From positions 144,550,744 through 144,614,743 of the forward strand of contig NC_058521.1 of NCBI RefSeq assembly GCF_904849725.1: 64,000 nt of DNA, given 5' to 3'. The translations under genes were made by a program, and so were the position numbers. Of the stretch, positions 1-64,000 are shown one piece after another; the stretch's first letter is position 1; each line of letters opens with the position of its first letter. This DNA comes from Hordeum vulgare subsp. vulgare (Eukaryota; Streptophyta; Magnoliopsida; Poales; Poaceae). The notes beneath the pieces are model-generated. The model was not told the origin of the DNA. It did not search any database and saw only the letters and a list, made by a program, of their open reading frames with translations.

Positions 1-576
1 AAGGATAAGGTAGACGACAGTTGGACACTCAACCCCTCATCTGAGGACGAGATGGCATTAAGGTTTTAGACCTACTTCAGTCTCTCCTCAGACACCTTGA
101 CGCATCTTTTGATCAAGGAGTCGACTAGGATCCGCGAGGAGCTGCCCCAAGTTAAGGACCTACTTCGTATGGAGAAGATGAAGACCCGCAAGGTGAAGAA
201 AGAAGGAGCATCTTTCATATCACATGGCTTTGCTTTCCAAGGAGGAATAACCCCGCTTCAGGCCGTTCCTCTTCAGAGTCGACGTTTAACCGCAGAAGAA
301 TACACCAAGATCTTCGCTATCTCACCAACCAAGAGACGTCGAGATGGTCTACTTCCTTCCCCTACTCCCTCGAGGAAGGGAAGCACCAATGAAGATGAAG
401 ACAAAGAGGAAGATGAAGACGAAGATCCCACAGAGCTGGCATATGAGACCGTGCAGTCGATCGCTTAGCAGCGTAGGATGTACCGAACGTTGGAGTTCTT
501 GTATCAGGATTTTATGACCCGGATGTTGTGTGAACCTGTTGGATGCAAGTCGCATTCTGCCTTAAGCAGCTTGTGA
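1..576 (+). pseudogene. Partial ORF upstream of gag in CH1, unknown function
   Basis: One frame is open from the window edge to a stop at 574-576, with in-frame stops at 67-69 and 466-468. The longest clean stretch is 97-468 (about 123 codons). The middle is basic (a KMKTRKVKKEG run and KRRRDG) and is followed by an acidic tract (DEDKEEDEDEDP), a composition often seen in nucleic-acid-binding or nuclear proteins. I do not recognise a domain. It lies between the presumed 5' LTR and gag, so it is best read as an extra leader ORF of the retrotransposon and not a host exon. The beginning is cut off by the window. Whether it is ever translated cannot be judged here. Confidence 0.45.
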
Positions 577-895
577 GCAACTACATCACTTGTTTTAATT
601 TAATGTAGTAGTTCTTTTCAAAACCCTTTGTCCTAAAACCTTGCACACTAGCACAACACCAGACCCCCTTTTTACTAGAGCGTCATCCCTTTCGAGTGCA
701 CCCAGTTTGGCAAAAATTTGAACTGTCTACTCCCCTAACAGGATGGTGAATGCAACTTGCAACATCACTTTCGGCAACCCCGGCTCTGCCTCTTCAGGAC
801 AGTAGTAGGGAACCGGAGGGGAAGCTCAAGCTAGAGATCACCATGTGCAGTGAGACGATGTTCCGCCGCCGCCGCCTCCCCCTGAAAACTTAACC
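577..895 (+). other. CH1 leader between extra ORF and gag
   Basis: About 320 bases without a supported gene. There is a short GCC-repeat stretch at 868-881 just before the gag start. No PBS is visible, so the PBS must be further left, outside the window. Confidence 0.5.
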
Positions 896-1935
896 ATGGC
901 TCAGTTCCTTCAAGCTCTTCGGGAGGAGCGTCAAGCCAACAATGCCTTTATCTGGCAGCTGGCTCAAACCTTGGTGAACCACCCACCGCAGAACGGGAAT
1001 GGCAACGGTCGCTCAACTCTCTCTGAGTTTATGCGAACTACGCGGCCCAGATTCATGGAGATGACTGAGCCCTTGGATGCCGATGACTGGATCTTCACTA
1101 TTGAAGACCTTCTCGCACTGGTCAAGTGCACTGGCGACAACGAGAAAGTTCTCTATACAACCCACTGCCTCGGAGGCACAACTAGATCCTGGTGGGATGG
1201 ATTTCAGATCATGCGAGCCGGGCAAGTCATCACTTGGGCCGTGTTCAAAGATGGATTCCGCGCCGCTCACATTCATCTGGGAATGATGACCATTAAGAAG
1301 CGAGAATTTCGAGCCTTAAGGCAAGGAAGTGGATCAGTCAAGGAGTATTTGCAGAAGTTCAACCTTCTATCAAGTTATGCACCTAAAGATGTTAGCACTG
1401 AGGCTGCCAAAGTGGAGAGCTTTATGGAAGGACTGCAGCAGTCACTCCAGTATCAGCTGGTTGTTTGTGAATGTCGGACCTTCATTGACTTGGTTAATAA
1501 GGCTCTTATGTTGGAAGACAAGCGTCGTGCAATGGACGACACCCGCAAGCGCAAGCAAATGGGTAGTGGAGGACCGATTAGCTCGAAACCACAACCATGG
1601 CAGTCAGCCCCAGCAAGACCCAACTATCAGCAGCAGAAGTACAAGCATCCAACATTTCGCTAGAATTACCAACCTCAGCAAGTCAGCGTCAAGCCAGCAA
1701 GCAATTCACCAAACAACGGTGGGGGCAAGACCAACCTTCCAGCGCAAGTTACCTGTTTCGGGTGTGGACAACTAGGGCACTATTCCAGGCAGTGCCCCAA
1801 TAAAAAACCCAATGCTCCACGCCCCAATGCACCAAATCCAGGCCAAGGAGCACCAAGCAAGAAACAGGCTCCCCGCAATCAGCAGAATCACAACAAGGGG
1901 CAGATTAATCATATTTCCGCAGAAGAGGCACAGGA
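896..1935 (+). pseudogene. gag: CH1 gag (capsid plus zinc knuckle)
   Basis: Structural protein that packages the element RNA. The ATG at 896 has a good context (ACCATGGC). The capsid-like retrotransposon gag core is read around residues 45-200, with WIFTIEDLL and RSWWDGFQ landmarks. One in-frame TAG at 1661-1663 interrupts the frame. Beyond it the same frame continues through a CCHC zinc knuckle at about 1754-1795 (CFGCGQLGHYSRQC, C-x2-C-x4-H-x4-C). The frame runs on without a shift into protease, so gag and pol were one polyprotein. The stop is the only lesion in gag. Confidence 0.88.
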
Positions 1936-4281
1936 AGACCCGAACTGCATTCTGGGTACGTTCCTCGTCAATTCTACCCCATCAACAGTATTGTTTGATT
2001 GTGGTGCTTCGCATTCCTTTGTTACGCAAAAGTTTGCGGAAAAGTGTGGTCTAGAACCTACCTTGCTTCATGGGCATATGGCAATTCAAACCCCGGGAGC
2101 AGTTTTGAGGACCAACCTAGGGTGTAGGAAGGTCAGGATAGTTATCAATGGGACGAGCTTCTCAGCGGATCTCATTGTGCTTAAGTCGTAAGGCCTAGAA
2201 GTAATCCTCGGCATGGACTGGTTGGCCAAGCATCAGAGTATCTTGGACTGTGCTAACATGGCCATCACCATGACAAGTGACCAAGGGGTCAAAGTCAAGT
2301 ATGTCTCTGAGCCAGTACCCACTCGAGTGCCACGAGTCAACAGCCTATCAGAGGAAGGACTCGACCGAGTGCCAATAGTCTGTGAGTACCCGGACGTCTT
2401 TCCTGATGAGCTACCAGGGATGCCTCCTGACCGAGACATCGAGTTCATCATCGAACTCATGCCCGGATCAAGGCCTATCCATAAGAAGCCTTACATGATG
2501 GGATCCGAAGAGCTAGCAGAGTTGAAGAAGCAACTGGATGAGCAACTCAGGAAAGGGTTTATTCGTCCAAGTGCGTCACCGTGGGATCACCTGTTCTCTT
2601 CATGTCCAAGAAGGATGGGACAATCCGACTTTGCGTCGATTACCGTTCTCTCAATGAGGTCACGATCAAGAACAAGTATCCACTCCCCAAGATTGAAGAC
2701 TTGTCCGACCAACTGAATGGAGCAAAGGTATTCTCCAAGATCGACCTCCGATCTGGATATTACCAACTAAAGATTCGACCCGAAGACATTCCGAAGACGG
2801 CATTTGTGACCAGGTACGGTCTGTACGAATGCACTGTCATGTCCTTCGGATTGACGAATGCCCCAGCTTACTTCATGTACCTCATGAATAAGGTCTTCAT
2901 GGAATATATGGACAAGTTTTTCGTCGTATTCATTGACGACATATTAATCTTTTCCAAGTCTGAAGAAGAGCATGAGCAACACTTGAGGCTAGTATTGGAA
3001 AAGCTTCGAGAGCACCAACTGTATGCCAAGTTCAGCAAATGCCAGTTTTGGCTGAACGAAGTTGGATTCCTGGGTCATATCATGACAACAAGTGGATTGG
3101 TAGTTGATCCCTCTAAGATTACCACGGTAACCAATTGGGAATCGCCAATCGACGTGAAGGAAGTCAGGAGCTTCCTCGGACTCGCAGGATATTACCGCAA
3201 GTTTGTAGAAGGGTTCTCCCGCATCGCGCGACCTATGACTCAGCTCTTGAAGAAAGGCAAGAAGTTTGAATGGATGCCGGAATGTGAGGCGAGCTTCCAA
3301 GAATTGAAGAAGAGCCTAACCACCGCCCCGGTATTGGCCACTCCAGATATCAGCAAGGAGTTCATGATATATTGCGATGCCTCAAGGACCGGGCTAGGTG
3401 GGGTTCTAATGCAGGATGGCAGGGTCGTGGCATACTTGTCACGGCAACTTCGCCCGCATGAGGAAAATTATGCCACCCATGATCTCGAGTTGGCAGCAGT
3501 AGTGCATGCCCTGAAGACATGGCGACATTACCTTCTGGGGAAGAGATGTGAAATATACACCGACCACAAGAGTCTGAAGTATATCTTCACCCAAAGGGAA
3601 TTGAATATGAGGCAACGGAGATGGTTGGAGTTAATAAAACACTACGACCTCGGCATTCAATATCACCCCGGTAAGGCAAATGTAGTGGCTGATGCCTTGA
3701 GTTGGAAGACCAGCACCTTAAACGTCATGCTTAAGGAAAGGCAACCCGCCTTTTACGAAGAATTGGAGAACTTCAGATTGGAACTGGTGGAACCAGGATT
3801 CCTAGATAACCTCGAAGTCAAAGCAACGCTAGAAGACGACATCAAGGGAGCCCAGAAGGGTCACAAGAGCATCGAAGGTATCAAGAAGAAGATTCCAGAA
3901 GGCAAGGCCCCAGGATTCTTGGAGGATGATCAAGGAGTGGTGTGGTTTGGGAAACGTTTATGCGTACACAACAAGGCTGAACTCAAGGGACTCATCCTAT
4001 GGGAAGCTCATGATACACCCTACTCCATTCACCCCGGTGGTACCAAGATGTATCAAGATCTCCGAGAAAGATTCTGGTGGCACGACATGAAGAGGGAAAT
4101 CGCGTCGTATGTGGCCAAGTGCATTGTGTGTCAGCAAGTTAAGGCTGAGCATCAGCGACCTGCGGGACTGCTACAACCTCTCCAGGTGCCGGAATGGAAG
4201 TGGGACAAGGTAGGGATGGATTTTATCACCGGCCTACCAAGGTCTACCAAGGGCCATAACTCGATATGGGTTGTTGTCGAC
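1936..4281 (+). pseudogene. pol: CH1 pol, first part: protease, RT, RNase H, integrase N-terminus
   Basis: The aspartic protease has DCGASHSF at about 1997 (usual form D-S/T-G-A) and ILGMDWL after a TAA at 2189-2191. RT carries the catalytic FIDD near 2932-2943 and the [11 protein letters not shown] and MSFGLTNAP motifs. RNase H is seen from [11 protein letters not shown] (about 3370) to [10 protein letters not shown] (about 3560). The integrase zinc region is at about 4008-4140 (H...H...CIVC), and the first catalytic Asp lies in GMDFITGLP near 4216. A single missing G in the run at 2582-2585 shifts the frame from 2 to 1. The reading frame stops being continuous at 4281, where ATH1 has inserted, and resumes at 24385. 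Confidence 0.92.
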
Positions 4282-5890
4282 TGATACGTCTCAAACGTAT
4301 CTATAATTTTTGATGGTTTCATGCTGTTATCTTGTCAACTTTGGATATTTTATATACCTTTTATATATTTTTTGGGACTAACTTATTAATTCAGTGCCAA
4401 GTGTCAGTTCCTGTTTTTCTGTGTTTTTGACTCTTTTCAGATCTGATTTTGGAATGGAGTCCAAACGGAATAAAATCCCCGAAATAAATTTTTCCTGAAC
4501 AGAAGAAGATCGGGGGGCTTGAGGGCCAAGGCAGGGGCCCCACAGTGACCCCACAAGCCCTGTTGGCGCGGCCAAGGGGGCCCGCAGCAACCAGGCTTGT
4601 GGCCTCCCTGGAGCTCCCCTGCCCTAGCTCTTTTTGCCTATAAATTCCCTAAAATCGCAGAAAAAATCATGGCATCCACGGAAAACACTTTTCCGCCGTC
4701 GCAAGCTTCCGTTTCCGTGAGATCTCATCTGGAGACCCTTCCCGGTGCCCTGCCGGAGGGGACTTCGGAGTTGGAGGGATTCTACATCAACATCATCGCC
4801 TCTCCAATGACTCGTAAGTAGTCCACTTCCGACCTACGGGTCCGTAGTTAGTAGCTAGATGGCTTCTTCTCTCTCTTTGATCTTCAATACAAAGTTCTCC
4901 ATCATCTTCATGGAGATCTATCCGATGTAATCCTCTTTGGCAGTGTGTTTCTCGAGATCCGATGAATTGTGGACTTGTGATCAGATTATCTATGAATTAT
5001 ATTTGAGTCTTTGCTGATTTCTTATATGCATGATTTGATATCCTTGTAAGTCTCTCCGAGTCTTGGGTTTTGTTTGGCAAACTAGATCTATGATTCTTGC
5101 AATGGGAGAAGTGCTTGGTTTTGGGTTCATACCGTGCGGTGACCTTTCCCAGTGACAGAAGGGGCAGCAAGGCACACATCGTGTTGTTGCCATCAAGGGT
5201 AACAAGATGGGCTTTCATCATAAATTTGAGATTGTTCATCTACATCATGTCATCTTGCTTAAGGCGTTACTCTGTTCTTTTGGACTTAATACACTAGATC
5301 CATGCTGGATAGCGGTCGACATGTGGAGTAATAGTAGTAGATGCAGGAAGTATCGATCTACTTGTTTTGGACGTGATGCCTATAGATATAATCATTGCCA
5401 TAGATAACGTCACGACTTTGCGCGGTTCTATCAATTGCTCGTCAGTAATTCGTTCACCCACCGTCTACTTGCTTTCATGAGAGAAGCCACTAGTGAACAC
5501 TACGGCCCCCGGGTCTATTCACAACTATCGTTTCCACTTTCACTTTTACTTTGCTTGGTTTACTTCTTGCTTTTAGTTCTCACTTTGCAAAAAATCTATA
5601 AGGGATTGACAACCCCTTCGTAGCGTTGGGTGCAAGCTCTTTGTGTTTGTGCAGGTACTTGTGACTTGACGCGATCCTCCCACTGGATCGATACCTTGGT
5701 TCTCAAACTGAGGGAAATACTAACCACCGCTGTGCTACATCACCCTTTCCTCTTCAAGGGAACACCAACGCAAGGCTCCAAGGCCACGGGGAAATCCTTG
5801 CATATTTGCCAAGGAAGTCCCTATAGGCGTAGCCCGTAGGAGCAGGATTACTGGCGCCGTTGTTAGGGAAGGTCTGTTGTCACAGTAGCA
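4282..5890 (+). repeat. ATH1 5' LTR (1609 bp)
   Basis: Begins TGATACGTCTC and ends CAGTAGCA, with the start and end confirmed by the copy at 9573-11105/24309-24379. It contains a TATA box (TATAAAT, 4639-4645) in a GC-rich stretch, the likely promoter of the element. A PBS-like sequence, tggcgccgttgttaggga, lies inside the LTR at 5852-5869, 21 bases before its end, in addition to the real PBS downstream. Confidence 0.93.
4639..4645 (+). promoter_or_regulatory. TATA box in ATH1 5' LTR
   Basis: TATAAAT, repeated in the 3' LTR copy near 9926. It lies about 360 bases into the LTR, as expected for a U3/R boundary. Confidence 0.6.
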
Positions 5891-5900
5891 GAAGGATTTC

Positions 5901-5918
5901 TGGCGCCGTTGTCGGGGA
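5901..5918 (+). promoter_or_regulatory. ATH1 primer binding site (tRNA-Asp)
   Basis: tggcgccgttgtcgggga lies 10 bases after the LTR end. It matches the complement of the plant tRNA-Asp 3' end (TGGCGCCGTTGCCGGGGA) at 17 of 18 bases. Use of tRNA-Asp is typical of Athila elements. Confidence 0.85.
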
Positions 5919-6140
5919 GAGATCAAGTCAAGATCTATCCAAGTAAGTGTCACAAACTCATCTCTTGCATTTACCTTTTTTGCCAGTTGCCTCTCGTTTT
6001 CCTCCCCCCACTTCACATTTGCCGTTTTTATTTGTCTTTTCCCTTTTTCATTTGCCTTTTTCTCTCGCTTGCTTTCTGTTCGCTTGTGTGCCATGTGCCT
6101 TCAATATGCTTTCATCTTCGCTTGCTGAAAATCTAGTGAT

Positions 6141-6955
6141 ATGGATCCTCATCCACTTGCTAATCTCTTTAAGAGATCCACTTATGTGGAACCAATTGCT
6201 AGTGAATTGAGTGCACTTGACTATATTTATGGAGTTTTGCTTGAGATGCGTGAATCTGAAAATCGTGATGAAGAAACTTATGAATTGATTCACGGGGGCT
6301 CCTTGAATGAAAAACATGATTGCAATAGTTTCACTATAAATCCTATTAGTGACAATCATGCTAAAAATATGCAAAACCCTAAGCTTGGGGATGCTAGTTT
6401 TGCTATGTCCACTACTTGTTGCAATGATCATGAGTGGGCGATGATTTTTCTTATGATCTTGAAAGTTTGTTTAAGCCTCATGATGAATATGATATTTGCA
6501 ATATTATTGGAAGTGGGTTTGGAGAAGTCATGACTTTAGATGATAATCCCACTATTTTTGAAGAGCCTCAACTTTGCATGCATGTGGATCATGAAAAGAA
6601 TATCCTTTGTGATAGTTACATTGTTGAATTGGAATATGATCTCACATGTAATTGCTATGAGATAGGAAAATATTGTGGTAGAAACTTTCATGTTACCAAT
6701 TTACCTCTCGTTATGTTGAGATTGACATTGTCTCTTTCTTCTTCCTTGCATATGGTAACTATTGGTTGTCTTGACAATCTGTTTTCCTATAAAATGCCTA
6801 TGCATAGGAAGTATGTTAGACTTAGATATGTTTGTCACATGTTTCATGATGCTCTCTTCACGTCCGATTACTATCTTCTTTGTGAGCATCATTTAATTAT
6901 CAATGCCAAGCAAAGGGCGTTAAACAATAGCGCTTGTTGGGAGGCAACCCAATGA
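6141..6955 (+). pseudogene. ATH1 ORF of unknown function replacing gag-protease
   Basis: The ATG at 6141 opens a frame of about 270 codons broken by one missing G in the run at 6436-6438, after which it continues in the next frame to TGA at 6953-6955. The protein begins MDPHPLANLFKRST, is rich in Asp, Glu, Asn and Cys, and has a moderately hydrophobic stretch near residues 190-225. I see no zinc knuckle, protease, RT or integrase motif and no domain I can name. It resembles hypothetical proteins I associate with Triticeae repeat DNA, but that is memory only. It occupies exactly the slot that holds gag-protease in ATH3. The last codons lie inside a block (6917-6955) that is conserved in all three Athila elements here. 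Confidence 0.7.
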
Positions 6956-9552
6956 ATCTATCCTTTTTCTTTCTGTTTTGTGTTTTCCACACTTTCATAA
7001 TTCTGTTATGATTGTGTTTTTTGTGTTTCCTTTTTGCGTTTGTGCCAAGTGAAACCGTTATGATTAGTCTTGGGGATGATCGTTTGGTCATGCTGGAAAA
7101 GACAGAAACTTTCTGCTCACCAAAAGAATTTTCATTTTTTTTCTGTAATGGATCTTGAGTTGATTCTTTTTTATGCTGATTTCTACGCAAATTCTTCAGA
7201 CTTCCTTAATTGTTCAGAATTTGTGAAGTACCATAAGTATACGAAGTATACAGATTGCTACAGACTGGTCTCATGTTAACAGATTCTGTTTTTGTTGAGT
7301 TGGTTGCTTATTTTGATGAAACTATGTATAGTATCGGGGGTATTAGCCATGGAAGATTGAAAATACAGTAAACCAACATCAACATAAGTAGAATTTAAGT
7401 TTGCTACAGTACCTAAGGAAGTGGTGGTTTGCTTTCTTATACTAATGTTATCACCAGTTTCTGTTTAAGTTTCGTGTTGTGAAGTTTTCAAGTTTTGGGT
7501 GAAGTTTATATGGACAAAAATATAAAGAGTGGAAAGAGCTCAAGCTTGGGGATGCCCAAGGAACCCCAAGTTGATTCAAGGATGCCGTAAAAGCCTAATC
7601 TTGGGGATGCCCAGGGAAGGCATCCCCTCTTTCGTCTTCAATCCATTGGTAACGTTACTTGGGGCTATATTTTTATTCACCACATGTTATGTGTTTTGCT
7701 TGGAGCGTATTGTATCGTAGGAGTCTTTTATTTTTGTTGTGTCACAGTCTTCCTTGCTGCACATCTAGAGAGAGAGACATGCACTCACCGTGATTTTGTC
7801 GAGCTTCACTTATATCTTTTGGTTAGACAATTCAGCTCACATGTGCTTCACTTATATCTTTTGAGCTAGTTGATTTTGCTCTATGTGCTTCACTTCTATC
7901 TTTTAGAGCACAGCAGTGCGTGGCTTGGTAGTTGATCTATGCTATGATAGTAGTCTCAAAAGGGGTAGTTATCCAAAGGTATATGAAAACTTCCACCTTC
8001 ATGTGCATTGAGTAGTTGGAAAAGTTTGATGCATCTCAATTAGTTTTGAGTTGTGGTTGTGGTAATATTGAAGTTACACTAGTAAAGTGTTGTGGATCTA
8101 GAAATACTTGTGTTGAAGTTAGCGATTCCCGTAGCATGCACATATGGTGAACCTCTATGTGATGAAGTCTGATCATGATTAGTCTATTGATTGTCATCCT
8201 TTGAGTGGCGGTCGGGATCGCGCGATGGTTTATACCTACCAACCCTTCCCCTAGGAGTATGCGTTGAATGCTTTGTTTCGATTACTACTAAAACTTTGCA
8301 ACAAGTATATGAGTTCTTCATGACTAATGTTGAGTCCATGGTTTATATGCACTTTCACCTTCCACCATCACTATCTTCTTTAGTGCCGTGCAACTTCCGC
8401 CGGTGCACAAAACCCACCATATAGCCTCCCTCAAAACAGCCACCATACCTACCTACTATGGCTTTTTCAAAGCTATCCCGAGATATATTGCCATACGACT
8501 ACCTCCATGACATGTGCCACCACTTCTACATTGCCATTGCATAATCATAAGATTGCTAGCATGATGTTTCCATTGATGTATATGCCATGCTAGATCATTG
8601 TCATGGTACACTACCGAAGGCATTCCATATAAAGTCATCATTGCTCTAAGTTTTGAGTTGTAAGTGTGATGATCATCATTGATGGAGCATTGTCCCATGT
8701 GAGGAAATAAAAGAGGCCAAAGATGCCCACCAAAATAAAAATAAAAAAACAGGCCAAAGAGCCCACCAAAAAAATGAGAGAAAAAGAGAGAAGGGACAAT
8801 GCTACTATCTTTCCACACTTGTGCATATTAAGCACCATGATCTTCATGATTGAGAGTCTCTCGTTTTGTCACCACCATATAGCTAGTGGGAAATTTTCAT
8901 TATGTAACTTGTCTTGTATATTCGAATGATAGGATTCCTCAAAATTGCCTTAGGTCTTCGTGAGCAAGCAAGTTGGATGCACACCCACTAGTTTTCTTTA
9001 AGAGCTTTCACATACTCTTAGCTCTAGTGCATAATTTGTATGGCAATCCCTACTCATTCACGTTGATATCTATTGATGAGCATCTACATAGCTCATTGAT
9101 ATGCCTAGTCAATGTGACCATCTTCTCCTTGTTTGCCTTGCAACCTCCACCACACTCCATTCCACTTATAGTGCTAAAACCATGGCTCACGCTCATGTAT
9201 TGCGTGAGAGTTGAAAAAGTTTGAGAAAGTAAAGGTGTGAAAACAATTACTTGGCCAATATCGAGGTTGTGCATGATTTAAATTCGTTGTGCAAGGATGA
9301 TAGAGCATACCCAGACTATATGATTTTGGAGGGATAACTTTCTTTTGGCCTAGTTATTTTGAAAGTTCATGATTACCTTGCTAGTTTGCTTGAATTATTA
9401 TTGTATCCACGTCAATAGGAAACTATTGTTTTGAATCTAATGGATCTGAACATTCACGTCACATAACAGGAGTTACAAAGGACCTCTATGCTAGGTAGCA
9501 TGAAAGCATCAAAAATTCATTCTTTATCACTTCCCTACTCGAGGACGAGCAG
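6956..9552 (+). other. ATH1 non-coding tail
   Basis: About 2.6 kb without a supported gene. It corresponds along its length to the tail of ATH3 (44211-46800). It contains two internal copies of the PPT motif AAGCTTGGGGATGC (7542-7555 exact, 7597-7610 with one change). No coding signal convinced me; short ORFs here are chance. Confidence 0.75.
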
Positions 9553-9572
9553 GAGTTAAGCTTGGGGATGCT
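9553..9572 (+). promoter_or_regulatory. ATH1 polypurine tract region
   Basis: The sequence agttaagcttggggatgc directly precedes the 3' LTR at 9573. The same string sits at 46803-46818 before the ATH3 3' LTR. It is the expected plus-strand primer site, although only part of it is all-purine. Confidence 0.6.
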
Positions 9573-11105
9573 TGATACGCCTCAAACGTATCTATAATTT
9601 TTGATGGTTTCATGATGTTATCTTGTCAACTTTGGATGTTTTAAATACCTTTTATATCTTTTTTGGGACTAACTTATTAATTCAGTGCCAAGTGCGAGTT
9701 CTTGTTTTTGTGTGTTTTTGACTCTTTTCAGATCTGATTTTGGAATGGAGTCCAAACGGAATAAAATCCCCGAAATAAAGTTTTCAAGAACAGAAGAAGA
9801 TCGGGGGGCTTGAGGGCCAAGGCAGGGGCCCACAGGGAGCCCACAAGCGCTGTTGCCGCGGCCAGGGGGCGCGGTAACCAGGCTTGTGGCCTCCCTGGCG
9901 CTCCCCTGCCGTAGCTCTTAGGGCTATAAATTCCCTAAAATCGCAGAAAAAATCAGGGCATCCACGAAAACACTTTTCCGCCGCCGCAAGCTTCCGTTTT
10001 CGCGAGATCTCATCTGGAGACCCTTCCCGGTGCCCTGCCGGAGGGGACTTTGGAGTTGGAGGGCTTATACATCAACATCATCGCCTCTCCAATGACTCGT
10101 GAGTAGTTCACTTCAGACCTATGGGTCCGTAGTTAGTAGCTAGATGGCTTCTTCTCTCTCTTGGATCTTCAATACAAAGTTCTCCATGATCTTCATGTAG
10201 ATCTATCCGATGTAATCCTCTTTGGCGGTGTGTTTGTCGAGATCCGATGAATTGTGGATTTGTGATCAGATTATCTATGAATTATATTTGAGTCTTTGCT
10301 GATTTCTTTTATGCATGATTTGATATCCTTGTAAGTCTCTCCGAGTCTTGGGTTTTGTTTGGCCAACTAGATCTACGATTCGTGCAATGGGAGAAGTGCT
10401 TGGTTTTGGGTTCATACCGTGTGGTGACCTTTCCCAGTGACAGAAGGGGGAGCAAGGCACGTATCATGTTGTTGCCAGCAAGGGTAACAAGATGGGCTTT
10501 CATCATAAATTTGAGATTGTTCATCTACATCATGTCATATTTCTTAAGGCGTTACTCTGTTCTTTTGGACTTAATACACTAGATGCATGCTGGATAGCGG
10601 TTGACGTGTAGAGTAATAGTAGTAGATGCAGAAAGTATCGGTCTACTTGTTTTGGACGTGATGCCTATAGATATAATCATTGCCATAGATAACGTCATGG
10701 CTTTGCGCGGTTCTATCAATTGCTCGACAATAATTGGTTCACCCACCGTCTACTTGCTTTCATGAGAGAAGCCACTAGTGAACACTACGGCACCCGGGTC
10801 TATTCACAACTATCGTTTCCACTTTCACTTTTACTTTGCTTGGTTTACTTCTTGCTTTCAGTTCTCACTTTGCAAACAATCTATAAGGGATTGACAACCC
10901 CTTCATAATGTTGGGTGCAAGCTCTTTGTGTTTGTGCAGATACTTGTGACTTGACGCGATCCTCCCACTGGATCGATACCTCGGTTCTCAAACTGAGGGA
11001 AATACTTACCGCCGCTGTGCTACATCACCCTTTCCTCTTCAAGGGAACACCAACGCAAGGCTCCAAGGCTGCCGGGAAATCCTTTGCATATTTGCCAAGG
11101 AGGTC
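9573..11105 (+). repeat. ATH1 3' LTR, left part
   Basis: Begins TGATACGCCTC and is collinear with 4282-5815. It is cut by TAT1 at 11105. The last five bases, aggtc (11101-11105), are one copy of the TAT1 target duplication. Confidence 0.93.
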
Positions 11106-11594
11106 TGTCGTGGTTTTGTCACAGCAGATGTGCTCGTGAAAGGACTTAGTATTGGAGCCATCGCACTTTGTGGCGACTCAAAGGTGTTGAACGGGAGTGA
11201 GATGGAGATTTACCCAGGTTCGACCCCTCGTGAGGAGGTAAAGGCCTACGTCCTGCTTTGAGTTGTATTGATGGAGTTTCAATTACAAGGAGGGCGTAAC
11301 TCGCCAGACCTAGTACTCGATGATTTCTAACCTGCCCTCTTCTTCCCTAGGGCTCGCCTTTATATACAGGTCGAGTTCCTAGGGTTTAAAAGGGTACTTT
11401 CCTTTCTACAAACCATGATTCTTACGATCTCTAAGTCGCCATCTTTCCAAAGCTTGGAAACCTTTTGGAAGTTGTGAACCGCCATACAACCTTTGGTCTT
11501 GCCAGGCCAAGGTCCGAACCATGCTTATATGAATCGCCAGATTTGGTGACCCGGCCCAACTAGGGCGGGTTATCAATAGATAATATCCCCAACA
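11106..11594 (-). repeat. TAT1 3' LTR (489 bp)
   Basis: On the plus strand it starts tgtcgtgg and ends ccccaaca, which is TG...CA for the minus-strand element. It aligns end to end with 23814-24303 (490 bp). By eye about 11 differences fall in the first 160 bases. The minus-strand TATA box reads TATATAAAGG (plus-strand cctttatata at about 11356-11366). Confidence 0.95.
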
Positions 11595-12779
11595 TTAGGC
11601 CCCAGATTGACTTGAATTTTCTTCACGCCAATATCCTTACTCAATTAAGGGCGATTCATTTTTCATCCTCTTTTATACGCCATGAACTTAGCCCGCCATC
11701 TGTTGCGGAAAAACTTAAGTCGCCAGATCATTTCTCGCTGGTACCTTCTTATCCCTTGAATTCCGAAAAAGATAATGACGCAATCCCAACGGATCCTTCG
11801 GTATCGTTATCCCAAAATTTTCACAGCGCAATCATGGCGAATCTATATCTTTTGGTGGTTCCTGCTCGTGGTGCCTCGATTCCAGTGTCTGCCCTGTTAA
11901 ATAGGTGGGGGGAGGACTGGCGCATTCCACCCACCAGTCTTGTCGCCCTTCTCCCCATTATCACACCGAAACCCTCATCGTCTTCCGTGAGCTCCGCCAC
12001 CAACCGCGGTTCTCGCCGTCGTCCGAAAGTTTTGGTGCCGCCCGAAGATCTTGTCGCCACCAAGCACTTCGCCGCGGCTGAGCAGTTCGCCGTTACCGAC
12101 CGTCTCCTTGTCGTTGAACACCTCGTCGTCGCCGAACACTTCGTCGCCGCCCGAGGTTTCCGCGCCCGTCCGAGGTTTTTGCGCCCGTCGGGAAGCCTTC
12201 GTCGCTGTCGACCATCTCCAGCCAAATCCACCAGGTTAGGTTTCCATTGTTCAAGAGCAGATCCCAATTTCCTTTCGAAGTTCATCACTGCCACATTACT
12301 TGGCACTTCCCGAATAGTTGTTACCTGTTTCTTATTAATCGATGGCCTCGATGACGAGAAAATCAATGTCTTTGATACTTTTACCTGTCCGCTCTTGATT
12401 TGCACACTTAGAGTAGGACTTCACCAAATCAACAGTAGTATCCCATCTTAGTCGAAGGTTGCCATATCCGGTCATTTCCACGTTTATTTTCGTATGTCCA
12501 GTAGATCCATAATCTACCGCTTTGTTATGCGAAAACTGTTTGTACTCTTCATACTTCGCCATTTTTTGGATAAATACCTCTGATGCCTTGAAACACCGCT
12601 CCCTTAAGTAGCCAAAGTTTCATAAGTCGCCCTAGCAACCTGACCAGGGCCTTCATTGGCGGATCAAAAAATTTCCTCAGCCAGCAGACAAATTACTTGG
12701 CGAGTCAAATGAAAACGTTTCACCTCTTACTGTAGATGTTTTGGCGTGTCAATTTACCCGTACTTTATCCCTTTGTAGC
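11595..12779 (+). other. Presumed upstream region of the TAT1 antisense gene
   Basis: Lies between the 3' LTR and the first exon. A frame is open from 11612 to 12451 on the plus strand, but it consists largely of degenerate gtcgcc/cacttcgcc repeats (12045-12200) and has no recognisable domain. I read it as leader or promoter. TGGATAAATACC at 12567-12578 is a possible TATA-type element about 200 bases before the ATG at 12780. The first bases next to the LTR on the minus strand (ctggggcctaa) would be the plus-strand primer site of TAT1. Confidence 0.4.
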
Positions 12780-15700
12780 ATGGGCGCCGTCTTCAAAAGT
12801 GACTGGCTCCCTACCAAGGTTAATGACGCCATACTAGCGGATTATGTGAAAACAGGAAATTTAGACCCTTAGGATGTTATCGGTTGGCGCACCGGGTTCG
12901 AAGAAGAAATCCCCAATCCCAAATAAGGGAAAATAGTTGTTTTCGTTGAACACCTTGAGCGAGGTATTAAGCCGCCTGGATCGAAGTTCCTTAGAGACGC
13001 CATGGCTTTCATGAATGTCCGCCTCCAAGATCTAGGGCCCAACTCGATCAGTAACCTATGCGAGTTCCAAGTGTTTTGTGAGGCTTATTTGCGGATGGAA
13101 CCCCCAATTCCCTTATTCTGGTACTTCTTCCACTTAAATCGCCAAACAGAATTTCACAATGGCCCCAGCCTGGAGCTCGGCGGTGTAAACGTTCAACGCC
13201 GCAGGGATAGCCCATCTCCGTCACTCGCCATGCCAAGCCACCCCAAAGGCTGGGGCGAGTCTTGGTTCTATTGTCAAGAGACCTCACCTGTGGGTGAAAA
13301 CAAACTTCTGGGTTATAGGGAAGATCGCCTTCCAACGAATTTCAAACTCCCAGACAAGCTCACCGAAGAGGAGGAGTCATATTTTATCCCAGTATTGTCC
13401 GAGTTAAGTTCTTTGACAAACAACGGCCTTACTGGAGTTGACTTGATCCGCTGCTGGGTCGAATGGCGAATCCTCCCTTTAAGTCGCCGAGACGGGTTAA
13501 TGTGTGAATTCGACGGCACTCTAGATCATCCTCAGTGCTACTTCCACACGGCTCTAACAGAAAATGACATTGTCACCATCATTAAGAAGCTGACCGGCGA
13601 GCCCGCAGGAAAATGCGGCCAAATGGGTCGCAAACCTTTCTGCAAGATTAACCCGACACCTAAGGTAAACAACTTTAACCCGCCTTTTGTCTTTTCCTTC
13701 TTATGTCTCATTCGAACTATGGCCTCTTATATACTATGCCATTTCAGAAAGGTGATAAATTTTGGTCCAAGAGGCCGAAGAAGTCAGCCATGAAGCAAGC
13801 TAGGCCGCCTCCAAAGAAGAAATCCAAGGGCAAGGGCAAAGCTGCTGTGACCGAACCATCCGAGGTCGATGAATCCCAAGTCGGCGACGCACCTTCGGAG
13901 GTGAAGACATATCCTCTCTTAACTCGCCATCCATTACTGATAACTTTTGTATTTATACCTCTGCATCTCTTGAATAGAATGAAGACAATGAAAGCCAAGA
14001 GGAGTTCGTAGAGGTAATTTCTGTTTCCTCTGATTCATCTTCTTCTCCACCTAAGCCGGCCAGGCGAATTTGTGGGAAAGTTCCCTTCTCACACCCAAAT
14101 GCTTGTTTGGACCCAAATTTTTTTCTGAATAAAGCACAACACACTTCAAATCGGAAGACCCGAAGTCATTCCGGCGATCTGGTGTCCGGTTTACCAACAA
14201 GGAACAAGAAAAGGCCAAATGAGGTATCCTTTAATGACACTTTTTTCTGTCTTTTTGGATCGTATTTGTAACCTGCTTATATCTTCAAAGTACAATTCTT
14301 GTAGAGTTCTCCTCCTACATCTGGCGACTCAGTAATGTCAGCACTTCCGCCAATGATCCGTGTCCCTGGGTAAGTCTTTGATAATATTTACTTTTAATCT
14401 GATGGTGATAAATTTTCAGTCCTTTAACCGCACCCCCTTCTCCTTTCAAGGCACATGCGAAGAAAAGAAAAACTGGTGGGTCAACTCCCATCATAATCTC
14501 GGAGCCTACCGAAAAGTCGGCGCCGATCCAAGATAAGCCGGACCAAGACAAACCTGAAGATCAAATGGATCTCCCTAGATCTCCCAATGAAACAATGGAT
14601 GCCCCCAAGCCGCCAAGTCCATTGACAACAGCGGAAGACCCGGAGGCTGTAATTATCACTGGTACTAGCTTCTCTAAACCGGCAACAGCGGTTTTATCGA
14701 AGCATGTATCATCATCATCTCAAACTGTTCCTGAGTATGAACTCTCCAAGGCTAAGCTCTCTCAATATGAACATCTAGAATTCAAAGAGCTTTTCTCTGG
14801 TTTTGCAAGTCACCTGGAGGCGAGTTATGAGATGGAGGAAAGCCTGCTTCGGATGCTGAAAAACAAACATGAGGTAAGCTTTGTTGTATACTATATTATC
14901 CCCATTAACCCCCAAGGTCCGGGTCATCAGTAAAAAGATGAGCCGGGTCTTGATGACTTAAATTTTTTTGACCAGTAACCCCCAAGGGCCGGGTTATCAG
15001 TAAAAAGATGAGCCGGGTCTTGATGACATGAAAAAATTTCGACCAGTAACCCCCAAGGGCTGGGTCATCAGTAAAAAGATGAGTCGGGTCTTGATGACTT
15101 GAAAAACTTTCGACCAGTAACCCCCAAGGGCCGGGTCATCAGTAAAAAGATGAGCCGGGTCTTGATGCTGTATAATTTTATCTGAAAAAATTATACATTA
15201 GCCCCCAAGTGTCAGCAATGTTGCTTGCAAAAGTTCTGAGACATGCCCCTTAACCATATGCCTCAACATGAATCTCTAAATCAGACTGAATCACCACTTG
15301 GCGACCTGAAGAAAAGCTTATCTGATCAGCAGGATGCCTGGGCCAAATTGGAGGAGAAGTATCAACTGGTCCTAGGTGAGATGGAAAAGCTAAAAGCCGA
15401 CTTAAAAAGGGCTCAAGCTGACCAAGATGTTTTAATAAAGCGAGCAGAAAAGGCTCAGGCCAAATTGGATACTGTACAACCAGAGCTGTCCGGCTTAAAA
15501 CGTCATATGTCAAACATGACGCAAGCCGTCTTTGGTAAATAACTAACTCTTGACCTTTGTAAACAAATAACTCTTATCTGAGTCGCTGATTATCATTACC
15601 CCTTAAACAGGTCCAAGAGCCGCCAACCTTCAGGATGATTGCGTCCTGACGCTGAAGGCGATTTACACGCTGATGGAGCAGCTATATACCGGCAGTGTAC

Positions 15701-16263
15701 TGACTGTGAAAACGGTGATGGGCGCCAAGGAGCCTGTAACATCAATAAAGAAGATGCTTGGCTGCCTATCCACGCTTCCTCCCCAGATTGGCGAGTTAAC
15801 TCGGTCAGCCGCCCGGAAAGGAGTGCTGACTACACTGAGTCGATGCTTAGCATATGCTCCAGAGATAAACCGAGAAGAAGTAGCGGCGGGCTTTCCTCAA
15901 CTCAGGGATGATGGGTCAGAATTCGCCGAAGAGGACTACCAGCGTGTTGTCAAGGACTCCCGTCTGGCGGCGACTCAGCTTGTTGCAAGCCTGGAGTTAC
16001 CAAAATACCAGGCCGCCTATGACAATAAGAACAAGAAGGTCAACCCGCCAACCTTTGTGACGACCAGCTTAACTCCGCGTCGACCCAAGAATCCTTTTGA
16101 CTTGGACGCGGATCTCTCATCAATCCTGACCGATGAGGATGAATTTGCCGCTCTATCCAAGTGTAACTGGGTATTGGGCGACTTGCAGATTGAGGTTGGC
16201 CAAAGCTCGCAGCAGGCTGATCAAGGGCATCAGCAGAATAAAATTTCATTGATTTGGCCATGA
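12780..16263 (+). pseudogene. TAT1 antisense spliced gene, 'putative gypsy type transposon' domain plus coiled coil
   Basis: Runs opposite to gag-pol. Seven exons chain with GT-AG introns and matching codon phases: 12780-13664, 13748-13900, 13978-14223, 14305-14369, 14420-14873, 15285-15534, 15611-16263. Exon 1 resembles the family known as putative gypsy type transposon (landmarks DLGPNSISNLCEFQVFCE, ESWFYCQ, GLTGVDLIRCW, LPLSRR). Exons 2-5 are rich in Lys, Pro and Ser (KKKSKGKGKAAV) and look disordered. Exon 6 is a Lys/Glu/Gln heptad-like coiled coil. Exon 7 is helical, ending at TGA 16261-16263. Damage visible: in-frame TAG 12870-12872 and TAA 12924-12926 in exon 1. The function is unknown; the exon model is my inference. 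The exon 5/6 acceptor (15284) is the least certain. Confidence 0.75.
14906..15180 (+). repeat. Tandem repeat in intron 5 of the TAT1 antisense gene
   Basis: Four copies starting at 14906, 14976, 15047 and 15118 (periods 70, 71, 71). Each contains gggtcatcagtaaaaagatg followed by agccgggtcttgatgac, so GTCATCA and TGATGAC form a perfect 7-bp inverted repeat around a ~21-base loop. Confidence 0.9.
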
Positions 16264-16608
16264 GAGCCATGTAATAGGTCTCCTTTTGGAATCGACACTG
16301 CTTTTGTGGCACCTTTAAAACATCCTTATGTCGCCCTTAAGGTGTTTTGAATGCTTGATCCGCCATTTGAGTTTTTTATCATAATACTTGACCCGCCATT
16401 GAGGCCTTTTTTATGATGCTTAATCCGCCATGGATAGAGTGATTTTGATCATCAACCTGTTCTCAGCTTGAAAAACATACATGAAATCATCTCAATGAAT
16501 AATAAGTGATAACAAATAGCAGTCGCCCCAAAATATTTTGAGACGAATCAGAAAAAAGTCTGAAAAACCTTGCGGCAGTGCTAGGAAGGTAAAAAATAAC
16601 AATTTCGT
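16264..16608. other. Spacer between antisense gene and 71-bp array
   Basis: No gene is supported. AT-rich, with short repeats of gatccgccat / gacccgccatt at 16358-16430. It may hold the 3' UTR of the antisense transcript. Confidence 0.4.
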
Positions 16609-17248
16609 CGGCTCATAAGGTCGCGACAGGATAGGGCGACTCAAAAAATCTCAAACGCCACCCAAAATAGTAATTTTGACGGCTCATAAGGTCGCGGCAG
16701 GATAGGGCGAGTCAAAAAAACTCAAGCACCACCCAAAATAGCAGTTTCGTCGGCTCATAAGGTCGCGACAGGATAGGGAGAGTCAAAAAAAGCTCAAGCG
16801 CCACCCAAAATAATGATTTCGTCAGCTCATAAGGTCGCGACAGCATAGGGCGAGTCAAACAAGCTCAAGCGCCACCCAAGATAATGATTTCGTCGGCTCA
16901 TAAGGTCGCGAACGGATAGGGCGAGTCAGACAAGCTCAAGCGCCACCCAAGATAATGAATTCGTCGGCTCATAAGCTCGCGACAGGATAGGGCGAGTCAA
17001 ACGAGCTCAAGCGCCACCCAAGATAATGATTTCGTCGGCTCATAAGGTCGTGACAGGATAGGGCGAGTCAAACGAGCTCAAGAGCCACCCAAGATAATGA
17101 TTCCGTCGGCTCATAAGGTCGCGACAGGATAGGGCGAGTCAAACAAGCTCAAGCGCCACCCAAGATAATGATTTCGTCGGCTCATAAGGTCCCGACAGGA
17201 TAGGGCGAGTCAAACAAGCTCAAGCGCCACCCAAGACAATAATTTCAT
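16609..17248. repeat. 71-bp tandem array in TAT1 (nine units)
   Basis: Units start (cggctca) at 16609, 16680, 16751, 16823, 16894, 16965, 17036, 17107 and 17178, so the period is 71 with one unit of 72. The core ggtcgcgacaggatagggcg includes the perfect palindrome gtcgcgac. Units are highly alike, pointing to recent expansion or homogenisation. The array lies just beyond the 3' end of pol and just beyond the 3' end of the antisense gene. Confidence 0.95.
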
Positions 17249-17367
17249 AGGCGAAATGGATAATAAAATTGATCTTAATGAGAGGAAGCCCCCAAGTCGG
17301 GAGGCGTTTTAATTTTATTGCTTTATAATAAGGACTGAAAAACTTACAAAATGCAGAGCTTAAAAGC

Positions 17368-18665
17368 TCAAGTGTAGTAAGGCCGCAAGTGGGCAATCTT
17401 CCAGGGGCGAGTCGACTCAGCCTCCGTGGTTGGCCGGTTAGGCCGGAGATCCACCAGATAGTAAGAGCAGTTGTGAAGATTTTTGCTGACGACGAACGGT
17501 CCTTCCCATGGTGGTGATAACTTATGCATGCCAGCACGATCCTGTATCAGCCGAAGCACTAAGTCGCCTTCCTGAAAGGTTCGGCTCTTGAGCCGGCGGT
17601 TGTGATAACGCCGTAAATCCTACTGATAAATGGCCGATCGGGCCGCAGCCAAGTCACGCGCCTCCTCTAAGGCGTCCAAAGAGTCTTGACGCGCCAGTTC
17701 GTTGTCCTGTTCCACATAAGCGGCGACTCTGGGCGAGTCATGCCTTATGTCAGTGGGAAGAACAGCTTCTGCTCCATAGACCAGAAAGAAAGGGGTAAAA
17801 CCTGTGGACCGGTTCGGGGTGGTCCGGATGCTCCATAACACCGAAGGCAACTCCTCCACCTAACATCCCGGGGTTTTTTCCAAGGGAACCATGAGCCGGG
17901 GCTTGATTCCCCGTAAAACTTCCTGATTCGCCCGTTCCGCCTGCCCATTAGATTGCGAGTGAGCGACCGCAGAAACATCAAGCCGGATATGCTCTCGACG
18001 GCAAAACTCCTGCATCGCCCCTTGAGACAGATTGGTGCCATTATCAGTAAAGATACTATGTGGATATCCGAACCGGAATATCAGCTTTTTCAAGAATTTG
18101 ACCGTCGTCTCCGCATCGCAAGTAACAACACGCTCTGCCTCAACCGACTTGGTGAACTTTTCAACCGCCACCAGCAAATGGGTTTTCTTGTTGGATGACA
18201 TTTTAAATGGGCCAACCATGTCTAACCCCCAGACCGCGACAGGCCAAGTGATGGCAATCATTCTTTGTTCTTGAGCCGGCACATGAGCTGTCATCCATAA
18301 CGCGCATCGATGAACTATCTCTTCTGCATCTGCATGAGCCGTCAACCAAAAGAAACCATGACGGAATGCCTTTGAAACCAAAGAGCGTGACCCGGCGTGA
18401 TGCCCACAATCTCCAGAATGAATGTCATTTAGGATTATGCATCCTTCTTTGGAGGAAACACATCGTTGAAAAACCCCCAGAGGCACTCCGCTTATATAAT
18501 TCTCCATTGATGATCACCATGGATTTGCTTCGCCGAACAATTTGGCTGGCCGAAACTTCGTCTGTTGGTAACTCACCCCGGGCGAGATAGGCCAGATAGG
18601 GAAGAACCCAATCCGGCGTGACGTGGAGAGCCGCCACGAATTGAGACTCAGGATCTGGTATCGCC
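17368..18665 (-). pseudogene. pol: TAT1 integrase
   Basis: Read on the minus strand. The N-terminal zinc region has IHSGDCGHH, but the second Cys pair is damaged (RCALW where CxxC is expected). Core domain: first catalytic Asp in GLDMVGPF, second in SIFTDNGTNL, and Glu in the NGQAERANQEV region. The C-terminal region carries YGAEAVLP and PPWEGPFVV and ends at 17368. The frame changes near 18450, and in-frame stops separate 18507-17860, 17859-17620 and 17559-17368. No chromodomain, as expected for Tat. Confidence 0.88.
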
Positions 18666-18676
18666 AACTCCTCCTC

Positions 18677-19215
18677 TTACGGCAAACTTACGGAGGGATT
18701 ATGCAAAATATCCAGAAAAACATTGGGGGGAACCGGCTTTCGCTGGGAACCAAGACGTGAAAGGGCGCTAGCTGCCTCGTTAAGGCGCCGGTCAATGTGA
18801 TCAACCTGATAGCCATGGAAATGACCCGCCACATCGGACACAGCTCTTCTGTAAGCCGCCATCACGGGGTCTTGAGAATCCCAAGTGCGTGAAACTTGCT
18901 GCGCCACCAGATCAGAATCGCCAAAACATCTGACCTGTGTAAGGTTCATCTCCTTGGCGAGTCGCAAGCCATGAAGCAAAGCTTCATATTTCGCAGCATT
19001 GTTAGTGCACGGAAACATGAGTCGGAGGACATAACATAATTTATCTCCTTGAGGGGACACCAGTACCACACCAGCCCTCGTGCCTTCCAGCTGTCTGGAT
19101 CCATCAAAATAAATAGTCCAGTATGTAAGATCAGGCCTGTCTTCCGGGGTCTGCAACTCCGTCCAATCATTGACGAAATCAACTAAAGCTTGAGATTTGA
19201 TGGCTGTGCGAGGGG
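18677..19215 (-). pseudogene. pol: TAT1 second RNase H domain
   Basis: A separate RNase H-like domain follows the standard RT-RNase H, a Tat-lineage feature. Landmarks: YFDGSRQLEGTRAG (first Asp), NNAAKYEALLHGL (Glu), CFGDSDLVAQQV (Asp) and DHIDRRLNEAASALSRLG near the end. In frame with RT but separated from it by a stop near 19216; a stop at 18674-18676 ends it. Confidence 0.88.
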
Positions 19216-19219
19216 TGTA

Positions 19220-20553
19220 TCATACGTGATGCGAGCCAAGTTCAATCGCCCACTTGGCAATCCGCCCTGTTGCCTCCCGATTCTGGATGATGTCCCCAAG
19301 GGGGGCGGAACTAACCACCGTGATGGGATGCTCTTGAAAATAATGCTTAAGGTTCCGACTCGCCATAAACACGCCATACACTAACTTCTGCCAATGTGGG
19401 TACCGTTGCTTGGAAACAGTTAGCACTTCGCTGACAAAATACACCGGGCGCTACACTGAGTATTCCTTCCCTTCCTCCTTCCTTTCAACGACCACCGCCA
19501 CACCTACTGCTTTAGAGTTTGCCGCAATATACAAAAGCATGGGTTCTTTCTCAGTCGGGGCGGCCAAGACCGGCGGGTTGACCAGTTGCCGTTTCAAGGC
19601 TTCGAAAGCTTCATCTGCTTCATCTGTCCAAACAAAATGGTCAGATTTCTTTAGTAATTGATAAAGGGGAATCGCCTTTTCTCCCAGGCGGCTTACGAAG
19701 CGACTTAAAGCCGCAATGCGACCCGCCATTCGTTGGACTTGGTTAACATTTGCCGGTTTTCCAAGGGACGTAACTGCTTCTATTTTGTCCGGGTTAGCTT
19801 CAATGCCACGCTCAGACACCAGGAAGCCCAACAATTTTCCTGCAGGAACACCAAAAACACACTTGGTGGGATTCAGCTTCATCTGATACACCCGCAGATT
19901 ATCGAAAGTTTCCTTGAGATCCTCCAGTAGCGTCTCCCCCTGGCGGGTTTTAATCACAATGTCATCGACATAGGCGTGGATGTTCCATCCGATTTGGCTG
20001 CGGAGGCATTTCTGGATGCAGCGCTGATAAGTAGCCCCTGCACTCTTGAGCCCAAACAACATGGACACATAGCAAAAAGCCCCACAGGGGGTTATAAAAG
20101 ATGTTTTCTCTTGATCCTCCACGGCCATCTTGATTTGGTGATATCCAGAGTAGGCGTCCAAAAAGTACAAACGTTCGCATCCCACCACCGAGTCAATAAT
20201 CTGGTCGATGCGGGGAAGAGCGAAAGGGTCTTTTGGACAAGCTCTGTTGACGTCCGTGTAATCAATGCACATACGGAAGGTACCATTCTTTTTGAGTACC
20301 AAGACCGGGTTAGCCAACCATTTGGGGTGGAAAACTTCTACGATGAATCCGGCGGCTAAGATACGGGCAACCTCTTCCCCGATTGCCTTGCGCCGTTCCT
20401 CGTTAAACCTGTGAAGATACTGCTGGATAGGTTTTGCCTTTGGGTCAACATTAAGATGGTGCTCAGCGAATTCTCTCGGCACACCAGGCATGTAAGAAGG
20501 TTACCATGTGAAGACTTCCCGATTCTCACGGATGAATTCGATGAGCGCGCTTT
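19220..20553 (-). pseudogene. pol: TAT1 reverse transcriptase and first RNase H
   Basis: Minus strand, same frame as the protease. Begins MPGVPREFAEHHLN. RT motifs: DYTDVNRACPKDPFALPRID, FLDAYSGYHQI, LFGLKSAGATYQ and the catalytic AYVDDIV. The RNase H part follows (LLYIAANSKAVG, QRYPHWQKLVYG). Stops occur at 20555-20557, in the EVFTW-PSY junction near 20502, and at 19448-19450. Otherwise the 346-codon RT block is open. Confidence 0.92.
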
Positions 20554-20554
20554 C

Positions 20555-21690
20555 CTATTTGGGATCCAGACCCGTCCCAATGGTGAACTGCTTGGATGAA
20601 TCGCCAAGAGAGAAATCAACCGTTTTAGTGTCATCCGTTGGTTTGAACTTGAGGGGCGGCTCAGCATCTGTTGTTGTCTTGTTTAAGGGTGACATGTCAG
20701 CCGGATCAACATTTGCCCGATGATATTTGAGCTCCTCTGCAGCGCAGGCGACTTCCGCATAAGCCGCGTCCCCTTCTTCACATTCCTTTGCAATCCTTCT
20801 ATCACCATCAACAGTGATGGGTCCCTTAGGACCAGGCATCTTGAGTTTAAGGTAAACATAGCATCGGCGAGCCATGAACCGGGCGTAAGCCGGCCGCCCA
20901 AATAGCGCATGGTAGGGGCTTTTCAATTTGACCACCTCAAACATCAGCGACTCACTCCTGTAGTTATATGCTGTTCCAAATGCAACTGTGAGTTTGACTC
21001 GGCCTATGGGGTACGCCGACTTACCCGGGACGATTCCGTGGAATACCGTGGTTGAAGGCATCAAATCCTTTTCCAATAGGTTCATCCTTTGGAAAGTGTC
21101 AAAATATAAGATATTAATGTTGCTGCCACCATCCATTAGTACTTTCGACAGGGTGTACCCCCCAACTTGGGGAGCTACGACCAACGCTAAGTCGCCAGGA
21201 TTGTCAACTCTTGGCGGATGATCCTCCCTACTCCATGATATGGTCTGCTCGGACCAGTGGAGGTACCTGGGAAGTGCCAGCTCAGACACACTGTACGCCC
21301 GGTGACTCACCTTTTTATCACGCCTGCAAGCATTGGTGGTGAAAACGTGGTACTGCCCATTGCTTAACTGTTTGGGGTTGTTGCGAAAACCTCCGTTGTC
21401 ATCCTGGCCCTGTGATGCCCCTTGTGGAGGCGGTTGCTGAAAAACTCCGGGCGGGTTATACCACCGCTGGTGATGCACCGGATACTGGCCGCTGCTCGGC
21501 TGCGAGCCCCCCTGAGCCCCCGGCTCGGGAAAACCGCCAAAGGGGTTCTGACGTTGGTTGGGGGAAGCAAACTGCTCCTGCCGTTGGTCCGGGTCAGGGT
21601 TTTGCTCTTTTTTGATTGCCTCTGCCCGAAACTCCCGCATCACGTAATAGTTCTCCCAGGAATGAGTTGCCGGTCCGTCTGCCATGGCAT
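20555..21690 (-). pseudogene. pol: TAT1 protease region
   Basis: A 376-codon open frame. The catalytic motif is VLMDGGSNINILY (D-G-G form, usual in this lineage), followed by FHGIVPGKSAYPIG and HALFGRPAYARFMA. The N-terminal third is Gln/Pro/Gly rich and probably belongs to the end of gag. Ends at 20555 just before RT. Confidence 0.88.
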
Positions 21691-23725
21691 GGTGCGGGCA
21701 AGGGCCCTTGCATAGTTACGCGGCTTTTTACAACTGTATCCCCTGTTTTTTTCTGGCGTTGGTTGCCATTGTTGGTGTTGATATTGGCGACTAAATTCGA
21801 AGATTTCTCTTGCTGCCTTCTCTTGCCATTGGCTCCCTGATTGTGGCGGTTACGTCCCTGGAACCGGGTATGATTTTTGGATGACTCGCCCTTCCTTGGC
21901 GAGTTAGCTTTACCATCCTCACCGGGATCTTTGGTGTCGTCCGCTTCATCGTATCTAGTGAGGGTATCCATTAGCTCCCCCATGTCTTGGACCTTTCGCT
22001 TGAGTCGCCTCAACTTCTGCACCAGAGGTTCGTAGTGGCAATTCTGCTCGAGGTTCAACACCGCCTGAGCCGCCATAATACCGTCTGATGAATGAATAAT
22101 TTCCGTGACCCGCCGTGACCAATGGTGGGCCGACTCATCGGGGCGCTGAACGCAGTGCTGTAGATCGACAATCATCATTGGAAGTTTGCAGGTTCCTTGG
22201 AAGTTTTTGATGAAGCGCTCTTTCAAGTCAGCCCAGGTCTCGATGGAGTTGGGGGTAAGATTTTTAACCAAGTACGTGCTAACCCTTCGAGCATCATCGT
22301 GAAGTATCTGGCGCAAACTGCTTCGTTTACGTCGAGCATGTCCATGGCGATTTCATAACTCTCGACCCATGATGCCGGCTCAAGGTCCAGGGTGTAGTTA
22401 GTCACCTTTCTTGGTCCTTTAAAATCCTTGGGCATTCGTTCGTTGCAAAGGGCGGGGGCCAAGCACGGCACCCCCACTCGTCCACCGCTCCCGACGAGAG
22501 GGGCTGGGGCGACTTGGATGTTCGGGAGATCCCGGCCCGGCGGGTTTTGATGATCAGGCGGGTTGTCCTGGGGGATGAGTCGCGGTCCGCTGTTTACAGC
22601 GGGCTGGTCCTCTGGCCGACTCCTGGTGTGACTCGCCTGGGGAGTGGAATGCAGCCTATCTAGGCTATGTGAGAACTGGGCGTTTTGAACCACCGCCGTC
22701 TTTAACATCTCAATGGCGTTCCTTGCTTCTATCTCGGCAGGAGTATTGCCGTGAATCGGAAGAGATTCCAAAAGGCGAGTTGCAGCAAGGACGTTGTCCA
22801 CTGGGTTGGAAAAGTGAACCTGAGGTGTCCGGAATCGGGGAATGCGATCCTCAATTGGTTGAACCGGCGGGTTAGGTGGTTGGCCAGGTCCTCCCCCTGG
22901 GGCGGCTCCCACCCGGGAGTTCGCGGGGTATTGAACACGCGGGTCGGGTTGAGATCAGGGGGCACGCGACCCTAGTGCCTCCGCTGATGGACGGCGTCAG
23001 ATGCGCTGGTGTCTTTCGAGCCGCCAGTTGTCAGTATTTAAGCGAGTTCTCTCGGCGGTAATTTGAGCTTGCCGGGTCTCGATCCTGGCGGACTCCACCT
23101 CGGCATCCCGATGAGCCTTTGCCACTGCTTCTCTTAGTTTCTCCAATTCCGTGTTTACTGCCTCCTGGTTTTCCGGTGTGATTGGGGTCGCCATAAGCCT
23201 TGTAATTTCCGCTGCTAATTCCACCAAGACAGCGGTCGGGCTTCTAGATGTCTCGCCAGTTCCATCCCCGCCTGTCGGGTTTGGCGAGGGTTGAGTCACC
23301 CCAGCCATGTAAATGGCGATCTGGCGGCGGGTTCGGTCAAGGACTTCAGGGTCCATGGCCAGCGACAAGCCCCCAAGACAATCCCTATGTAGAGACCGGA
23401 TTGAATCTGAATCGCCAATGGACGATTCGTCGTCGGTGTTGATCGGTGTGGTTTCCTGGGTCGCTGAGTGTTCTGGTTCCTCCGATCCCTGCGTGAACCC
23501 AACAAATACCGGGCGAGTTAGATTTGATGTCATTACTGGACGGACGTACTTGGCCGGCTCGACGATGTCGGTGGAGATGTCCGGCTCAGGCATGGATGAT
23601 CCGATCATCCCGATGAAGACGTTGATCTTGCCGAAGGGGACCCTGTAACCAGATTCGATCGAATCCGCCTCAGGCCCCCATAGCAGGTTGTTGATGTAGT
23701 ACTTCCCACGGCGGCTCCGAGTCAT
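21691..23725 (-). pseudogene. gag: TAT1 gag
   Basis: Probable ATG at 23725 on the minus strand (MTRSRRGKYYINNLLW). The N-terminal half is disordered and charged, with a helical Glu/Arg stretch (AEITRLMATP to RLERHQRI). The gag core follows at about 22430-22060 (PKDFKGPRKVTNYTLDLEP, ARTWLK, FIKNFQGTCKLP). Two stops lie between 22997 and 22912, and one frameshift falls near 22280. No intact CCHC knuckle was found. Confidence 0.82.
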
Positions 23726-23793
23726 GAGCCCCGTCGCGTAGCTCCCAAACCCTGGTAGGGCTCCCTTTGAGAACTCAACTCCACTGTGCGCAG

Positions 23794-23811
23794 GCCCCAC
23801 GGTGGGCGCCA
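23794..23811 (-). promoter_or_regulatory. TAT1 primer binding site (tRNA-Lys CUU)
   Basis: The plus strand reads gccccacggtgggcgcca, identical to my recollection of the 3' end of plant tRNA-Lys(CUU) including CCA. It sits two bases inside the 5' LTR (23814). Confidence 0.85.
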
Positions 23812-23813
23812 AC

Positions 23814-24303
23814 TGTCGTGGTTTTGTCACGGCAGATGTCCTCGTGAAAGGACTTAGTATTGGAGCCATCGCACTTTGGTGGTGACTCAATGGGGTTGAA
23901 TGGGAGTGAGACGGCGATTTACCCAGGTTCGGCCCCTCGTGAGGAGGTAAAGGCCTACATCCTGCTTTGAGTTGTATTGATGGAGTTTCAATTACAAGGA
24001 GGGTGTAACTCGCCAGACCTAGTACTCGATGATTTCTAACCTACCCTCTTCTTCCCTGGGGCTCGCCTTTATATACAGGTCGAGTCCCTAGGGTTTACAA
24101 GGGTACTTTCCTTTCTACAAACCGTGATTCTTACGATCTCTAAGTCGCCATCTTTCCAAAGCTTGGAAACCTTTCGGAAGTTGTAAACCGCCATACAACC
24201 TTCGGTCTTGCCAGGCCAAGGCCCGAACCATGCTTAGATGAATCGCCAGATTTGGTGACCCGGCCCAACTAGGGCGGGTTATCAATACATAATATCCCCA
24301 ACA
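23814..24303 (-). repeat. TAT1 5' LTR (490 bp)
   Basis: Right-hand copy of the TAT1 LTR, tgtcgtgg to ccccaaca on the plus strand. The minus-strand TATA box (plus-strand cctttatatacagg) is at 24066-24079. It drives gag-pol leftward. Confidence 0.95.
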
Positions 24304-24308
24304 AAGTC

Positions 24309-24379
24309 CCTATAGGCGTAGCCCGTAGCAGCAGGATTCCTGGCGCCGTTGTCAGGGAAGGTCTGTTGTCGCAGTAGCA
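24309..24379 (+). repeat. ATH1 3' LTR, right part (71 bp)
   Basis: Continues the LTR interrupted at 11105 (collinear with about 5819-5890) and ends in CA at 24379. It is followed by the ATH1 target duplication tcgac (24380-24384). Confidence 0.93.
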
Positions 24380-24384
24380 TCGAC

Positions 24385-25377
24385 CATTTGACCAAAGTGG
24401 CCCATTTCATCCCTGTCAACACCACTTATGACGAGAACAAGTTGGCTAGTCTCTATACCGAGCGCATAGAAAGCCTTCATGGAGTTCCCAAGGAGATTGT
24501 ATCTGACCGAGGCACGCAGTTCACCTCAATGTTTTGGAGGAAACTTCAGGAAGCCGTGGGTACCAAGGTCTCTTTCAGCACCGCCTTCCACCTGCAGACG
24601 GGAGGACAGACGGAAATGGTGAATCAGATACTCGAAGATATGCTCCGCGCATGCGTCCTAGGGCACGGAGCCAAATGGGAAGACTGTCTAACGTTCGCTG
24701 AATTTTCATACAACAACAGCTACCAGTCTAGTCTCCAGATGGCCCCGTTCGACGTGATGTACGGATGGAAATGCCGCACCCCGCTCAACTAGTCAGAAAC
24801 CGGAGACGGGCAGATTTTCGGACCAGAAGTTTTGCACCGGGCAGAAGAGAAGGTGCAACTAGTCCAAGAAAATCTGACAGCAGCCAAGACGCGACAAAAG
24901 AGTTATGCGGACTCTCGTCGCAGGAATGTGGAGTTCATTACCAGAGATCTAGTGTACCTCCGTGTCACACCTCTCAAGGGAACCAAGCGTTTCCACGTTA
25001 AGGGGAAACTCGCTCCAACGTTCATTGGGCCACTTAAGATCACGGCAAGGCGTGGAGAAGTTACTTATTCGTTGGAGTTACCTCCAAAACTTTCAAGTGT
25101 GCACAATGTTTTCCACGTGTCACAACTTCGGAAGTGTCTCCAAGGGCCAAGTCATTCCGATCCTTGCAAGGACATTGATCGCCGGGCCATTGGCCTTCAG
25201 TCTGATCTCACCTACCGCGAGAGGCCAATCCGCATTCTGGATGAAGCAGAGCGATGCACCAGAAGCCGCACCATCAAGTATTTCAAGGTTCAATGGAGCA
25301 ACCACACCGAAGCCGAAGCTACATGGGAGCGTGAAGACTATCTCCAATCTGAGTTTACACACCTTTTTAGCACCTAG
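24385..25377 (+). pseudogene. pol: CH1 pol, second part: integrase core and chromodomain
   Basis: Resumes exactly where 4281 breaks off (VVD then HLTKVAHFIP). The second catalytic Asp is in SDRGTQFTS (about 24505), and Glu lies in ILEDMLRAC (about 24634). A TAG at 24790-24792 stands where related elements have Trp (RTPLN-stop-SETGD). The GPY/F module follows (KGKLAPTFIGPLKI). The last ~45 residues form a chromodomain (IKYFKVQWSNHTEAEATWE), the histone-mark reader that directs chromovirus insertion. Stop at 25375-25377. Confidence 0.92.
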
Positions 25378-25397
25378 CTTAGGAATCTCGGGGACGA

Positions 25398-25420
25398 GAT
25401 TCTTTTAAGGGGGATAGGTC
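25398..25420 (+). promoter_or_regulatory. CH1 polypurine tract
   Basis: ttaagggggat lies immediately before the 3' LTR start at 25421. The related position in CH2 (about 48735-48752) is degenerate. Confidence 0.65.
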
Positions 25421-28400
25421 TGTCACACCCTGTTTTTGCTATCACTTGTTTGTGTTGTAAAATTCTGAGCTTGTTAAAACCTTTTCCAAACTAATGATGT
25501 GAGTGCCATGATTGACATTGTATGCTTGTATGCTTGATCATGTGAGGATTTAAAACCCTAAATTCCTTGGTATTATACTGATTTCCAAAAACCTTTCCTT
25601 ATTGCTGACCAAAGTAAAACCACCTTGAGTTGCACTACATGTCCTTGATAGCAAGCAGTGCTTCTACTCATATTTGGTAATATAATTTTTACCTATCTTT
25701 ATATTTCAAAACCACAAAAATAATTATTTTTTGATTATTTTGCTAATTAAATAACCTATCCATTTCTAAGGTCACAATTGGTATTCCAACATGGAAAAAT
25801 ACTTTTCTGCCTTGGAAAAATCTGATTAAATTTGGAGATAATCAAAATGACATATATTTTCCATACATAGGATTTAAAACCCATTTTTATATTATATTTA
25901 TTGACTAAAACTATAAAAGATATTTCTGTCTGTTTTGGCATTTTGAAATATTTCCAAAGGAAATATTCTCAATAAATTCCTAGAAAATTCTAGTGGTGTC
26001 CCTAAGCCTTGTTTGGTATCCACATAAAGTTTCACCTTGATCAAAGGTGGATAAGGACCCCAAATAACCCAAAAACCTTGTCTGTCCAGAATCAAGTTAG
26101 AGCAACTCTACATCGCAAAGTTTGTCCAATGAGGCTAAAACTTTGCAGGAGTGCCTAATACCTCAAATGAGGGTTCTACACCAAAAATGGGATTTGTGGG
26201 ACTTAGTTTTCCCACACTCCCTTTGGAAGGAACAGATCTGGTCATATTGGAGTGATTTCAAGTTTACAAAGCTAAAATTGTCCTTTGGAGCTCAAATTTG
26301 GTGGAACCCCATGGTTTACCACCAAAACCAAACATGTTAAGTCTCAGCACCAGTGGTGGGGTGCAACCCCCTAAACCCAATGTCGAACACCTTGTGACAG
26401 ATAGGAAAAAGGCACCTTAGCCACAGCTAAACCAAATTTCTTTGCTTCAAACTCTTAGATTAAGTGGCCAGCACCTGTATCTAACCCTAGTCAACTGGCC
26501 CCTCACTGGTTCAAAGTGGAAAGGCCAAAAACCCTAATTTAGACCTCAGTTCATGACTAACAGCACCAGTATTTCTTGCCTCCTTTGACCAGCCGAAGCT
26601 CCCACTAAAACCAAACGGCTAGCCACACCCCCAGCAAGTGACAGGACATGCTAGACACGTCCAAAGTGCCTCAGAGCGCACCAGCATGCCGTGGCATGCC
26701 AAAACTGCGCTCTGGGCGCGCTTTAGGGAGTCACCAAGGTGGGGGCGTCGGCTAGTTCCAGCCTCCCCCGAGATGTACAGCCTCTTCCCCGACAACCCCT
26801 CTGCGTCCGTCAAGCCTCAGGGCCCCTCCTCTCTCGCACTAGAGCTCGCGCGACGCGTGCCAGCGTGCTCCAGAACCAGCCAAGGTTGCTGCAGATGGTT
26901 CGGGCGGTCCAATACCACGTCCAGAGACCGTGGTTTTAACCCCAACCTGTCTCTGCGCCCCCATGCGCGCCACGGTGAGTCACCGGCGCTCCCGAATCTG
27001 CTCACCGTCGCGGGCCTATAAATAGCCCTCCGCCTCGCTCCAGCAGCCCTCAGATAGCTTCGCCACGATCACTAGCACGTCCCTAGCCACCCCAGCAAAC
27101 CAGCAGAGCCCCGGTGCTCGAGATCGACCGAGGCCCCTCCGCCTCAGAGCTCCGATCCGTCTCCGCCTACACGACGGCTCTTGCGCCCCTCGACCCACCA
27201 AACTGACCCCCTCGATCCCAGGAAGCTTTCCCCCAACTCGCCCGAGCTTTTCGTTGTCTCTAGCCACTCCCTCGACCACATCCCGAAACTCCTCCGCCAC
27301 GGCTCCTCGTCGTCGGCGAACCCCTGCCTCCCCGTCGTTGTTTCAACCACCAGCAGGTAGGCGACGGTCAGGCATACCCATTCCCGTGTTCGTTGGAGCA
27401 TGACCGCATCGGCAACCTCGTCGGCGTCCTCATCCTCCTCTCTGGCCGGAGGTAGGAGACGACCCCGACAGGTGTGCCCCACGTGTCGGTGGCCCAGCCT
27501 CCTCCCCCGCGCTGGCCTCAGCCACTGACCGCAAGGCCCAGCGCGTCACGTTCAAACCTGACGGCGCGCGCGCCTGGGCAGGCTGTCGGCTGGCTATGGG
27601 CCAGCCCAGCTCTGGGCCAAGCCAGGCCAGGAGCTAGCCTGTTTTTCCTTTTATTAAAAACCCTGATTTCTAAGATTTTTTTATAAAAACATTTATCCAG
27701 TGTAAAAATATAATTCTTCCACTGTTATTTTTCAAAAAATGTGTAGTATTTAATGATATGCTTAGAGGAATTTTTCCAGCAACTATTCTATTTTATAATA
27801 ATAAAAAGGAATAAATTGGAATAGTTTTGATTCTTCTTGGTTGTTTTAAAAAATATTCCTTCAAGGAAAAACTAAGGCAAATATTTTTTAAATGATATCT
27901 TAGATTTATCAGTAATAGGGAACATTTTTAAAATGACTTTGTGGACTGTTTCTGTGTGAGCTATTTCTTATTTATTGTTTTATCGACGATAGAAAATCCG
28001 TGTGACGAGGGAATCGAAGCGGAAGACCTCGAAGACCCGGATAGTTAGCTCACCAAGGCAAGCAGCCCTTTGACCATGACTGAGCATATGTTACTTTGCA
28101 TGTTATAATAGCAAGTATTCCCGTTGCATATGATCATAAGTGCCGGCAATCATTTGATATGATTTTAATGAAGGCTCCCCTGGAGCACATGTATTGAGTT
28201 TGACTCTACCCCTTAGGGTCATGCTAATACCATGTTGAAAAGTAAAGATAGAAGTAGTATATTCATGAGCATGTTGTTGACCTAAAGCAAGAGTTTATGA
28301 AAACCTCATCGGGTGCCACTAATGCACGAGGGTGATGATGAGATAGGTGGTCACTTTTGGTGAAGTGATGCACCCAATATTTGTGTGAGTAATGTTTCGG

Positions 28401-29539
28401 AAATGGGATTAGATTTATGATGTGTCGATCGTCCCAATCTTACCAGTACGACCACGTTACCCCTTATGGGACGGGGCTATGTTAATTACTCTGGTCGGTG
28501 CTAGCAAAGAGCCACATTACTAGTGGCGGGAGTGATGTGTGGTCACACTCGTGATGGGCTCGTGCCGGGTATGACGATTATGCCATTTTTATGAGTTCCA
28601 GTCACACCGTTGGTCCCTGCATGGTTGGTATTGTCCAGAGATGGTGCTCGTAAGACGTATAACATGTGGGTTGGGTACCAATTGAGTGGACGTCTTTGTC
28701 TAGTATCGTCAGGGGAAAGGCATTGATCGGGTACTTACCTCGAGTATGTGATATACCGCGAGTCGTGGATGACACAGAAGTTTCCCGGATCTCGTGGGTC
28801 CAGCGTACTACCTCTGCAGAGTGTAAACTATTCAAATAGCCATGTCCACGATCAAGGACAGTTGGCTAATCCTGCTTAAACTACATCCTGATATTTCCGC
28901 ATAAATCAAGTGTGCGTGAGTGTGTGTGTGTATGGTGATCAGAAAGGTGTTGCTATGATAGCAATGATACAACCAAGTTTGGTGACTTGGCATATAGGGT
29001 GAACCCGGACGATTCAGCCTTCGACAAATATATTGATATCTGTATCCTGTTCTTCAAGAGTAATTCTTTAACTTGATGCATATTCATGATCATTCCACCC
29101 AGATGAGTTACACTAGAACTGCATGATATTGTTATCCTTCACTTTCGATGATTATTATCATGGGCTGTTTGCGAGTACATTCAAAGTACTCATTGGCTTG
29201 CCACTGGTTATGTTATTGACCACACATGGAAGGACCGGAGTTTGGAGATGAGTACGGCTTCGGAGACACCCCTGCGAACTAGGACGCTTCCGATTTAGAA
29301 CGCATGTCGGTGTAGGCTTGATGGCATGGGCACCCACTTAGCCCCTAGGTTTTCCGCTAATAGTGTATTCCTGTGATTTGGCCTTAGGCCCTGTCTTGTG
29401 AACTTGACCCTTCGGTCACGTCTTGTAATAATCGGTACTTGGATGTAAGACTCTTTATTCAGTATCAGTGTTCGGTGAGCATTGATCGTTGGGATCACTG
29501 AGCACGGCGATTCTCGACTAGTAAGTCGGGGTCCCCACA
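25421..29539 (+). repeat. CH1 3' LTR (4119 bp)
   Basis: Begins TGTCACACCC and ends CCCCACA. It contains TATAAATA at 27017-27024 with a GC-rich transcribed stretch after it, a GT microsatellite at about 28909-28932 and an AT-rich section (27640-27960). The partner LTR is outside the window, so the boundaries rest on TG/CA ends, the PPT and homology of the right flank to ATH3. ORFs inside it show no domain. Confidence 0.85.
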
Positions 29540-30091
29540 CATAGTTTCATCAAAACAAGCAACCAACTCAACAAAAACAGAATGTGTCAAAAATAGACCA
29601 GTCTGTAGCAATGTGTATACTTTGTATAGTTCTGGTACTTCAAAAAATCTGAAAAATTACGACGGCCTGGGGAAAAAGCATATCAATCAGCAGCAAAAAT
29701 AATCAACTCAAAATGCCTTTTTGAATAAAAATGAAAAATCATCTCGTGAGCGAAAAGTTTCTGTCTTTTTCCAGCAGGATCCCATAACCATTACCAAGAC
29801 TAGTCATAAAGGTTTTGCTTGGCTCAAACAGAAATAAAACACAAAAAACACAATCACAACAGAATTGTGAAAGTGTGGAGGCAACAAAACAGAAAGAAAA
29901 AGATAAATTCATTGTGTTGCCTCCCAACAAGCGCTATTGTTTAACGCCCTTAGCTAGGCATAGAAGCGATAGAATCACGTATCGTTGTCTTTGGTGCTCA
30001 AACCATAAGTGGCCCTCATCATGGATTCATAAGGCAATCTTATTTTCTTTCTAGGAAAATGTTCCATGCCCTTCCTTAAAGGAAATTGAAA
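29540..30091 (-). other. ATH2 tail (partial)
   Basis: Reverse complement of the ATH3 tail from about 44090 to 44580. Contains the conserved block described for 6917-6955, here at 29911-29949. No gene. Confidence 0.8.
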
Positions 30092-30480
30092 TCAAATATT
30101 CCCTTCCTTCTTACCGATGATAGCACCGATATTCCTTAGGAAAGGTCTACCAAGAATAATGGGGCATGTAGGATTGCAATCAATTTCAAGCACAATGAAA
30201 TCCACGGGTACATAGTTCCTATTTGCAATAATAAGAACATCATTGATCCTTCCCATGGGTTTCTTGACCGTAGAATCAGCAAGATGCAAATTAAAAGAAC
30301 ACTCTTCAATCTCATTCAAACCCAGAACATCACATAAAGACTTTGGAATCGCAGAAACACTATCACCCAAATCACACAAAGCATTGCACTCATAGTTTTT
30401 GATTTTGATTTTGATGGTAGGTTCCCACTCATCATGAAGCTTTCTAGGGATAGAGACTTCCAATTGATTATGGGGCTGTA
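30092..30480 (-). pseudogene. ATH2 aspartic protease
   Basis: Minus-strand frame of about 124 codons. The active-site region reads CDLGDSVSAIPKSLCD, where ATH3 has CDLGASVSSIPKSLCD, so the residue after D-L-G is Asp rather than Ala. It continues through LHLADSTVKKPMGRINDVLI and PIILGRPFLR, a typical Athila protease fold. Ends at 30092 by a stop; ATH3 reads about 30 codons further. Confidence 0.85.
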
Positions 30481-31826
30481 TATCCCTAGAATTGGATAGA
30501 GACTTGAAGTAGATTCATATACAACCCCATAATCATTAGGTTTGACACAAGAAAACAAAGATTCAATGGGAGTCACACCAAGCAATTTAAGATCTTCGTG
30601 ATTCTCATCACGGGAACACGCCTTTTTAAGCCATTCTTGTCTAGCACGATTATGGGCGGTTCTTTCTTGGCTCTCAATCATGGAAACACGCATAGCTTTC
30701 AAAGTTTCATCCATGTTGATTTTGGGAGGAGCACATATAACTTTCAAAGCATCAACATCACAAGAAATTCTATCCATGCTCTTAGCCAAATCATCAATTT
30801 TGAGTAGTTTTTCCTCTATGGACGCATTTAAAATCATTTGAGAGTTGATGAACTCTTTGATATTACTCTCTAGATCAGAGGGTAATCTATTGTAATTTCC
30901 ATGAGTATTGCTGTAGGAGTTGCCAAAGTTATTAGATGAGTTACTAGGAAAAGGCCTAGGAACATAGTTTCCTCTAAAGGCATTGTTCTTGCCAAAGTTA
31001 TTCCTACCAACAAAATTAACGTCCAAGCTAGCATTGCTACTCTCAATCAAAAAAGACAAAGGCATATCATTAGGATCCAAAGGAGCACTTCTACTAGCAA
31101 CCAAATTCATTAACTCGTCCATCTTAGCACTCAACGAGTTAATTTCTTCTATAGCGTGTACCTTCTTACTAGTAGGTGACCTTTCAGTGTGCCATTGAGA
31201 GTAGTTTGTCATGATGTTGTCTAAGAGCTTTGTGGCTTCCCCTAACGTGATTTCCATTAAAATTCCACCTAAGGCGGAGTCCAAGATATTTTTAGAAGCG
31301 AAATTAAGGCCAGCATAAAAGATTTGAATAATCATCCAAAGACTCAAGCCATGAGCGGGACAATTTCCAATCATTAATTTCATTCTCTCCCAAGCTTGTG
31401 CAACATGTTCATGATCAAGTTGCTTGAAATTCATGATATCATTACGGACAGAGATGATCTTAGCCGGGAGAAAATACTTAGATATATAAGCATCTTTGCA
31501 CTTATCCCAAGAATCGATACTATTTTTGGGCAAAGAAGAAAACCAAGTTTTTGCACGATCTCGCAACGAGAAAGGAAAAAGCTCAATTTAATAACTTCAT
31601 TATCCACACCTTTTTTCTTTTGCATATCGCAAAGCTCAATGAAGGTATTGAGATGGGATGCGGCATCTTCACTAGGAAGGCCAGAGAATTGCTCTTTCAT
31701 AACAAGATTCAGCAAAGCGGCATTGATTTCGTATGACTCCGCACTAGTGGTGGGAGCAACCGGAGTACTAATAAAATCATTATTATTAGTATTCGAGAAG
31801 TCACAAAGTTTGGTGTTTTCGTTCAT
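30481..31826 (-). pseudogene. gag: ATH2 gag
   Basis: The ATG at 31826 starts MNENTKLCDFSNTNNNDF. The retrotransposon gag core follows (RDRAKTWFSSLPKNSIDSWDKCKDAYISKY, NFKQLDHE, AGLN). One missing A near 31588 shifts the frame at the KLKLFPF site. Near 30490-30500 about 270 bases present in ATH3 (roughly 43390-43660) are missing, joining gag to protease out of frame. Confidence 0.9.
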
Positions 31827-32017
31827 GGTGACTTCAGCAAGCAAGAAAGCACACAAGCAAACAAAGAGCAGGCGAGAAAAAGGGCGAACAAAAAGGCGAA
31901 CGAAAAGGCAAATTGGTGAAGTGGGGAAGAGGAAAACGAGAGGCAACTGGCAAACAAAGTAAATGCAAGAGATGAGTTTGCGACACCTACTTGGATGAGT
32001 TGTTGACTTGATCTTCC

Positions 32018-32094
32018 TCCCCGGCAACGGCGCCAGAAATTGGAACGTTGACGGGAGACTATTCTTGACTTGATCTTCCCCGGCAACGGCGCCA
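32018..32094 (-). promoter_or_regulatory. ATH2 duplicated primer binding sites (tRNA-Asp)
   Basis: Two perfect copies of tggcgccgttgccgggga on the minus strand, at 32077-32094 (the normal place, 10 bases inside the LTR) and again at 32018-32035. Between them lies a piece resembling the LTR end (aattggaacgttgacggg). A third, degenerate copy is inside the LTR at 32112-32129. Confidence 0.85.
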
Positions 32095-32104
32095 GAAATT
32101 CTTC

Positions 32105-33648
32105 TGCTATCCCACAGACAACAGCGCCAAAAATTGACACGTTGCATAGGATGGGATTGCGTTGGTTTTTCCCTTCAAGAGGAAAGGGTGATGCAGCACA
32201 GGAGCAGTAAGTATTTCCGTCAGTTTGAGAACCAAGATATCGATCCAGAAGGAGGGTCTCGTCAAAACCAGAGTACCTGCGCAAACACAAACAAGCCTGC
32301 ACCCAACGCTTCGAAGGGGTTGTCAATCCCTTCAAGATTGTTTGAAAAGTGAGATCTGAAGGCGGAAAGTGCAACTAAGTAAAAAGTGTAAGGCTGAAGA
32401 TATGGTGTGGAGTAGACCCTTGGGGCCATAGTGTTCACTAGAGGGTTCTCTCAAAATAGCAAGTATCACGGTGGGTGAACAAATTATTGTGGAGCAATTG
32501 ATAGAACCAAGCAAAGTCATGACGATATGTAAGGAAATGATTATACATATAGGCATCACGTCCGAGACAAGTAGACCGATACTTTCTGCATCTACTACTA
32601 TTACTCCACACATCGACCGTTATCCAGCATGCATCTAGTGTATTGAGTTCATGACGAACAGAGTAACGCTTTAAGCAAGATGACATGATGTAGAGGGATA
32701 ATCTCAAACCAGTGATGAAAACCCCATCTTTTTACCCTTGATGGCAACAACATGATGCGTGCCTCGCTACCCCTTCTGTCACTGGGTGAGGTCACCGCAC
32801 GGTATGAACCCAAAATCAAGCACTTCTTCCATTGCAAGAATCATAGATGTAGTTGGATAAACAAAACCCACAACTCGAGGAGAATTGCAAGGATATGAAA
32901 TCATGCGTAAGAGAGATAAGAAGAAACTCAAATAAGATTCATAGATAATGTGATCATAAATCCAGAATTCATCGGATCTCGACAAACACACCGCAAAAGA
33001 AGATTACATCGGATAGATCTCCATGAAGATCATGGAGAACTTTGTATTGAAGATCCAAGAGAGAGAAGAAGCCATCTAGTTACTAGCTATGGACCCGTAG
33101 GTCTATGGTCAACTACTCACGCATCATCGGAGAGGTCATGGTGTTGATGAAGGAGCCCTCCGTATCTGAATCCCCCTCCGGCAGGGCACCAGGACGTGCC
33201 CAGATGGGATCTTGCGGAGACAGAAGCTTGCAGCGGCGGAAAAGTGATTGCGATGATCTCCTGATTTTTTCTGGAATTTATGGGAATATATAGGCGAAAG
33301 ACCTAGGGCAAAGGGCGTCTAGGGGGCCCACAAGCCTGGATGGCGTGCCCCCCTGGCCGTGGGGTGGAGGCTTGTGGGGCTCTTGGGGCTCCCCTGCCTT
33401 GGCTCCCAAGCTCCCCGATCTTCTTCCATTCCAAAAAAAATATTTTCGGGGATTTTCTTCCGTTTGGACACTGTTTCAAAATCTCCTCTGAAAGGGGTCA
33501 AAAACATGGAAAAAACTAGAACTGGCACTTGGCACTGAGTTAATAAGTTAGTCCCAAAAAATATATAAAAGGCATGGAAAACATCAAAAGTTTGACAAGA
33601 TAATAGAATGAAACCATAAAAAATTATAGATACGTTAGACACGTATCA
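32105..33648 (-). repeat. ATH2 5' LTR (1544 bp)
   Basis: The minus strand starts TGATACGTGTC at 33648 and ends at 32105. Length agrees with the ATH3 LTRs (1543-1545 without insertion). The minus-strand TATA region reads TATATATTCCC (about 33281-33291). Confidence 0.92.
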
Positions 33649-33789
33649 GCGGCCCACGCGGTGGGGCAGTGTGCTCGAAGCGCCGTTCGTTCTCCTAGGT
33701 CGCTTGCTGGGGACGAGCCGTGGTCTAGTTCTCGCAACAAGGAGGCCGGCCAGGGGCGATGTGGAGGCGCGGGGAGTCTCGGGACGGAG
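33649..33789. other. Unassigned GC-rich segment
   Basis: About 140 bases, GC rich, not matching any element in the window by eye and without an ORF I can interpret. It separates the ATH2 LTR from COP1. Confidence 0.3.
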
Positions 33790-34540
33790 CCTCGAGGCGG
33801 ATCTTATCGGTTGAACCTCTATGTCAAGGATTCACAATCCCGTATATCATTCTCTTTGTCCTTTGGTATGTTACTTGCCCGAGATTCGATCGTCGGTATC
33901 TACATACCTATTTCAATATCATTACCGACAAGTTTCTTTACTCGTTCCGTAATACAAGATCTCATGGATAACTCTTCAGTCACATTGCTTGCAAGGCTTG
34001 TTTGTGATGTTGTATTACCGAGTGGGCCCCGAGATACTTCTCCGTCACACGGAGTGACAAATCCCAGTCTTGATCCATGCTAACTCAACGGACACCTTCG
34101 AAGATACCTGTAGAGCACCTTTATATTCACCCAGTAACATTGCGACGTTTGATACACACAAGGCATTCCTCTAGTGTCTGGGAGTTACATGATCTCATGG
34201 TCATAGGAATTATACTTGACATGCAGAAAACAATAGGACCAAAATAACACGATCATATGCTACGTTTATAGTTTGGGTCCTATCCATCACCTCATTCTCC
34301 TGATGATGTGATCCTGTCAGCAAGTGACAACACTTGTCTATGGCTAGGAAACCTTAACCATCTTTGATCAACGAGCTAGTCAACTAGAGGCTCACTAGGG
34401 ACATTATTTTGTCTATATATCCATGCGTGCATTTATGTTTCCATTCAGTACAATTATAGCATGGCTAATAAACGCTTATCTTGAAATAGGAAATATAATA
34501 ATAACTATTTTATTATTGCCACTAGGGCATATTTCTAACA
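33790..34540 (-). repeat. COP1: truncated Copia LTR (BARE/WIS/Angela type)
   Basis: Corresponds to 40205-40962 of the solo LTR COP2, from about the motif cttatcg to the end. The minus-strand start reads TGTTAGAAATATGCCCTAG at 34540. It is truncated on its left. It abuts CH2 gag directly at 34541, so a Copia element probably inserted into CH2 and was later broken. Confidence 0.85.
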
Positions 34541-35400
34541 GATGACTAGCTCTGTGATATCACTTATGAGCTGGAGTCTGCCAATGTGCCCGTCGCAAGC
34601 CATGTCAACTTTGCAGCCTACTTTGTGAAGGGTCCCACTGCTCAATGATGGTATAGTCACAAGCGCTCTCATCCTGTTGGAACTATCATCACCTGGCGTG
34701 AGTTCCAAGCCGCTTTTCGTGCTCGCTACATTCCTTAAGGAATCATGGAACGGAAGAAGCGTGTGTTCCACAACCTTGCCTAGGGAAACAAAATTGTGGT
34801 TGCTTATTGGCGGGAATTTCTAGACTCATCCCGCTATGCAGAAGAATACATTGCAACTGATGCTCGCAGACATGAGAAGTTCCGTGATGGCCTCCAGCCT
34901 GACGTCAAGCTGGCGCTCCTTGTTCAGGACTATGCTGATTTCGCCACCTTGGTGGATAAGGCCATTTAGGTTGAAACTGGTCTGCATGAGTACAAGGATA
35001 GCAGCAAGCGCAACCGGGACATGGGTTCATCTTCAGGCCCATCTGCACACAAGCGGAAGATCTGGATTCCCCACAACATGTATCATGCACCTGCTCCTGC
35101 TCCAAGGCCGTCCTATGCTGCACCTAGTCTGCCTCCTCCACCACCTAGGTAGGCGAGGCTTCCAACTCCACCGCCTTGAGCTTGTCCTTCCAGTCCGGAG
35201 GACAGGCCATGCTTCAAGTGTGGCCATCCAGGTCACCGTTCTAGAGACTGCATGCAGAATCCGAACGAGCTCGCACTTCCCTCAACTGGCAGTAGCAACA
35301 ATCAAGACCACAACAACAATGCCAAGCCTACTTATGTTCGTGGTCAAGCCAACAACATTGATATGGGTCAAGCTCACGACCAGCCTGCTACCGTGATGGG
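34541..35400 (+). pseudogene. gag: CH2 gag remnant
   Basis: Begins mid-gag (SANVPVASHVNFAAYF). The core motif TIITWREFQAAFRARYIP carries a stop, then KFRDGLQPDVKLALL. The zinc knuckle CFKCGHPGHRSRDC is at about 35212-35253. At least five in-frame stops between 34641 and 35180. Confidence 0.88.
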
Positions 35401-38400
35401 TACGCTTCTCGTTAACTCAGTACCTTCTTCTGTATTATTTGATACAAGAGCATCGCATTCCTTCATGTCATAATTTTTTTTGCATTCATGCATGGCATTA
35501 AATACGAAGAGATGAACATCCCGATAGTGGTAAACACCCCCGTGGGCCAATGTCGACCCTCCATGGTTTGCCCCAATGTCCCCATTGAAATTGAAGGATT
35601 GGAATTCCTTGCCGCTCCCATGTTATTGATTTCTTCCAACATTGACCTCATACTGGGAATGGACTGGTTGAAAGCTCATACGACTTTAATCGTTTGTGCC
35701 ACCAAAACTGTCCACCTCCAACACCCTTCAAATGAGTTAATAAGCTACCATGCTCATCTCGTTAGAGATGCTGAGGCATGTCTATATGCATTGAATGCAT
35801 TAAATGCGTCACCTCTTGAAGGGATAAAAACATTCCAATTGTCCGGGAATTCCAAGATGTCTTTCCAGAAAAACTTATGGGGATTCCCCTTGCTCGAGCT
35901 GTCGAATCTGTCATCGACTTGGTACCCAGTACCTCTCCTATAGCCAAGCGTCCTTATAAAATGCCACCATACGAACTCCTTGAACTTAAGCAAGAAATTA
36001 ACAATTCACTTTGTATGGGTTTCATTCACCCTAGTTCCTCTGCTTGGGGAGCACTTTCTCTCTTTGTTAAGAAGAAGGATAGAACAAATCATCTCGTTCA
36101 AGACTACCGTCTATCAATCAGGCCACTATTCAAAATAAATATCCTCTTTCCTCGGATAAATGATCTGTATGATCAACTTGCTGGTTCCTCAGTCTTCTCT
36201 AAGGTCGAATTGAGGCTCGGATACCACCAGATCTGTGTTTGCAAAGATTATATCCCAAGGACCGCCTTTGTTACTCGGTATGGATCATATGAGTACACTG
36301 TCATGTCCTTCGGCTTAACTAATGCACTGGCAACCTTCTCTCGATTGATGATTTATATATCCATGGACTACCTCGACAAATTCGTCGTGGTATATCTGGA
36401 TGATATTCTGGTATATTCGAAGCATAAATAAGTGCATGCCGAACATCTACGTCTTGTACTGGATAAGCTTCGGGAGCATCATCTCTATGCGAAGTATTCC
36501 TAGTGTGAATTCTGGTTGGATGAAGTGATGTACGTTGGTGATATGATCTCCAAGGATGGTATGGCGATCAACCCTGAACGATTTCAAGCTATTCTTGACT
36601 GGACTCCCCCAAAGAATGTCAAGCAAGTCAGAAGTTTTCTCGGACTCGCGAGCTATTGCCTCGATTCATCGAGAACTTCTCGAACATTGCAAAGCCCTTA
36701 ACCAATCTGATTCAAAAAGGTGTTAGGTATGAGTGGACTGATAAATATGAGGAAAGTTTCCACACACTCAAGGACAAACTGACATATGCTCCAGTACTTG
36801 CTCATCCGGATACTAAAAGGAATTTCGTCATATATTGTGACGCTTCTCATCAAGGAATAGGTTGTGTCCTTATGCAAGATAGCAAACTGATTGGGTATGC
36901 CTCACGTCAGTTGCATGCTCATGAAGAGAACTATCCAGTTCATGAACTCGAACTTGCCGAAGTAGCACATTCACTAAAAGAGTGGCGACGATACCTTCTT
37001 GGTAATCATTGTGAGATCTACATCGATCATCAAAGTCTGAAGTACTTGTTTACTCAGTCGGATCTAAACCTCCGTCAGCAGAGATGGATGGAGCGCATAT
37101 AACATTTTGACTGTGGTATATATTATACCCCCGGCAAGGCTAATGTAATGGTTGATGCCTTGAGCAGCAAGTCGTATTGCAACCACCTCCAGGTTCATAA
37201 GGTTCATGACCGTCTTCAAGAGGAATTCCGTACGTTGAACCTCCATATTATTCCTCAGGGTTTCCTTGTTCCCCCTCCTGAAGAGTTTCAAAAGATGAAC
37301 CTCCGTGTTCTTAATCTGGGTTCCCTCAGTAACCTGGTTGTTGAACCGGATGTCGTGAGCAGCATCAAAACTATTCAACTATTTGACCCTGAAGTCGATA
37401 AGATTAAGAGCTACCTTGTAGAAGGTAAACCCTCTTGCTTCCTCTTGCTCATGAAGGGCCTTGTACTTCAAGGGTCGTCTTTATGTACTGCATAGGGGGG
37501 GGGGGAACCTGAGGATGACCAGAAAGGGGATGGAAGAAGCTCATGATACCCCACTGTCTATCCATCCGCGTAGTACCAAGATGTACCAAGACATCCGCCA
37601 AAGATTCTAGTGGTCAAATATGAAACAATACATTGCATGCTATGTTGCAGAATGTGACATTTGACAGAGAATCACAGCAGAACATCAAAGGCCTGCTCAA
37701 ACTCTGCAACCTATCTCTATTCTTGAATGGAAATGGGACCATGTTGAAATGGACTTTGTCACTGGTTTTCCCAAATCTCAGAAAGGTAATGATTCTCTTC
37801 GTGTCGTCATTGACCGACTGTCCAAAGTTGCACATTTTCTGGTCGTCAAAGAAACAATTACTGCTAGTCAGTTAGCAGATATGTATATGTCCATAATTGT
37901 TTCACTTCACGGTATTCCATTGGTAATCAGCTTGGACTGTGTCAGCTTGTTCACTTCAAAATTCTAGGAAAGTTTTCAAAAAGCTATGGGAACTCATTTG
38001 TAATTTAGCACCACATTTCACCCTCAATCCGAGGGACAAGTTGAACGAGTCAACCAAATTATCGAGGACATGCTTCGAGCTTGTGTAATTTCTTTCAGTA
38101 AGAAATGGGAGGAATATCTCCTGTATGCCGAGTTCTCCTACAACAATAGCTATCAAGCTAGTCGAAAGATGGCCCCTTTTGAAGTATTGTAGGGACGAAG
38201 GTGTCGAACTTCTATGAATTGGTCAGAAACTGGGGAATGATCACTCTTCTGTCTGGATATTCTCCAACATGCCGAATATCAGGTCCGCATTATTCATGAG
38301 AATATGAAGGCTGCTCAGTCTCATGAGAAAAGTCAGTATGACCGTCATCATCAACATATGGCCTATCAACCTGGCGAAAAGGCTTATCTTCGTGTCACAC

Positions 38401-38447
38401 TAATGAGAGGTGCACACCATTTTGGGATCAAGGGCAAGCTAGCTCCT
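35401..38447 (+). pseudogene. pol: CH2 pol, first part: protease, RT, RNase H, most of integrase
   Basis: The protease active site reads LFDTRASHSF at about 35435: the catalytic-loop Gly is Arg (codon 35447-35449). [25 protein letters not shown] and intact YLDD (about 36397). RNase [14 protein letters not shown] and [12 protein letters not shown]. Integrase core: MDFVTGFPKSQ (first Asp), a damaged second-Asp region (SLDCVSLFTSKF where a D-R/C-G-S motif is expected), and IIEDMLRAC (Glu). An 11-base G run is at 37495-37505. Frequent stops and shifts. ATH3 interrupts at 38447 in the KGKLAP motif. Confidence 0.9.
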
Positions 38448-41400
38448 TGATACGTCTCCAACGTATCTATAATTTTTGATGGTTTCATGCTATTATCTTG
38501 TCAAACTTTGGATGTTTTGTATGCCTTCTATATCATTTTTGGGACTACCTTATTAACTCAGTGCCAAGTGTCAGTTCTTGTTTTTTCCGTGTTTTTGAAC
38601 CTTTTCAGAGGAGGATTTTTAATGGAGTCCAAACGGAATAAAACTTCCGAAAAGATTTTTTCGAAAGAGAAGACGATCGGGAGACTTGCGAACCAACGCA
38701 AGGGGCCACCTGGGACCCCACAAGCCCCCTAGCCGCGGCCAGGGGGGCCCACGCCTCCCAGGCTTGTGGGCTCCCTGGGCCTCCTCTACCCTAGGTCTTT
38801 CTCCTATATATTCCCAAAAATTCCAGAAAAAATCAGGAGATCATCGAAAGTACTTTTCCGCCGCCGCAAGCTTCTGTCTTCGCAAGATCCCATCTGGGGC
38901 ACATTCTGGTGCCCTGCCGGAGGGGGTCTTCAGATACGAAGGGCTTCTTCATCAACACCATGACCTCTCCGATGATGCGTGAGTAGTTCACCATAGACCT
39001 ACGGGTCCATAGCTAGTAGCTAGATGGCTTCTTCTCTCTCTTGGATCTTCAATACAAAGTTCTCCATGATCTTCATGGAGATCTATCCGATGTAATCTTC
39101 TTTTGCGATGTGTTTGTCGAGATCCGATGAATTGTGGATTTATGATCATACTTGTTGGAGAACGTCGCATGGGAAACAAAAAATTTCCTACGCGCACGAA
39201 GACCTATCATGGTCATGTCCATCTACGAGAGGGGATGAGTGATCTACGTACCCTTGTAGATCGTACAACAGAAGCGTTAGTGAACGCGATTGATGTAGTG
39301 GAACGTCCTCACGTCCCTTGATCCGCCCCGCAAACAATCCCGCGATCAGTCCCACGATCTAGTACCGAACGGACGGCACCTCCACCTTCAGCACACGTAT
39401 AGCTCGACGATGATCTCGGCCTTCTTGATCCAGCAAGAGAGACGGAGAGGTAGAAGAGTTCTCCGGCAGCGTGACGGCGCTGCGGAGGTTGGTGATGACC
39501 TTGTCTCAGCAGGGCTCCGCCCGAGCTCCGCAGAAACGCGATCTAGAGGAAAAACCGTGGAGGTATGTGGTCGGGCTGCCGTGGAAAATTCGTCTCAAAT
39601 CAGCCCCAATACCTCCGTATATATAGGTGGGAGGGAGGGGACCTTGCCTTGGGGCTCAAGGAGCCCCAAGGGGGTCGGCCGAGTCCAAGGGGGGAAGGCT
39701 CCCCCCCAACCGAGTTGGACTTGGTTTGGTGGGTGGGAGTCCTTCCCTTCCTTCCCACCTCCTTTTTTTTCTCTTTGATTTTTCTTTGTATGGCGCATAG
39801 GGCCCTTTTGGGCTGTCCCACCAGCCCACTAAGGGCTGGTGCGCCACCCTTATGGCCTATGGGCTTCCCCGGGGTGGGTTGCCCCCCCGGTGAACTCCCG
39901 GAACCCATTCGTCATTCCCGGTACATTCCCGGTAACTCCGAACCTTCCGGTAATCAAATGAGGTCATCCTATATATCAATCTTCGTTTCCGGACTATTCC
40001 GGAAACCCTCGTGACGTCCGTGATCTCATCCGGGACTCCGAACAACATTCGGTAACCAACCATATAACTCAAATACGCATAAAACAACGTCGAACCTTAA
40101 GTGTGCAGACCCTGCGGGTTCGAGAACTATGTAGACATGACCCGAGAGACTCCTCGGTCAATATCCAATAGCGGGATCTGGATGCCCCTATTGGATCCTA
40201 CATATTCTACGAAGATCTTATCGTTTGAACCTCAGTGCCAAGGATTCATATAATCCCGTATGTCATTCTCTTTATCCTTCGGTATGTTACTTGCCCGAGA
40301 TTCGATCGTCAGTATCCGCATACCTATTTCAATCTCGTTCACCGGCAAGTCTCTTTACTCGTTCCGTAATACAAGATCCCGCAACTTACACTAAGTTACA
40401 TTGCTTGCAAGGCTTGTGTGTGATGTTGTATTACCGAGTGGGCCCCGAGATACCTCTCCGCCACACGGAGTGACAAATCCCAGTCTTGATCCATACTAAC
40501 TCAACTAACACCTTCGGAGATACCTGTAGAGCATCTTCATAGTCACCCAGTTACGTTGCGATGTTTGATACACACAAAGCATTCCTCCGGTGTCAGTGAG
40601 TTATATGATCTCATGGTCATAGGAATAAATACTTGACACGCAGAAAAACAGTAGCAACAAAATGACACGATCAACATGCTATGTCTATTAGTTTGGGTCT
40701 AGTCCATCACGTGATTCTCCTAATGACGTGATCCAGTTATCAAGCAACAACACCTTGTTCATAATCAGAAGACACTGACTATCTTCGATCAACTGGCTAG
40801 CCAACTAGAGGCTTGCTAGGGACGGTGTTTTGTCTATGTATCCACACATGTAAATGAGTCTTCATTCAATACAATTATAGCATGGATAATAAACGATTAT
40901 CTTGATACAGGAATTATAATAATAACTATATTTATTATTGCCTCTAGGGCATAATTCCAACAATACTATCTATGAATCTTATTTGAGTTTCTTATGATCT
41001 CTTATATGCATGATTTCATATCCTTGTAACTCTCTTCAAGTTGTGGGCTTTGTTTGGCCAACTTGATCTACGATTCTGGCAATGGGAGAAGTGCTTGGTT
41101 TTGGGTTCATACCGTGCGATGACCTCACCCAATGACAGAAGGGGTAGCAAGGCACGCATCATGTTGTTGCCATGAAGGGTAAAAAGGCGGGGTTTTCATC
41201 ATTGGTTTGAGTTTATCCCTCTACATCATGCCATCTTGCTTAAGGCGTTACTTTGTTCATCATGAACTCAATACACTAGATGCATGCTGGATAGCGGTCG
41301 ATGTGTGGAGTAATAGTAGTAGATGCAGAAAGTATCGGTCTACTTGTCTCGGACGTGATGCCTATATGTATGATCATTGCCTTAGATATCATCATGACTT

Positions 41401-41807
41401 TGCGCGGTTCTATCAATTGCTCGACAGTAATTTGTTCACCCACCGTAATATTAGCTATTTTGAGAGAAGCCTCTAGTGAACACTATGGCCCCCGGGTCTA
41501 CTTCACACTATATTTTCAGCCTTACTCTTTTACTTCGTTGCACTTTCCGCCTTCAAATCTCACTTTGCAATCAATCTTGAAGGGATTGACAACCCCTTTA
41601 TAGCGTTGGGTGCAAGCTCGTTTGTGTTTGCGCACGTACACTGGACTTGACGAGATCCTTCTATTGGTTTGATACCTTGGTTCTCAAACTGAGGGAAATA
41701 CTTACTGCTCCTGTGTTGCATCTCCCTTTCCTCTTCAAGGGAAAAACCAACGCAAGCAAGTCTCCGTCAACGTGTCAATTTCTGGCGCTGTTGTTTGAGA
41801 AGTAGCA
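38448..41807 (+). repeat. ATH3 5' LTR, containing COP2
   Basis: Begins TGATACGTCTCC and ends AGTAGCA. 1545 bp once COP2 (39153-40962) and one copy of atact are removed, against 1543 bp for the 3' LTR. TATA-like CCTATATATTCCC near 38803. A PBS-like tggcgctgttgtttgaga is at 41783-41800. Confidence 0.94.
39153..40962 (-). mobile_element. COP2: solo Copia LTR (BARE/Angela type, 1810 bp)
   Basis: The minus strand starts TGTTGGAATTATGCCCTAG at 40962 and ends CTCCAACA at 39153. Flanked by the exact duplication atact (39148-39152 and 40963-40967). No internal domain or second LTR, so it is the product of LTR-LTR recombination. The undisturbed 3' LTR of ATH3 (about 47510-47530) shows the empty site. 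Minus-strand TATA CTATATATAC near 39615-39625. ORFs inside it are chance. Confidence 0.95.
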
Positions 41808-41817
41808 GAAGGATTTC

Positions 41818-41835
41818 TGGCGCCGTTGCCGGGGA
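41818..41835 (+). promoter_or_regulatory. ATH3 primer binding site (tRNA-Asp)
   Basis: tggcgccgttgccgggga, all 18 bases matching tRNA-Asp, 10 bases after the LTR end. Confidence 0.88.
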
Positions 41836-42069
41836 GGATCAAGTCAAGAACTCATCCAAGTAAGTGTCACAAACTCATCTCTTGCATTTAATTTTTTGCC
41901 TCTCGTTTTCCTCTCCCCCACTTCTGAAAAACAAAAATTTACAAAAAAAGATTTGCCTTTTTCGTTTGCCCTTTTCTTCGTTTGCCTTTTTCGTTTGCCC
42001 TTTTCGTTCGCCCTTTTCTCTCGCTTGCTCTTTGTTAGCTTGTGTGCTTGCTTGTTTGCTAAAGTCACC

Positions 42070-43255
42070 ATGACTGAAAACACCAAACTTTGTGACTTCT
42101 CGAATACTAATAATAATGATTTCATTAGTACTCCGATTGCTCCCGCCACTAGTGCGGAGTCATACGAAATCAATTCCGCTTTCCTGAATCTTGTTATGAA
42201 AGAGCAATTCTCCAGCCTTCCTAGTGAAGATGCCGCATCCCATCTTAATACCTTCATTGAGCTTTGCGATATGCAAAAGAAGAAAGATGTGGATAATGAT
42301 GTGATTAAATTGAAGCTTTTTCCTTTCTCGTTGCGAGATCGAGCAAAAACTTGGTTTTCGTCTTTGCCCAAAAATAGTATTGATTCTTGGAACAAGTGCA
42401 AAGATGCTTATATATCCAAGTATTTTCCGCCGGCTAAGATTATCTCTCTCCGTAATGATATCATGAATTTTAAGCAACTTGATCATGAACGTGTTGCACA
42501 ATCTTGGGAGAGAATGAAACTGATGATTAGAAATTGTCCCGCTCATGGCTTGAGTCTTTGGATGATTATACAAATCTTCTACGCTGGCTTGAATTTCGCT
42601 TCTAGAAATATCTTGGACTCTGCCTCAGGTGGAACGTTCATGGAAATCACGTTAGGAGAAGCCACAAAACTCCTAGACAATATCATGACGAACTACTCTC
42701 AGTGGCACACTGAAAGGTCACCTACTAGTAAGAAGGTACACGCTATAGAAGAAATTAACTCGTTGAGTGCTAAGATGGATGAGTTAATGAATTTGGTTGC
42801 TAGTAGAAGTGCTCCTTTAGATCCTAATGATATGCCCTTGTCTTCCTTGATTGAGAGTAGCAACGCTAGCTTGGACGTTAATTTTGTTGGTAGGAATAAT
42901 TTTGGCAACAACAATGCTTTTAGAGGAAACTAAGTTCCTTGGACTTTTCCTAGTAACTCCTCTAATAACTTTCGCAACTCCTACAACAATACTCATGGAA
43001 ATTACAATAGATTACCCTCTAATCTAGAGAGTAATATCAAAGAATTTATCAACTCACAAAATATTTTCAATGCGTCCATAGAGGAAAAACTACTCAAAAT
43101 TGACGATTTGGCTAGGAGCATTAATAGAATGTCTGGTGATATTGATGCTTTGAAAGTTAGATGTGCTCCTCCCAAGATCAACATGGATGAAACTTTGAAA
43201 GCTATGCGTGTTTCCATGAGTGAGAGCAAAGAAAGAACCACCCCAAATTCGTGCT
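42070..43255 (+). pseudogene. gag: ATH3 gag
   Basis: ATG at 42070 (MTENTKLCDFSNTNNNDF). Gag core at residues ~70-180 (LRDRAKTWFSSLPKNSIDSW, NFKQLDHERVAQSWERMK). The Asn/Ser-rich C-terminal half has NNFGNNNAFRGN. TAA at 42931-42933 where ATH2 has a Tyr codon. A frameshift near 43235 leads into the protease frame. No CCHC knuckle, as is usual for Athila gag. Confidence 0.92.
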
Positions 43256-44145
43256 AGACATGAATGGCTTAAAAAGGCGTGTTCTCGTGATAAGAATCAC
43301 GAAGATCTTAAAGTGCTTGGTGTGACTCCCATTGAATCTTTGTTTTCTTGTGTCAAACCTAATGATGATGGGGCTGGATATGAATCCACTCTGATTGAAA
43401 AGCGCCCCAATGATTCAGAGTCCATCTATCTTGATGCTAAAATCGTTGAAAGTGGAGTAGAATATATTAAAACCTTGAGTAGTAATGAAATTACTACTTT
43501 GGATTTCAAGGAATTCAATTATGATAGTTGCTCCTTGATTAAATGCATTTCTTTGATGCAATCCATGCGAAACTCTCCACATGCTTATGGCCAAAACAAG
43601 GCCTTTACCGATCATATCGTCGAAGCTATTATAAAATCTCTTGAAGAGCAACTTGAATTGGAAGTTTCTATCCCTATAAAGCTTCATGATGAGTGGGAAC
43701 CTACTACCGAAATCAAAATAAAAAACTATGAATGCAATGCTTTGTGTGATTTGGGTGCTAGTGTTTCCTCGATTCCAAAGTCTTTATGTGATGTTCTGGG
43801 TTTTAATGAGATTGAGAGTGTTCTCTTAATTTGCATCTTGCGGATTCTACGGTCAAGAAACCCATGGGAAGGATCAATGATGTTCTTATTATTTCAAATA
43901 GGAACTATGTACCCGTGGATTTCATTGTGCTTGACATTGATAGCAATCATACATGCCCTATTATTCTTGGTAGACCTTTCCTAAGGACTATCGGTGCTAT
44001 CATCGATATGAAGGAAGGGAATATTAGATTTCAATTTCCTTTAAAGAAGGGCATGGAGAACTTTCCTAGAAAGAAAATAAGATTGTCTTATGAATCCATG
44101 ATGAGGGCTACTTATGGTTTGAGCACCAAAGACGACGATACATGA
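43220..44145 (+). pseudogene. ATH3 gag-protease junction and aspartic protease
   Basis: The frame from 43220 carries KKACSRDKNHEDLKVLGVTP, a linker and the protease active site CDLGASVSSIPKSLCD (about 43744). A missing base near 43815 shifts to the frame that reads LADSTVKKPMGRINDVLI, PIILGRPFLR and FQFPLKKGMENFPRKK, ending at 44145. In autonomous Athila elements RT would follow. Here the frame ends and the conserved block at 44172-44210 follows directly. Confidence 0.9.
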
Positions 44146-46804
44146 TTCTATCGCTTTATGCCTAGCTAAGGGTGTTAAACAATAGCGCTTGTTGGGAGGC
44201 AACCCAATGAATTTATATATTTTCTTTCTATTTTGTTGCGTCCACACCATCATAATTATGTTATTATAGTGTATTTTGTGTTTCTTTTTGTGTTTCAGCC
44301 AAGGAAAACCTTTATGACTAGTCTTGGTGATGTTTGGTTGATCCTGCTGGAAAAAGACAGAAACTTTTCGCTCACTAGATTATTTGTCTTTTTTAGTCTG
44401 AAAGAGATTTTGAGTTAATTCTTTTTCTTCTGGTTGATATGCCTTTTTCCCAAGCAGTCGTAATTTTTCAGAATTTTGGAGGTACCAGAAGTATACGAAG
44501 TATACAGATTGCTACAGACTGGTTTGTTTTTTACATATTCTGTTTTTGTTGAGTTGGTTGCTTGTTTTGATGAAACTATGGATAGTATCGGGGGTACTAG
44601 CCATGGAAAAGTGAGAATACAGTATTCTAACACCAATATAAATAGAAATCAAGATTGCTACAGTACCTAGAGAGGTGGTAGTTTGTTTTCTTGTGCTAAT
44701 GTTATCACGAGTTTCTGTTTAAGTTTTGTGTTGTCAAGTTTTCAAGTTTTGGGTGATGTTCTCATGGACAAGGGGATAAAGATTGGAAAGATCTCAAGCT
44801 TGGGGATGCCCAAGGAATCCCAAGCCCAATTCAAGGACACCAAAAAGCCTAAGCTTGGGGATGCCCCGGGCAGACATCCCCTCTTTCGTCTTCAATCCAT
44901 TGGTAACATTACTTGGAGCTATATTTTTATTCACCACATGATATGTGTTTTGCTTGGAGCGTCTTGTATCGTAGGAGTCTTTTCTTTTTGTTGTGTCACA
45001 ATAATCGTTGCTGCACACCTTTTGAGAGAGAGATGCACTCATCGTGATTTTGCTAGAATGCTCATCCTGCTTCACTTATATCTTTTGAGCCAGATAATTT
45101 TGCTGTGTGTGCTTCACTTAGATCTTTTAGAGCATGGCGGTGCGTGACTTGGTAGTTGGCTTGTGCTATGAAAGTAGTCCCAAAGGTGATAGGTACCCAA
45201 AGAGGATACAAAAACCTCCCTCTTCATGTGCATTGAGTAGAAAGAGAAGTTTTGATTCCTCTCAATTAGTTTTGAGACGTGGATTTGGTAATATTAAGAG
45301 TTATGTTAGTAGGGTGTTGTGAATCTAGAAATACTTGTGTTGAAGTTAGTGATTCCCGTAACATGCACATATGGTGAACTCCTATGTTAGGCAGTCGGAG
45401 CATAATTTATCTATTGATTGTCTTCCTTTGTGTTGCGGTCGGGATCACGCGATGGTTAACACCTACCAACCCTTCCCCTAGGAGTATGCGTTTAGCACTT
45501 TGTTTCGATTACTAATAAAAACTTTAGCAACAAGTATGTGAGTTATTCATGACAAATTTGAGTCCATGGTATAGATGCACTTTCACCTTCCACCATTTCT
45601 AGCCTCTCTAGTGACACACATTTTTCGCCAGTACACAAACCCACCATATGCCTTCCTAAAAACAGCCACCATACCTACCTACTATGGCATTTCCATAGCC
45701 ATTCCGAGATATATTGCCATGCAACTCCCACCGTTCCATCTCATGACTTGTGCCGTCACTCACATATTGCCATTGCATGATCGTAAGATAGCTAGCAAGA
45801 TTTTTCAATGTCATACGCCAAGCTAGATCGTTGCACATCGCGGTACACTGCCGGAGGCATTTCCTATAGAGTCATCATCGTTCTGAGCTTTGAGCTGTGA
45901 GTAAGTAAAAGTGTGATGATCATCATTATTATAGCATTGTCCCATGTGAGAAAATAAAAAAATAGGCCAAAGAGCCCAAAAAAAAAGAGAAAAAAGAGGC
46001 CCAAGAGCCCAAATAAAAAAAGGATAGAAAAAGAGAGAAGGGACAATGCTACTATCTTTTTCCACACTTGTGCTTCATAATAGCACCATGTTCTTCATGA
46101 TTGAGAGCCTCTCATTTTGTCACCACCATATTCTATTGGGAATCTTTATTATATAACTTGGCTTGTATATTCCAATGATGGGCTTCCTCAAATTGCCCTA
46201 GGTCTTCGTGAGCAAGCAAGTTGGATGCACACCCACTAGTTCTCCGTTTGAGCTTTCGCATACTTATAGCTCTAGTGCATCCTTTGTATGGCAATCCCTA
46301 CTCATTCACATTGATATCTATTAATGGACATCTCCATAGCCCTTTGATATGCCGAGTCAATGTGACCATCTCCTCCCTTTTTGACTCACAACCACCACCA
46401 CACTCTATTCCACCTATAGTGCTATATCCATGGCTCACGCTCATGTATTGCGTGATAGTTATAAAAAGTTTGAGAAAGTAAGAGTGCGAAAATAATTACT
46501 TGGCCAATACCGGGGTTGTGCATGATTTAAATTAGTTGTGTGAGGATGATGGAGCATAGCCACACTATATAATTTTGTAGGGATAACTTTCTTTGGCCTT
46601 GTTATTTTGAAAGTTCATTATTACCTTGCTAGTTTGCTTGAAGTATTATTGTTTTCATGTCAATAGCAAACTATTATTTTTAATCTCACGGATCTGAACA
46701 TTCATGTCATACGAAAGAAGTTCCAAAGGACAACTATGCTAGGTAGCATTCCACATCAAAAATTCAGTGTTTATCACTTCCCTACTCGAGGACGAGCAGG
46801 AGTT
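44146..46804 (+). other. ATH3 non-coding tail
   Basis: About 2.7 kb without a supported gene. Contains the conserved block 44172-44210, two internal PPT-like copies AAGCTTGGGGATGC (44796-44809, 44851-44864), and A-rich runs at 45955-46035. Collinear with the ATH1 tail. PPT AAGCTTGGGGATGC at 46805-46818 ends it. Confidence 0.8.
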
Positions 46805-46819
46805 AAGCTTGGGGATGCT

Positions 46820-48362
46820 TGATACGTCTCCAACGTATCTATAACTTTTGATGGTTTCATGCTATTATCTTGTCCAACTTTGGACTTTTTGTATGCCTTT
46901 TATATCTTTTTTGGGACTAACTTATAAACTCAGTGCCAAGTGCCAGTTTCTGTTATTCCGTGTTTTTGACCCTTTTCACAGGAGGATTTTGAACGCAGTA
47001 CAAACGGAATAAAACTTCCAAAAAGATTTTTTCCGAAACAGAAGACGATCGGGAGACTTGAGAACCAAGGCAGGGGGCCACCAGGGAACCCACAAGCCCC
47101 CTAGCCACGGCCAGGGGGGCCGCGCCTCCCAGGCTTGTGAGCACCCTGGGCCTCCTCTGCCCTAGGTCCTTTGCCTGTATATTCCCAAAAATTCCAGAAA
47201 AAATCAGGAGATCATCGAAAGTACTTTTCCGCTGCCGCAAGCTTCTGTCTCCACAAGATCCCATCTGGGGCACGTTCTGGTGCCCTGTCGGAGGGGGGAT
47301 TCGGATACGGACGGCTTCTTCATCAACACCATGACCTCTCCAATGATGCGTGAGTAGTTCACCATAGACCTACGGGTCCATAGCTAGTAGTTAGATGGCT
47401 TCCTCTCTCTCTTGGATCTTCAATACAAAGTTCTCCATGATCTTCATGGAGATCTATCCGATGTCATCTTCTTTTGCGGCGTGTTTGTCGAGATCCGATG
47501 AATTGTGGATTTATGATCAGATTATCTATGAATCTTATTTGAGTTTCTTCTGATCTCTTATATGCATGATTTCATATTCTTGTAATTCTCTTCGATTTGT
47601 GGGTTTTGTTTGGCCAACTTGATCTATGATTCTTGCAATGGGAGAAGTGCTTGGTTTTGGGTTCATACCGTGCGGTGACCTCACCCAGTGACAGAAGGGG
47701 TAGCGAGGCACTCATCATGTTATTGCCATCAAGGGTAAAAAGATGGGGTTTTCATCATTGGTTTTAGTTAATCCCTCTACATCATGTCATATTGCTTAAG
47801 GCGTTACTCTGTTCGTCATGAACTCAATACACTAGATGCATTCTGGATAGCGGTCGATGTGTGGAGTAATTGTAGTAGATGCAGAAATATCGGTCTACTT
47901 GTCTCGGACGTGATTCCTATATGTATGATCACTGCCTTACATATCGGCATGACTTCGCGCGGTTCTATCAATTGCTCGACAGTAATTTGTTCACCCACCG
48001 TAATATTTTCTATTTTGAGAGAAGCCTCTAGTGAACACTATGGCCCCCGGGTCTACTTCACACCATATTTTCTGCCTTACTCTTTTACTTCGTTGCACTT
48101 TCCGCCTTCAGATCTCACTTTGCAATCAATCTTGAAGGGATTGACAACCCCTTTATAGCGTTGGGTGCAAGCTCGTTTGTGTTTGCGCAGGTACTCTGGA
48201 CTTGACGAGATTCTCCTACTGGATTGATACCTTGGTTCTCAAACTGAGGGAAATACTTACTGCTCCTGTACTGCATCAACCTTTCCTCTTCAAGGGAAAA
48301 ACCAACGCAAGCAAGTCTCCATCAACGTGTCAATTTCTGGCGCTGTTGTTTGAGAAGTAGCA
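46820..48362 (+). repeat. ATH3 3' LTR (1543 bp)
   Basis: TGATACGTCTCC to GAAGTAGCA, collinear with the 5' LTR. Carries the PBS-like tggcgctgttgtttgaga at 48338-48355. Followed by ctcct (48363-48367). Confidence 0.95.
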
Positions 48363-48367
48363 CTCCT

Positions 48368-48718
48368 CGCTATATTGGTCCATTCACTATTCTCGAAAGG
48401 CGTGGAAAAGTAGCTTATCAATTGGAACTATGGGGGAACCTTTCTCAGGTTCGTGATGTCTTCCATGCGTGTCTGCCTCACCGTTGCTTCAAAGATAATG
48501 TTCGAGAAGTGGATCATGATATGCTTGAGATGCTACAAGACCTCTCTGATAAATAGCATCCGGTTCGCATTCTCGATCAGACTGAACGTCAGACTTGTCG
48601 CAAGGTCACCAAGTTCCTTAAAGTGCAGTGGTCAAATCATTCTCAAGATGAAGCCACTTGGGAACGCGAGGATCATCTTCGTGATTAATACGCCGAGCTC
48701 TTTCCTTCTACCTCTTAA
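48368..48718 (+). pseudogene. pol: CH2 pol, second part: integrase C-terminus and chromodomain
   Basis: Continues CH2 integrase after ATH3: RYIGPFTILERRGKVAYQLE (GPY/F module), then HPVRILDQTERQT and a chromodomain FLKVQWSNHSQDEATWERE. In-frame stops at 48554-48556 and near 48686. The original stop TAA is at 48716-48718. Confidence 0.9.
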
Positions 48719-48754
48719 TTATTGGGATGAGAATTCTTGTTAGTAGGCGAGAGT

Positions 48755-50258
48755 TGGGACATCCCCGCATTATGCTATAGTAATCATTGTAATTAAGCTA
48801 CAATGATGGTTAAGATTAAGCTAATGCTTTTGCAAACAAAGTTATGATCACGATTGGAATCAAACTCTGATTCAATTTATTTTGCAATTCAAATTCATTG
48901 TTAAAAGTGGATATAAAAGTTTTGCAAAGCTTCAGAATAAAAATCATGCTTAGGTTGGAGATAATCCCAAAGTTATTATGAAATTGTAACCAACATTTTA
49001 TCATGTGATTAGGTGCCTCAAATCTATTTTAGCACTCGCCAAAATAATATTTAAATCCCTTGTTGGTTTACGTAAATTCCAAATAAATTCATGGGTGCTC
49101 CAATCTTTTTATGTCATTGTAAATTATTGTTTTGTAAATAGTTAGACCAAGCGACATATTTTACAAAGGGATATTTTAAAGCCAAATTAATAAAACAGAA
49201 TTAAAATAAAAGAAAAGAGAAGAAAAAAACAAAAGGCTAACCCCCTCCCCAACCGCCCAGCCTACTAGGACGGCCCACCTCCCCTCCACCGGCCCACCCA
49301 TGGCTATAGCAGCCCAGGTGACCCATCTACCCGAGGGTGTATAAAAGCCCCGAGGGAACCCTAACCTCCACTGCCCACCCCACTCACTTCCTCCCCTCCC
49401 CAACGAGCCCCCGTGTGCCGGCGACTGCCCCATGCCCCTGCGCATTGACCACTCCGGCGAGCCGCCGACCCCCGCCAACCGCCTTCTCACCGCCGTCCAC
49501 CTCTCCTCCGACCTGTCGTATCCCCGTCCTTCCCCTCGACAGCTTCCTCACGCCTCGACGACCCCCCTACCCTCCAACGCCGGTGAGGCCACCAGGCTCC
49601 ACCCTCGCTCCTTCCCCACTCTCCCTCCGGCGAGCTCCGCCTGACCTCCTGCCACCGTTGGCCCCACAGTTTCGGCACCCCCCTCTCCCCTTGTTGGCAA
49701 TTCCGCACTACCCCATCGCAACTCCCGCTCGCCCCGCGCCCACGTCTGCCTTTAGCCACGCCCGTGCCTCCCCAACGCCGCTGCCGCCCACCTCCCCGCC
49801 GACCTGGTCCCTTCCCCGGTGCTGTGCGGCCCCTCCGGTCGACCACAACTGCATGCGCCCGCACCCGTGTACGCCACCCCGTCGCCGGCACCTCCCCACG
49901 GCCTTCCGCAGGCCCACCACTAACCCTTTCCTCACTATGTGAGGGAGGGGGCCTACGTCCCCTACACACAAAAATGAAAGTGTGAATAAAAAATGTAATA
50001 ATAATAACAATTGAATTAAGTAATTAACTAATTAGTTAATTATGTATGATTAAGATTAATTAGTTTAATTAATTGGTTGTTAATTTAAATACCAATGACC
50101 TGTGGGAGCAGCCCAATTAACACTAATTAATTCTAGTTAATTAAAACTTGTTGATTAGTTTAGTTAATTGGAGAATGACAGGTGGGTCCCACCCCCTAAA
50201 TTAGTTTGATTAATTACCAATTAAACTAAATTAAAATGCGAGTACGACACGTGGGACC
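48755..50258 (+). repeat. CH2 3' LTR, left part
   Basis: Start placed at TGGGACATCC (48755), after a degenerate polypurine stretch at 48735-48752, by analogy with CH1. Contains TATAAAAG near 49341, a C-rich transcribed stretch (49370-49960) and a very AT-rich attaat section (50000-50250). Long frames on both strands in the C-rich part lack domains. Interrupted at 50258 by TAT2. Confidence 0.7.
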
Positions 50259-50789
50259 TATCGTGGTATAAGTTTGACAGTAGATGTGTAGGGTACGAAA
50301 GGATGGGCAGAGCGTTAGCTACGGCGAGGTTGTATGAGTTCAGGCCCCTCTGTGGTGGAGGTAAAAGCCCTACGTCTTAGTGTTCTTGGGAGCTTTAGTG
50401 TCGAGTGGAATATAGGATTACAGTAAATGCCAACCCGTGCACCAGTGGGGAAGGGCGGCTTATATAGAGTGCGCTGCCCTTCACAACGGTCCGGTGGACA
50501 GGGGTGGTGTAGTGGCGAATAAATGCATACGTTACGGGTAACGTATGTCTTAAATGCTAATAATGGTGTATGGAAACGTACGACCGTTGCCCTCCCGGGA
50601 GGTTACGATGTACAGAGTGGAATTCAGTCGGTACGATAAATACGCTCCGAATGCTTGTCACCGACTGGATGATGGGGGTCCTTAGTTAAGTCGGAACTGT
50701 CTAAGGGCCTTGCCCTCTGTGAAGGGTAGTCCTTGGGTAGGACCTATAGGGCAGGCCTATGACCCTACCCTGGGACTATAACCCCATCA
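50259..50789 (-). repeat. TAT2 3' LTR (531 bp)
   Basis: The plus strand runs from tatcgtgg (tgtcgtgg in the other copy, so one terminal base is mutated) to ccccatca. Minus-strand TATA CTATATAAGCC (plus strand about 50457-50467) is intact here. Confidence 0.95.
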
Positions 50790-51308
50790 TTAGTCCCCGA
50801 ATGGATCGGGGTTGGAGCGACGAAGTGGTACCTGGAGTACGGATCCGACTGGTATGGATGTGACTTTGACGTTGTTAGCCTTAGTCCATTTTATCCTTTC
50901 GACCAGTGATCCGAGTCAATATACCAGTGAAATGAACCGTCAGGGACCGAGTGCTTCCGCGGAATCTTTCGATGTGACCGGTCAAACTGACAGCGGCGGA
51001 TTTTCTGGGATCTTCAAATTTCAGTTCCCGCGCGCTCAGCGGGGATGTCGACATCGTCATCGAGTAGTTTCTGCCGCCTCGATTACCGCGCCTTTATCTT
51101 CTCCACTAATATCGCAACAGCCGGTCGGGGGATAAGATATCGGGGCCACCTGTTAGTGACCTAGTCGGAACCTTATTTAAGCCTCTCCGGCGGGGGTTTC
51201 TTGTTGCGCTGCCCTTGTTACTCGCACTCGCCCCGCTTCTCCCGTAGCTCACTGTGCGTTCCAAACCTCCTCCTTCCTCTCCTCCTCTGCGGATCTGCTG
51301 CCTTCACC
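50790..51308 (+). promoter_or_regulatory. Presumed promoter and leader of the TAT2 antisense gene
   Basis: No ORF with a domain. TTATTTAAGCC at 51172-51182 is a TATA-type element about 130 bases before the ATG at 51309. Adjacent to the LTR, the minus strand reads ggggactaa, the likely plus-strand primer site of TAT2. Confidence 0.45.
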
Positions 51309-54300
51309 ATGACGAAGGGGCAGACGAGCAAGCTTGAGTTGCAGAAGAAGAAGAAGAAGGCGGCGGCTCCTGCTCAGCGGTGACAGCGAGCACTACCGGC
51401 GGGTTGGATCCAGGGGGATTTCCTCCCCTCCACGGTGACGACGAACGACCTGCTGGAGCTGGTGGAGCAAGGCATGATTGCCAACAAGTCATGGAGGTTG
51501 CCGACGGAGGGCGAGACGGAGCCGGCGCCGCAGGAGGGAGAGCGCGTCTTGCTGCTCAGCCACGTGTACAGGGGCTTCTCCCTGCCTCCCCACCCCTTTT
51601 TAGAGGTATTATGAATCACTTCGGGGCGCAGCTCCATCATTTTCCTCCCGACGCGATAGCTCGTCTTGCCGCATTCGTCACTCTGTGCGAGTGCTTTATT
51701 GGATGTCCCCCTATTGGGGGCTCTTTAAGTATATCTTCTCTGCTAGGTCTCAGACTGTCAAAAAGCTTAGCCAGTCGGACGATAAAACCCATCTTCTCCA
51801 GCTCTGCGGGGGCTTAAGCTTCCAAAAGAAAACGAAGAGTAGCTACCCCCCTCTCCAGTTGTCTGAGTCAGTTAGGAACTGGTAGTCGACCTGGTTCTAC
51901 TGCCAGGACATAGCTTGTCCGAATGTTGCGACTGGGTTGCCGCCCTTTAGCCTAGACCGTCCGGCTCCTCCCAGACAACTTGCGCTCTCCAAGTTGGAAA
52001 AGATTCAGATCCAGCCTCTGGTCGACGCGCTGATAACCGTCGTCCGCAAGGGAGTCACCGGCACGGACTTGCTGGAGACCTTTCCGGGTCGGCGCATCCA
52101 GCCGCTGCAATCCCGACACCACACCATGTGGCACTATGTGGGGCCTGAGGATTCCCCTCGGACTCACCCAGAGTGCGTGACCGGGGAGACGGTGACAGCG
52201 TGGGTCCGCGGCATCACAGGCGCATGCGACAACTCCCAAGGAGCCTAGCGAGTGAGGCCCTTCCGCGCCGACAACCCTCCTCGACTGAGGTGAGCGCATC
52301 TTGTCAAGTGCTTTCAATATTCTTAGATTTATCGCTTTTCTTGTGTCGCCGCTTGGTGTCTGACGTTGTCAACTGTATTTTGTGCAGGAGTGGACCAACT
52401 GGTATTCTCCCGTCTCGAACAGGAATCCTGCTGAGGAAGAGGAGGGCAGCCAGGAGGGTAGCGTGGATAGCGCCGAGTACGTCTCCGACAGTGGGGAGAC
52501 AGAGGAGGAGTCTGAAGAGGAGGAGGGGGAGGCTGGGGAGCAGAGCTCGCCACCTCCACCATCAGAGCCTCGAACTAAGCACTGTCACCAACCCGTGGCT
52601 CCGCCGGCTCCTCCAGCAGCTCCGAGTGCTCCGCCTGCTTCTCCCGTGGCTCCGAGTGTTCCGCCAGCTCCTCCCGTGGCTCCGAGTGCTCGGAGCATGA
52701 AGAGGACCAGGGACGCTGCTACCGAGCCTACGGACCAACCATCCAAGGTGGCCAAACCGAGTGGACCCAAGCCTCGGAAAGGTTTGCCTCGGATGGGAAT
52801 CGCTGTTCGAGTTGCCTCAACGTAAGTGTCTTGTTCTCCCATCTTCATTCGATATTTGACTGAACTCATGCTTATCGGAAGAGTGGATTTTACTCGACAG
52901 AGCTGCCACCTCTGCCACCTCTCTGTCGCGCCAGGATGATGATCCCATGGATGCGGATAACGTTGCCACATCTCAGCAAGGTACGTTGTGACGACTCCGA
53001 GAGTTCACATTATTGTTTCGCGAGTGATGTCTTTAATCTTGCCCTTTTTCTGCAACCTCATGTTGTTCAGTCGAGCTTCCTTCGGAGGTGATTCATCTGG
53101 AGGAGGACGACCAAAGGGGATCCGGGCCAAGTTTGGCGCCTGTCCTTGAGGTTGTTCCATCTGCTGCTGCTCCCACCGTGGACGCGTCGCCGACCGAGCC
53201 GATGCCGTCGACTGAGGCGGTGTCCCTCGCGGCGGAACCGACTGGAGCGGGACTTGGGATGCCCAAGGAGTCTTCTGTTGTGACAGGCCCGTCGATAGTG
53301 CAGTACGACGCCCGACACCTCCCAGAAGACCAAGTGGGAGCCACCAAGGAGGCCATGGTGCAGGTGGAGTTGATGGTGGGTGATGCCAAGGGAGCGTACG
53401 ACTCCATCGCGTCTTTGTACAAGAGAAGCTTGGAGCTTCGAGACGATATCAGAGTAAGTGCGCTAGTAAGTTTTTACTTCCCTCTTGTAACCCATTGCGT
53501 GTCCAAGTGATATACTCGGATACAGTAGGATTATTTTCCAGTGGGTTCACTCAGAGTGAACCCAGTGGGTGTAGTCCCCGAGACTGCTGTTGAGTGCTTG
53601 CACCGACAATTGTCTTTATATATATTTCCCGTTATCTGAGCAGATCCGAGCTGGTCTGCCCGAATATTACCAGTGGGGGCACTCGGAGTGCATTCACTGG
53701 ATGTAGTCCCCGAGAGTAGTGTTACTCAGGTCGGGTTATATCATTCTCGTAGATTTGCCTGTTCGTCATATAGCTCAATAGGGCCGGCCTGTTCGAGCTT
53801 CATGCCAGTGGGGTCACTCTTAGTGAACCCACTGGGTGTAGTCCCCGAGACCGCTGTCGAGTGCTTGCATCGGCAGGGGTCTGAAGAACTTTGTTTGTTT
53901 TCTTTGTTGAATGTGTCTGAGCTTCCCTTTGGGCTGATTTGGCAGAAGACTTGCGAAATGGGATCCGCGTACAATATTCTGAAGGCGGAAAAGGTTCAGC
54001 TTGCTACGGAATTGGAGGCGGTTGTGAATGAATTGGCTCGTGTGAAGGGAGCACTTGCTGACCGAGAGAAGTCTTTGGAGGAGTCCCGGGAGACCAACAA
54101 GGCATTGGTGGCCGAAATTGAGAAAATGGGCAAGCAAAGAAGTGAACTGATGGGTCAAATGAAGGTGATGAACCGTCGATGCATTTCGCAGGAGAAGTAT
54201 GTCAATGACTGGGCGAGGAAGATGATTGCACTGCTCGGTGGTAAGCTTCTTGCCGAGTGCTTCTTGACGTTGTAATTCATTCTGCGCTTACTTTCTACTC

Positions 54301-54806
54301 TTCTTTTCTTTGCAGATTTTTGTCTGGACGCTGAGGCTGAAGCAGCCGACATTGAACGATCGGTTGTTTCGAACGTTCCACTCGGCGACGAAGTGAATCG
54401 GGACATGCTCCGAGCACATATTCGCCTTGGCAGAGTGGGGCCTTTCATCGGCCGTCTGAGAGAAGTCATCGGCCGGATCGACAAGGAGCTGTGGCCCGAA
54501 GACGATTCCCGGCAGGAAATAGAAGGGTTGATGACTCGGCTGGAGGACGTCCCGAACAGAGTCCAGGCATGGAAGAAGTCTGTCGCGCGTTGTGGTGCAG
54601 ACGTGGCGCTATCGCTGGTCCGAGTGCACTGCAAGGAAGCTCGCGAAGAAAAGCTGAAGGCGTTGCAGGTCGCCAACACCAAGAAGCTTTGATTCGAAGA
54701 TTTCATGGAGACCTTCCTTGAGACAGCCACTCGTATCGCGGACGGGGTCGATCTTGAGACCTTTGTGGAGCCTGCCAGTCCTGGTGCCAGTCCTGATGAC
54801 GCTTGA
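51309..54806 (+). pseudogene. TAT2 antisense spliced gene, 'putative gypsy type transposon' domain plus coiled coil
   Basis: Opposite to gag-pol. Six exons: 51309-52289, 52388-52821, 52901-52980, 53071-53453, 53946-54240, 54316-54806, all introns GT-AG with matching phases. Exon 1 starts with a Lys-rich segment and then the gypsy-type-transposon-like domain (NHFGAQLHHFPPDAI, LFKYIFSARSQTV, GVTGTDLLETF, RRIQPLQSR). Exon 2 is acidic, then Pro/Ala rich (repeated APPAPPVAPS). Exon 5 is a coiled coil (KAEKVQLATELEAVVNELAR); exon 6 is helical. Lesions: stops at 51381, 51883, 52246 and 54690, and frameshifts near 51600 and 51700. Role unknown. Introns 4 and 5 correspond in place and phase to TAT1 introns 5 and 6. 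Confidence 0.75.
53538..53870 (+). repeat. Inverted-repeat units in intron 4 of the TAT2 antisense gene
   Basis: Three copies of ccagtggg...cccgagag/ac, starting at 53538, 53670 and 53805 (spacing 132-135). In the first, gggttcactc is followed after a 3-base gap by gtgaaccc, a near-perfect hairpin. Each is followed by gtgtagtccccgaga or a close variant. Confidence 0.85.
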
Positions 54807-55056
54807 AAAACTTTACCTTGGTATGCCGAGTGGTATCTGTATCAAACTTGGGCCACTGCTGTTGGCCGTCACATTCGTGGTTTGGTGTGGGTAAGCTTGA
54901 TCCACGCCGAGCTGACTATCGTAGATCCAACGTTGAATTCGAATCGAATATTTTGCAGTTCTTTCGCCAAGTTTATTTTCTGACACGATTTGAGCTCGTG
55001 GTTTTTGTTTGGCGTTTCTTGGTGAAGCCAATGGCAAACATGCGGAGCATGTAATT
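54807..55056. other. Spacer after TAT2 antisense gene
   Basis: No gene supported. Probably the 3' UTR of the antisense transcript leading into the arrays. Confidence 0.35.
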
Positions 55057-55889
55057 GTCAGTTGTCTTCACATCCACATGAGCCTCAATGAGGGTCTTCT
55101 AAGCCTTGGAGTGGATCTCGAGGATACACTCAAAGGAAGCTTTTTACTTAGGCGATTCTGGATCGCAGCTAAGTCCCCAAGTGCGGCATCTCGTGCGCAC
55201 TCGGAGCAAGTTGATACTCATGTAGCTGTCAGTTGTCTTGACATCCACTTGAGCCTCAATGAGGGTCTGCTAAGCCTCCGAGTGGACCTCGAGGATATAC
55301 TCGAAGGAAGCTTTTTACTTAGGCGATTCTGGATCGCAGCTAAGTCCTCGAGTGCGGCATGTCGTGCGCACTCGGAGCAAGTTTATACTCATGTAGTTGT
55401 CAGTTGTCTTGACATCCACATGAGCCTCAATGAGGGTCTGCTAAGCCTCCGAGTGGATCTCGAGGATACACTCGAAGGAAGCTTTTTTACTTAGGTGATT
55501 CTGGATCACAGCTAAGTCCCCGAGTGCGGCATCTCGTGCGCACTCGGAGCGAGTTGATACTCATGTAGTTGTCAGTTGTCTTGAATTCCACTTGAGCCTC
55601 AATGAGGGTCTGTTAAGCCTCCGAGTGGACCCCGAGGATATACTCGAAGGAAGCTTTTTACTTAGGCGATTCTGGATCGCAGCTAAGTCCTCGAGTGTGG
55701 CATGTCGTGCGCACTCGGAGCAAGTTGATACTCATGTAGTTGTCAGTTGTCTTGACATCCACATGAGCCTCAATGAGGGTCTGCTAAGCCTCCGAGTGGA
55801 TCTCGAGGATGCACTCGAAGGAAGTTTTTTACTTAGGCGATTCTGGATCGTAGCTAATTCCCTGAGTGCGGCTTTTAGGGCGCACTCGG
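55057..55889. repeat. 171-bp tandem array in TAT2 (about five units)
   Basis: Units (gtcagttgtctt) begin at 55057, 55228, 55399, 55571 and 55742; periods 171, 171, 172, 171. The second part of each unit (ttacttaggcgattctgg to gcgcactcggag) is a version of the 71-bp unit that follows. The ORFs through it arise because 171 is divisible by three. Confidence 0.95.
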
Positions 55890-56830
55890 AGAGAGTTTTT
55901 ACTTAGGCAACTTTGGATCGCAGCTAAGTCCCCGAGTGCGGCTGTTAGCGCACACTCGGAGAGAATTTTTGACTTAGGCGATTCTGGATCGCAGCTAAGT
56001 CCCCGAGTGCGGCTGTTAGCGCACACTCGGAGAGAATTTTTGACTTAGGCGATTCTGGATCGCAGCTAAGTCCCCGAGTGCGGCTGTTAGCGCACACTCG
56101 GAGAGAATTTTTGACTTAGGCGATTCTGGATCGCAACTAAGTCCCCGAGTGCGGCTGTTAGCGCACACTCGGAGAGAATTTTTGACTTAGGCCATTCTGG
56201 ATCGCAGCTAAGTCCCCGAGTGCGGCTGTTAGTGCACACTCAGAGAGAATTTTTGACTTAGGCGATTCTGGATTGCAGCTAAGTCCCCGAGTGTGGCTGG
56301 TAGCGCACACTCGGAGAGAATTTTTGACTTAGGCGATTGTGGATCGCAGCTAAGTCCCCGAGTGCGGCTGTTAGTGCACAATCGGAGAGAATTTTTGACT
56401 TAGGCGATTCTGGATCGCAGCTAAGTCCCTGAGTGCGGCTGTTAGCGCACACTCGGAGAGAATTTTTTGGCTTAGGCGATTCTAGATCGCAGCTAAGTCC
56501 CCGAGTGCGGCTGTTAGCGCACACTCGGAGAGAATTTTTGACTTAGGCGATTCTGGATCGCAGCTAAGTCCCCGAGTGCGGCTGTTATTGCACAGTCGGA
56601 GAGAATTTTTGGCTCAAGCGATTCTGGATCGCAGCTAAGTCCCCGAGTGCGGCTGTTAGCGCACACTCGGAGAATTTTTTTGACTTAGGCGATTCTGGAT
56701 CGCAGCTAAGTCCCCGAGTGCGGCTGTTAGCGCACACTCGGAGAGAATTTCTCACTTAGGCAATTCTGGATCGCAGCTAAGTTCCGGAGTGCAGCTGTTA
56801 GCGCACACTCGGAGAGATTTATTTTTTTAG
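55890..56830. repeat. 71-bp tandem array in TAT2 (13 units)
   Basis: Units at 55890, 55960, 56031, 56102 and so on to 56813, period 70-72, mostly 71. Each unit has two possible hairpins: gcgat-tctgg-atcgc inside cttag...ctaag, and ccgagtgcg-gctgttag-cgcacactcgg. Lies between the antisense gene and the 3' end of pol, the same place as the TAT1 array. Confidence 0.95.
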
Positions 56831-56931
56831 ACCGGAGTCTACAAACGCGGAAGAATTTTGGACCTGCAAAAAATTAGTCTGATTTGTATTACTTCAATGA
56901 TACTTGTTCTTTACATTGACTGCGTCGGCGG

Positions 56932-58284
56932 TCACGTGAAGAAGCGCTTCAGGAGATCTCCGTTCCATGATCGCGGCTCGTCCATTTCCTTGTCGAGGTT
57001 GTAGAGTCGATATGCTCCGTTGTTCAACACCTTAGAGATGATGAAGGGTCCTTCCCAGGCGGGAGCCAACTTGTGAGGCCTCTGTTGGCCCACCCGGAGC
57101 ACCAGGTCACCTGCTTGGAATGTGCGACTCCTGACGTGCCGCGCGTGAAAACGCCGCAGATCTTGTTGATAAATTGTTGAGCGAGTCAGTGCCATCTCGC
57201 GCTCTTCTTCTAGTACATCCACTCCGTCTTGCCTGACCTGCTCCGCTTCGGCTTCGGAGAAGATTTCGACTCGTGGAGAGTTGTGAAGCAAGTCGCTCGG
57301 AAGGACTGCCTCTGCTCCATAAACGAGGAAGAACGGGGATCGCCCTGTAGATCTATTCGGAGTTGTGCGGAGGCCCCACAACACCGAAGGCAGCTCGGTG
57401 ACCCATGCGTCGGCGGCATGTCCAACTTCTCGCTGGAGTCGAGGCTTTAACCCTTGAAGAATAAGTCTGTTCGCCCGCTCTGCTTGCCCGTTGGTTTGAG
57501 GGTGCGCCACAGATGCAAAATCCACTCGGATACCTTGGCCTGTGCAAAAACCTTTGAATCTGTCCGAGTCAAAGTTTGTGCCATTGTGAGTGATTATGCT
57601 GTGCGGGACTCCGAATCTGGAGATGATGTCTCTGACAAATTTGATGGCCGTAAGGGCGTCGAGCTTCTTGATGGGCTTGGCTTCAATCCACTTGGTGAAC
57701 TTGTCAACTGCCACCAACAGATGAGTGAATCCCCCTTGGCCTGTTCTGAATGGACCGACTGTATCTAATCCCCACACTGCGAACGGACAAACAAGAGGGA
57801 TTGTTTTCAACGCAGATGTTGGCTTGTGGGACTTGTTCGAATAGAACTGACAGCCTTCGCATCGGTCAACCATATCCTTTGCCATTTCATTCGCCTGCAA
57901 CCAGAAGAAGCCAGCTCTGAATGCTTCGGCGACGATTGCTCTTGAGGAGGCATGATGGCCGCAAGTTCCCGAGTGAATTTCTTCCAGGATTAACTGTCCC
58001 TCCTCAGGGGAGATGCATCGCTGAAGGACTCCTGAAACACTTTCTGTGTAAAACTGGCCATCAATGACGGTGAAGGACATCGACGTGCGGATGATCTGCC
58101 TCGCTTGGACTTCGTCCTCTAGTAATTCTTGCCTTAGGATGTATGCAATGAACGACACAGTCCAATCAGGGATGATAGCAAGAATCTCCATGATTAAATC
58201 AACCACAGCGGGGACCTTGACTTCAGTCGGATCTGTTGAGCTCTTCGGTTGTACCGGTTCCTCTGTAAAGGGGTCTTCTTTCAC
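56932..58284 (-). CDS. pol: TAT2 integrase, open frame with a lost catalytic Asp
   Basis: 450 codons without a stop on the minus strand, starting just after the second RNase H. Zinc region IHSGTCGHHASSR ... CEGC is intact. Core: first Asp in GLDTVGPF; the second reads SIITHNGTNFDS where the family has D in TDNGTNF (codon 57586-57588 encodes His); Glu lies in NGQAERANRLI. C-terminal KLAPAWEGPFIISKV, no chromodomain. The frame is otherwise undamaged. His at this site would be expected to abolish strand transfer. Confidence 0.92.
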   Translation of the reverse strand: MKEDPFTEEPVQPKSSTDPTEVKVPAVVDLIMEILAIIPDWTVSFIAYILRQELLEDEVQARQIIRTSMSFTVIDGQFYTESVSGVLQRCISPEEGQLILEEIHSGTCGHHASSRAIVAEAFRAGFFWLQANEMAKDMVDRCEGCQFYSNKSHKPTSALKTIPLVCPFAVWGLDTVGPFRTGQGGFTHLLVAVDKFTKWIEAKPIKKLDALTAIKFVRDIISRFGVPHSIITHNGTNFDSDRFKGFCTGQGIRVDFASVAHPQTNGQAERANRLILQGLKPRLQREVGHAADAWVTELPSVLWGLRTTPNRSTGRSPFFLVYGAEAVLPSDLLHNSPRVEIFSEAEAEQVRQDGVDVLEEEREMALTRSTIYQQDLRRFHARHVRSRTFQAGDLVLRVGQQRPHKLAPAWEGPFIISKVLNNGAYRLYNLDKEMDEPRSWNGDLLKRFFT

Positions 58285-58830
58285 CTAAGGGAGATGTAGG
58301 TGCTCGAGACAGACATCACTTGGGACTGGTCTCCGAGTGGATCCGAGTTTTGCCAACTCATCAGCTGCTTGGTTCTTCAGTCGCGGAACATGGTGAAGTT
58401 CCAGACCTTCAAACTTCTTCTCGAGCTTCCTTACTGCGTTGCAGTATGCAGTCATGGTGGGGTTCCTGACATCCCACTCCTTCATCACTTGATTAACCAC
58501 CAAATCTGAATCGCCATAGACCATCAGGCGACGGACGCCGAGTGTGATGGCCATGCGCAATCCGTAAAGGAGAGCTTCATACTCTGCCTCATTGTTGGAG
58601 GAATCGAAATGTATCTACAACACATACTTAAGATTATCACCTTTCGGCGATATGATCACTACGCCAGCGCCGGAGCCATTCAGCATCTTGGACCCGTCGA
58701 AGAACATAGTCCAATGAGCCGAGTAGATGTGAGTCGGTTGCTGTTGTTCTACCCATTCTGCTATGAAGTCAGCCAGGGCTTGAGACTTTATAGCCTTATT
58801 GGCTTCAAACTTGATGTCTCAGTATAACAT
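58285..58830 (-). pseudogene. pol: TAT2 second RNase H domain
   Basis: Minus strand: [60 protein letters not shown]. One in-frame stop near 58614 (YVL-stop-IHF). Ends at a stop 58285-58287, directly before integrase in the same frame. Confidence 0.88.
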
Positions 58831-60143
58831 CTCCATAGCCCACTTTGCCACTCGGCCTGATGCATCTCGATTGTGGAGGAGTTCCGACAACGGAGCATCA
58901 GAAACACAGACACCGAGTGGTCATGGAAATAGTGAGCCACCTTCTTTGCAGTCATGTAGATCCCATAAATAAGCTTTTGATAATGGGGATACCTCTGCTT
59001 GGAAGGAGTCAGGACTTCGCAGACATAATATACTAGCCGCTGAACCTTGTACGCTTTTCCTTCTTCTTCACGTTCGACTGTAAGAATAGTGCTGACGACT
59101 TGATTTGTAGCTGCGATGTACAGAAGAAGGGGTTCTTTACTGAGCGGGGCAGTAAGAACCGGCTGGGTGGAAAGCAGGGCTTTGAGGTCGTAGAATGCAA
59201 TCTGGGCTTCGTCTGTCCACTCGAAAGTACCTGATTTCTTCATGAGTCGGTACAGAGGTAATGCCTTCTCGCCGAGTCGAGCGATAAACCTGCTCAAAGC
59301 CGCTAGGCAACCTGTGAGCCTTTGAACATCATGTATTCTAACCGGCCGCTCCATTCGGACGATGGTCCCGATCTTTTCGGGGTTGACATCGATTCCTCTT
59401 TCGGAAACGAAGAAACCGAGTAACTTTCCGCTGGGAACACTGAATTGACACTTGGCAGGGTTGAGCTTGATATCGTACCTACGAAGGTTGGCGAATGTTT
59501 CTCCCAAGTCAGTCAGCAGGTCGGAACCTTTGCGTGACTTGACTACGATATCGTCCATATATGCCTCCACATTTCGACCGATCTGGTCATGGAGGCACTT
59601 CTGGATCATGCCCATAAAAGTTGCTCCTGGATTCTTCAAACCGAATGGCATAGTGATGTAGCAGAAACACCTGAATGGGGTGATGAAGGCTGTTTTTATT
59701 TCATTGGGACCATACAGACGGATCTGATGATAGCCCGAATAGGCATCAAGGAATGATAAACGCTCGCAACCCACAGTCGAATCGACAATTTGATCAATGC
59801 GGGGGAGCGGGAAATGATCTTTCGGGCAGGCCTTATTGAGATGTTTGAAGTCGATGCACATACGGAGGGACTTGTCCTTCTTGGGCACCATGACAACATT
59901 GGCGAGCCACTCGGAGTGGTGTACCTCGCGAATGAAGTTGGCTGACAAAAGTTTAGCCACCTCCTCTCCGATTGCCTTCCGTTTGTGCGCGGCGGACTGA
60001 CGCAGGCATTCTCGGATGGGCCGAGCGGTAGGATCCACATGCAGTCGGTGCTCAGCCAATTCCCTGGGTACACCTGGCATGTCAGCGGGCTTCCATGCAA
60101 AAATGTCCCAGTTCTCACGGAGGAATTGGATGAGCTCGGCTTC
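58831..60143 (-). pseudogene. pol: TAT2 reverse transcriptase and first RNase H
   Basis: Open from 60080 to about 58900 (MPGVPRELAEHRLH). Motifs: DFKHLNKACPKDHFPLPRID, FLDAYSGYHQI, MPFGLKNPGATF and catalytic AYMDDIV. RNase H part LLYIAATNQVV and QRYPHYQKLIYG. A frameshift near 58900 (after DHSVSV) moves to the frame of the second RNase H. No stop within RT itself. Confidence 0.93.
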
Positions 60144-61430
60144 CTATTTTGGATCAAGGGTGGTGGAGATGTTCGTCAGGGCGGCGGTGACGTCCGTCGG
60201 GTGGATGCTGACTTTCTTCATGTCGCCCGCCGACTGGAATGCAGACTCCAAAGCTGGCTTCTTTGAACGCATCAAGTCAGCGGGGCCGGCCGTCTTCTTG
60301 TACTCATCCAGCTCGAGGATAGCCATCTGCTGATCGGCAATCCGCGACCCCTGCTGCAGACACTCTTCGGCCCGTTGCCGATTGCCTGTGATGGTGATCA
60401 CACCTTTGGGACCCGGCATCTTCAGCTTCAAATACACGTAACATGGACGGGCCATGAAACGTGCATACGCCGGACGGTCCAGAATCGCATGGTATGCACT
60501 CTGGAAGTCCACCACCTCGAATGTCAGCTTTTCCTTACGGAAGTTCTTGTCGGAGCCGAAAACGACGTCTAACGCGATCTGACCGAGTGACTTGGCCTTT
60601 CGTCCTGGGACGACTCCGTGGAACTGCATGCTGCTCTCGCTAAGTTTGGACATCGGAATGCCCATCCCCTTGAGAGTGTCAGCGTACATGATGTTCAAGT
60701 CGCTGCCGCCATCCATGAGGACTTTGCGCAGTCGGACTCCGTCCACCACCGGGTCGACTACCAGAGCCTGCCTCCCCGGGGTGGGTACGTGTGCTGGATG
60801 ATCCGACTGGTCAAAGGTGATCGTAGTCTGAGACCATTTGAGGAACATGGGGTTGGTCGGGGTGGCCATGTTCACCTCCCTGTTCACCAGCTTCAGTCGA
60901 CTCTTGCTTTCCACGTCAGCAAAAATCATTAATGTTGCATGGACTTGGGGGAACGGATCCTCCTTGTCCTCATCATCCTGCTCGTTGTCCTTCTCATCCA
61001 TCTTCGTGGACTCGCGGAACCCTTGGATCAAGAGGCGACGTTGCCGAGTGGTGTGCTTCGGGAATATGGCATTGCCTTCTTCATCCATCTTCGTGTGGAT
61101 CGGACATGGCTGATCCAGGATGGAGTTCCTGAACTGCTTCTTCTTGGGGGTATACTGAGCTTTCCCCTTGCCCTTGAACTTGGCATTTGTAACGGCAGCT
61201 GCCTCTGCCTGCGGAGTGGACGGAGCTTTCTGCTTTTGCTTGTTGTTGTTCCCATCTCCATCGGCGATTGCCTTGTGCTTGCCGCTACGTATGCGGTCTT
61301 CTTCTTCGCCATTTGCATAGCGTGTGGCTATCTCCATCATCTTGCTCATGGAGATGTCGCCTGTCCGACCGAACTTCAGGTACAGATCTGTGCACCGCAC
61401 GCCTGCCTTGAATGCGCAGACTGCTTGATG
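60144..61430 (-). pseudogene. pol: TAT2 end of gag and protease
   Basis: 418 codons open on the minus strand. The first third is basic (KHKAIADGDGNNNKQKQK). Protease active site VLMDGGSDLNIMY, then FHGVVPGRKAKSLGQ and AILDRPAYARFMA. A single stop at 60144-60146 (LDPK-stop) separates it from RT in the same frame. Confidence 0.9.
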
Positions 61431-62801
61431 CTAAGTGACGTTCTCCACCGTGTGGTAGAGGGTCGTCCAGCGCTGGATGAAATCGCGCAGGGGCTCATTC
61501 TGCTTCTGGACGCAGTGCTGGAGCTCCACGAGACCAGCAGGGCGTTTGCACGTGCCCTCGAAGGTCCTGATGAACACTCGGGACAGATCTGCCCAGCTGT
61601 AGATGCTTGATGGAGCCAACTGATTCAGCCACGCTCGTGCCGAGCCGTCGAGCATCAGGGGGAGATGTTTCATGGCAACCCGGTCATCTCCGCCACCGAT
61701 CTGGACTGCCACTTGGTAGTCGTCCAGCCACGTTTCTGGCTTGGATTCTCCTGTGAACTTGCTGATCCCCGTCTCCAATCGGAAGTTGGGAGGGATGTCA
61801 GCTGAACGGATGGCCCGACTGAAGCACTCGGGGCCAGAGACGATGGTCCTGCTTCCACTCGGACGGTCTCTATCGTGACCATCACGGTGGGCTCGACTCC
61901 TGTCGACCTTCCTCTGGGCGATGTGCCCTCTTGCGTCGGGCCTTGGATCATACGTGTCACCGACTGAACGCCGATCATCATGATGTCAAGGCTCGTAAGG
62001 CCCACCCCGCGGAGGGGTGCGTGAACAGCGACGATCTTCGGGATTCGTGGAACGGCTGCCCCCTCCACGTCGCTGATGAGAGTGGGGGCTGTAAACCGGC
62101 CGATGCGTGTTCGCGTGAACAGAACTGTTGTGGATCCTGTTGTGCGACTGGGAGACCGCCGAATTCTGCTGCTGCGCCGTGTGCAACAAGGCACGGGTCT
62201 GCTCGATTCCTCTACCAGCCTCCGAATCAGTCGGTTGGAGGGAATCAGCTATCTTGGCAGCGGCAGCCAAGTTGAGGACGGGTGTACGGAACACCTCGAC
62301 GTTGCTCTGACGAGTGCGTCGACTGGCAGAACGGTGGTGTTGACGGCGAGCGCCGGACGATTCGCCGACATCGTGCTCGTTCCGGCCAGTCCGCTGGGGA
62401 CTTTCATGGGAATTTGCCATGAGAACTTCGGCTGCAGGCCCGCGACCCAAGTACTCGGAAGGCAACTCAGTCGGAACCGAGTCCAAGCACTGGGACAGTG
62501 GCGCGACCACAACCGACTCGAGGACTGCCACTTGAGAGGACGCGTTCTGGCGCGCCTGGGCGTGTCGCACCCAACGCTGGAGCCACGGACGGCGGGACCG
62601 CTTGTTGCGGCGCGTGACGGGGGCGAAGGTCGACACCGGGGCCAACTGCTGGAGAAGAAGGACGCCGTGGGAACCGGCACGGAAGTGCGTAGCCCCGCGA
62701 CTGGGGAGCGCCTTGACGTCGAGAGACGCGTCCTGAAGCCATGCCGAATCGTCGACGATGAAGGGGAGTGCGCCGAAGAGGATCTCCCGACCCATGCACA
62801 A
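61431..62801 (-). pseudogene. gag: TAT2 gag
   Basis: One frame from about 62801, with an in-frame TGA at 61986-61988 and a stop at 61431-61433. The true start is uncertain; a Met at MANSHESPQR (about 62421) is an alternative. N-terminal half is Arg/Gln/Ser rich. The core has FTGESKPETWLDDYQVAV, ARAWLNQL and FIRTFEGTCKRP. The frame then runs on into protease. Confidence 0.85.
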
Positions 62802-62866
62802 ATCTCAGGCGAACGACATGATGAAAAGATGAAGCTGCAAACTCGCCGGAAGTCGCTTAGACGCCT

Positions 62867-62884
62867 GCCCCAAGGTAGGCGCTA
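62867..62884 (-). promoter_or_regulatory. TAT2 primer binding site (diverged tRNA-Lys)
   Basis: Plus strand gccccaaggtaggcgcta, 15 of 18 identical to the TAT1 site, two bases inside the 5' LTR. Confidence 0.7.
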
Positions 62885-62886
62885 AC

Positions 62887-63418
62887 TGTCGTGGTATAAG
62901 TCTGACAGTAGATGTGTAGGGTACGAAAGGATGGGCAGAGCCTTAGCTACGGCGAGGTTGTATGAGTTCAGGCCCCTCTGCGGTGGAGGTAAAAGCCCTA
63001 CGTCTCAGTGCTCTTGGGAGCTTTAGTGTCGAGTGGAATATAGGATTACAGTAAATGCCAACCCCTGCACCAGTGGGGAAGGGCGGCTTGTATAGAGTGC
63101 GCTGGCCTTCACAATGGTCCGGTGGACAGGGGTGGAGTAGTGGCGAATAAATGCATATGCTACAGGTAACGTATATCTTAAATTATAATAATGGTGTATG
63201 AAAACGTATGACCGTTGCCCTCCCGGGAGGTTACGATGTACAGAGTGGAATTCAGTCGGTACGATAAATACGCTCCGAATGCTCGTCGCCGACTGGATGA
63301 TGGGGGGTCCTTAGTTCAGTCGGAACTATCTAAGGGCCTTGCCCTCTGTGAAGGGTATTCCTTGGGTAGGACCTATAGGGCAGGCCTATGACCCTACCCT
63401 GGGACTATAACCCCATCA
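62887..63418 (-). repeat. TAT2 5' LTR (532 bp)
   Basis: Plus strand tgtcgtgg to ccccatca. The TATA box corresponding to CTATATAAG in the 3' LTR reads CTATACAAG here (about 63087-63097), one base changed. Confidence 0.95.
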
Positions 63419-63423
63419 GGACC

Positions 63424-64000
63424 CATAGGCCATTTTGACCAGTCAATAGGACTATTGACTCATGATTTCAGCATGACATCATGCTAAGGTAATAACTAAT
63501 TATTGAATTTAATTAAATCTATTTAATTCCTAAATAATTAATAAAAGTTTAAAAATTAATATAAAATAATCCGTAATCCGGATGAAAAAATTATACATGA
63601 AAGTTGATGAGAAAAACGAGAGGAACCCGGATACGCTACCCGTTCGTCTACCACCCGTCTCTATCATAGTGAATATGGAACTCTTACATCCGTTTCACAT
63701 GTCCGGTAGCAGCTAGAGACCTAGGAAATATCATCAGATATTTTCCCGATCCGTCAATGACGGGTGTTACTGCGTTAGCTCATACCTAGCCGTGCATATT
63801 CCCATGTCATGCATCGTATTGCGTCTGTGCGTTATATTTATTGTTTATTCCCCTTCTTCTCCCTAGTAGACCCCATGACTGACGCTGCTGCCGGGTACGA
63901 CTACCCTCCTAACGACCAGCCCTTTGTCGTAGAGCAACAAGGCAAGAAAATCCCCCTTGATCATTCCTATATCGCCTATTTCCTTCTCCCTCATGCTTGC
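63424..64000 (+). repeat. CH2 3' LTR, right part, runs off the window
   Basis: Continues the AT-rich section broken at 50258. A frame opens at ATG 63875 (MTDAAAGYDYPPNDQPF) and stays open for 42 codons to the edge. Its surroundings (caaggcaag ... cccttgatcat) recall CH1 LTR 28050-28075 (caaggcaag ... ccctttgaccat), so the window probably still ends inside the LTR. Confidence 0.65.

Follow-up and report, generated by a model that had tools for sequence, protein, structure and literature searches.

A decayed copy of a candidate seven-exon antisense gene in a Retand-like retrotransposon of barley

Antisense genes in Retand and other Tat-clade elements

Antisense open reading frames (ORFs) coding for TRP28 have already been described as typical of Retand retrotransposons. 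According to the available parts of Vicient 2025 (PMC11963269), antisense ORFs are present in all Retand clusters (TRP28-coding in 97%), their domains include TRP28, Smc, mitotic checkpoint, topoisomerase, and others, and similarity to TRP28 was found nowhere outside transposable elements. The ORFs of that survey were found with ORF Finder as single ORFs of at least 600 nt, and in the portions of its text at hand, outside the reference list, the words intron and exon/splice are absent (PMC11963269). A review excerpted here attributes its own promoter and a nuclear product to gene23 of the maize element Grande (PMC7264820), and the same review, by Vicient and Casacuberta (2020), calls for a search for antisense and spliced transcripts.

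The locus described here lies in a window of 64,000 nucleotides of barley DNA (Hordeum vulgare subsp. vulgare, contig NC_058521.1, positions 144,550,744 to 144,614,743). It shares with the Retand antisense TRP28 ORFs, as outlined in the accessible text of PMC11963269, the position between pol and the 3' LTR, the antisense orientation, the PF04195 domain, tandem arrays, and the LTR and internal lengths, but differs from those single ORFs in that TRP28 here is the predicted first exon of a seven-exon gene. By description, it also resembles Grande gene23 (likewise an antisense accessory gene in the interval from pol to the 3' LTR; PMC7264820) and Silene Retand ORF4 (antisense, with a transposase 28 domain; cited in PMC7264820, as excerpted). 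Splicing within a Tat-clade element has a parallel in Ogre elements (cited in PMC6317226); the Ogre intron, as far as the excerpts of that paper go, falls between PROT and RT of the sense gag-pol transcript, in contrast to six introns in an antisense gene here. The call of Vicient and Casacuberta (2020) is thus answered at the level of sequence, with a TRP28 ORF that would be exon 1 of a spliced gene in Triticeae.

The element and the gene model in the window

Self-BLASTN of the window delimited an element reading on the - strand (Table 1), with an LTR pair that is 95.3% identical. An additional RNase H-like domain (RVT_3) is placed between RT_RNaseH_2 and rve, all on the - strand, an arrangement that PMC6317226, in the part available to us, describes for Ogre and Retand elements. 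PF04195 lies in exon 1, antisense between pol and the 3' LTR. The LTR of ~490 bp, the internal region of 12218 bp, and the distance of 6265 bp from the end of the integrase ORF to the LTR all fall within the ranges listed for Retand in the available part of PMC11963269 (315-1194 bp, 7380-12869 bp, and 2933-6566 bp for POL-3'LTR). The additional RNase H alone is common to Ogre and Retand, whereas an antisense TRP28 exon favors Retand. From domain order, antisense TRP28 exon, and size ranges, the element appears to be a Retand-like member of the Tat clade of Ty3/gypsy. Its flanks (10801-11105 and 24298-24379) are continuous with each other on another repeat at 5516-5890, which indicates that the element is nested in another repeat and that its ends are well set; the copy at 5516-5890 shows the uninterrupted form of the sequence that the element splits. 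At a substitution rate of 1.3e-8 per site and year, the 4.7% LTR divergence would correspond to about 1.8 million years since insertion.

The original prediction had placed, in the interval that separates pol from the 3' LTR, a gene antisense to pol with seven open segments joined through GT-AG introns. Its placement agrees with RVT_1, RT_RNaseH_2, RVT_3, and rve on the - strand and with the LTR at 11105-11594. The six introns, with phases 0,0,0,2,0,1 and the frame kept at each junction, were reproduced exactly, including the two junctions that it named (13664/13748 and 15534/15611); with just two of six named, the starts of exons 5 and 6 were reconstructed from its phases. The joined model has seven exons, 2706 nt, and a stop at 16263, with an A+T content of 57-76% in introns versus 46-56% in exons. 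The motif TATAWA was not found between the LTR and the ATG (11595-12779), which proves nothing either way about a promoter.

The segments are not all open in the window copy. Exon 1 contains an in-frame TAG at 12870 and a TAA at 12924, and the chain is open for 2484 nt from the next in-frame ATG, at 13002. The three barley proteins P0001, P0003, and P0006 start exon 5 at 14451 rather than 14420, which would make intron 4 ~81 nt long, like its neighbors, and in the window copy an AG for the ~14451 acceptor is not in register. Several relatives, e.g., P0003, have exon 6 starting 15 nt upstream, at 15270, and P0006 agrees with the model (15285). With two stops and one acceptor out of register, no full-length protein would be expected from the window copy; the original prediction had overlooked this decay. 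P0127, a close relative with 87% identity over 293 residues, has an intact exon 1.

Table 1. Features of the Retand-like element and of the antisense gene model (positions in the window)
Feature	Position	Strand	Basis or remark
3' LTR	11105..11594	- (element reads on - strand)	95.3% identical to 23813-24303
Exon 1, TRP28 (PF04195) exon	12780..13664	+	in-frame stops 12870, 12924 in window copy
Intron 1, 83 nt, phase 0	13665..13747	+	GT-AG; donor visible as Val in 40/41 short-contig/unplaced proteins with the exon-1 end motif
Exon 2, Lys/Pro-rich	13748..13900	+	model and alignment of relatives
Intron 2, 77 nt, phase 0	13901..13977	+	GT-AG model
Exon 3	13978..14223	+	model and alignment of relatives
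Intron 3, 81 nt, phase 0	14224..14304	+	GT-AG; kept as 81 nt in 16/17 retaining proteins
Exon 4	14305..14369	+	model and alignment of relatives
Intron 4, 50 nt by the phases of the original prediction	14370..14419	+	relatives restart ~14451, would be ~81 nt
Exon 5	14420..14873	+	first 31 nt without support from relatives
Tandem array, period 71, 3.8 copies	14902..15167	.	inside intron 5
Intron 5, 411 nt, phase 0	14874..15284	+	GT-AG; contains 71-bp tandem array
Exon 6, coiled coil	15285..15534	+	several relatives start at 15270
Intron 6, 76 nt, phase 1	15535..15610	+	GT-AG model and alignment
Exon 7, C-terminal helical part and stop	15611..16263	+	model, alignment, and structure of P0014
Tandem array, period 71, 9.1 copies	16602..17246	.	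between convergent antisense gene and pol
Integrase ORF (rve)	17860..18507	-	domain match
Additional RNase H-like ORF (RVT_3)	18677..19156	-	domain match
Reverse transcriptase and RNase H ORF (RVT_1, RT_RNaseH_2)	19451..20491	-	domain match
gag ORF piece (Retrotrans_gag)	21594..22316	-	domain match
5' LTR	23813..24303	-	BLASTN, window vs itself

As a chance control, dynamic programming was used to find the longest in-frame GT-AG chain (≤7 exons, introns of 50-420 nt) in stretches of the same length. Chains of at least 2484 nt were obtained in 15/109 other stretches of the window in a first sample and in 21/179 in a second (11/162 once stretches on the gag-pol strand of both elements were left out), while none of 40 mononucleotide shuffles of the region reached 2484 nt (longest, 1611). 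Since equally long chains occur in other stretches, frame-keeping GT-AG junctions by themselves are weak evidence. The exon chain alone is not beyond chance and is suggestive rather than proof; the strong evidence comes from the homologous proteins described below.

Protein relatives and splice junctions

The joined translation matched 37 proteins, the profile matched 136 (of which 120 are listed), and a barley query matched 44. The best barley relative, from the same subfamily, had 78% identity over 64% of the query, and wheat and Aegilops relatives had ~36% identity over 95-98%. Annotated relatives are mostly gene predictions, many of them partial or fused; two wheat records, P0065 and P0068, are named as isoforms of "muscle M-line assembly protein unc-89" but are members of this retrotransposon gene family, and the name is misleading. 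Protein sequence is kept at 35-80% identity in the exons downstream of exon 1. Alignment rows from barley, wheat, Aegilops, and P0014 traverse the six junctions in register, with the qualification that many rows are partial, some skip exons, and not all span all junctions. P0014 is an 845-amino-acid ORF on a 4258-base contig in which all six introns are absent; the contig may be an intronless genomic copy.

Two protein sets were aligned back onto positions 11595-17800 by tblastn. In the first, of 13 divergent proteins, mean coverage was 0.93 for exon 1, 0.84 for exon 6, and 0.75 for exon 7 but was poor across the linker (0.00, 0.13, 0.38, and 0.28 for exons 2 to 5); introns 1, 2, 4, 5, and 6 were covered at 0.00-0.09 (intron 5, 0.01; intron 6, 0.04), and intron 3 was bridged as much as exon 4 (0.38 each). 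In the second set, of 12 barley proteins, coverage was 0.26-0.86 for exons and 0.02-0.18 for introns, except intron 3 at 0.50. Both flanks had a coverage of 0.00 with either set. All matches (45/45 divergent, 56/56 barley) were on the + strand, and neither set gave a match on the - strand of 11595-17800.

The borders of two introns are also visible in proteins read through them. A group of 48 proteins came from ena/jgi/lgn/src sources, most on contigs of 1-13 kb and four without a listed contig. Among the matches listed, these proteins end shortly past exon 1, and most consist of exon 1 alone (~300 amino acids). The motif at the end of exon 1 is present in 41 of the 48, and the next residue is Val in 40 of those 41 and Leu in one. 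By comparison, the motif occurs in 74 of the 112 other proteins, and in none of these 74 does Val follow; exon 2 or later-exon sequence follows instead. P0014, though on a short contig, was counted among the 112 and is the sole lgn protein spliced at junction 1. Among the matches listed, intron 1 is retained in four proteins (78-81 nt, Gln last) and intron 3 in 17 (81 nt in 16/17, Gln last in 16/17), compared with 83 and 81 nt for introns 1 and 3 in the window. Since GTN translates to Val and CAG to Gln, the borders of introns 1 and 3 can be seen in independent copies. Retention of intron 3 in frame with a conserved peptide in these 17 proteins (P0023-P0065) is either an exitron-like optional intron or a shared habit of prediction.

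Because junctions and protein sequence are conserved among relatives, the TRP28 ORF is supported as the putative exon 1 of a conserved, spliced, protein-coding antisense gene in Triticeae. Going by sequence comparison, exon/intron structure, junctions, and protein sequence are common to the Triticeae relatives, and the window copy is decayed. The fully spliced gene with a consistent exon model that had been proposed from the window agrees with the conserved junctions of the relatives except at the acceptors of introns 4 and 5, past which several relatives start their exons elsewhere. It may be that antisense ORFs listed apart in Retand surveys are exons of one gene, and we infer that the other antisense domains of Vicient 2025 would be further exons of the TRP28 gene. 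Should TRP28 prove to be the opening exon of a single spliced gene, surveys based on ORFs would have been picking up pieces of it, and the complete protein could be defined, expressed, and tested.

Predicted product, alternative readings, and a second element

The gypsy-type-transposon-like domain foreseen for the product was recovered in an HMM check as PF04195 (Transposase_28) at residues 53-120, with 56.1 bits against a cut-off of 26.2, and 24/39 members of alignment A4 also match PF04195 at E ≤0.01. A disordered part and a coiled coil had been foreseen as well, in line with the predicted structure of P0014, a relative, which has a low-confidence middle and a long helix. In that full-length model (mean pLDDT, 47), residues 277-497 have low confidence, and this middle region is probably disordered; the helix extends over residues 506-634, with block means of pLDDT of 83-90 across most of 521-600. 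The coiled-coil part gave weak Pfam matches of coiled-coil kind (Rootletin, Filament, and others) in 1-2/39 members each. The TRP28 exon model has a mean pLDDT of 70, and a structure search with it gave no match at E below 0.001. A K[KR]x[KR] motif, which we take to be nuclear-signal-like, is found ≤25 residues past junction 4 in 26/29 rows, the window model included, and is suggestive of a nuclear product. As a proxy for selection in place of dN/dS, the mean BLOSUM62 score at differences was compared with a neutral simulation on the window codons. Differences from relatives were more conservative than simulated in 22/22 comparisons (z of 1.4-5.0); these are non-independent, all sharing the window copy, and alignment favors conservative pairs, which makes the result support rather than a dN/dS.

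We consider it likely that the locus represents a conserved seven-exon accessory gene, decayed in this copy, which a Retand-like Ty3 element carries in antisense orientation in the interval from pol to the 3' LTR. Pol II would transcribe the antisense gene from the integrated copy, towards pol. Retention of the introns would follow from replication of the element through RNA of the opposite strand, where these splice signals do not exist; with genomic RNA lacking them, protein would come only from a spliced nuclear antisense transcript. Introns kept in this way, on the strand opposite to the genomic RNA, would mirror in nature the antisense introns built into retrotransposition reporters. The predicted product combines a TRP28 domain, a basic linker, a long coiled coil, and a helical C-terminal part. 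With less certainty, the nuclear protein might dimerize through the coiled coil and act on nucleic acid or chromatin, regulating the element's own expression or integration. For the product, we infer foremost a nuclear regulator; the role of "regulator or chromatin factor" that was first proposed is plausible.

That the seven-exon chain is one of the frame-keeping GT-AG chains common in non-coding DNA would suit the equally long chains in other window stretches and the two stops in exon 1, but it is already contradicted by homologous proteins, which are independent, match the exons in order on one strand, and resume at the junctions, and by Val at the predicted donor in 40/41 of the unspliced ORFs among the matches listed; we regard it as extremely improbable. 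It is improbable, too, that the gene is real but the splicing of relatives is a gene-finder artefact, the working product being the TRP28 exon only, with a few codons past the donor and then a stop. The many short-source proteins that are exon 1 alone, ~300 amino acids long among the matches listed, and the single ORFs (≥600 nt) in the accessible text of Vicient 2025 (PMC11963269) would agree with such a product; however, conservation of downstream exons at 35-80% identity is unexpected for an unused tail, P0014 is spliced throughout, and retained introns start with Val and nearly always end with Gln. A similarly low probability is given to the antisense RNA itself as the functional output, through double-stranded RNA or interference with genomic RNA, with the protein secondary. 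This was named as a possibility by Vicient and Casacuberta (2020) in the excerpts of PMC7264820, and the gene converges on pol, with a candidate AATAAA (17262) reached shortly before pol; the conservative replacements in all 22 comparisons and the common splice sites point instead to a selected protein.

Other readings keep the spliced protein and change its role or origin. Its role might lie in integration, or in bringing the pre-integration complex into the nucleus, rather than in regulation, as the basic linker and the K[KR]x[KR] motif would allow and as the excerpted PMC7264820 proposes for such ORFs; we view this as somewhat unlikely. Capture of a host gene with its introns is quite doubtful: introns in an antisense-strand retrotransposon gene fit capture from genomic DNA, and some RefSeq loci of wheat and Aegilops in the family have multiple isoforms (P0037, P0063-P0068), but the same architecture occurs in divergent families and recurs, degraded, in another element of the window, and Vicient 2025, in its available parts, finds TRP28 similarity nowhere outside transposable elements (PMC11963269). 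The preferred reading, of a spliced nuclear regulator, can be extended to grass Retand elements at large. These would keep an intron-rich antisense gene, with expression tied to the integrated nuclear copy, as their own spliced nuclear regulator; the 81-nt in-frame intron 3 of many wheat relatives would switch between two isoforms, and TRP28, Smc-like, and other ORFs would be its exons lineage-wide. We hold this extension only tentatively and think it unlikely in full.

A second element of the window (50258-63418) has terminal repeats at 50258-50789 and 62886-63418 and RT and integrase on the - strand. The A4 profile found a broken TRP28 exon on its + strand at 51384-52245 (E of 1e-10 and 7e-10), followed downstream by weak collinear coiled-coil and C-terminal matches that are within control noise. 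Its features are those of a Retand-like element with a putative degraded antisense TRP28 exon. Tandem repeats at 53538-53882 precede its coiled-coil piece, paralleling the array in intron 5. A third tandem array, at 55812-56817 in the second element, also has a 71-bp period, and the three 71-bp-period arrays have no mutual sequence similarity clearly above shuffles. Both elements have an array placed between pol and the antisense gene that converges on it (16602-17246 and 55048-56817); as an idea only, these arrays might stop antisense transcription before pol. Elsewhere in the window, several long inverted and direct repeats within 29540-48362, e.g., 30649-31583 versus 42314-43248 (93%), point to further nested elements.
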